Shown here: positions 1 through 37,380 of the stretch, piece after piece
How the letters are laid out: each line of letters begins with the position of its first letter
Numbering within the stretch: position 1 is the stretch's first letter
IMG/VR virus record: IMGVR_UViG_3300032217_000419
Span: 1-37,380 of that record
Origin: a virus
Reading direction: 5' to 3' (one strand)
DNA: 37,380 bases
The notes under the pieces: generated by a model
What the model was told of the DNA's origin: nothing
What the model saw: the letters and a program-made list of their open reading frames with translations, nothing else
Databases searched by the model: none
Translations under genes and position numbers: made by a program

Positions 1-81
1 ATTACTATGAATTTGAGTTATACGATTAATAATACTGGCTCAACTTCAACTTTAGAAACAACAATTTCAAGGTCAACGTAA
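1..81 (+). CDS. 3' end of an unidentified gene upstream of gp6 (partial)
   Basis: An open frame enters from the left edge and stops at TAA (79-81), two bases before the gp6-like ATG. The visible part reads ITMNLSYTINNTGSTSTLET and a few more residues. This is the C-terminus of a protein whose body lies outside the window. Its tight spacing to gp6 suggests co-transcription with the baseplate genes. It may be another baseplate protein, but too little is visible to name it. Confidence 0.5.
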   Translation: MTMNLSYTINNTGSTSTLETTISRST

Positions 82-82
82 A

Positions 83-1897
83 ATGGCTGCAGATAATAAT
101 CTAAAATTAGATGAATTAGATTTTAATGGAATCAAAAGCAACTTCATTAATTATCTAAGAAATCAAGACGAATTTAGAGACTATAATTTTGATGGCTCGG
201 GAATGAGTGTTTTGCTAGATTTACTAGCATACAATACATATTACAATTCATTCTATTTAAATATGGTCGCATCTGAAGCATTTCTTTCGACAGCACAAAA
301 AAGAAACTCAGTTGTCAATTTAGCAAAGTCATTAAACTATACTCCAAGATCAACAACATCAGCTTCAATTTCTGGAACTATTACTGTAAGCGTTACTGGA
401 AGCCCAGCATTTGTCACTATTCCAGGATATACGACATTCTCTGGATCGATTGATGGAAAGACATACACATTCTTAAATACGGAATCTGTGATTGTATATT
501 CTGCCGAAGGATATATAGGAACAATCGACCTGGTGGAAGGTAATTTATTAACAAGACGATATACCGTTAATGTTTCTGATAAACAACAAAGATTTTTAAT
601 TCCAAATTATAATATAGACACAACAACTTTAATTGTTAGAGTTTTAAACTCTTCTACAGATAGTACATCAAGAACATTTGTATCTGCAGAAAATCTAGTC
701 GAAGTAAATGCATCATCTAGAGTTTTCTTTTTGGAAGAAGTCGAAGATGGTCAGTTTGAAGTAAAATTTGGAGACGGAACATTTGGAGTTGCATTAGATA
801 ATGGAAACATTGTAGTTTTTGAATATATTATTACTAATGGTTCTGCTGCAAACGACATTCAAAATCTTTCTTATTCTGGATCGATTTCTGGTATTACTAA
901 AATCGCATTTTCAGCAACAAGTCCAGCAGCTGGAGGTAATAATAGAGAATCAACAGATTCAATCAAATTCAATGCTCCAAAAGCATATGAAGCACAAAAT
1001 AGAGCAATTACTGCAGATGATTATAAAGCGTTACTTTTAAAACAAAGTGTAGTGGATTCTGTAGTTGTTTGGGGAGGAGAAGATAACGATCCCCCGTACT
1101 ATGGAAAAGTTTTTATTGCTGTTAAGCCAGTTTCTGGAACTGTGTTAACTGCTACCGAAAAATTAAATTTGATCAATTCTATCATTGCTCCTAAGAAAAT
1201 TCTTACGGTTACAACCGAAATTGTTGATCCAGAATACATTTATATAATTTTAAATACAGTAGTCAAATATGATTCAGATTCTACTCGTCTAAGTTCAAAT
1301 GATATAAAAACAATTGTTACACAAACAATTCAAAATTATAATCTAACCGACATTAATAAGTTTTCAAAGTATTTTAGATATTCAAAATTGTCTAGATTAA
1401 TTGATGCTAGTGAAAGATCAATTTTAAGTAATATTACAACAATGAGTATTAGAAAAGAACTTGATGTTCAATTGGGAATTGGTGTTAGATATGAAATTAA
1501 TTTTTCTAATGAACTAGATGACACTACTAAATTAAGAACTACAACGCATCCTTATGGAGCTGGCAATAAACTATCTTCGAATGAATTTTCTTATGGTGGG
1601 TATACAAATTGTTTTCTAGAAGATAATGCTGGATTTATAAGAATCTATAGAATTTCTGGTGTGACTACCGTAGGTCTTCAAAATAATGCTGGAACAATTA
1701 ACTATACTACTGGAAAAATTATATTGTCAAATTTTGCTCCAACAGCTTTTGCTGATGGTGGCACAACTTTAAAATTAACTGCAATTCCAGCAAGTAAAGA
1801 CGTTCTTCCTTTAAGAAATCAGATTATTTCAATTCGTGATGAAGATATTAGCGTATCGATGATTGATGATAAAACAATAAGTTTAGTCAATAGATAA
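83..1897 (+). CDS. 6: Baseplate wedge protein, gp6-like
   Basis: Structural protein of the contractile-tail baseplate wedge. In T4, gp6 dimers form the continuous inner ring that links wedges. The 604-residue product is slightly shorter than T4 gp6 (660). Its N-terminus, with FRDYNFDGSGMSVLLDLLAY at about residues 31-50 followed by NTYYNSFYLNMVASEAFL and an SVVNLAKSLNYTPRS stretch, is the conserved start of gp6/baseplate J-type proteins in T4-like phages. A beta-rich middle follows, with motif EVKFGDGTFG near residue 230. The region around residues 300-420 (ENRAITADDYKALL-like, then VKPVSGT) is typical of the J-like core. The ATG at 83 follows an AAGG box at 69-72. The next gene begins 2 bases after the stop, so the two are probably translated together. 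Family assignment is strong; the ring role is known for T4 and inferred here. Confidence 0.88.
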   Translation: MAADNNLKLDELDFNGIKSNFINYLRNQDEFRDYNFDGSGMSVLLDLLAYNTYYNSFYLNMVASEAFLSTAQKRNSVVNLAKSLNYTPRSTTSASISGTITVSVTGSPAFVTIPGYTTFSGSIDGKTYTFLNTESVIVYSAEGYIGTIDLVEGNLLTRRYTVNVSDKQQRFLIPNYNIDTTTLIVRVLNSSTDSTSRTFVSAENLVEVNASSRVFFLEEVEDGQFEVKFGDGTFGVALDNGNIVVFEYIITNGSAANDIQNLSYSGSISGITKIAFSATSPAAGGNNRESTDSIKFNAPKAYEAQNRAITADDYKALLLKQSVVDSVVVWGGEDNDPPYYGKVFIAVKPVSGTVLTATEKLNLINSIIAPKKILTVTTEIVDPEYIYIILNTVVKYDSDSTRLSSNDIKTIVTQTIQNYNLTDINKFSKYFRYSKLSRLIDASERSILSNITTMSIRKELDVQLGIGVRYEINFSNELDDTTKLRTTTHPYGAGNKLSSNEFSYGGYTNCFLEDNAGFIRIYRISGVTTVGLQNNAGTINYTTGKIILSNFAPTAFADGGTTLKLTAIPASKDVLPLRNQIISIRDEDISVSMIDDKTISLVNR

Positions 1898-1899
1898 AG

Positions 1900-4800
1900 A
1901 TGAACGACGCATTTTTCAAACCATCAATGAGCGTCAATTCGCTCATTGGAGAAAATAATTCAATCGATTCAGAAAAATTTCAACTTTTTCTGGAAGCATA
2001 TTATGAATGGTTACAAACTACAACTATAACATTAAATGATACGACTGGAACATTTGTTGTAGGTGAAATTATTTTAGGTGATACTAGTGGTGCTATCGGC
2101 AAAGTAATTCAAGTAACATCTACAGAATTAATTGTAAAAGTTTCAAGCGAAATAAAAATATTCGATCAATATGAAACAATTGTTGGTTCAACGTCAAATG
2201 CATCTTCTACGGTATATTCAATTAAAGATAATGTAGTAAGAGCATCGGGTAATATATTAAACTATAGACAAATAGAAACATCTATTGACAAATATGTTTT
2301 ATATTTAAAAAATGAATTATATCCTAGTATTCCGTCCACTTATTATGGCGATAAGCGTTTAATTGCAAAACATTTTAAAGATCTTTTCAAATCAAAAGGG
2401 ACTGAACAATCTTATAGATTTTTATTCAGACTTTTGTATGATCAAGAAATTGAATTTTATTATCCTGGAACAGATCTTCTTCGTGTTTCTGATGGCAAAT
2501 TTGAAAAAACACAAATCATTAGAACTATTGCTTCTGCATATGGATATGATTTGTTTGGAAATCTGTATGCCAGAGATATTTTTTCATTCTTAAATAAAAC
2601 AATTCGTGGAAGAACTACAGGATATCTTGCGAACATAGTAGATATTAAGAAATTTTTTATTGGATCTAGAGAAGTTGCTGAGATGACATTAAAACTTGTC
2701 AGCGGAACATTCGCTGGCGGGGAAGAAATTTATGACATCAATGATGAAAATTTATTTACAAATATCTATGGTATTGTATCTCAAATTAACATTATAGATG
2801 GTGGTTCTGGATATAAAGATGGTGATCTTATTACAATCTATGGTGATGGTTCAGAAGCACAAGCAAAAGTTATTTCTATTAAAGAATCTCCAATTAGTTC
2901 TTTAAAAGTAAATTCTATTGGACATGGATATCAATTAAATACTTATGCAACAATCAACAATACCGATACTGGTGGTTCTGGATTGATTGTTCAAGTTACT
3001 GAAATTGCAAACACATACACAGTAACTTCAGGCGCAAACACATATACTGTTGGTGAAGTTTCAAAAGTTTCTATTATCAATAGAGGTAGTGGATATTTTA
3101 GAAAACCTGTCATCACATTACAAGATAGTACAATCACATCTTTAGGATTACTAACTGAAAAATTAATCACAATAAGTAATCCTGGTTCTAATTATGGAGT
3201 TGGAAACACTTTAATATTTACAGGCGGATCTGGTGCAAATGCAGCCGGTAGAATTGCATCCGTTGTAGAGAGTACGACATTTGATTTATTGTTTGAAGAT
3301 GGTCAACGAATGACTGCTGACGGTAGTTATTACGACATTATTAAAAATGAAGATTGGAACGTCACTGGACCAATTCAACGAATCGAATTAACTAATTTTG
3401 GTTCTGGATATCAGACTGGTAATCTACCAGCAATCACAATTAATACGACAACTGGTGCGGGTGCAAGTTTAATTGCAACAAACATACAAGGCAAAAGTGC
3501 AAACGTTATTGTAGACGCAGCAAATAATGTTACTGGTATTGGATCTATTCGTGCTATTCAAATTTCAAATTTTGGTATTAATTATAGCACAGCAAATGCA
3601 TACGCAAATACCACTGGCGATGGCAATGCAATATTGACCCCAACTATTTCTGGACTCGGTATTAGAGATGGTGTTTGGTTGAATGATGATGGAAAAATTG
3701 ATTATAAAAAAATTCAAGACTCATATTACTATCAAGATTATTCTTATGTTATTAAGAGCGGTTTAACATTTCAATCGTATGCGGATACGTTAAAGCAAAT
3801 TGTTCACCCTACTGGTTTACAATTTTTTGGCGAAATTCAAATTTTTAATGCGATTGATCTTCAATCAGACTTAGTTAATGAACTTCAAAAATACAAAGTT
3901 ACTTTTGCAGGATCATCTATTTCAGTCGGAGTAATACATTTAGATTCTCAAATTAGATGGGTGTTTAGAATTGAAGAACCTACTGCAACTAATGTTGTTA
4001 CTGGTAAAGCAAATGGGTTGATGACTTTATTTACTGGACCATCTTATCCAAGCACATCAGTATCCGATCCAAGTAAACATGAATATAAATTAATTAATCA
4101 TGCAAAACGCATAGTGCAGACACAAAATGTATTAATAGACGATTGGAATGATTTAACTATATCCGATAGAGAAAATACTACATTTGATTTATTCTTCGTT
4201 AATAAGGACACTTTAATTGATGCGAATGTGACTGCTTCAGTTTCTCGTTCTAGTGCACAGTATTCAGAAAAGTTTTCTGGTAATAATTCTACAATAGGTC
4301 TTCATAGAGTAATTTTTGAAGATTTACATGTTGGTGTAATTCAGGATGTAAAATTAAGTGATTATACAGCACAAAGTGCGTATGAAGGAACACCAATAAA
4401 TTATTATGATTCAAATTTTAAAGATATTTACATAAATTATCAAAAAACATATACACGTTTAATTAAAACTTTTAGTCCCGATTTAGCTGATACAACTATA
4501 AAATCAGCACAAGAGTATAAATTAATCAATCATGCAAAGAGACTAGTACAAACACAAAATGTAGTAATAGAAGATTGGGAAGATTTAACCGTATCTTCTA
4601 GACAAGATACTACATTTGATTTATTCTTTGTTGATAGAAATACTTCAATTGATGCGAATGCTGCCGCTTCATTTTCTCGTTCTAATGCAACAAAATTTGA
4701 AAAGTTTTCTGGTAAGAATTCTACAATAGGTCTTCATAGAGTATTTTTTGAAGATTTGCATGTTGGCGCAATTCAGGATGTAAAATTAAGCGACTATACA

Positions 4801-6111
4801 GCACAAAGTGCATACGAAGAAACACCGATAACATGCTATGATTCAAATTTTAAAGATATTTACATAAATTATCAAAAAACATATACACGTTTAATAAAAA
4901 CTTTTAGTACAGATTTGGCGGACACGACTATAAAATCTGCACAAGAGTATAAATTAATCAATCATGCAAAGAGACTAGTTCTATATCAAGAAAAATTCTT
5001 GGATGAATTTGCTAATGTTGAAATTTCACTTATCGGTAATAACATATTCGAAGAATGTTTAATTAAACCTGAAAATTTATCTGACATGAATTTAGTTGTT
5101 ACTCCTATTGCAGATAGGAATTATACACTAAAAGTAAACACACGCACAAATATTACTCCTTTATATGAGAAAATAATAAAGGATGTCGCTCTAAGCGAAG
5201 TTGAAGTTAAACGATTTACTGATCTTTTACCACAGAGTATTTACGAAGTAACTTCGCCCACATTTGAAATATCGGATTTTAACGTTCTTTATTCTAACTA
5301 TCCAACTATAGTTAATAAGGTCACTAAAACTAGAATAACAGACATAACAGACTCTACCACAGTAACTTCAAATACAGCAATTGTCGTATCATTTGAGGGA
5401 AATGGATTTAGAGATAGAATATATGACGAAGAAATTTTAAATGATTATGCATCTCTTCCAATTTCTTCATTGAGTGATATTCAATTTGATATATACAAAA
5501 ATACAGTATATGATAAGACGATTAAAGCATCTCCATCACCACTTTCATCCGGACAATCGAATCCTCCACGAAATAGTAATAGAACAAATCCTACTGATGT
5601 GTTTAGGGATGAAATTGTCATTAAATCACAAAGTTCTAAATCAGCATATGCAACAAACTACGGAGATGTTAAAATATCGACAATCTCCAATTTGACGTTC
5701 AATATTTCTAATTTGACTCCCAATGATATTATTCCAGGAACTCAAGATATTTTTAGTTTACAAACTTTTGATAAAACCTATGCTCAAGCACCAGTAACTT
5801 CAGGAACATATATAACATATAAGAACATTAATGGAACTGTGTCATCAAGCAATATATCATATTCTCAAATTCCTATTTTACTTTACAAACTGATTCCTAT
5901 AAAAAATATTCGCTATAAAAGTTGCTCAAAAACGGCTTCAATACTCGCTGGATCAGGCACAGATTTTGTTACAAACTTTAATTTAAGTGATGTTGTTTCG
6001 GCGAACAATGAATATTTTAAAACAGAAAGTATTGGAAATACCACATATATGGTTGTTGATAGGCTACCAATAAATTCGTTTAGTGGTGTCAATGCATATA
6101 AGGTGATATAA
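1900..6111 (+). CDS. Large baseplate/virion protein in the gp7 position
   Basis: 1403-residue structural protein between gp6 and gp8, where T4 encodes wedge protein gp7 (1032 residues). The N-terminal 200 residues (LFLEAYYEWL near 30; a DKYVLYLKNELYPSIP stretch near 130; SKGTEQSYRFLFRLLYDQEI near 165) are a conserved module seen next to gp6 in T4-like phages of marine bacteria. Residues ~297-585 hold about six beta repeats with a GSGY-type turn (GGSGYKDGD, GHGYQL, RGSGYF, PGSNYG, FGSGYQ, FGINYS). Residues ~728-1027 consist of a 144-residue unit in tandem, two full copies plus the start of a third. The C-terminal 370 residues are beta-rich and unrecognised. The ATG at 1900 lies 2 bases after the gp6 stop. 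Naming as gp7 rests on position and general character, so no symbol is given. Confidence 0.65.
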   Translation: MNDAFFKPSMSVNSLIGENNSIDSEKFQLFLEAYYEWLQTTTITLNDTTGTFVVGEIILGDTSGAIGKVIQVTSTELIVKVSSEIKIFDQYETIVGSTSNASSTVYSIKDNVVRASGNILNYRQIETSIDKYVLYLKNELYPSIPSTYYGDKRLIAKHFKDLFKSKGTEQSYRFLFRLLYDQEIEFYYPGTDLLRVSDGKFEKTQIIRTIASAYGYDLFGNLYARDIFSFLNKTIRGRTTGYLANIVDIKKFFIGSREVAEMTLKLVSGTFAGGEEIYDINDENLFTNIYGIVSQINIIDGGSGYKDGDLITIYGDGSEAQAKVISIKESPISSLKVNSIGHGYQLNTYATINNTDTGGSGLIVQVTEIANTYTVTSGANTYTVGEVSKVSIINRGSGYFRKPVITLQDSTITSLGLLTEKLITISNPGSNYGVGNTLIFTGGSGANAAGRIASVVESTTFDLLFEDGQRMTADGSYYDIIKNEDWNVTGPIQRIELTNFGSGYQTGNLPAITINTTTGAGASLIATNIQGKSANVIVDAANNVTGIGSIRAIQISNFGINYSTANAYANTTGDGNAILTPTISGLGIRDGVWLNDDGKIDYKKIQDSYYYQDYSYVIKSGLTFQSYADTLKQIVHPTGLQFFGEIQIFNAIDLQSDLVNELQKYKVTFAGSSISVGVIHLDSQIRWVFRIEEPTATNVVTGKANGLMTLFTGPSYPSTSVSDPSKHEYKLINHAKRIVQTQNVLIDDWNDLTISDRENTTFDLFFVNKDTLIDANVTASVSRSSAQYSEKFSGNNSTIGLHRVIFEDLHVGVIQDVKLSDYTAQSAYEGTPINYYDSNFKDIYINYQKTYTRLIKTFSPDLADTTIKSAQEYKLINHAKRLVQTQNVVIEDWEDLTVSSRQDTTFDLFFVDRNTSIDANAAASFSRSNATKFEKFSGKNSTIGLHRVFFEDLHVGAIQDVKLSDYTAQSAYEETPITCYDSNFKDIYINYQKTYTRLIKTFSTDLADTTIKSAQEYKLINHAKRLVLYQEKFLDEFANVEISLIGNNIFEECLIKPENLSDMNLVVTPIADRNYTLKVNTRTNITPLYEKIIKDVALSEVEVKRFTDLLPQSIYEVTSPTFEISDFNVLYSNYPTIVNKVTKTRITDITDSTTVTSNTAIVVSFEGNGFRDRIYDEEILNDYASLPISSLSDIQFDIYKNTVYDKTIKASPSPLSSGQSNPPRNSNRTNPTDVFRDEIVIKSQSSKSAYATNYGDVKISTISNLTFNISNLTPNDIIPGTQDIFSLQTFDKTYAQAPVTSGTYITYKNINGTVSSSNISYSQIPILLYKLIPIKNIRYKSCSKTASILAGSGTDFVTNFNLSDVVSANNEYFKTESIGNTTYMVVDRLPINSFSGVNAYKVI
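4081..4980 (+). repeat. 432-bp in-frame tandem duplication in the gp7-position gene
   Basis: Three occurrences of an EYKLINHAKR-coding block begin at 4081, 4513 and 4945, exactly 432 bases (144 codons) apart. The first two units are complete and align without gaps through STIGLHRV, FEDLHVG, KLSDYTAQSAYE, NFKDIYINYQKTYTRLIKTF and DLADTTIKSAQ. The third stops after KRLV. The copies differ at scattered bases, so the duplication is not a recent assembly artefact. Confidence 0.95.
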
Positions 6112-6151
6112 AAATGTTTATCTAAATATGTCACTATAGAAAAAAAACTTG

Positions 6152-6159
6152 TATAAATA
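6152..6159 (+). promoter_or_regulatory. T4-type late promoter ahead of gp8
   Basis: Exact TATAAATA, the T4 late promoter -10 element, sits in the 97-base gap between the gp7-position gene and gp8, 57 bases before the gp8 ATG. The gp8 ribosome site AAAAGGAG (6194-6200) lies between. In T4 this element is read by RNA polymerase carrying gp55 with gp33 and the sliding clamp; no -35 box is needed and none is evident. Confidence 0.75.
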
Positions 6160-6208
6160 AGTAAATGAAAAATAACTTCAAATGTAGCATCCAAAAGGAG
6201 AATCCCTC

Positions 6209-7489
6209 ATGGCATCAATCGTAACTAGCAAATTTAGAGTACATAATGCAGAACAATTTGCCGAAGCATTTTCGGAAGCATCAAATACTATTATGTATTT
6301 GTTCATTGGAAAAAATACAACATTTCCAGACGACAACAATCCACCGACTCCAGTAAACTCCACTGCAAATATCGAATATACTCCATGGCGTGATATGTAT
6401 GCGGTAAAACGTATCAATGCATCTGATGTGACACATGCGATTCCTCGCTTCGATTGGACTTCTGGTACAGTTTATGTTTATTATGATGACCTCGATACAA
6501 ACTTAGTTGAAACTGACAACTTTTATGTCATGACAGAAGATTATAATGTTTACAAGTGTTTGTGGAATGCAAGTGGTGGTGCTTCGACAACAAAGCCAAC
6601 AGGAACAAGTACATCGCCATTTACAACTTCTGACGGTTATATTTGGAAATACATGTACACAGTTACTACTGCCAGAGCATTGAAATATCTAACGAATAGT
6701 TATATTCCAGTACAAAGATTAGATTCTGATGACGGCACGAATCAATGGGGCGTTCAAACAGCAGCAATCGATGGTGGTATCCACGTTGTTAGAGTTACTG
6801 CTGGTGGATCTGGGTATTCTTCAGCTCCATCAGTTACTATTACCGGAGATGGCACAGGCGCTACTGCCAACTCGACAATTTCTTCAGGTTCAGTTACAGC
6901 AGTTACAATTACAAATCCTGGAACAGGATACTCAAGAGCAACAGTTACATTTGGTTCTGGTGCTGCAGCTGCCACTGCAGTCATTTCTCCAAAGTACGGT
7001 CATGGAGCAAATGCTGTTGAAGAACTCGGCGGCAAATACATTATGTTGAACGTTCGTCTAGACGGGAATGAATCTAACACATTCTCTACAGCTAATGAAT
7101 TCCGTCAAGTCGGTATTGTTCGCGATCCATATCTATATGGCACAACCACAAGAGCAATTGCTGCATCTTATAGACAATCATATAAATATCAGTTAACTGG
7201 TATTTCTGGATCGTTCTTAGCAGATGAGACAGTAACAAGTGGTTCTAACACAGCATCTGTTATTGAATGGACTACGCCAAACTTATACACAACATTACCA
7301 GTACACAGAGCATTTGCAAATTCTACATCTGTTTCTGGTGGAACATCGAGTGCTACAGGAACTATTCAAGTCATCACGAATCCCGGATTGCAACCATATA
7401 CAGGCGACATTATCTATGTTGAAAATAGAGTGCCAATTTCTAGAGCGGCTGACCAAATTGAAGACGTTAAATTAATTATTCAATTCTAA
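6209..7489 (+). CDS. 8: Baseplate wedge protein gp8
   Basis: Baseplate wedge subunit; in T4, gp8 is a dimer in the wedge periphery contacting gp7 and gp10. The N-terminus has IVTSKFR, as in T4 gp8. The middle has AIPRFDW and DGYIWKYMYTV, matching T4 AVIPRRDW and DGYVWEYLFEI. The C-terminus GDIIYVENRVPISRAADQIE corresponds to T4 GEMIYMENRPPIIMAMDQTE. At 426 residues it is about 90 longer than T4 gp8 (334). Part of the excess is an insertion at about residues 195-255 made of two GSGY-type repeats (GGSGYSSAPSVTITGDGTGA and PGTGYSRATVTFGSGAAAA), related to those in the preceding gene. A strong AAAAGGAG ribosome site and its own late promoter support the ATG at 6209. Confidence 0.95.
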   Translation: MASIVTSKFRVHNAEQFAEAFSEASNTIMYLFIGKNTTFPDDNNPPTPVNSTANIEYTPWRDMYAVKRINASDVTHAIPRFDWTSGTVYVYYDDLDTNLVETDNFYVMTEDYNVYKCLWNASGGASTTKPTGTSTSPFTTSDGYIWKYMYTVTTARALKYLTNSYIPVQRLDSDDGTNQWGVQTAAIDGGIHVVRVTAGGSGYSSAPSVTITGDGTGATANSTISSGSVTAVTITNPGTGYSRATVTFGSGAAAATAVISPKYGHGANAVEELGGKYIMLNVRLDGNESNTFSTANEFRQVGIVRDPYLYGTTTRAIAASYRQSYKYQLTGISGSFLADETVTSGSNTASVIEWTTPNLYTTLPVHRAFANSTSVSGGTSSATGTIQVITNPGLQPYTGDIIYVENRVPISRAADQIEDVKLIIQF

Positions 7490-7518
7490 TTCAACGCAAG
7501 AAAGCGAGTTTGAAATAA

Positions 7519-10500
7519 ATGGCAAATACTAATCCTGGTGGAATAGACTTAAACACCAGTCCATATTTTGATGATTATGACGAAGACAAAAAGTTTGTAA
7601 GGATCTTATATAGACCAGGTCGTGCGGTTCAAGCTAGAGAACTATCACAAGCACAAACTCTTCAACAAATACAAACTAGACGCTTTGCTGAATATTTTTT
7701 CAAGCAAGGCGCTCTAGTTAGTGGCTGCGAACAAAATTTAGATTTAAATTTAAGTTTTGTAAAACTTGAAAAATTATATAATGGATCTGAGGTTAATGTT
7801 GATAGTTTTAGTGGTAGTATAGTTTATGGAGCATCTAGTGGTATCAAAGCATATTGCGGATTAGTAACAGATATTGATGGTAATGATCCAAAAACTTTAT
7901 TTGTTAGCTATGCTACAAATGGAACTCAAGTTCTAACGACAAACGTTGCTCCATCAACATTACAGGTCGGAAACTTAATTAGATTTTCTACTGGTAATAC
8001 TGGAACAATTGAGGCTTGGTATACAGATCCTATTACTGGCACAAACAAAATTTATGTCTCCAACACTAGTGGAACATTGACAGCAACAACAGCAAATACG
8101 ACACTAAGTAATAGTAGTGATCAAGTAATTAATGTCACGTCGGTTGCAAATTATACTTCAAATACTAAATTTTCAAACTCAGAAACACTTTTCACAACAA
8201 ATGTAACTGGAAGATCATATGCAAGTGCTGCAACAACAGATGCTACAAGAAATGTAGTAGATGCAGGACTTTCGACAGAAACAGTTTACAACTATGGATC
8301 TAAGATCACAATTTCTGAAGGCATTGTTTATGTTGCAGATCACTTCGTTAAAAATTCGACACAAACAATTATTCTAGACAAATATACAAATACTCCATCA
8401 TATAAAGTTGGTTTAGTTCCTACTAAATCATTCGTTGATTATATTTCAGATCAATCACTTGTGGATAATGCACAGGGAACTCCAAACTATCAAGCACCTG
8501 GAGCAGATCGATTTAAAATCGATACAACTCTTACTAAAATTAGTTTAACTGAAACCACTGATGAAAATGAATTCGTCACTATTACAGAAATTGATGCTGG
8601 TGTTGCTAGAAAAAGAAAAACAATTAGCGTTGATAGTAAATTAGAAGATGTTTTAGCACAACGCACACAAGAAGAATCTGGCAACTATACTTTAGTTGAT
8701 CCGATTGTTACGGTTCGCGAACATCTATTAAACGGAACAAATGGTGGACGATATACATCTACCGAAGGCGGAAATACAAATTTACTTTTAGTTGAAGTCG
8801 ATCCATTTACAGCTTATGTGTCTGGATATAGAAATCAAATTATTGCAAAGACGCCAGTTGAAATTGAGAAGGGACTTAGTACATCTTATGTACAACAAAC
8901 TAAGACTCAAATCAACTATGGACAATATATTGAAGTTAGAGAATTGGTGGGCGCGTGGGATATCATGGAATCAAAGACGGTTGATTTATATGATATAGCA
9001 CAACAAGCTATTACAAATTTAGCACATTCTACGGCAACCGTAACTGGAAATAAATTAGGAACTGCTAGAGTTCGTTCTATCGAATATGTAAGTGGAACCA
9101 AGGGCACATCAGACGCAAGATATTATCTATACTTGTATGAAATCACAATGAATTCTGGAAAGAATTTTTCCGATGTTCGTTCCATTTATGATTCCACAAC
9201 TCCAAAGCGTTTTGCTGATATTGTCGTTACAACAGCGGGAGCTGTATTACAAGAAACATCTTTTAATACAATGATATTCCCACTACCGTATCAAGCAATT
9301 AAAACGATTAGAGATTCTTCACAAAATATTGAAACTGCTTTTAGATTTAAAAAGAAGTTTACGGTTTCATTCTCCTCTGGTGTTGCTACTGTTGCTACAG
9401 ACGTTGTTACTGAAACATTCGTTGGTACGGGAACATTAAATAGTACACAAAAAAATAATTATTACATGCTTATCGTTAACAATGCTGGAGCAAACGTAGA
9501 AACTTCTACATTGTCTGGAACTGTTACAATTGGCGCTGGATCTAACACAGTAACAGGATCTTCAACTTCATTTAATACTCAATTGAACGTTGGCGATTTA
9601 ATTAAAGTTAATAGTTTAACTAGACAAATTGCATCTATTGCAAATGCAACTTCGTTAATATTAACATCTACACATACAACTGGATCAACGGCAAACACAT
9701 TTACTAAAGTTATTCCATCTGGTACAGTTTTATCTCTTTCAGCAAATGGCGGTAAAGGAAGTACAAGAAGCGTAACAATTTCTTCTCCTGGAACTGCATC
9801 AATCGATGTTCAAGAGAATGCAACATTCACTGCGGACATTATTGTTTCGATGGATCGTTCTAGTGCAAAAGAGAAAATTAAAACTTTAAATTATGCAACT
9901 CAAGCAAACATTAATCCAAACACACATATCAATGGAATCTCTGGTCCATTCGGTCTAGGATATGGCGATATCTATCAATTAAGAGCAGTATATCAATCGT
10001 CTTCTTTTTCTGTTGCAGCATCAACATCAAATACAAATGTCACATCGTATTATACATTAGATAATGGACAAAGGGATTATGCATACGAGCATGGAACAAT
10101 TAAACCAATCGCTGGTTATGTTCCTACTGGTAGATTGTTAGCAGTTTTTGATAATTTCACTCATGATACATCACAGGGTGTAGGATATGCTTCTATCGAT
10201 TCATATCCAATTAGTGATACGACAACATCAAATACAACGATCACTACTTCAAATATTCCAAACTTTACAAGTCCAATAACTAAGACATTCTATAAGTTGC
10301 GTGACTGTATTGATTTTAGACCAATCAAAACAGCAAATACATCTTTGAATCCTATTGATGTTGGAACGTATCAAGTTCCGACGTTCGGACTTCGTATTCC
10401 TGAATCCGGTTCAGATTTCGACTCCGATCTAATTTACTACAAGGGTAGAGTTTCTAAAGTATACATTAATAATCGTGGTGTATTTGGTATCAATGATGGA

Positions 10501-13500
10501 GTTCCCGTTCAAGCTGGAAATCAGAGAGCTGAGTCTCCGCCAACAAAACCAGATACATTAGAAATTGCTGAATTAATTATTCCGCCATATCCGTCTGCGC
10601 CATCAGATGTTAAAATTAGATTGTTGAAAAACAAACGATTTACAATGCGCGATGTTGCAAAACTAAATGAAAGGGTTGAACGACTAGAATATTTTACATC
10701 ACTAAGTTTCTTAGAAAAACAAGCTACAGATACAACTGAGCTAGATGCTGATGGTATTGATAGATTTAAGAACGGCATCGTTGTTGATCCATTTACAGGA
10801 TGGGCAGTTGCATCAACATCAACTGACGGTAAAGATTGTTCTATCGATAAGAAGAATAAATTTTTAACTTGTTTACAAGACAATTCAAATACTGTTGGTG
10901 TTCGTTATGTAAGCGCAACATCAACAACAGTTTTAAATAATGGTAACAAAATTATGTTGCCGTTTACTGAAGTTGAAGCACCAGGATTAAAGCAACAATA
11001 TGCTTCTAAGCAGTTAAGGCTTGCAGAAGAACTAAACTTTGTTTGGACTGGCGAATTGAGTGCAATGCCATTTACTGATAACTTCTTTGATACAATAAAT
11101 GATCCAGACAAAGCTGTAGTATACAATGACGATCAGGGTGCAGACAACTGGAAAGCATTAACTAATGCTTGGAATACAGAAGTTGCACCTTTAAATCAAA
11201 AATGGCTTGGTGGTACACAACAAACCACAATTCAAGCTGGAACAAATCAAACAACGCAAGTTGGCAATTTCAATGTTACTACAGCATTGCAACAAACTAC
11301 ACAAATTGCATACAATCAATTAGCTGCTGGTAATCAAACAACCGCATCGACACAAGATGTTAAATTTGATCGTGTTGTTCAAGTTGAAGCAGCATTATGG
11401 ATGCGTAAAAGAGAATTTGTTATTCAAGCTAGAGGTTTAAAAAATAACTCAAGAGTTTATGCATTCTTTGATGGAGTTAATGTTACAGCAAATTGCTATC
11501 AAATCGAATTGATTGGTTCTTCTACTACTCTACAAACATTAAATTCTAAATTTGTAGCTAACACTACAACTGGAAATATTGAATTGGGAGATGAGAATGT
11601 ATCGTGGCGTGTAATTGCTGACGGAGCAAACACTGCACAACCATTGACAGTAAAGAACAATCAAATTTATTTGTTATTTGAAGTTCCATCTAAGACTTTC
11701 TACACAGGACAACGTGAATTTAAAGTAACAGATAGTCCTACAAACTCTGAAGGTACGACATTGACAAGTGCAAGAAATAATATTTTTGCACAAGGTATCA
11801 TTCAAAAGACTGGTACAGTTACAATCAATTCTCGCCCGTTTAATGTTTCATTTAATAATACAAATAACATTACTAACTTGGGAAGAAAAGTAGTATCGAC
11901 TCAGCGAGTTGAAGTTTCTAGTGTTCCTATTCCTCCACCTCCAGTTCGAAGTGTTGATCCATTATCGCAGAGTTTCTATGTTGATCCAGATACATATCCA
12001 AAAGGATTCTACTTAACATCTATTGATTTATATTTTAGAACAAAATCACAAGATAATAATAGAAATGTTACAGTAGAACTTCGCGAACTTGAAAATGGAT
12101 TTCCATCACCTCAGTTTGTTAGCGATGGAGATCTTGCAATTGTCAACAATAAAGATATTGCAATTAGTGAAGATGCTACATTGCCAACAAAATTTAGTTT
12201 TAAAAACCCAATCTATTTAAGTTCTGGTAATGATTATTGCTTTGCGGTTAAACCAGAAAACAATGATGCGGATTTTGCAATTTGGGTTGCCGAACTAGGT
12301 GCGATTGATGTAACGAATCCAAACAAACAAACAAGAATCGAACAAGCATATAATAGTGGTATGCTATACACTTCATCTAATGATAGAGCATGGACAGCAA
12401 AACAAAATATTGATATGAAATTTACAATGAGAATTGCTGAATTTGATACTACTGCGAAATATGCTTATTGGAATAATATTCCTGTTTCTACTGCATTCTC
12501 ATACGATGCATTAACTTCTGCTATTAGTGATCAAGTTCTTCCCGGAACGTCTATCACATATGAAATTAAAACTGCTGATTCTTCATATGCTGTAGATTCT
12601 GATTATACAACAATCAAAAATTATGAAAGGCTGATATCTCGTTCCAGAAAACAAATCTCTACAACTAGCGCAGAAACAACTAACGGATTTAAATCTTTAC
12701 AGTTGAGAGCAACATTAGCTACGACGAACAAGTATATTACTCCCTACATTGACGATGAGAATATTTTATTCCACTTTGATAAGAATCAAATTAATAATTC
12801 ATATCAAACAAGCGTTAGTGGAACGGTAACATATAGTTCTGGAAATAATATTGTTGTTGGTACTGGTACAAGTTTCACAACAGAAGTGTTTCCTGGCGAG
12901 TATGCAAAATTTGGTACAGAGTATCGTAAAGTTTCTTCGATTTCAAATAATACATATTTGACTGTGTTGAATAACTTTACAACAACGAATTCTGCAAGTC
13001 AAACAATGTCGATTCGTAATGAAGAAAATCCAGCAGGACCATATTCATCACAATCGAGATATATCACAAAAGTTATTACATTGAATGATGGATTTGAAGC
13101 ATCAGATTTAGTTGTTTATTTAAATGTCAATAGACCTCCAGGAACAACAATCAAAGTCTATTGTAAACTTTTAAATGAAAATGACACAGACGCATTTGAT
13201 GACAAATTCTATACAGCAATGAGTCTAGATGGAGTCGAAACTTTCTCTTTAAACTCTACAGAATATAAAGAAGAGAAATATATTATTCCAGCATCAATAA
13301 AAACTGGTGGATCTACTCTTTTATCCGGTAACGTTGCAATTTCAAACGTAAGTACAACAGTAACTGGAACATCAACAAGATTCATTCAAGATTTGAAGAT
13401 TGGAGATACAATTGCTGTAGGATCTGGTAGAACACAAAAGGTTGTTACAACAATTGCAAACAATACTTCATTGACTGTTGATTCAGTTTATTCTACAGTT

Positions 13501-13671
13501 ACAACTTCGCAAGATATTTTCAGGGTACTAAATAATGCAGTAACATATACTACTCCAGATGCAAGAATCTTTCAAGGATTTAAGTATTTCGCAATCAAGA
13601 TTGTGTTTCTTTCGAGTTCGCCAAGCTATTCAACAAAAGTTAAAAATTTAAGAGGAATTGCATTAGCATGA
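7519..13671 (+). CDS. Very large virion protein with DUF4815-like N-terminus
   Basis: 2050-residue structural protein, the largest in the window. The N-terminus (NPGGIDLNTSPYFDDYD, then ILYRPGRAVQARELSQAQTL at residues ~31-50, TRRFAEYFFKQGALVSG) has the hallmark of the DUF4815 family, found in baseplate-associated proteins of T4-like phages. The body is beta-rich. A module of about 68 residues, pattern SGTVTxxxxxxxVxGTxTxF then xxGDxIxV then NxTSLTV, occurs at about residues 665-735, 1768-1836 and 1936-2005. A Q/T-rich stretch (residues ~1235-1285) may be a linker, and VPIPPPPVRS near 1475 is a proline hinge. Gene position after gp8 suggests a gp9/gp10-like role holding fibres to the baseplate; this is inference. 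Its TGA overlaps the next start as ATGA. Confidence 0.75.
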   Translation: MANTNPGGIDLNTSPYFDDYDEDKKFVRILYRPGRAVQARELSQAQTLQQIQTRRFAEYFFKQGALVSGCEQNLDLNLSFVKLEKLYNGSEVNVDSFSGSIVYGASSGIKAYCGLVTDIDGNDPKTLFVSYATNGTQVLTTNVAPSTLQVGNLIRFSTGNTGTIEAWYTDPITGTNKIYVSNTSGTLTATTANTTLSNSSDQVINVTSVANYTSNTKFSNSETLFTTNVTGRSYASAATTDATRNVVDAGLSTETVYNYGSKITISEGIVYVADHFVKNSTQTIILDKYTNTPSYKVGLVPTKSFVDYISDQSLVDNAQGTPNYQAPGADRFKIDTTLTKISLTETTDENEFVTITEIDAGVARKRKTISVDSKLEDVLAQRTQEESGNYTLVDPIVTVREHLLNGTNGGRYTSTEGGNTNLLLVEVDPFTAYVSGYRNQIIAKTPVEIEKGLSTSYVQQTKTQINYGQYIEVRELVGAWDIMESKTVDLYDIAQQAITNLAHSTATVTGNKLGTARVRSIEYVSGTKGTSDARYYLYLYEITMNSGKNFSDVRSIYDSTTPKRFADIVVTTAGAVLQETSFNTMIFPLPYQAIKTIRDSSQNIETAFRFKKKFTVSFSSGVATVATDVVTETFVGTGTLNSTQKNNYYMLIVNNAGANVETSTLSGTVTIGAGSNTVTGSSTSFNTQLNVGDLIKVNSLTRQIASIANATSLILTSTHTTGSTANTFTKVIPSGTVLSLSANGGKGSTRSVTISSPGTASIDVQENATFTADIIVSMDRSSAKEKIKTLNYATQANINPNTHINGISGPFGLGYGDIYQLRAVYQSSSFSVAASTSNTNVTSYYTLDNGQRDYAYEHGTIKPIAGYVPTGRLLAVFDNFTHDTSQGVGYASIDSYPISDTTTSNTTITTSNIPNFTSPITKTFYKLRDCIDFRPIKTANTSLNPIDVGTYQVPTFGLRIPESGSDFDSDLIYYKGRVSKVYINNRGVFGINDGVPVQAGNQRAESPPTKPDTLEIAELIIPPYPSAPSDVKIRLLKNKRFTMRDVAKLNERVERLEYFTSLSFLEKQATDTTELDADGIDRFKNGIVVDPFTGWAVASTSTDGKDCSIDKKNKFLTCLQDNSNTVGVRYVSATSTTVLNNGNKIMLPFTEVEAPGLKQQYASKQLRLAEELNFVWTGELSAMPFTDNFFDTINDPDKAVVYNDDQGADNWKALTNAWNTEVAPLNQKWLGGTQQTTIQAGTNQTTQVGNFNVTTALQQTTQIAYNQLAAGNQTTASTQDVKFDRVVQVEAALWMRKREFVIQARGLKNNSRVYAFFDGVNVTANCYQIELIGSSTTLQTLNSKFVANTTTGNIELGDENVSWRVIADGANTAQPLTVKNNQIYLLFEVPSKTFYTGQREFKVTDSPTNSEGTTLTSARNNIFAQGIIQKTGTVTINSRPFNVSFNNTNNITNLGRKVVSTQRVEVSSVPIPPPPVRSVDPLSQSFYVDPDTYPKGFYLTSIDLYFRTKSQDNNRNVTVELRELENGFPSPQFVSDGDLAIVNNKDIAISEDATLPTKFSFKNPIYLSSGNDYCFAVKPENNDADFAIWVAELGAIDVTNPNKQTRIEQAYNSGMLYTSSNDRAWTAKQNIDMKFTMRIAEFDTTAKYAYWNNIPVSTAFSYDALTSAISDQVLPGTSITYEIKTADSSYAVDSDYTTIKNYERLISRSRKQISTTSAETTNGFKSLQLRATLATTNKYITPYIDDENILFHFDKNQINNSYQTSVSGTVTYSSGNNIVVGTGTSFTTEVFPGEYAKFGTEYRKVSSISNNTYLTVLNNFTTTNSASQTMSIRNEENPAGPYSSQSRYITKVITLNDGFEASDLVVYLNVNRPPGTTIKVYCKLLNENDTDAFDDKFYTAMSLDGVETFSLNSTEYKEEKYIIPASIKTGGSTLLSGNVAISNVSTTVTGTSTRFIQDLKIGDTIAVGSGRTQKVVTTIANNTSLTVDSVYSTVTTSQDIFRVLNNAVTYTTPDARIFQGFKYFAIKIVFLSSSPSYSTKVKNLRGIALA

Positions 13672-13922
13672 GTTATGTTTTAGAAAAGATTTCTATAATT
13701 GAACCTACTAATGGATTTACTGAAAGAGATGCGAATTCAAAAGCAATATTGAATACTGATGTAAATTCTCTTTTGAAATATAAAATTCAAAAAAGAAAAA
13801 TTTCTGATATAAATAAGAGTACAAATGAAATCGACTTGATTCGCGGAGAAATTGATGAAATTAAATCCGATCTAGGCGAAATCAAAAATCTATTGTTAAA
13901 AATTACTAAAGAGAGAGACTAA
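13668..13922 (+). CDS. Small coiled-coil protein at the head of the fibre cassette
   Basis: 84-residue protein translationally coupled to the DUF4815-like gene by an ATGA overlap. The C-terminal half (STNEIDLIRGEIDEIKSDLG, then EIKNLLLKITKERD) shows a heptad pattern of I/L with charged flanks and should form a short coiled coil. No family recognised. Position between the large baseplate-type protein and the first fibre gene suggests an adaptor or oligomerisation factor for fibres (inference). The last 38 coding bases, with the downstream ribosome site, recur ahead of two later fibre genes. A TATAAATA element lies inside the gene at 13808-13815. Confidence 0.75.
   Translation: MSYVLEKISIIEPTNGFTERDANSKAILNTDVNSLLKYKIQKRKISDINKSTNEIDLIRGEIDEIKSDLGEIKNLLLKITKERD
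13808..13815 (+). promoter_or_regulatory. Late-promoter octamer inside the coiled-coil gene
   Basis: Exact TATAAATA within coding sequence, 117 bases before the first fibre gene ATG (13925). The surrounding 17 bases (13799-13815) are identical to those around the intergenic late promoter at 20145-20152, which makes this a credible internal promoter for fibre gene 1 rather than a chance match. Confidence 0.5.
13878..13915 (+). repeat. Fibre-leader repeat, copy 1
   Basis: 38-base segment covering the end of the small coiled-coil gene and the AAAGAGAG ribosome site of fibre gene 1. It is identical to 20159-20196 and nearly identical to 22719-22756, both just before other fibre genes. Confidence 0.9.
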
Positions 13923-13924
13923 CT

Positions 13925-15643
13925 ATGACTATTTTACAAGTTCAATTGTCTAATACATTTAATGAATTTAGACAAACAGTAAATAATGTTAGCAATACGG
14001 TAAACGCATTTACTGATGGAACGACTGGAACTCCAGCAACGTTTTCAACTCAATCGTTGTTTGCCGCTGGCGTTGCGGCAAACACATTGAACGTTAGCAC
14101 ACTTACAGCGGGTAGAGTACCTTTTGTTGCGGCATCAGGATCAATTACTGATGCATCTGGACTCACATTCAATTCTTCTACTGCCGCTTTAACTGTTGCG
14201 GGAAATATAAAGTCTGGTTCAATTATTAATATGATTGCGGCTAACGGCGCAATTATGACTACCGGAAACACTATCACAGGTAACATGGTTGGTCGCCACA
14301 TTGAATCAATCGGTTCAGGCGAGTCATACTTAGCAGGCACAATTTGGCACAATAATCGTGGTGAAGATCCAGAACAGCACTTAGTTATTGGTATTGGTGA
14401 CATAGATGGTTCACATGATATCGCTATTGTTAATACAAACACTGGCGCAAATGGATATGCTGAGTTTATTGCATACTCAGCAACTGGTAATAGCGAAGAT
14501 GGTTGGATTTCAACTGGTGTTAATAGCCCAACATATAGTCAAGGTGCATATTCTATTACTGGTCCAGATGATGGTTATCTATTGTATGAACCAAAGAATG
14601 GTTCATCAGGAAATGGTAACTTAGTTATTGCTACTGGTGCTGGTGGTAGACAAAATCAAATCATTATTGGTGCTGGTGGTTTTGCTGATCCAGCAAATAA
14701 TCAACAGATGGTTATCACTCCAGGACAAAAAGTTGCGATCACTATCAATACACAATCTTCAAACACTACGACTGGTGCGCTTGTTGTTAACGGTGGTATT
14801 GGTCTTCTTGGTAACTTGAACGTTGGTGGTAACGTAGCAATTACAGGCACAATTACACTTGGTGGTGGTGGTAATACAGTTTCTACATCATCACTTTCTG
14901 TTGACAACCCAATGATTTTCTTGGGCGCAAACAATGCCGCCGATGTACTTGATTTGGGTTTAGTTGGTGAATACACATCTAGTGGTAAAAAATACGCTGG
15001 CCTTGTTCGTGACGCAAGCGATTCAGGTATATTCAAGTTGTTTGCAAATAACTCTACTAGACCCAATAACGCAGTTAATTTTTCAGATGCAAACAATGTA
15101 TACGGAACGTTACTCGTAGGTACACTTCGTGCAAATAGTGCTATATCATCTACAAGTAATACAACAGGCACATTGGTTGTAACTGGTGGTGTTGGTGTAA
15201 GTGGTAACGTTTACGCATCAAGTTTTACTGGAAATACTGGTGCAACAGTTTCATCGTTTACAACAGATCAAACATTCACTGGTGCAGCTAACACTTCAGT
15301 TCCTACAGCATGGGCAGTTAAGACATATGTTGACAACAACAGTGGCACACTATCTTGGTCAATTAAAACAACAGCAAATAACAATTATCTTGCAGTTGCT
15401 GGAGATAGTTTGATGTGCGACACATCAAATGGTTCATTTACAATCTTATTACCAGCATCACCAGCAAACAATTCTAGAGTTGTTGTAGCAGACGTTGCTG
15501 GAACATTTGGTACTCGTCCATTGATTATTAACAATAACGGCAACAAAGTTCAAGGCGCTAATAATATACTTTATCTTGACATGGTAAACGCAGGAATATC
15601 ATTGGTGTATGTTAATTCAACTTATGGGTGGAGAATAATCTAA
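13925..15643 (+). CDS. Tail fibre protein 1
   Basis: 572-residue fibre. The N-terminal motif LSNTFNEFRQTVNNVSNTVN (residues 8-27) is shared with the fibre genes at 20206 and 22766 and probably anchors the trimer to a common socket. Two 5-residue NTLxx/STLTA units (residues 53-62) precede GRVPFVAASGSITDASGLTF. The middle contains a Gly/Asn-rich beta region (residues 105-275), then TTGALVVNGGIGLLGNLNVG and a module around SLSVDNPMIFLGANNAADVL (residues ~319-395) that recurs in the other fibres. The C-terminal 100 residues (LSWSIKTTANNNYLAVAGD to YGWRII) form a compact tip of a type seen at the ends of many phage structural proteins, with LLPASP and NKVQG motifs. It starts 2 bases after the small coiled-coil gene; host receptor unknown. 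Confidence 0.8.
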   Translation: MTILQVQLSNTFNEFRQTVNNVSNTVNAFTDGTTGTPATFSTQSLFAAGVAANTLNVSTLTAGRVPFVAASGSITDASGLTFNSSTAALTVAGNIKSGSIINMIAANGAIMTTGNTITGNMVGRHIESIGSGESYLAGTIWHNNRGEDPEQHLVIGIGDIDGSHDIAIVNTNTGANGYAEFIAYSATGNSEDGWISTGVNSPTYSQGAYSITGPDDGYLLYEPKNGSSGNGNLVIATGAGGRQNQIIIGAGGFADPANNQQMVITPGQKVAITINTQSSNTTTGALVVNGGIGLLGNLNVGGNVAITGTITLGGGGNTVSTSSLSVDNPMIFLGANNAADVLDLGLVGEYTSSGKKYAGLVRDASDSGIFKLFANNSTRPNNAVNFSDANNVYGTLLVGTLRANSAISSTSNTTGTLVVTGGVGVSGNVYASSFTGNTGATVSSFTTDQTFTGAANTSVPTAWAVKTYVDNNSGTLSWSIKTTANNNYLAVAGDSLMCDTSNGSFTILLPASPANNSRVVVADVAGTFGTRPLIINNNGNKVQGANNILYLDMVNAGISLVYVNSTYGWRII

Positions 15644-15644
15644 A

Positions 15645-17003
15645 ATGGCAATTCAACTTACAACAATTTTTAGCGGTGGACGAGATTCTGGAGTTACTGG
15701 TTCTGGAAAAAGAGCATACTATGCAATGCTATCAAGAAATACATCTACCACATGGGGTGGAGCAACTTTTTACGATAGAAATGTTGTAGGACCTTTAATT
15801 AATTTAGGAATTATATATGATTATAATACTTATGGAGCATCACATGTAGTTTATAATAATACTTCGACATATCAGAATATTGAATCTATTTGGGCTCCAG
15901 TGTCAGCGACACAAAGTAACCCAACTACCACTGCATCAACTGCTTATGTAAACGCTACAAATGCAGCTGGTGAATTTGGAAACGCAATGATTGATGCATA
16001 TAGCGATGGCACAATTAATTGCATTTATGGAAGACAAGTTTCTGGTAATGTTAAATATTATTTGAATGCATGTGCTATCAATAGTGATCATTCTAATAAA
16101 AGAATTGTATATATTTTATATAATGGAGTCATTCGTGCTGTAGATAGATTATATGGTTCGTATAGCGTTCCGATGTCTAATACATCGGACTTTACAGTTT
16201 CTAGTTTGAATACTAATATGCAAGGATCTGCTTCATATCATGCTGGAAGAAAAGAATTAACAATTTTAAATTATGTCGCTACTGGCGGTTCTTTTAGTTG
16301 TTTTACATATCAAAACGTAGACTTTGATACATATCCTGATCCTTATGTTGCATTAAATAGACCTGGTGTGACAAGAGTTGATGCTACATTAAGTTTAGCT
16401 AGTAGTTGGGCAGTAAGTAATGCTGAATCTTTTTACAATTTAAAACCTATTACAACAGACAACGGAAGCGTTTATGTTTCTGTTTTCTTTACTCAAAATA
16501 ATTTTAGACTATATTCTTTCACAAGAAGTGGCACTAGTGCTATTACAGGAACTTTGATCACAACATTGGCTGGAACAACTTCTTATGGTTTGGACCAAGG
16601 TATAGCATATGGTCAAAGACAGATCACATCTAGAGATGGAACATCAGTAGCAACATTTTGTCCATATTATTATTATGGTTGTGGTATTTTATGCTATATG
16701 ATTGATAAAACAAATAATACATATACTACATATAGTTATAATGATACAGGCTTAGGCACACAATGTATGCCATATGGAGATTCTGGTTGGGTGTTTTATT
16801 ATGCTGGAAATGGATATGCTACAAACTATACTGGTGTACAGACTCTTGCTACATATGCAAAAAAAATCGGTGGAGGTCATGCTCAAATTCTAGCTGGTCA
16901 ATATTTTCCATATTTTACTGGACCAAATACAACAAATTATCCTGGGTTTACACAAGTGGTTGACTATGTACTACTTTCTGATAATGTTTATGGTCCCAAA
17001 TAA
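15645..17003 (+). CDS. Putative receptor-binding protein, propeller-like paralogue A
   Basis: 452-residue protein; I do not recognise the family. It begins 1 base after fibre 1 and is the first of three tandem paralogues. The N-terminus carries a shared GSGKRAYYAML motif (residues ~19-29). From residue ~120 the chain alternates beta-strand pairs at about 40-60 residue spacing: RIVYILYNGVIRAVDRLYGS, ELTILNYVATGGSFSCFTYQ, PITTDNGSVYVSVFF, RDGTSVATFCPYYYYG, CYMIDKTNNTYTTY, GDSGWVFYYAGNGY. That pattern suggests a beta-propeller. No catalytic motif, signal peptide or membrane segment is seen. Aromatic (Y/F/W) and Asn-rich composition suits carbohydrate binding. Residues ~48-105 and the last ~60 vary most between paralogues. 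Role as adhesin or fibre tip is inferred from context. Confidence 0.7.
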   Translation: MAIQLTTIFSGGRDSGVTGSGKRAYYAMLSRNTSTTWGGATFYDRNVVGPLINLGIIYDYNTYGASHVVYNNTSTYQNIESIWAPVSATQSNPTTTASTAYVNATNAAGEFGNAMIDAYSDGTINCIYGRQVSGNVKYYLNACAINSDHSNKRIVYILYNGVIRAVDRLYGSYSVPMSNTSDFTVSSLNTNMQGSASYHAGRKELTILNYVATGGSFSCFTYQNVDFDTYPDPYVALNRPGVTRVDATLSLASSWAVSNAESFYNLKPITTDNGSVYVSVFFTQNNFRLYSFTRSGTSAITGTLITTLAGTTSYGLDQGIAYGQRQITSRDGTSVATFCPYYYYGCGILCYMIDKTNNTYTTYSYNDTGLGTQCMPYGDSGWVFYYAGNGYATNYTGVQTLATYAKKIGGGHAQILAGQYFPYFTGPNTTNYPGFTQVVDYVLLSDNVYGPK

Positions 17004-17024
17004 ATTGAATGAGAATATTCTAAA

Positions 17025-18389
17025 ATGCCACAAATAACATCACTCTCATCAAATTTTCCCACACTTAAAGACTCTGGAATTACTGGTTCTGGAAAAAGAG
17101 CATACTATGCAATGCTATCAAGAAATACATCTACCGTATGGCATGGAGCTGCTTTTTACGATAGATCATTTCGTAGTGTTTTTAATACTGGTTCTACGGG
17201 AGCCTCTTCGGTATTGGGCCCAAGTCAAATAGTTTATAATCATACTTCGACATATCAGCATAGAGAATCTATTTGGGAATCTGTAGCTTCAACAGCATCC
17301 CCTCCAAATCAAAGCGGAACTAGTAATTATGTAAACTCTACAAATGCAGCTGGTGAATTTGGAAACGCAATGATTGATGCATATAGTGATGGTACAATTA
17401 ATAACATTTATGGAAGACAATACGGTAATGGTAAACATATCTCGAATGCATGTGCTATCAATAGTGATCATTTAAATAAAAGAATTGTATATATTTTATA
17501 TAATGGAAATATTTTTGCTGTAGATAGATTATATGGTTCGTATAATAGTTGTATGGAAAATACTGGATCTTTTGCAGTTTCTAGTTTGAATACTAATATG
17601 CAAGGATCTGCTTCATATCATAGAGCAAGAAAAGAATTAACAATTTTAAATTATGTCGCTACTGGCGGTTCTTTTAATTGTTTTACATATCAAAACGTAG
17701 ACTTTGATACATATCCTGATCCTTACATCGCATTAAATAGACCTGGCGTGACAAGAGTTGATGCTACATTAAGTTTAGCTAGTAATTGGGCAGTAAATAA
17801 TAGTGAATCTTATTATAATTTAAAACCTATTACAACAGATAATGGAAACGTCTATGTTTCTGTTTTCTTTACTCAAAATAATTTTAGTTTATATAGATTT
17901 ACGAGAAGTGGTACTAGTGCTATTACTGGCACTTATATTACTAATCAATCTGTAACAACTTCTTACGGTTTAGACCAAGCTATTAACTATGGTCAAAGAC
18001 AAATTACATCTAGAGATGGAACATCAGTAGCAACATTTTGTCCATATTATTATTATGGTTGTGGTGTTAGATGCTATATGATCGATAAAACAAATAATAC
18101 ATATACTGCATATGGCAATGCTGACACCAGTTATGGTATACAATGTATGCCATATGAAGATAATGGTTGGGTGTTTTATTATGCTGGAAACACCTATCCT
18201 GCATCCTATAATGGTGGATATATGATTGGATCTTATACTAGAATACCGACTGGTGGGCATAGATCGGATACAATTGTTTCGGGGGGTTATTTTCCATATT
18301 TTACTATACCAAATACAACAAATTATCCAGGATTTACACAAGTAGTTGACTATGTACTACTTTCCGATAATGTTTATGGTCCAAAATGA
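17025..18389 (+). CDS. Putative receptor-binding protein, propeller-like paralogue B
   Basis: 454-residue second member of the tandem family. It shares a 55-base identical run with paralogue A near the start (17081-17135 versus 15695-15749, encoding the GSGKRAYYAMLSRNT region) and the A-type C-terminus NTTNYPGFTQVVDYVLLSDN. The middle and latter parts contain runs closest to paralogue C (17598-17649 is identical to 18985-19036; the GVRCYMIDKTNNTYTAYGNA segment is C-like). It therefore looks like a mosaic. Distinct residues occur at ~45-105 and in the loop GSYTRIPTGGHRSDTIVSGG near residue 405. The sequence before its ATG, gagaatattctaaaatg, matches 16 of 17 bases ahead of paralogue A. Function as for paralogue A. 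Confidence 0.7.
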   Translation: MPQITSLSSNFPTLKDSGITGSGKRAYYAMLSRNTSTVWHGAAFYDRSFRSVFNTGSTGASSVLGPSQIVYNHTSTYQHRESIWESVASTASPPNQSGTSNYVNSTNAAGEFGNAMIDAYSDGTINNIYGRQYGNGKHISNACAINSDHLNKRIVYILYNGNIFAVDRLYGSYNSCMENTGSFAVSSLNTNMQGSASYHRARKELTILNYVATGGSFNCFTYQNVDFDTYPDPYIALNRPGVTRVDATLSLASNWAVNNSESYYNLKPITTDNGNVYVSVFFTQNNFSLYRFTRSGTSAITGTYITNQSVTTSYGLDQAINYGQRQITSRDGTSVATFCPYYYYGCGVRCYMIDKTNNTYTAYGNADTSYGIQCMPYEDNGWVFYYAGNTYPASYNGGYMIGSYTRIPTGGHRSDTIVSGGYFPYFTIPNTTNYPGFTQVVDYVLLSDNVYGPK

Positions 18390-18417
18390 TTCTTAAAATA
18401 AGAAAAGGATAAATTAA

Positions 18418-19782
18418 ATGGCAAATCAAGTTTCAAATGTATTTTCTGGAGGTATTGATCCAGGCATAACGGGTTCTGGAAAAAGAGCATATTATTCATT
18501 ATGTTCTTATCAGACAACAAACAATAGTCCCGGTGTCGCCTTTTATGGACCAAATATGAATTCTGTGGTAAACGTTGGATATGAAAGTGGATATAATAAT
18601 TATGGACCATCTCATATTACATATATTAACGATTCTACAAATCAAGTTTCAGCTTGTATATTTTCTCCTGTTGTTAATAGTGTTAATCCAGTATCAACTA
18701 ACTCTGGTAATTATTTAAATGGAGTTAATCATGGCGGAGAATTTGGGCATGCTTTATACGACGCATATAGTGATGGTACAATTAATAATGTTAATTCAAG
18801 GATACTCGATAGTAGTGTTAAACATTATTTGAATTCATTTGCTATCAATAGCGATCATTTAAATAAAAGAATTGTATATATTTTAACTAGTGGAGTCATT
18901 CGTGCTGTAGATAGATTATATGGTTCACACTCATATTCTATGGCTGGTATGACAGACTTTACAGTTTCTAGTTTGACTAGTAGTATGCAAGGATCTGCTT
19001 CATATCATAGAGCAAGAAAAGAATTAACAATTTTAAGTTATGCCAGCTCGGGGGGATCATTCAATTGTTTTACATATCAAAACGTAGACTTTGATGCATA
19101 TCCTAGTCCAAGTGTTGCTCTTAGTAGACCAGAAGTTGTTCGTGTTGATGCTACATTAAGTTTAGCCAGTAATTGGCAAACAAATAATAATGAATCTTAT
19201 TATAATTTAAAACCTATTACAACAGATAATGGAAACGTCTATGTTTCTGTTTTCTTTAGTTCAACCGGCTTTTACTTATATAGATTTACAAGAAGTGGCA
19301 CAAGTGCTATTACAGGAACTTATATTGCTAATCAGGCTGTAACAACTTCTTATGGTCGAGATCAAGGTATAGCATTTGGTCAAAGACAAATTACATCTAG
19401 AGATGGAACATCAGTAGCAACATTTTGTCCATATTATTATTATGGTTCTGGTGTTAGATGCTATATGATCGATAAAACAAATAATACATATACTGCATAT
19501 GGGAATGCCGACACTACTAATGGTGTACAATGTATTCCATATGGTGATTCTAGTTGGATGTTTTATTATGCTGGAAATGGATATGCTGGTAACTATACTG
19601 GCGCATATATAATATCACAATATATAAAACAGGGTGGTGCAAGTGGAGGACATGTGAATCAAAATGGATGCTATTATATCCCATATTGGCCAGTAACAAA
19701 TACAACAAATTATCCAGGAATGGGACAAGTTGTTGACTATATGCTTTTACCTTCTCACTTGTTGGGTGCTAAAAACACTTAA
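18418..19782 (+). CDS. Putative receptor-binding protein, propeller-like paralogue C
   Basis: 454-residue third member, the most divergent. It keeps the N-terminal GSGKRAYY motif, the repeated blade-like strands (RIVYILTSGVIRAVDRLYGS, ELTILSYASSGGSFNCFTYQ, PITTDNGNVYVSVFF, RDGTSVATFCPYYYYG) and the NTTNYPG C-terminal motif, but residues 30-105 and the last 50 residues differ strongly from A and B. The ribosome site AGAAAAGGA lies just before ATG 18418, so unlike A and B it does not carry the copied leader. It is followed by a small chaperone-like gene and then a terminator, closing the operon. Confidence 0.7.
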   Translation: MANQVSNVFSGGIDPGITGSGKRAYYSLCSYQTTNNSPGVAFYGPNMNSVVNVGYESGYNNYGPSHITYINDSTNQVSACIFSPVVNSVNPVSTNSGNYLNGVNHGGEFGHALYDAYSDGTINNVNSRILDSSVKHYLNSFAINSDHLNKRIVYILTSGVIRAVDRLYGSHSYSMAGMTDFTVSSLTSSMQGSASYHRARKELTILSYASSGGSFNCFTYQNVDFDAYPSPSVALSRPEVVRVDATLSLASNWQTNNNESYYNLKPITTDNGNVYVSVFFSSTGFYLYRFTRSGTSAITGTYIANQAVTTSYGRDQGIAFGQRQITSRDGTSVATFCPYYYYGSGVRCYMIDKTNNTYTAYGNADTTNGVQCIPYGDSSWMFYYAGNGYAGNYTGAYIISQYIKQGGASGGHVNQNGCYYIPYWPVTNTTNYPGMGQVVDYMLLPSHLLGAKNT

Positions 19783-19814
19783 TTTTAATTTAATAACGAA
19801 ATAGGAATTTAAAA

Positions 19815-20072
19815 ATGAAAATTTATTTTTTTGCAGAAAATAGAGCGAGTGTAATGGATTTTGCTTTTCCAGAGGATGAACCTAAAGATGCTATTGCGTC
19901 ATTTGAATTGTCTAAAGGACAATCTACATTTTCGCCTAGATATAAATTGATTGATGGAAAATTGGTGGATTCTTATCCAGATAAAACTGATGAAGAAGTT
20001 GCTGTAATTTTAAATGAAATTGAAACTAAAAAAGCAGAAGATTTAGCCAAATTACACGCACAAGCACAATAA
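19815..20072 (+). CDS. Small protein, possible tail fibre assembly chaperone
   Basis: 85-residue protein directly after the three adhesin paralogues. It has a compact N-terminal beta part (MKIYFFAENRASVMDFAFPE), a central YKLIDGKLVDSYPDKTDEEV and a C-terminal helix rich in Ala, Glu, Lys and Gln. A final IDGKLVDxYPDKTDEEVxxx-helix arrangement occurs in small phage tail assembly chaperone proteins encoded beside fibre genes. I base the call on that resemblance and on position, and cannot exclude an unrelated structural protein. An AGGAAT ribosome site precedes ATG 19815, and a strong terminator follows 20 bases after the stop. Confidence 0.5.
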   Translation: MKIYFFAENRASVMDFAFPEDEPKDAIASFELSKGQSTFSPRYKLIDGKLVDSYPDKTDEEVAVILNEIETKKAEDLAKLHAQAQ

Positions 20073-20092
20073 TATAGTATTATTTAACTAAG

Positions 20093-20119
20093 AAACCCAC
20101 CATCTTTGGTGGGTTTTTA
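20093..20119 (+). terminator. Rho-independent terminator after the adhesin array
   Basis: Perfect 10-bp stem (aaacccacca at 20093-20102 with tggtgggttt at 20107-20116), 4-base loop TCTT, then more T residues. It ends the unit holding fibre 1, the three paralogues and the small gene; a late promoter follows 26 bases later. Confidence 0.9.
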
Positions 20120-20144
20120 TTTTCTTCTCTAGTCTAATTTCTGA

Positions 20145-20152
20145 TATAAATA
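20145..20152 (+). promoter_or_regulatory. T4-type late promoter for fibre 2
   Basis: Exact TATAAATA, 61 bases before ATG 20206 and just after the terminator. The upstream bases (20136-20152) are identical to 13799-13815 inside the small coiled-coil gene, so this promoter probably arose by copying that segment. Confidence 0.8.
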
Positions 20153-20158
20153 CGAATA

Positions 20159-20196
20159 GAAATCAAAAATCTATTGTTAAAAATTACTAAAGAGAG
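20159..20196 (+). repeat. Fibre-leader repeat, copy 2
   Basis: 38 bases identical to 13878-13915 (the end of the small coiled-coil gene plus the ribosome site). Here they are non-coding and act as the 5' leader of fibre 2. Continuation to ATG (20151-20210) differs from the leader of fibre 3 (22711-22770) at only 4 of 60 positions. Confidence 0.9.
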
Positions 20197-20205
20197 TGAA
20201 AAACT

Positions 20206-21588
20206 ATGCCAATATCACAATTAGAGTTGACAAACACGTTCGACGAGTTTAGACTGACGGTAAACAATATTAGCAATACTGTAAATGCATTTGACACCAG
20301 CATTACTTCTACAACGTTAATTGCCGCAACTGTAACTGCAAACACGTTAGTAGCAAACACGTTAACATCAAATACGTTAGTATCAAATACGGCTGTATCA
20401 AATACGGCTGTATCAAATACTTTAACATCAAACACTTTAACATCAAACACTTTAGTAGCAAATACTTTAGTAGCAAATACGTTAACATCAAATACTTTAG
20501 TAGCAAATACTTTATCGGCAAATAATTTAACATCTGGTCGTGTCGCATTAATTGGCACTTCTGGTAAAATTCAAGATGACGCAGGAATAGCATATGATCC
20601 GACAACAGATGTTTTAACGCTTTCTGGAACTACAGATGCAACTTCACCTTTAAATGGAACACTAGTAGTTTCTGGTGGTGTTGGAATCGCAAAGAGTCTT
20701 TATGTTTCCGGAAACACATACATTACTGGAAATCTAACTATTTTTGGATCGAATACTGAACTTAGTACAACACAAATTAACATCAATGATCCGCTACTAC
20801 AATTAGCAAATAATAATACATCAGACTTAGTTGACATTGGTATCTTTGGTCAATACAATCAAGGTTCTGGTAATGTACATACTGGTCTTTTTAGAGATTC
20901 TTTAGACGATACTTGGAAACTATTTAAATCATATTCTGCTGAACCAACAACAAAGATTTCAACATCAGCAAACAATTTTGCATATGCAAATCTAGCTGTC
21001 GCATCATTGACTTCAAATGCTAATGGATCATTTGCTGGAACATTATCTGTTACTGGCAATACAACTTTTTCTAATACTCTTATATTAAATGGTAATTTTA
21101 ACGTAAATACAAATAAGTTTAATATCATATCAAGTTCTGGTAATACTACAATTGCTGGGACTTTAAATGTTTCTAATACAATAGCGTCTTCTAGTTCTAC
21201 GACTGGTGCATTGACAATTGGTGGTGGCGCAGGTATTGCGGGAAATGTGTACTCTGGAGGTTCTATTAATGACGTATATGGTAATTTGAGATCATTGCCG
21301 CCGAATGCACAGTCTACTTCATACATAGCAACAACAGCTGACATTGGTAGATTTATTAACACAACAGCAGGCGTAACTATTAATACTGGTGTGTTTGCTA
21401 TCGGCGATAACGTAACAATCTATAACAACTCAGCATCTTCAATTACCATCACCCAGGGTACTAGTGTTACATTGAGACAAGCGGGAACAACAAACACAGG
21501 CAATAGAACTCTTGCACAAAGAGGTGTATGTACTGTTTTATGTGTTGCTTCCGGAGAGTTTGTAATTAATGGCGCGGGATTAACATAA
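20206..21588 (+). CDS. Tail fibre protein 2 with 13-unit pentad stalk
   Basis: 460-residue fibre. The N-terminal motif LTNTFDEFRLTVNNISNTVN matches fibre 1. Residues 46-110 are 13 uninterrupted 5-residue repeats (NTLVA, NTLTS, NTLVS, NTAVS, NTLSA, NNLTS). Next comes GRVALIGTSGKIQDDAGIAY, the repeated motif PLNGTLVVSGGVGIAKSLYV, and the INDPLLQLANNNTSDLVDIG module (residues ~190-260). A second TTGALTIGGGAGIAGNVYSG block lies near 330. The C-terminal ~105 residues (RSLPPNAQSTSYIATTADIG to FVINGAGLT) form a short beta tip unlike that of fibre 3. It has its own late promoter and an AAAGAGAGTGAA ribosome region. Its TAA overlaps the next ATG by one base (TAATG), which suggests coupling to the adhesin downstream. 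Confidence 0.8.
   Translation: MPISQLELTNTFDEFRLTVNNISNTVNAFDTSITSTTLIAATVTANTLVANTLTSNTLVSNTAVSNTAVSNTLTSNTLTSNTLVANTLVANTLTSNTLVANTLSANNLTSGRVALIGTSGKIQDDAGIAYDPTTDVLTLSGTTDATSPLNGTLVVSGGVGIAKSLYVSGNTYITGNLTIFGSNTELSTTQININDPLLQLANNNTSDLVDIGIFGQYNQGSGNVHTGLFRDSLDDTWKLFKSYSAEPTTKISTSANNFAYANLAVASLTSNANGSFAGTLSVTGNTTFSNTLILNGNFNVNTNKFNIISSSGNTTIAGTLNVSNTIASSSSTTGALTIGGGAGIAGNVYSGGSINDVYGNLRSLPPNAQSTSYIATTADIGRFINTTAGVTINTGVFAIGDNVTIYNNSASSITITQGTSVTLRQAGTTNTGNRTLAQRGVCTVLCVASGEFVINGAGLT
20341..20535 (+). repeat. 15-bp minisatellite, 13 units (fibre 2 stalk)
   Basis: Thirteen in-frame 15-base units of form aat-acn-tta-(gta/aca)-(gca/tca), no indels, coding 5-residue repeats N-T-L-V/T-A/S. The single array begins at residue 46 and ends at the invariant GRV motif. 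Confidence 0.97.
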
Positions 21589-22673
21589 TGTCTGTTATAA
21601 ACATGATGATTGGTGGATCAGGCGCCACTGTTCCCGGTGTCCCAACAAGCGTAAGTGCTGTTGGTGCCGGAACGACATCTTTATTAGTTAGTTTTAGTGC
21701 TCCAGCAAATGATGGTGGTTCTGCAATTACTAGTTATACTGTATTTGTAAATGGTGGCAGTCCAGTTATAGGAGCTAGTTCTCCAATTAGTGTTAGTGGA
21801 TTAACTGCATCCACATCATATACGATTACAGTTTATGCGACAAATGCAATAGGAAATGGATCTCTATCATCTGGTGTTACGGGAACAACAAGTTCAAATT
21901 ATATTGGTACTGTTCTTTTTAGTTCTGCTAGACAATGGGACAGTTCAGCAGCCAATTACACTATTCCTGCGGGAACAAATTATATTAGAGTCAAGGTATG
22001 GGGATCTGGCGGAACAAATGCTGGATACTATAACAACCTTGATGATGGGAATGGTGGTGGTGGTGGATTTACAGACGCAATTATTTCCACAACTCCCGGA
22101 GAAACACTAAGAGTTGCTGTCGGCACACCCGGCAACAATGGTTCGGGATTCACAACTTTTTCAGGATATGCTGGTGGATTTTCTGGGATATTTAGAAGCG
22201 GTAGTCCTTTGGTTATGGCTGGTGGCGGGGGAGGTGGAGCCACTAATAGTAGTAGTCCTGGTGGCGCAGGAGGAGGATCTAGTGGTCAAGCATCTGCTAG
22301 TTCTGCTCAACCAGGCACTCAAAGTGGAGGCTGGTTACATTATTCTACCAATCCTTCAGGACAAGGCGAAGGTGGTGGTGGGGGCTATTATAGCGGTTCT
22401 GCACTGTGGTATAATGGCGGTGGTGGAGGCTCCGGGTTTATTGGTGGATCTGGCGTTAGTTCAGCAACAACCACAACTGGCAATTACAGAACACCAGCCG
22501 GAACGGGAGATTCGGAATATCCGGGAGGCAATATAGCATATGGTGGTACTGGATACGATGGCGCACCAATATACAATGGAGTAGGATCTGGATATATTAT
22601 AATGCATTGTTATGCAATTAATCCTGCGGGATTAGGAGTACCAAGTCCTAGAACTGTTCTCGCAACATATTAA
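21588..22673 (+). CDS. Adhesin with fibronectin III domain and glycine-rich domain
   Basis: 361-residue protein coupled to fibre 2. Residues ~14-101 are a fibronectin type III domain: PGVPTSVSAVGAGTTSLLVS, then APANDGGSAITSYTV and LTASTSYTITVYATNAIGNG. Residues ~114-160 start a second domain (YTIPAGTNYIRVKVWGSGGT) continuing with GGGGGFTDAIISTTPGETLR and VAVGTPG. This is a glycine-rich fold recurrent in phage adhesins and some receptor ectodomains. Residues ~205-320 hold glycine tracts (MAGGGGGGATN, GGGGGYYSG, NGGGGGSGFIGG, YPGGNIAYGGTGYDG), which recall the polyglycine loops of gp38-type adhesins of T-even phages, although there is no clear sequence match. Probably a tip protein or separate adhesin on fibre 2 (inference). 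Confidence 0.75.
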   Translation: MSVINMMIGGSGATVPGVPTSVSAVGAGTTSLLVSFSAPANDGGSAITSYTVFVNGGSPVIGASSPISVSGLTASTSYTITVYATNAIGNGSLSSGVTGTTSSNYIGTVLFSSARQWDSSAANYTIPAGTNYIRVKVWGSGGTNAGYYNNLDDGNGGGGGFTDAIISTTPGETLRVAVGTPGNNGSGFTTFSGYAGGFSGIFRSGSPLVMAGGGGGGATNSSSPGGAGGGSSGQASASSAQPGTQSGGWLHYSTNPSGQGEGGGGGYYSGSALWYNGGGGGSGFIGGSGVSSATTTTGNYRTPAGTGDSEYPGGNIAYGGTGYDGAPIYNGVGSGYIIMHCYAINPAGLGVPSPRTVLATY

Positions 22674-22704
22674 TACAAAATAGAATTTTTATTTTCTTTC
22701 TTAT

Positions 22705-22712
22705 TATAAATA
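22705..22712 (+). promoter_or_regulatory. T4-type late promoter for fibre 3
   Basis: Exact TATAAATA, 61 bases before ATG 22766, in the 92-base gap after the glycine-rich adhesin. No terminator hairpin is seen in this gap. The 14 bases tcttattataaata (22699-22712) are identical to those of the gp13 promoter (25191-25204). Confidence 0.8.
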
Positions 22713-22718
22713 TGAATA

Positions 22719-22756
22719 GAAATCAAATATCTTTTATTAAAAATTACTAAAGAGAG
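22719..22756 (+). repeat. Fibre-leader repeat, copy 3
   Basis: Third copy of the 38-base leader, with three substitutions relative to copies 1 and 2, followed by the same GTGAAAAACTATGCC into the fibre 3 start. Confidence 0.88.
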
Positions 22757-22765
22757 TGAAAAACT

Positions 22766-25138
22766 ATGCCCATTTTTATGAACGTAGCAGCTTCTAATAC
22801 ATTAGATGACTTTAGACAATCATACAATTCGACAGCGAATACATTAACGGATTTAACAAATACTCCGGTTGTAGCGGGTGTTTATCCAGTTAATCAAATT
22901 TACTCTGGAGTAGTAACATCAAATACGTTAGTAGCAAATAATTTATCGACAAATGCATTAACATCAAATACTTTATCAACAAATTTATTAACGTCAAACA
23001 CGTTAACATCAAGCATGTTAACAACAAATACTTTATTGACAAATTTATTAACGTCAAATACGTTAACATCAAATACGTTAACATCAAATACGTTAACGTC
23101 AAATACTTTATCGACAAATGCATTAACATCAAATACGTTAGTAGCAAACACGTTAACATCAAATACGATTGTAGCAAATACTTTATCGGCAAATAGTTTA
23201 ACATCTGGTCGTGTTGCGATTATTGGAACTAATGGTCTAATTCAAGATGACGCAGGAATAGCATATGATCCGACAACAGATGTTTTAACGCTTTCTGGAA
23301 CTATAGATTCCACTACACCCTTAAATGGAACACTAGTAGTTTCTGGTGGCGTTGGAATTAGTAAAAATTTAAGAGTTGCGGGAGACACATATGTTTCTGG
23401 AAACTTGATCATTTTAGGTTCAAACACAGAACTTAGTACAACACAAATTAACATCAATGATCCGCTACTACAATTAGCAAATAACAATACATCAGATTTA
23501 ATTGACATTGGTATTTTTGGACAATATAACTCTGGTGCAGCTAATCTACATTCTGGACTTTTTAGAGATGCTACAGACGGTGTTTGGAAACTATTTAAGT
23601 CATATTCTGCTGAACCAACAACAAAGATTTCAACATCAGCAAACAATTTTGCATATGCTGATTTAAACGTCAATTCATTAAAACTCTTAGGTGGTACAGC
23701 CAACGGAATAGCATACATAAACAGCTCCAACGTCCTGACCACTGGATCTGCGCTGACGTTTAATGGGGCGAACGTGGGTATTACGGGCACATTAGTTTCT
23801 GCGAATATTTCTGGCTCGACAGGCGCAACAATTTCATCATTCATTACCGATGGCACACTTAGTGCTAACAATAATACGACTGTTCCTACAACAGCGGCTG
23901 TTAGAGCGTATGTTGCTAGTAATATTGTCTCTGGTGGTTCAACATTTTCACTAACAATTAGTAATGCATTGGCATATACAACAATTAATCCAATACCAAG
24001 TGGATGGACACCAAGTAGCGGCCAAACTTATGCATACTCTGGTAGAGGAAAATATGGAACTAATGGAAATTGTTTTTTCCACAGTGCTGGCATGAGGACG
24101 TCCTCTCAATCTAGTATTGGCTTTAGATCATTTACTGTAAATCCTACTACTGGAGCAATTACAATAAACGCACAAACAAACGTGTTTTTGAATAATAGTA
24201 CATCGGTAGGCTTATCTACAACATGGATGCAGCAAGATGAACTTAGCGGAAAAACAATGTGGTTTGGTAATAGTGGCTGGAGTGGCACCTCAACAAATAG
24301 ATTTGGATATGCATGGGCAACTGTGGATGAAAGTGGCACTATTACTTCGAGTGGCTCAGCAGAAGATGCGATAAGTCATTATAGAAATGGGACAATGCGT
24401 TGTTTGGGTAGATCCGATCAGGGTGGCTGGTATGGAATGTCAAGTGGATATAATTATAACAACAGCAGCATTGCGGCGATCAATAGATGGAATTACACAG
24501 GAAGTTCACCATCATCTGTGGGCGCCGTTAACTACAGCTCCGACACATCAACAAGTTATCATGTAAATTTACATGGCCAATTGAATTTGAATGGATCGGC
24601 AGTTAACGTTGCTGGAATGGGATATTATAGAGTGAATAGTAGCACATATTATTTGCGTGTATATGATGCAACAATGAGCAACTTCACTGATCATAACACA
24701 AACCTACTATGGGGTTTCGGTGAGAATGCATTTCAATTGAGTAGTGGAGTTCTTATTCACTATTCGATTCAGGGAACATATGTATATACTGCATATAATA
24801 GCAGAACACTAGTCACCCCCTCTGGGATTCCTTCTTTTATGGATGGTCGAAATCAGAGCGCATCGATCTGTTGGATTGGACCAAACACTTGGATGGCGTC
24901 AACCGCCGACAGTCCAAATCAAAATTCATTTATTTGCTTTAGAATTGATCCGAGTACATATGCATTAACATATAGAAGACTTGAATTTGGAGGATTGGCA
25001 GCTTTTGAGGGGAGCAATTTGAGTGTATTTACATCTGGACCATCACAACAACATCTGGTTGTGATGTCAAATCTTTCGAATGGTTATGCATCAACTCTTG
25101 TATATAATAATCCATTTGCAACACTTTTCAATACTTAA
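22766..25138 (+). CDS. Tail fibre protein 3: 19-unit pentad stalk, propeller-like tip
   Basis: 790-residue fibre. The N-terminus has a diverged form of the shared anchor (SNTLDDFRQSYNSTANTLTD). Residues 53-147 are 19 five-residue repeats, followed by GRVAIIGTNGLIQDDAGIAY and a stem almost identical to fibre 2 (64-base identical run 23240-23303 versus 20569-20632) through residue ~310. A linker around GATISSFITDGTLSANNNTT (residues ~354-373) resembles one in fibre 1. The last ~390 residues are a new, aromatic- and Asn-rich beta domain with about seven strand blocks spaced 45-60 residues, for example MWFGNSGW, GGWYGMSSGYNYN, MGYYRVNSSTYYLRVYD, ICWIGPNTWMAS and HLVVMSNLSNGYAST. I read it as propeller-like, unrelated in detail to the 15645-19782 family. 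A terminator follows the stop. Confidence 0.8.
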   Translation: MPIFMNVAASNTLDDFRQSYNSTANTLTDLTNTPVVAGVYPVNQIYSGVVTSNTLVANNLSTNALTSNTLSTNLLTSNTLTSSMLTTNTLLTNLLTSNTLTSNTLTSNTLTSNTLSTNALTSNTLVANTLTSNTIVANTLSANSLTSGRVAIIGTNGLIQDDAGIAYDPTTDVLTLSGTIDSTTPLNGTLVVSGGVGISKNLRVAGDTYVSGNLIILGSNTELSTTQININDPLLQLANNNTSDLIDIGIFGQYNSGAANLHSGLFRDATDGVWKLFKSYSAEPTTKISTSANNFAYADLNVNSLKLLGGTANGIAYINSSNVLTTGSALTFNGANVGITGTLVSANISGSTGATISSFITDGTLSANNNTTVPTTAAVRAYVASNIVSGGSTFSLTISNALAYTTINPIPSGWTPSSGQTYAYSGRGKYGTNGNCFFHSAGMRTSSQSSIGFRSFTVNPTTGAITINAQTNVFLNNSTSVGLSTTWMQQDELSGKTMWFGNSGWSGTSTNRFGYAWATVDESGTITSSGSAEDAISHYRNGTMRCLGRSDQGGWYGMSSGYNYNNSSIAAINRWNYTGSSPSSVGAVNYSSDTSTSYHVNLHGQLNLNGSAVNVAGMGYYRVNSSTYYLRVYDATMSNFTDHNTNLLWGFGENAFQLSSGVLIHYSIQGTYVYTAYNSRTLVTPSGIPSFMDGRNQSASICWIGPNTWMASTADSPNQNSFICFRIDPSTYALTYRRLEFGGLAAFEGSNLSVFTSGPSQQHLVVMSNLSNGYASTLVYNNPFATLFNT
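22922..23206 (+). repeat. 15-bp minisatellite, 19 units (fibre 3 stalk)
   Basis: Nineteen in-frame 15-base units with no indels. The consensus peptide is NTLTS, with variants NTLVA, NALTS, NLLTS, NTLST and SMLTT. The same GRV motif follows as in fibres 1 and 2. Some units are identical neighbours (four NTLTS-type in 23057-23101), others have diverged. Confidence 0.97.
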
Positions 25139-25155
25139 ATTTTAAATGTGTGACA

Positions 25156-25182
25156 AAAACCCATCTTCTCGATGGGTTTTTT
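25156..25182 (+). terminator. Rho-independent terminator after fibre 3
   Basis: Perfect 10-bp stem (aaaacccatc at 25156-25165 with gatgggtttt at 25171-25180), 5-base loop TTCTC, and a long T-rich tail. It separates the fibre cassette from the neck genes. Confidence 0.9.
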
Positions 25183-25196
25183 ATTTTTTGTCTTAT

Positions 25197-25204
25197 TATA
25201 AATA
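25197..25204 (+). promoter_or_regulatory. T4-type late promoter for the neck/terminase operon
   Basis: Exact TATAAATA, 34 bases before the gp13 ATG and 15 bases after the terminator T-tract, the shortest leader of the set. A TAAGGGGAAA ribosome region follows. Confidence 0.82.
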
Positions 25205-25230
25205 GAACATGAAATTTATAAGGGGAAAAG

Positions 25231-25980
25231 ATGAGTACCAGCAAACCAGCATCAAGAGAAGAATTCAAGCAATTCTGTCTAAGAAGATTGGGTGCGCCTC
25301 TTTTGGAGATAAACGTTGCTGATGAGCAAATTGAGGATTGCATCGAAATCTCATTCTCATACTATTATGATTATCATTTCGATGCAACTGAAAAAGTTTA
25401 TCTAGCACATCAAGTCACAGACGAAGATAAAGTAAACAAGTACATTCCAATTCCAGATGAAGTTATTGGAATTAGAAATGTGCTTGACATTGGTGATAGT
25501 TATTCTACAAACAATCTGTTTAATCTAAGATATCAAATTTCTTTGAATGACTTATACTCATTCAATACGGGACCATTTGCTCCTTATTACATGGCTTTTC
25601 AAAACGTTGCACTTGCTGAAGAACTATTCGTCGGCAAACAATCTCTTAGATTCAATCGTCATATTAATAGACTTCACATTGATATGTCTTGGGATACTAA
25701 AGTCAAAACGGGTGAATATATTATCATCGAAGGTTACAAGAAAATCGATCCGGACACATATACTGATGTATACAATGATCGTTGGTTGCAAAGATATTGT
25801 ACTGCACAAATCAAAAAACAATGGGGCGAAAATCTTAAAAAGTTTGAAGGCATTTCAATGCCCGGAGGAATCACATTCAACGGACAAAAGATTTGGGACG
25901 AAGCATTAGATGAACTAAATCAATTAGAAACAGAGATGATTTCTAATTACTCGCTACCAGTTATAGACATGGTTGGATAA
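25231..25980 (+). CDS. 13: Neck protein gp13
   Basis: Head-completion/neck protein. In T4, gp13 and gp14 form the neck that seals the filled head and receives the tail. 249 residues (T4 gp13: 309). The N-terminus EEFKQFCLRRLGAPLLEINV, then DEQIEDCIEISFSYYYDYHF, is the conserved gp13 start in T4-like phages, and PIPDEVIGIRNV near residue 73 and the C-terminal WDEALDELNQLETEM helix also fit. It has its own late promoter. Its TAA overlaps the gp14 ATG by one base (TAATG at 25978-25982), the first of a run of tightly coupled genes through terminase. Confidence 0.93.
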   Translation: MSTSKPASREEFKQFCLRRLGAPLLEINVADEQIEDCIEISFSYYYDYHFDATEKVYLAHQVTDEDKVNKYIPIPDEVIGIRNVLDIGDSYSTNNLFNLRYQISLNDLYSFNTGPFAPYYMAFQNVALAEELFVGKQSLRFNRHINRLHIDMSWDTKVKTGEYIIIEGYKKIDPDTYTDVYNDRWLQRYCTAQIKKQWGENLKKFEGISMPGGITFNGQKIWDEALDELNQLETEMISNYSLPVIDMVG

Positions 25981-26792
25981 TGGCTCGTAATAGATATTTT
26001 AATCAATACTCTCCGATTAGATCGGAGCAGTCACTAATCACATCATTAGTTGTAGAATCAATTAAGATTTTTGGTGTTGATGCATACTATCTACCAAGAA
26101 CACATGTAAACTTAGATAAACTTTACAACGAAGATGGCTCTGTCATTTATGATGATGCACTTGAAATGGAAATGTATGTTAAAAGTTATGACGGCTTCAT
26201 GGGTCAAGAAGATTTTATTTCTAAGTTTGGATTGCAAATTGATGAATCAATCACTTTTGTAGTTGCACAAAAAAGATTTATTGAATCATTGAAACCATTA
26301 ATGATGAATGAATATGGATACAATGTTCTTTTAGAAGATGGTGGATATTTTCTTGCGGAACAAGGATATGATTACTCTGGAATTCTAAGACCTCGAGAAG
26401 GCGATTTGATTTGGATTCCAATGCTTGGATACATGTACGAAATCAAATTCACAGAAAATATTGAAAACTTCTTCCAATTAGGAGATCTTTACACATTTGA
26501 AATGAGATGTGATAGATACGAATACTCTAGTGAAAGAATCGATACTGATATTCCTGCAATTGATGCAATTGAAGATCAGTATAGTCTATCTACCACAAAC
26601 ACAGAAAAATCTTTGCTTGAAGATGATACACTATTATTACTAGAAGATGAAACTTATGTTGTTGATGAATCTAATGTTGTTCTTGCTTCTGAAGTTTCTG
26701 CAGACAATGTATTCATTGGACAGAAGATTATTACGGATGACATATTAGATTTTTCAGAGAAAAACACTTTTGCAGATACTAGGACGTTCTAA
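25980..26792 (+). CDS. 14: Neck protein gp14
   Basis: Second neck protein, partner of gp13 in the head-tail connector. 270 residues (T4: 256). The start MARNRYFNQYSPIRSEQSLI, followed by LVVESIKIFGVDAYYLPRTH and the ALEMEMYVKSYDGFMGQEDF stretch (residues ~54-73), is characteristic. GDLIWIPMLGYMYEIKF near residue 139 is a conserved gp14 segment. The C-terminal third (residues ~200-270) is acidic and more variable, with LLEDDTLLLLEDETYVVDES. Overlaps gp13 by one base. Confidence 0.93.
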   Translation: MARNRYFNQYSPIRSEQSLITSLVVESIKIFGVDAYYLPRTHVNLDKLYNEDGSVIYDDALEMEMYVKSYDGFMGQEDFISKFGLQIDESITFVVAQKRFIESLKPLMMNEYGYNVLLEDGGYFLAEQGYDYSGILRPREGDLIWIPMLGYMYEIKFTENIENFFQLGDLYTFEMRCDRYEYSSERIDTDIPAIDAIEDQYSLSTTNTEKSLLEDDTLLLLEDETYVVDESNVVLASEVSADNVFIGQKIITDDILDFSEKNTFADTRTF

Positions 26793-26794
26793 TT

Positions 26795-27526
26795 ATGATG
26801 TTTGGTCACGATTTCTATCACGGCACATTAAGACGATATATTTTAATGTTTGGTAATCTATTCAACGAAATTCAAGTTGATCGTAGAGATGCTAATGGCG
26901 AAAAAATACAATCACTTAATGTTCCAATTGAGTATGGTCCTAAACAAAAATTCATTACAAGAGTTTTAACAGATCCGACTTTGAATAGGGAAATTTCAAT
27001 CACAATTCCAAGACTTGGATTTGAGTTTACCAATTTAACTTATGCGGGACAAAGAAAATTAAATAGCGCACATAGAATTGTAAAGGGAATCAATACTGGA
27101 GGTACGGATTTCGATTATACATACACTCCAGTTCCTTATGATATGGATTTTACATTAAATGTTTTTGTAAAGAATACAGAAGATGGTCATCAAATTGTAG
27201 AGCAAATCATTCCATTCTTTACTCCAGACTTTACTGTGACAATGAAAGTTCTTCCAGAACTTGGTATAACAATGGACGTTCCAATTGAATTAACAACCAT
27301 TAATTCAGAAGACTCTTACGAAGGTGATTTTGAGTCTCGTAGAGTTCAAACTTGGGATTTAAATTTCACAGTCAAAGGATATTTATTCGGACCACTCAAT
27401 AAATTCAAGTACGTTACTAATGCTGAAGTTAATACAGGATTCTTTATTGAAAACTCGATTGTCAACACTCAAACATTTAGTGGAGACGAATCTTTTACTA
27501 TTACTGAAACAACTAATGGCATATGA
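26795..27526 (+). CDS. 15: Tail sheath terminator/stabiliser gp15
   Basis: Forms the hexameric ring that caps the tube and sheath and joins the tail to the neck in T4. 243 residues (T4: 272). Conserved N-terminus DFYHGTLRRYILMFGNLFNE, then VPIEYGPKQKFI, PRLGFEFTNLTY and the MDFTLNVFVKNTEDGHQIVE region (residues ~128-147). Two adjacent ATGs (26795 and 26798) are possible; the first is used here. It begins 2 bases after the gp14 stop, and its own TGA overlaps the gp16 ATG as ATGA. Confidence 0.93.
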   Translation: MMFGHDFYHGTLRRYILMFGNLFNEIQVDRRDANGEKIQSLNVPIEYGPKQKFITRVLTDPTLNREISITIPRLGFEFTNLTYAGQRKLNSAHRIVKGINTGGTDFDYTYTPVPYDMDFTLNVFVKNTEDGHQIVEQIIPFFTPDFTVTMKVLPELGITMDVPIELTTINSEDSYEGDFESRRVQTWDLNFTVKGYLFGPLNKFKYVTNAEVNTGFFIENSIVNTQTFSGDESFTITETTNGI

Positions 27527-27945
27527 AAAAAACTATAGATGAAAAATTAAATAGCATTTTTGAGATCCCATCGACAGCAATTGCACAAGACGCAATTATC
27601 GATGTAATACCTTCAAGAAATGAAGATCATCAAACAGTAGATTCTGATTATGAATACGCAAGAGACAATCTTCGTGGTCTAATTGAAAATGGTAAAGTTG
27701 CTATGGAAAACATTATCTTTCTTGCAAAAGAAGGCGAATCACCTAGAGCATATGAAGTCATTGGTCAATTGATTAAAACTCTTTCAGATACAAATAAAGA
27801 TTTGATCGAACTAAGCAAAAAAGTAAGAGAAGCTAAAGGCAAAGATTTGCCATTGCAGCAGCAACCTCAAAATGTAACAAATAATTCTCTATTTGTTGGT
27901 AGTACTGCGGAACTACAAAAACTTATTAATTCTAAAAATGAATGA
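27523..27945 (+). CDS. 16: Small terminase subunit gp16
   Basis: DNA-recognition and regulatory subunit of the packaging motor. 140 residues (T4 gp16: 164). It is predicted largely helical with the signature core YEYARDNLRGLIENGKVAME at about residues 43-62, continuing with IGQLIKTLSDTNKDLIELSK, the coiled-coil hairpin of small terminases. The C-terminus QQQPQNVTNNSLFVGSTAEL is the variable tail. ATGA overlap with gp15 and an 8-base overlap with gp17 imply coupled translation. Confidence 0.9.
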   Translation: MKKTIDEKLNSIFEIPSTAIAQDAIIDVIPSRNEDHQTVDSDYEYARDNLRGLIENGKVAMENIIFLAKEGESPRAYEVIGQLIKTLSDTNKDLIELSKKVREAKGKDLPLQQQPQNVTNNSLFVGSTAELQKLINSKNE

Positions 27946-29572
27946 AACGCCAAAGTCGTATTTGGGAAATTCTTTACTAAAAGCATCTAATGTAAAGATC
28001 AATTTTAGTAGAGGAGAAGTTGAAGAATATTTAAAATGTGTGAGCGATCCAATATATTTTATAGAAACATATTGTAAAATTGTCACGCTTGATCATGGAC
28101 TTCAATCATTCAAACTTTATGAATGTCAAAAGAAAAAAGTAAAAATAATTCATGAGAATAGAAAAATCATTCTCATGGAAGGTCGACAACAAGGCAAGAC
28201 AACAACATCTGCCGCATACATTCTTTGGTACACTCTATTTCAATCAAGCAAGACTGTAGCAATTCTTGCAAACAAAGCAAGTGCAGCAAGAGAAGTTTTA
28301 TATCGTTATCAAATTATGTATGAAAATCTTCCTAAGTGGTTACAACAAGGCGTTACTACTTGGAACAAAGGAGATATTGCATTAGAGAATGGATCTATAG
28401 TGTTTACTGCTGCAACAAGTGCATCAGGTATTCGTGGTAAATCCGTAAACATGTTATATGTTGACGAAGCAGCAATCATACCAAATAACATTGCGGAACA
28501 ATTCTTTACGTCAGTCTATCCAACAATCTCCGCTGGTGAAACTACAAAGATTCTATTGTCATCAACTCCTTTAGGATATAATCATTTCTGGAAATTCTGG
28601 AATGATGCCGAAAATTGTAGAAATGGGTTCGTGAATCTATTCATTCCGTATTGGGAAATTCCAGGTCGTGATGAGGAATGGGCAGATACACAAAGAAAAT
28701 TATTAGGCGAGATTAAATTTAATCAAGAGGTTCTATGCAACTTTCTTGGATCAAGCATGACTTTGATTTCTTCTGGTACAATTGGTCAAATGTCAGCTAA
28801 TCAAATAATCTATTCAAAAGATGGTTTAGATATATATGAAAAAGTAGAAAAAGATCATTCTTATGTTATTGTCGCAGATACAGCAAAGGGTGTTGGAGCA
28901 GACTATTCAGCATTCGTTATTTTAGATATTACAAAAATGCCTTATAGAATGGTTGGCAAGTATAGAAACAATGAGATTAGTCCATTGCTTTATCCATCAA
29001 TCATAAACAAAGTCGGTAAAGAATATAATGAAGCATACGTCTTAATAGAAATTAATACTTCAGAACAAGTCGCAGATATTCTTTATAGTGAATATGAATA
29101 TGAGAATGTCATATCAGTTTCCAGAACAACTAATGGGCAAGTTGTTAATGGTGGATTTGGTGGCGGCAAAACACAACTTGGCGTAGTAACAGATAAAAAA
29201 GTAAAGCGTATTGGATGTTCAAACTTTAAATCGATGCTTGAAGAAAAGAAACTTCTAATCAATGATGCAGACACAATTTCAGAAATTTCAACATTTATTC
29301 AAAAACGTGATAGTTTTGCTGCTGATGAAGGATATCATGATGATCTAGTCATGCCTTTAGTGCTATTTGCATGGCTAACAACTAACTCTTATTTTAAAGA
29401 ACTAACAAACACAAACATTAGAAAAGAATTATACAATGCTAGAATTAAAATGATTGAAGATGAGATTGCACCATTTGGATTTATAAATAATGGTAAAGAG
29501 GACACACAATTCGTTGATTCTGGTGGGCAGGTTTGGGAAACGACAAGCACACACAAAAGTGAATTTTTATAA
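27938..29572 (+). CDS. 17: Large terminase subunit gp17 (packaging ATPase/nuclease)
   Basis: Motor that packages DNA and cuts concatemers. 544 residues from ATG 27938 (T4: 610). ATPase domain: Walker A GRQQGKTT at residues 82-89, Walker B LYVDE at 173-177 with Glu177 as the likely catalytic residue, and coupling motif SSTP at 208-211. Nuclease domain, RNase H-like: Asp314 in VIVADTAKG, Glu371 in VLIEINTS, and Asp468/469 in GYHDDLVMP. All key residues are present. A TTG at 27893 in the same frame would add 15 residues inside gp16; ATG 27938 (MNETPKSYLG) is preferred. A late promoter overlaps its stop codon. Confidence 0.96.
   Translation: MNETPKSYLGNSLLKASNVKINFSRGEVEEYLKCVSDPIYFIETYCKIVTLDHGLQSFKLYECQKKKVKIIHENRKIILMEGRQQGKTTTSAAYILWYTLFQSSKTVAILANKASAAREVLYRYQIMYENLPKWLQQGVTTWNKGDIALENGSIVFTAATSASGIRGKSVNMLYVDEAAIIPNNIAEQFFTSVYPTISAGETTKILLSSTPLGYNHFWKFWNDAENCRNGFVNLFIPYWEIPGRDEEWADTQRKLLGEIKFNQEVLCNFLGSSMTLISSGTIGQMSANQIIYSKDGLDIYEKVEKDHSYVIVADTAKGVGADYSAFVILDITKMPYRMVGKYRNNEISPLLYPSIINKVGKEYNEAYVLIEINTSEQVADILYSEYEYENVISVSRTTNGQVVNGGFGGGKTQLGVVTDKKVKRIGCSNFKSMLEEKKLLINDADTISEISTFIQKRDSFAADEGYHDDLVMPLVLFAWLTTNSYFKELTNTNIRKELYNARIKMIEDEIAPFGFINNGKEDTQFVDSGGQVWETTSTHKSEFL
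29482..29489 (+). promoter_or_regulatory. Possible additional late promoter inside gp17
   Basis: Exact TATAAATA within the gp17 coding sequence, 147 bases before the sheath ATG and 86 bases upstream of a second match. Codons here (Phe-Ile-Asn-Asn) could produce it by chance, so activity is uncertain. Confidence 0.35.
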
Positions 29573-29575
29573 ATA
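29568..29575 (+). promoter_or_regulatory. T4-type late promoter for the tail sheath gene
   Basis: Exact TATAAATA overlapping the gp17 stop codon (29570-29572), 61 bases before the gp18 ATG. The strong AAGGAG ribosome site at about 29619-29624 fits high-level late expression of the sheath. Confidence 0.8.
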
Positions 29576-29628
29576 AATTGAAGTAAACTCGCAAAATTAT
29601 AAAATTATTATAAAACAAGGAGAATTCA

Positions 29629-31533
29629 ATGGCTATTAGTTTAATTTCACCAGGAATCAAAATCACCGAACAGGATTTGGTTGCGTCACAACAAACAACA
29701 GTTTCAACAGCTGGCGGATTCGCTGGTCAATTCCGTTGGGGTCCAATTGAATATCCAACATTAGTAACTTCTGAAACTGACTTGGTTGCTCAATTTGGAA
29801 AACCAAATGCAACAAACATTGTCGATTTTCTTTCAGCAGCAAACTATCTAGGATATTCTAATCAACTATTTGTTGTTAGAACAGCAAACACACCATTAAA
29901 TGCTACTGCTGAAGCAACAACTGGTTCTGGTACATCCGGTACTGGTGTTCTAGTTAAGAATATTGACGTTTATCAAAACACAGCATCGTTTAACGTCGGA
30001 CCATGGATGGCAAAATATGCTGGCGCATTAGGAAACTCTCTTAAAGTTTCTATTTGCGCTAGTGCTAATGCATGGTCTTCTTCGCTAACAGGAACATTCA
30101 CAGTTGCTGCTGGTGGAACATTAGTTATCGGCGCTGGCTCTGCAGCTAATACAGAACTAACAATTGGTGACTATGTTACATTAAACGGTCGTACAATTAG
30201 AGTTTCTAACACAATCAATGCTACTGCGTTTAGCTTGTCAACAGCACACTTGACTGGTGCAACAGCTGCATCAGCAACTCGTAGATGGGAATACTATAGC
30301 GAGTTTGATTCTGCTCCAGGAACATCAACAATGGCTGCAGCACAGGGTGCAACAAATGATGAATTGCATATTGCAATTGTTGACGAAGAAGGCGATATCA
30401 CAGGTACAGCTGGTTCAGTTCTAGAAAAGTATGCATACCTTTCAAAAGGTTCTAATGCTAGATCAGACAATGGTGGCACAAACTATTATAAGACTGTCGT
30501 CAATGATCGTTCGAAATATATTTGGTGGGCAGCACACGACAATGCGGGAACCAACTGGGGCAATGCATTCGTTACTTCTGGAGCAGGCGTTACATACACA
30601 GCAGTCACAAAGCCAAAGACATATTCCTTAGCTGGTGGTGCTGATAGCAACACAATTCAAGATGGCGACCGTATCACATCTTATGGGAAACTTTCTAACA
30701 AGCAAGAAGTTCCAGTTTCTGTAATTATTGCTGGTCAAGCAAATGCTTCTGTTGTGAATAGAATCATTTCCGATGTCGCAGAAAATAGAAAAGACGTTGT
30801 TGCATGTATTTCTCCACTAAGAGCAAACGTTGTTAACAATCCTGGTGCTGAAGCAACATCGATTTTATCGTGGGCAGATACAATCACACGCTCAACATAT
30901 GTTGTTGCAGATAGTGGATGGAAGTATCAATATGACAAATACAATGACGCATATGCATATGTTCCATTGAATGCTGACGTTGCTGGTATTATCGCTAGAA
31001 ATGATGCGGTAAGAGATCCTTGGTTATCTCCTGCCGGATATACAAATGGCGGAATCCAAAATCTAGTTAAACTAGCATATAATCCAGGTCAAGAAGATCG
31101 TGATGCTCTTTATAAATCTGCAGTAAATCCAATCTTCACACAAGTTGGTCGTGGCACAGTTCTATTCGGTGATAAGACTTTCACAACAAAGCCTACATCT
31201 ACAAATAGACTAAACGTTCGTAAGTTGTTTATTGAAATTCAAAGAACAATTTCTGATGCAGCTAACTCAGTATTGTTTGATCAAAACGACGAACAAACAA
31301 GAGCATCATTTGTTAATTTGATTGTTCCTTATCTAAGAAGTGTTCAAGCTAGAAGAGGTATTACAGCATTTAGCGTAGTTTGTGACGAAAGAAACAATCC
31401 AGCTACTGTTGTAAACAATAGCGAATTTGTTTGTGACATTTACATTCAGCCAATTCGTTCTGTTAACTTCGTTCAGCTTAATTTCGTTTCTGTTGCAGGA
31501 TCTGTTTCATTCACCGAAGTGACTGGTCAATAA
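29629..31533 (+). CDS. 18: Contractile tail sheath protein gp18
   Basis: Major sheath protein whose contraction drives the tube into the host. 634 residues (T4 gp18: 659). The N-terminal arm is SPGIKITEQDLVASQQTTVS, followed by GGFAGQFRWGPIEYPTLVTS, the usual sheath start. The variable, surface-exposed insertion lies at about residues 100-260 (Gly, Thr, Ala-rich). The conserved C-terminal core includes NRLNVRKLFIEIQRTISDAA (residues ~525-544), LFDQNDEQTRASF and FVCDIYIQPIRSVNFVQLNF. The strong ribosome site ACAAGGAGAA is just before ATG 29629. Confidence 0.96.
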   Translation: MAISLISPGIKITEQDLVASQQTTVSTAGGFAGQFRWGPIEYPTLVTSETDLVAQFGKPNATNIVDFLSAANYLGYSNQLFVVRTANTPLNATAEATTGSGTSGTGVLVKNIDVYQNTASFNVGPWMAKYAGALGNSLKVSICASANAWSSSLTGTFTVAAGGTLVIGAGSAANTELTIGDYVTLNGRTIRVSNTINATAFSLSTAHLTGATAASATRRWEYYSEFDSAPGTSTMAAAQGATNDELHIAIVDEEGDITGTAGSVLEKYAYLSKGSNARSDNGGTNYYKTVVNDRSKYIWWAAHDNAGTNWGNAFVTSGAGVTYTAVTKPKTYSLAGGADSNTIQDGDRITSYGKLSNKQEVPVSVIIAGQANASVVNRIISDVAENRKDVVACISPLRANVVNNPGAEATSILSWADTITRSTYVVADSGWKYQYDKYNDAYAYVPLNADVAGIIARNDAVRDPWLSPAGYTNGGIQNLVKLAYNPGQEDRDALYKSAVNPIFTQVGRGTVLFGDKTFTTKPTSTNRLNVRKLFIEIQRTISDAANSVLFDQNDEQTRASFVNLIVPYLRSVQARRGITAFSVVCDERNNPATVVNNSEFVCDIYIQPIRSVNFVQLNFVSVAGSVSFTEVTGQ

Positions 31534-31564
31534 ATATATTATATAAACACAACGGAGAACGAAA

Positions 31565-32110
31565 ATGGCATTTAGCACACTAGAACAATTAAAACAAGCG
31601 GTTAAGACTGGAGCCAGATCAAATCTATTCACAGTGACTCTTCCAATTATTCCGGGAATTGATAATGCTTTACAACAAGACTTTCAATACTTGTGTAAAG
31701 CGGCGTCACTTCCTGGATCGACTTTAGGTTCTATTGATATTCCCTTTATCGCTGGAAGACGCTATAAAATTGCTGGAGACAGAACTTTTTCTGATTGGAC
31801 AACAACAGTTATGTCTGATCAGAATCAGAAAATTAGAAAAGCACTAGAAGATTTGCAAAGAGCGTATGCTCCAACTAACCTTGGAAATACAAATGCTTAT
31901 GCAACAAAAACTGGTGCTAAAGATACAGATTTTCAAACTGTCACAGTAACACAATACGATTTGAGCGGAACTGCAGTATATAAATGTGAATTAAGAAATG
32001 CATGGCCTAGTGATATTTCGACAATTGATTTATCATATGACTCTACAGATACACTTGAAGAATTTACATGCACTTGGTCATACGATTATTTTGTTTATAC
32101 TGAACTATAA
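31565..32110 (+). CDS. 19: Tail tube protein, gp19-type copy 1
   Basis: Subunit of the inner tail tube. 181 residues (T4 gp19: 163). Shared gp19 features: KTGARSNLFTVTL at residues 15-27, CKAASLPGSTLG at about 45-56, IPFIAGRRYKIAGDRTFSDW at about 60-79, and AWPSDISTIDLSYDSTDTLE near 145-164, then the strand EFTCTWSYDYF. It lies 31 bases after the sheath gene with ribosome site AACGGAGAA. A second gp19-type gene follows at once. This copy is nearer T4 gp19 in length and follows gp18 directly, so it is the better candidate for the main tube protein, but the choice is not certain. Confidence 0.9.
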   Translation: MAFSTLEQLKQAVKTGARSNLFTVTLPIIPGIDNALQQDFQYLCKAASLPGSTLGSIDIPFIAGRRYKIAGDRTFSDWTTTVMSDQNQKIRKALEDLQRAYAPTNLGNTNAYATKTGAKDTDFQTVTVTQYDLSGTAVYKCELRNAWPSDISTIDLSYDSTDTLEEFTCTWSYDYFVYTEL

Positions 32111-32137
32111 TAAAAATATCAAATATAAGGAATAATC

Positions 32138-32749
32138 ATGGCCGGATTTTTTAACATCTCAAATTTTAGAGCAGCACTAGATGCTGGTGCAAAGCCAAAT
32201 CTATTTTCAATAAACATGAACTTGCCTACAGGTGTTGCTGGTGGTGGTCCTACTTTTCAAAATAGTTTAATTCTATGTAAATCAGCAGCGATTCCAGCAT
32301 TGACAGTTGGTATTATTGAAGTTCCATATAGAGGAAGAAGAATTAAACTTCCTGGTGATAGAACTTATGGTGACTGGACAGTAACAATTGTTAACGACAA
32401 TAAGCAATTAATGCGTAAAGCGTTTGATAGATGGGTAGCATATATCAATAATCCAAATGCTCAAGAAGATATTCGTACTACACAATCTATTGATTATAAA
32501 GTGCCAATTGAAATTGCACACTATAAGATTAATGGTAAAGTAAGTCGCAGATATATGTTGATTGATGCATTTCCTACAGATGTTTCTGCAATCGATTTAT
32601 CATATGATACAACTGATGCAATTCAAGAGTTTACGGTTACATTCATGTATAATCACGTTCTATTTGGCGATATTGCATCGAATATTGATGCCGATGCACC
32701 AGCGATTTCGGAAAATGATAAAATTAACGTACCTGCTCAGATTGCCTAA
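32138..32749 (+). CDS. Tail tube protein, gp19-type copy 2
   Basis: 203-residue paralogue of the preceding tube gene. It retains DAGAKPNLFSINM (cf. TGARSNLFTVTL), CKSAAIPALTVG, VPYRGRRIKLPGDRTYGDWT and AFPTDVSAIDLSYDTTDAIQ, all in the same order and spacing. It differs in residues 30-40 (TGVAGGGPTF) and has a 25-residue C-terminal extension ending DAPAISENDKINVPAQIA. Both copies look intact. It could be a tube variant, a tube-initiator or terminator-like ring protein, or the main tube. Ribosome site ATAAGGAAT. It is followed by the terminator ahead of the portal gene. Confidence 0.88.
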   Translation: MAGFFNISNFRAALDAGAKPNLFSINMNLPTGVAGGGPTFQNSLILCKSAAIPALTVGIIEVPYRGRRIKLPGDRTYGDWTVTIVNDNKQLMRKAFDRWVAYINNPNAQEDIRTTQSIDYKVPIEIAHYKINGKVSRRYMLIDAFPTDVSAIDLSYDTTDAIQEFTVTFMYNHVLFGDIASNIDADAPAISENDKINVPAQIA

Positions 32750-32784
32750 TATAAAATAAATATCATTCATTCCAATATGAATTT

Positions 32785-32808
32785 TACGCATACATAAATA
32801 GATGCGTA
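32785..32808 (+). promoter_or_regulatory. Hairpin presenting a late-promoter-like octamer
   Basis: 7-bp inverted repeat tacgcat (32785-32791) / atgcgta (32802-32808) around a 10-base segment containing CATAAATA (32793-32800), one mismatch from the T4 late consensus. It lies just upstream of a terminator and 62-69 bases before the portal ATG. It may be the portal promoter, in which case the terminator sits in its leader, or the hairpin may act in RNA. Role unproven. Confidence 0.45.
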
Positions 32809-32819
32809 ATAGTGTCAGG

Positions 32820-32849
32820 ATGGGGGCTATTACGCCCCCATTCGTTTTT
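32820..32849 (+). terminator. Rho-independent terminator between tail tube and portal
   Basis: 8-bp GC-rich stem (atgggggc at 32820-32827 with gcccccat at 32834-32841), 6-base loop TATTAC, then TCGTTTTTT. It is the most GC-rich patch in this AT-rich stretch. It lies only 13 bases before the portal ATG, so if transcription reads in from the gp18-19 unit it would reduce portal expression. Confidence 0.85.
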
Positions 32850-32861
32850 TAGGAATAAAAA

Positions 32862-34523
32862 ATGGCCATAAAACTTTTTGGATACAAGATCGGTAAAGAT
32901 GATGCCGATGCAGAAAAATTAAAATCTTTTGTTCCAGCTAATGATGACGATGCATCAGTATCCGTAGCTGGAGGTGGAGTATACGGTACATACATTGATT
33001 TAGAAGGTCAAATTAGAACTGATGCCGATTTAATTAAAAAATATCGTGAAATGGCACTTCAGCCAGAATGTGATGCTGCAATTGAAGATATTGTAAATGA
33101 ATCTTTAGTTTTTGAACATGGCGATTATCCAGTTCAAATTGTCTTAGATAAATTAGAACAACCAGAATCGATTAAAAAGAAAATTCGTGATGAATATCAT
33201 TTCATTATGAAACTTTTAGATTTCAATAATCAAGGATATGATATTTTCCGTAGATGGTATGTTGATGGTAGACTTTACTATCACATGGTCATTGATGAAA
33301 AGAATCCTAGAACTGGATTAAAAGAAGTTCGATATATTGATCCAAGAAAGATTCGCAAAGTTAGAGAATTAAAGAGAGATAAAAATTTAATTAATGCGAA
33401 TGCACTTCCTTCACAAAACTATGTCGAATATTTCATCTATTCGGACAAGGGTTTTGCTAGAGATGGATCTCAAGGAATCAAAATCGCTGCTGATGCTGTT
33501 TGTTATACAAATTCTGGTATCACAGATAAAGATGGCAAAGTAATTATTTCACATTTACATAAAGCAATTAAGCCATTAAATCAATTGAGAATGCTTGAAG
33601 ATGCTACGGTTATCTATAGAATTTCAAGAGCACCAGAGCGTAGAATTTTTTATATTGATGTTGGCAATTTACCAAAAATGAAAGCTGAAGAATATCTTCG
33701 CGACATTATGCAAAGATATAAGAACAAGATTGTATATGATGCACAGACTGGAGAGATTCGCGACGATAGAAGATTCCAAACTATGCTTGAAGACTTCTGG
33801 CTTCCAAGAAGAGAAGGTGGTAGGGGCACTGAAATCACAACTCTTCAAGGTGGTCAAAATCTAGGCGAAATTGATGATGTTCTATATTTTCAAAAGAAAG
33901 TATTTAAATCATTGAATGTTCCTATCTCAAGATTAGATACAGAAAATGGATTCTCTTTAGGTAGAGCGTCAGAAATCACAAGGGATGAATTAAAGTTTTC
34001 AAAATTTGTCAATCGTTTGCGTTTGAGATTTTCACATTTATTTGACAAAATGCTTGAAACACAATTGTTGCTAAAGGGCATTTGTACTCGCAAAGAATGG
34101 CAACAAATGAAAGAAGAAATTTCTTATGATTATCAATCAGATTTGCATTTTGCAGAACTTAAAGATGCTGAAATTCTAAAAGAAAGATTAGGATTGTTAG
34201 AAGCAATCGATCCATTTGTTGGAAAATATTTCTCTATTCGTCATATTCGTACTAAAGTGTTGCAACAAAGCGAAGAAGATATTAAAGAAATTGATAAAGA
34301 AATGGAAGAAGAAACTGCAGAGCAAGAAGAGAATGCTCCTCCTCAGGAAGAAATTCCCCAAGAAGCACCACCAGCACCAACATCCCATCAAGTCAATATT
34401 AAAGTGAAAGGCGAAGAGTATGAAAGAGATTTTGACGATTCCGATCAAAAAGAACTATCAAAATCAATGACAAGATTTTTTGATACTTTAGTCGAAGAGG
34501 CAAAGGGTGACAACAAAGAGTAA
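32862..34523 (+). CDS. 20: Portal vertex protein gp20
   Basis: Dodecameric portal through which DNA enters and leaves the head; it docks the terminase and later the neck. 553 residues (T4: 524). Signature regions are QIRTDADLIKKYREMALQPE at about residues 50-69, then DAAIEDIVNESLV, RRWYVDGRLYYHMVI at about 131, and RYIDPRKIRKVRE at about 155. The portal core continues with VLYFQKKVFKSLNVPISRLD and GFSLGRASEITRDELKFSKF (residues ~340-378). The C-terminal ~80 residues are acidic and proline-rich (EEETAEQEENAPPQEEIPQE), probably flexible. The ribosome site TTTAGGAAT precedes ATG 32862. The gene overlaps the next by 17 bases. Confidence 0.96.
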   Translation: MAIKLFGYKIGKDDADAEKLKSFVPANDDDASVSVAGGGVYGTYIDLEGQIRTDADLIKKYREMALQPECDAAIEDIVNESLVFEHGDYPVQIVLDKLEQPESIKKKIRDEYHFIMKLLDFNNQGYDIFRRWYVDGRLYYHMVIDEKNPRTGLKEVRYIDPRKIRKVRELKRDKNLINANALPSQNYVEYFIYSDKGFARDGSQGIKIAADAVCYTNSGITDKDGKVIISHLHKAIKPLNQLRMLEDATVIYRISRAPERRIFYIDVGNLPKMKAEEYLRDIMQRYKNKIVYDAQTGEIRDDRRFQTMLEDFWLPRREGGRGTEITTLQGGQNLGEIDDVLYFQKKVFKSLNVPISRLDTENGFSLGRASEITRDELKFSKFVNRLRLRFSHLFDKMLETQLLLKGICTRKEWQQMKEEISYDYQSDLHFAELKDAEILKERLGLLEAIDPFVGKYFSIRHIRTKVLQQSEEDIKEIDKEMEEETAEQEENAPPQEEIPQEAPPAPTSHQVNIKVKGEEYERDFDDSDQKELSKSMTRFFDTLVEEAKGDNKE

Positions 34524-37380
34524 TTCGCAAAAGGATATTATTAGCGAAGCACTTTCTGTAGCAACATCAGTTGCTTATACTAAAAAAGAAATTGAGAAAT
34601 TAAAAAAAGAATTTTTTAATTTCGTTGAAGAAAAAAGTAAAGAACAGAAAACTCTCGTTGAGTATGTCGAAGGTCCACAAGGAGAACGAGGTGTCGTTGG
34701 TCCTCGTGGATTCATTGGTCAGACTGGTGCTCAAGGTCCAGCTGGTCCAAAGGGCGACACTGGCGAACAGGGTCCACAAGGTGAAAAAGGCGATACTGGT
34801 GAAGTTGGTCCTCAAGGATACTTGGGCGCTACTGGACCAAAAGGCGAACGTGGTGAGAAAGGTGACAAGGGCGACAAAGGTGATCGCGGTGAGCAGGGCA
34901 TACAAGGTGAGCAAGGAATTCAAGGTCCTGCTGGAGTAGACGGTAAAGATGGTCCTGCTGGAAAAGATGGTCGCGATGGAATCAATGGCTTACCTGGACG
35001 CGACGGCTTAGACGGTAGAGATGGTGTTGATGGTAAAGATGGTGCACAAGGAAAAGATGGAAAGCCTGGCGCACAAGGAGCAAAAGGCGAAAAGGGAGAC
35101 ATTGGTCCAGCGGGTGCACAAGGACCTCAAGGAGAGCAAGGTCCACAAGGTGAAAAAGGTGATCCAGGACAAGATGCTGATGTAAGAGTAGTAGAAGAGC
35201 AAGTCAACAAATTCAAAGAGTTTCTACTACAGGATGTAAATCAATACAAAAATAAAGTTAATGCAATCATCGGTCAAGGATTCGGAGGCGGATCTCATGG
35301 TGGCGGTGAAGTTAATCTACGCTACTTAGATGACGTTGATAGAGATAGTATTACTGATGGTTATGTTTTATCTTATAATGAATCAACAAAAAAGTTTGTC
35401 TTTGTTCAACAAACTGGAGGTAGTGGTGGAACAATAGATTTATTTGCTAGAACAAGAGCAAACACTGCTTGGTATACAGCAAACTCAGCATACTTACAAG
35501 CTAATAGCGCATATTATCAAGCGAATCTTGCTTTTGATTTAGCAAATAGTAAGACATATACGTTTCATCAGAACACAGCACCAACAACCGCAAATATAAA
35601 CGATCTTTGGGCTAACACAGATAATGGATTCGTTTATTATAATTTTGGAAATACTTCATATCCTATTTGGGTTGAATTTGGTCCTACAGGAACTAATGTT
35701 GTAAATGTTGCATCATCAAATATAGAAACACTAGACTCTGTTACCACTCGAGGTAATACAACTAACAATGCAATCTCAGTAAGAGAAGTAAACATTCCTG
35801 TTGGTTCTCTACTAAGTGGTTCTGGTGTTATTATTGCTAATATTTTAAATGAAAATTTAAATACAGTTTTAGATCACGGAAATACTGCAAGCATTAACAT
35901 TGGTGACTATGGATTAACTAATGGTATTACTGGTGTACCTTACGCGGTATATCAATTAAAAAATGTTCCAGCAATATCTTTACAAGTTGGAGACATTGTT
36001 GGTGGAGCTGCAATTCCAAGTAATAGCGCAATTCTAGCAGTCGGCGCTGGTGCAAATGCAAACGTAATTATAACGAATTTAAATTTTGCTCCATCAGCAC
36101 CAATCCCATCATCCAATACCGTATTGACTTTTGCTAGACAAATTGTCAATGCTGGATTGTCAATTTCGACATTTGCAAATACTGATATCACATTGAATCC
36201 TGGTTCTGGTGGACACATTGTTCCTCATGCAGATATTATTCCATATACAACAAACGTATGGTCGCTAGGAACTCCAGGAAAACGATTTAAAGAGATTTGG
36301 CTAGGCGCAGGAACAATCTACGTTCAAGATGAAACTTTAGGTAATGACCAAGCACTTGGCGCAAAGAACGGAAACTTCTACATCAAAGGTGGTGCTGGTC
36401 TTGAAGTTGGCGAATTCACACTTGTAGACAACCAAATAAAAATTGCTAATAATGCAAGAGATATGATTGTTGGTACTATTGGTGCAACAGCAAATGTTGT
36501 ATTCAATCGTGCAATACAAGTAAATACTGCTAATGGATTTAATAGTTTTTCTATTAACAGAAATGGTCGTGTTCAAGTTAATGTTCCAAACATTCCTTTA
36601 CAAGATGCTGGAGCCGTTAATATTGTAGGTAGTAGTGACGGAAGGTATCAAGTAGTTAGTGGTGCTGGTAATATGTTGCATATTACTGGGAATGACAATC
36701 TTGCTGGTAAGATAACATTAGACGGATTTGGAAATAGTTATGCAACTGGATCATCTAGCGTTACTGGTCGTGGTGCAAGAGGAACCGCGGCGTCGCCAAC
36801 CAATACACAAGCTGGAGATGTACTCTTTAGACTTAGTGCTATTGGATATTCTATGCCAAACTATCTCACAGTTAACACTGGAGGAAGTCCTCATAGTATA
36901 GAATTTGTTGCAAAAGAAAACTATACTTCAAATACTATTGGTTCTATTATAAACTTTTATACTAGTCCAATTGGCGCAGCACAAAGATCATTATCTGCAA
37001 GTATTGATTCTACTGGATTATTATTCTCCAACACTTCATATGCAAATTCTGGTATTACATTTAGAGATGGTACAAGACAAATTACTGCCGCAAATAATGC
37101 GGGATATGCAGTCAATACAACTGTTAATACGATCTGGTCAACTACTAATACTGCATACTCTACTGCAAACTCTGCGTGGTATAGCGCAAACTTAGCATAT
37201 GCTCAAGCAAATACTGCTACAACTAATGCTGCTATAGCAAATAATCAAGCGGCTAGTGCATTTGCTAAAGCAAACACAGCATACAATGTTGGACAAGCTG
37301 CATATGATTATGCCAACACACTTGTTATTCCTAGTCTTGCTGGATATGCAGTCAATACTACAGTTAATTTAATTTGGGCA
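34507..37380 (+). CDS. Collagen-like tail fibre/adhesin (partial, open at right edge)
   Basis: At least 958 residues, no stop before the window ends. The only feasible start after the in-frame TAG (34489-34491) is GTG 34507, which overlaps the portal gene by 17 bases; GAAGAGG lies just upstream. Residues ~1-54 are helical and charged (KKEIEKLKKEFFNFVEEKSK). Residues 56-223 are 56 unbroken Gly-X-Y triplets, a collagen-like trimeric stalk rich in GEKGD, GPQGE and GKDG. Residues ~318-350 hold heptads of form [ST]A-[YW]-x-x-A-N. A motif YTTNVWSLGTPGKRFKEIWL (residues ~579-598) is common in phage fibres. Residues ~845-860 carry ITFRDGTRQI, then another run of AN heptads. Likely a whisker or head/neck fibre, or a side tail fibre; placement is inference. 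Confidence 0.85.
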   Translation, partial: MTTKSNSQKDIISEALSVATSVAYTKKEIEKLKKEFFNFVEEKSKEQKTLVEYVEGPQGERGVVGPRGFIGQTGAQGPAGPKGDTGEQGPQGEKGDTGEVGPQGYLGATGPKGERGEKGDKGDKGDRGEQGIQGEQGIQGPAGVDGKDGPAGKDGRDGINGLPGRDGLDGRDGVDGKDGAQGKDGKPGAQGAKGEKGDIGPAGAQGPQGEQGPQGEKGDPGQDADVRVVEEQVNKFKEFLLQDVNQYKNKVNAIIGQGFGGGSHGGGEVNLRYLDDVDRDSITDGYVLSYNESTKKFVFVQQTGGSGGTIDLFARTRANTAWYTANSAYLQANSAYYQANLAFDLANSKTYTFHQNTAPTTANINDLWANTDNGFVYYNFGNTSYPIWVEFGPTGTNVVNVASSNIETLDSVTTRGNTTNNAISVREVNIPVGSLLSGSGVIIANILNENLNTVLDHGNTASINIGDYGLTNGITGVPYAVYQLKNVPAISLQVGDIVGGAAIPSNSAILAVGAGANANVIITNLNFAPSAPIPSSNTVLTFARQIVNAGLSISTFANTDITLNPGSGGHIVPHADIIPYTTNVWSLGTPGKRFKEIWLGAGTIYVQDETLGNDQALGAKNGNFYIKGGAGLEVGEFTLVDNQIKIANNARDMIVGTIGATANVVFNRAIQVNTANGFNSFSINRNGRVQVNVPNIPLQDAGAVNIVGSSDGRYQVVSGAGNMLHITGNDNLAGKITLDGFGNSYATGSSSVTGRGARGTAASPTNTQAGDVLFRLSAIGYSMPNYLTVNTGGSPHSIEFVAKENYTSNTIGSIINFYTSPIGAAQRSLSASIDSTGLLFSNTSYANSGITFRDGTRQITAANNAGYAVNTTVNTIWSTTNTAYSTANSAWYSANLAYAQANTATTNAAIANNQAASAFAKANTAYNVGQAAYDYANTLVIPSLAGYAVNTTVNLIWA
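34672..35175 (+). repeat. Collagen-like Gly-X-Y repeat (56 triplets)
   Basis: Gly codons fall every third codon without a break from 34672 to 35167, giving 56 triplets. The DNA is more GC-rich than its surroundings because of the Gly/Pro codons. Both other reading directions are open here only because of this regularity. Confidence 0.97.
37102..37380 (+). repeat. 240-bp (80-residue) repeat in the collagen-like fibre
   Basis: The coding motif AGYAVNTTVN-x-IW occurs at 37102 and again at 37342, exactly 240 bases apart, separated by alanine/asparagine heptads (TAYSTAN, SAWYSAN, LAYAQAN). The second copy is cut by the window edge, so the number of units is unknown. Confidence 0.75.

Follow-up and report, generated by a model that had tools for sequence, protein, structure and literature searches.

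Three tandem genes in the tail-fibre locus of a T4-like virus were found to encode members of a phage protein family which, as far as sequence comparison can tell, is new and previously unclassified. The reading that we favour is a separate propeller adhesin carried on the fibre tips and kept as an array of variants, with a scaffold under gene conversion, and this appears reasonably probable. The window, meaning the whole stretch of DNA analysed (37,380 nucleotides, or 37.4 kb), is a fragment from the genome of a T4-like virus that infects bacteria. PHROG matches placed baseplate wedge proteins at 83-7486, neck proteins and a sheath stabiliser at 25231-27523, the large terminase at 27893 and a tail tube protein at 32138. 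The terminase shares about 50% identity with its counterparts in marine Kyanoviridae and cyanophages, the family name being taken from the database record of Melnitz-3. Fibre genes occupy the slot ahead of the neck genes in Melnitz-3, and the same slot in the window holds, in order, a DUF4815 protein, an 84-aa protein, a 572-aa fibre, three propeller-like genes, an 85-aa gene and a terminator, after which a second fibre unit follows. An earlier note on this DNA had placed the three genes between a fibre gene and a small gene in a unit ended by a terminator, and this arrangement was recovered. The features are as follows:

7519..13671, + strand: 2050-aa DUF4815 protein (Pfam PF16075, E 2.5e-34)
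13668..13922, + strand: 84-aa small protein, first gene after DUF4815 (phrog_473 virion structural protein, E 2e-9)
13925..15643, + strand: 572-aa tail fibre with a C-terminal tip domain common to the fibres of loci L006, L010, L014, L036 and L049
15645..17003, + strand: propeller-like protein copy 1, 452 aa (open reading frame, identity between copies)
15780..15989, + strand: variable N-terminal patch of copy 1, residues ~46-115 (entropy; copies 2 and 3 vary in the same region)
17025..18389, + strand: propeller-like protein copy 2, 454 aa (structure modelled, pTM 0.82)
18418..19782, + strand: propeller-like protein copy 3, 454 aa (ends group with third or last copies elsewhere, core with copies 1 and 2)
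19815..20072, + strand: 85-aa partner gene, possible chaperone or adaptor (homologue after the last propeller copy in 20/20 loci)
20091..20118, + strand: intrinsic terminator closing the unit (12-pair stem, 5 G-C, T-rich tail)
20145..20152, + strand: TATAAATA, T4-type late-promoter motif of the next unit, whose fibre starts at 20206 (motif match)

All three propeller-like reading frames are uninterrupted with one ATG apiece, and copies 1 and 3 are 74% and 63% identical to the middle copy, respectively. The GSGKRAYY motif and RDGTSVATFCPYYYYG are unchanged in all three, in agreement with the intact genes of 452-454 residues and the conserved core that had been described. The copies were observed to differ at residues ~30-115 and ~400-436, close to where the earlier note had put the differences (~30-105 and near the C-terminus), and also at 128-142, while the last 12 residues of copy 3 diverge as well. 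Direct DNA repeats of ~100-300 nt with 63-95% identity are spaced ~1385 nt apart. An assembly artefact as the source of the array is ruled out because three such genes in a row, ~65% identical at the protein level, are also present on L006, an independent contig, and L007 likewise carries at least two copies. No family was recognised for the three copies in Pfam, PHROGs or PDB sequences, where direct homology to Kelch or WD40 models, known adhesins and enzyme families was also not found; no PHROG match to a named T4 tail protein was obtained and a family profile found no PDB sequence at E<=1. The best PHROG match of the copies was an 86-aa unknown (E 0.0094), and their neighbours match T4 baseplate, neck and tail families. 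The earlier view that the proteins are unrecognised and of no named T4 type therefore stands, and no known non-adhesin family was matched.

Iterated profile scans of IMG/VR returned homologues in 18 other contigs, with identities to copy 2 ranging from 66% down to ~26%, plus one contig identical to the window over the array region. For cultured phages, the sole match found by tblastn was the Acidithiobacillus prophage AcaML1, whose hypothetical protein Gp52 is 26-29% identical (E 8e-14 to 8e-22). The family was observed in at least five phage lineages besides that of the window, and these include contractile, long non-contractile and short tails. As an example, AcaML1 is a P2-like myovirus where Gp52 is located between Gp51, annotated as 'tail fiber-like', and Gp53, upstream of the sheath protein FI. 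A lambda-type central tail fibre J lies upstream in L013, L015 and L016, and the portals of L014, L049 and L057 and of L017 are of the short-tailed kind, from which we infer the tail type. The module is also found in L010 and in the pair L028 and L030, whereas the T4-like group with the module is formed by the window, L006, L007 and L008. The window and L006 have three copies each. L014 and L049 have two and L007 at least two, and every other complete locus has a single copy. Scanning ~85,000 bacterial and archaeal genomes with two profiles gave 48 and 9 pattern matches and no relatives, and therefore the family looks phage-borne, by a genome-scan method that detects fairly close relatives only. 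A plasmid scan also gave no relatives of the family. The presence of the protein in such dissimilar phages, each time accompanied by a single small partner gene, suggests that it is a host-cell recognition device that is widely traded between them.

The position of the partner gene directly after the last propeller copy is constant in the 20 loci examined, and a single partner was observed per array whether one, two or three propeller copies precede it. The partners of L049, L051 and L057, which were left out of the building of the partner profile, were matched at E 2e-21 to 3e-18. In AcaML1 the partner has an additional C-terminal domain, phrog_25252, and this PHROG of unknown function is the only match of the partner, through the C-terminal extension of some members. 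The earlier note had pointed to a small possible chaperone gene: the small gene is in place after the array but shows no match to tail-fibre-assembly families. A Tfa-type tail-fibre-assembly chaperone was rejected as its identity, since neither Pfam nor PDB gave a match of this kind.

The gene directly upstream is of the fibre type, which places the propeller gene in a tail-fibre cluster beside a fibre, at every locus whose contig extends that far. One shared C-terminal domain (...LPASP...GWR(I/L)(I/V)) ends this upstream fibre in the window and in the five other loci listed above for the tip domain, and several of these fibres contain CBM 5/12 repeats. AcaML1 and L015 lack the tip domain upstream and have a 103-118-aa protein matching phrog_11338 (tail fibre) as the neighbour instead. 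Furthermore, Gp48, encoded upstream of the propeller gene in AcaML1, is a DUF4815 protein (PF16075, E 1.8e-189) and is homologous to the 2050-aa protein of the window (BLASTP 9e-17). Synteny across unrelated phages thus strongly supports the tail or receptor-binding locus that had been proposed, and the propeller-like proteins are, on this gene-order evidence, very probably tail-associated.

The fold was modelled with AlphaFold for copy 2 (pTM 0.82, mean pLDDT 74) and for the L028 protein, which is 32% identical to it (pTM 0.79, mean pLDDT 70). Both models have the same order of about seven sheet units, of which four or five are clear four-stranded sheets, with less regular ones earlier; the ring may be closed by the last strand. 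Only ~25-30 residues precede the first strand and there is no long helix in either model. The best Foldseek matches of both models are almost all beta-propellers at TM-scores of 0.2-0.4 and cover lactonase-like, WD40, TolB and Kelch types, sialidases, Photorhabdus lectins and the receptor-binding protein of phage phi11, whereas the BFVD matches are mostly unnamed proteins. Profile-profile comparison of the blades revealed no blade repeat in the sequence beyond that of reversed or shuffled controls. This does not exclude a propeller, since divergent propellers can be without repeats that are detectable in sequence. The propeller fold put forward in the earlier note is therefore supported, though not proven, by two models of distant relatives with low TM-scores, and we regard a beta-propeller as the highly likely fold on the basis of this modelling.

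The most variable part of the protein is the N-terminal insert (residues 46-110), with a mean entropy of 1.59 as against 0.73 in the strands among nine close homologues. In the same nine, the inner strands are conserved (mean entropy 0.54 for A and 0.49 for B) and the BC and DA loops vary more than the AB and CD loops (0.94 vs 0.52; permutation p 0.0008, circular-shift p 0.038). The BC and DA loops of a propeller lie on the same face. Strands were assigned to blades from the secondary structure of the model and not from coordinates, and the assignment of faces rests on this. This excess on one face weakens when only the three copies are compared (p 0.07) and disappears in the widest alignment, of 18 members. 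The expectation of the earlier note that variable residues gather on one face was thus borne out for close relatives, while the largest variable block is the N-terminal insert, which is modelled with low confidence; variable residues buried in the fold, which that note had named as speaking against it, were not seen by the secondary-structure assignment. Values of dN/dS in the variable patches are ~0.4-1.1 and not clearly above 1, and clear positive selection was rejected on these values.

A point that the earlier note had missed is the homogenisation of the conserved core by recombination between the copies. DNA trees of the core (alignment columns 118-400) cluster the copies by virus, and placing the four third copies in one clade lowered the log-likelihood by 130 and was rejected (p-AU 1.2e-6). 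C-terminal trees unite the third copies of all four viruses (support 89/91), which have a common tail, LLPxHxLGAKNT; at the N-terminus, the third copies of the three viruses with that part cluster (77/82) and grouping of the window's three copies was rejected (p 0.039). Support at the ends is moderate because the ends are short. Core dS was found to be 0.16-0.43 among the window's copies as against 0.7-1.3 between viruses. For copy 3 against copies 1 and 2 of the window, dS rises about five-fold, from 0.25-0.43 in the core to 1.8-1.9 in the 30-115 patch. Exact DNA runs reach 71 bp between copies of one virus and at most 29 bp between same-position copies of the window and L006. Clustering of the core by virus would also be expected if each array were an independent recent duplication, with similarity of the third-copy ends due to convergence or chance and no gene conversion involved. 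However, the tail and the clustering at both termini that the third copies share, together with the jump in dS within the same gene pairs, indicate a mosaic ancestry, and independent duplication is accordingly very unlikely. The simplest account of the sequences would be an old array whose scaffold has been repeatedly homogenised by recombination between copies, from which the ends and patches escape. A diversity-generating retroelement (DGR) was rejected as the source of diversity: reverse transcriptase (PF00078) is absent from the window and ten related records, all 11 being fragments, and control genomes were positive.

In the favoured adhesin reading, a three-part module would consist of a fibre with a C-terminal tip domain, the propeller as a separate polypeptide and the small partner protein, which may help the propeller to fold or to dock onto the fibre tip. 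The propellers would be displayed at the fibre ends of the virion, where one predicted face, made of the N-terminal insert and the BC and DA loops, would meet the cell surface. Several copies with differing variable faces would be kept, and recombination between them would keep the shared scaffold, and hence the docking surface, alike. Receptor binding by these proteins is likely, and the ligand is probably a glycan. On the side of an adhesin we note that both models match, among others, the phi11 receptor-binding protein, bacterial lectins and sialidases in Foldseek, that contractile, long and short tails have the family in common and that fibre genes fill the corresponding slot of Melnitz-3; a sequence link to a protein of proven receptor-binding function was not found in Pfam, PHROGs or PDB sequences. 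The copies may be used simultaneously or as alternatives, and widening of the host range by several variants is plausible. The chance that different copies bind different ligands seems to us a little short of even.

The propeller sialidases, glycoside hydrolases and polysaccharide lyases among the Foldseek matches and the nearly invariant polar and aromatic residues across the family (NSDH, YYYYG, NTTNYP) would also suit virion-bound enzymes, such as a propeller sialidase, a lyase or another depolymerase, that degrade surface glycans and do not merely bind them. However, many propellers that are not enzymes are matched as well, a catalytic signature was not recognised and no enzyme family was matched in Pfam, PHROGs or PDB sequences, which makes an enzyme quite unlikely. 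It is also unlikely that the proteins are structural decorations, such as fibre whiskers or baseplate caps, that take no part in the choice of host and whose copies serve as dosage or as fixed places in a heteromer. The position-specific ends kept by third copies look as if each copy had a fixed place, but variability is highest in one face and the insert, most relatives have one copy and others two or three so that a fixed heteromer is not required, and the family is exchanged among unrelated tails. An extension of the adhesin reading is a diversity system free of reverse transcriptase, in which two or three propeller adhesins per virion or lineage would have diverging faces, the common scaffold would be re-spread, faces would be shuffled between positions and the adhesin module would be mobile among all tail types. 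This extension is doubtful; if true, it would be a phage analogue of antigenic variation by gene conversion.

The gene order gp37-38 of T-even phages is also that of a fibre followed by an adhesin. T-even gp38 (RB49, S16) is a monomer on the tip of the gp37 fibre and responsible for receptor recognition, and the recognition domain of S16 gp38 is polyglycine-rich (PMC9569957). It may be regarded as the nearest working analogy, as a separate polypeptide with this gene order, where the tip position of the window protein is inferred. The window proteins are not members: they are unrelated to gp38 in sequence and fold, match no Pfam or PHROG family, have all-beta propeller-like models in place of a polyglycine-rich domain, and come in up to three copies with a separate partner gene. 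The nearest structural analogy, by model comparison, would be the receptor-binding protein Gp45 of Staphylococcus phage phi11 (PDB 5EFV), a trimer in which one chain combines a coiled-coil stem, tower domains and a five-bladed propeller that is believed to bind sugars on the host surface (PMC4901313, which also cites PhiKZ gp131C as seven-bladed). Both would be phage tail propellers and 5EFV was matched by both models in Foldseek, but the window proteins would comprise about one propeller each, have no stem, platform or tower, show no sequence similarity to it and occur in tandem.

Several propeller proteins with near-consecutive gene numbers are also known from jumbo phage CBB (CBB_550, 552 and 554, one of which was found in virions; PMC5259590), but these are of the Kelch type and the window proteins match no Kelch model in Pfam. 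AcaML1 has the same order of fibre, propeller and partner with a DUF4815 protein upstream, and differs from the window in its single copy, its P2-like temperate nature and the extra C-terminal domain of its partner. A conserved scaffold with variable binding patches is likewise seen in DGR-diversified receptor-binding proteins such as Mtd and the tentaclins (PMC10743442), whereas variation in the window is spread over tandem copies with homogenised cores and no reverse transcriptase is present.

The phage protein family defined here has no name in current libraries and is tied to the tail-fibre locus whether the phage tail is contractile, long or short. With the two-gene signature of propeller and partner, candidate host-recognition proteins of uncultured phages can be sought, and the conflict between core and end trees makes it testable whether gene conversion maintains an array of adhesins when no diversity-generating retroelement is involved. 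Late-promoter motifs of the TATAAATA type are not above chance in number in the window, and those at 6152, 20145, 22705, 25197 and 29568 each begin 34-61 nt ahead of a start codon. The first protein of the second fibre unit has an N-terminal stretch and a middle domain in common with the 572-aa fibre.

The shaft of a second fibre was found to carry many SNTLVANTL-type tandem repeats, and its N-terminal motif is common to the 572-aa fibre upstream of the propeller array. Because this motif is the same, the two fibres may share one attachment site. The 361-aa protein that follows, with fibronectin type III and glycine-rich domains (PF00041, PF21722), is a second candidate adhesin adjoining the array. 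Further ORFs include a DUF4815 ORF about twice the length of its relative in the Acidithiobacillus phage AcaML1, and a 790-aa ORF which matched no Pfam family and gave only a weak PHROG match.

Window 7519-13671: 2050-aa ORF with DUF4815, upstream of the array
Window 20206-21588: second fibre
Window 21588-22673: 361-aa protein
Window 22766-25138: 790-aa ORF, upstream of neck genes
Window 34640-35190: Gly-X-Y repeats of collagen-like type within a fibre-like gene, the gene continuing towards the window end
Window 6152, 20145, 22705, 25197 and 29568: TATAAATA motifs

Each of these motifs begins 34-61 nt upstream of a start codon, as T4-type late promoters do. The total count of TATAAATA in the window is not above chance; its placement relative to start codons looks non-random.

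In the T4-like phages of this set the partner lacks the C-terminal domain phrog_25252 (a PHROG of unknown function), whereas three other phage contigs encode a partner with this extra domain.

L015 7354-7827: partner with phrog_25252
L017 626-1093: partner with phrog_25252
L004 7074-7526: partner with phrog_25252

A metabolic cassette was also observed to adjoin the propeller module in two groups, where the genes immediately behind the propeller-partner pair encode a heme oxygenase (PF01126) and a ferredoxin-dependent bilin reductase (PF05996).

L010 7634-8789: both genes
L036 6687-7857: both genes

This is the hemO-bilin reductase cassette known from aquatic phages (PMC11480375).
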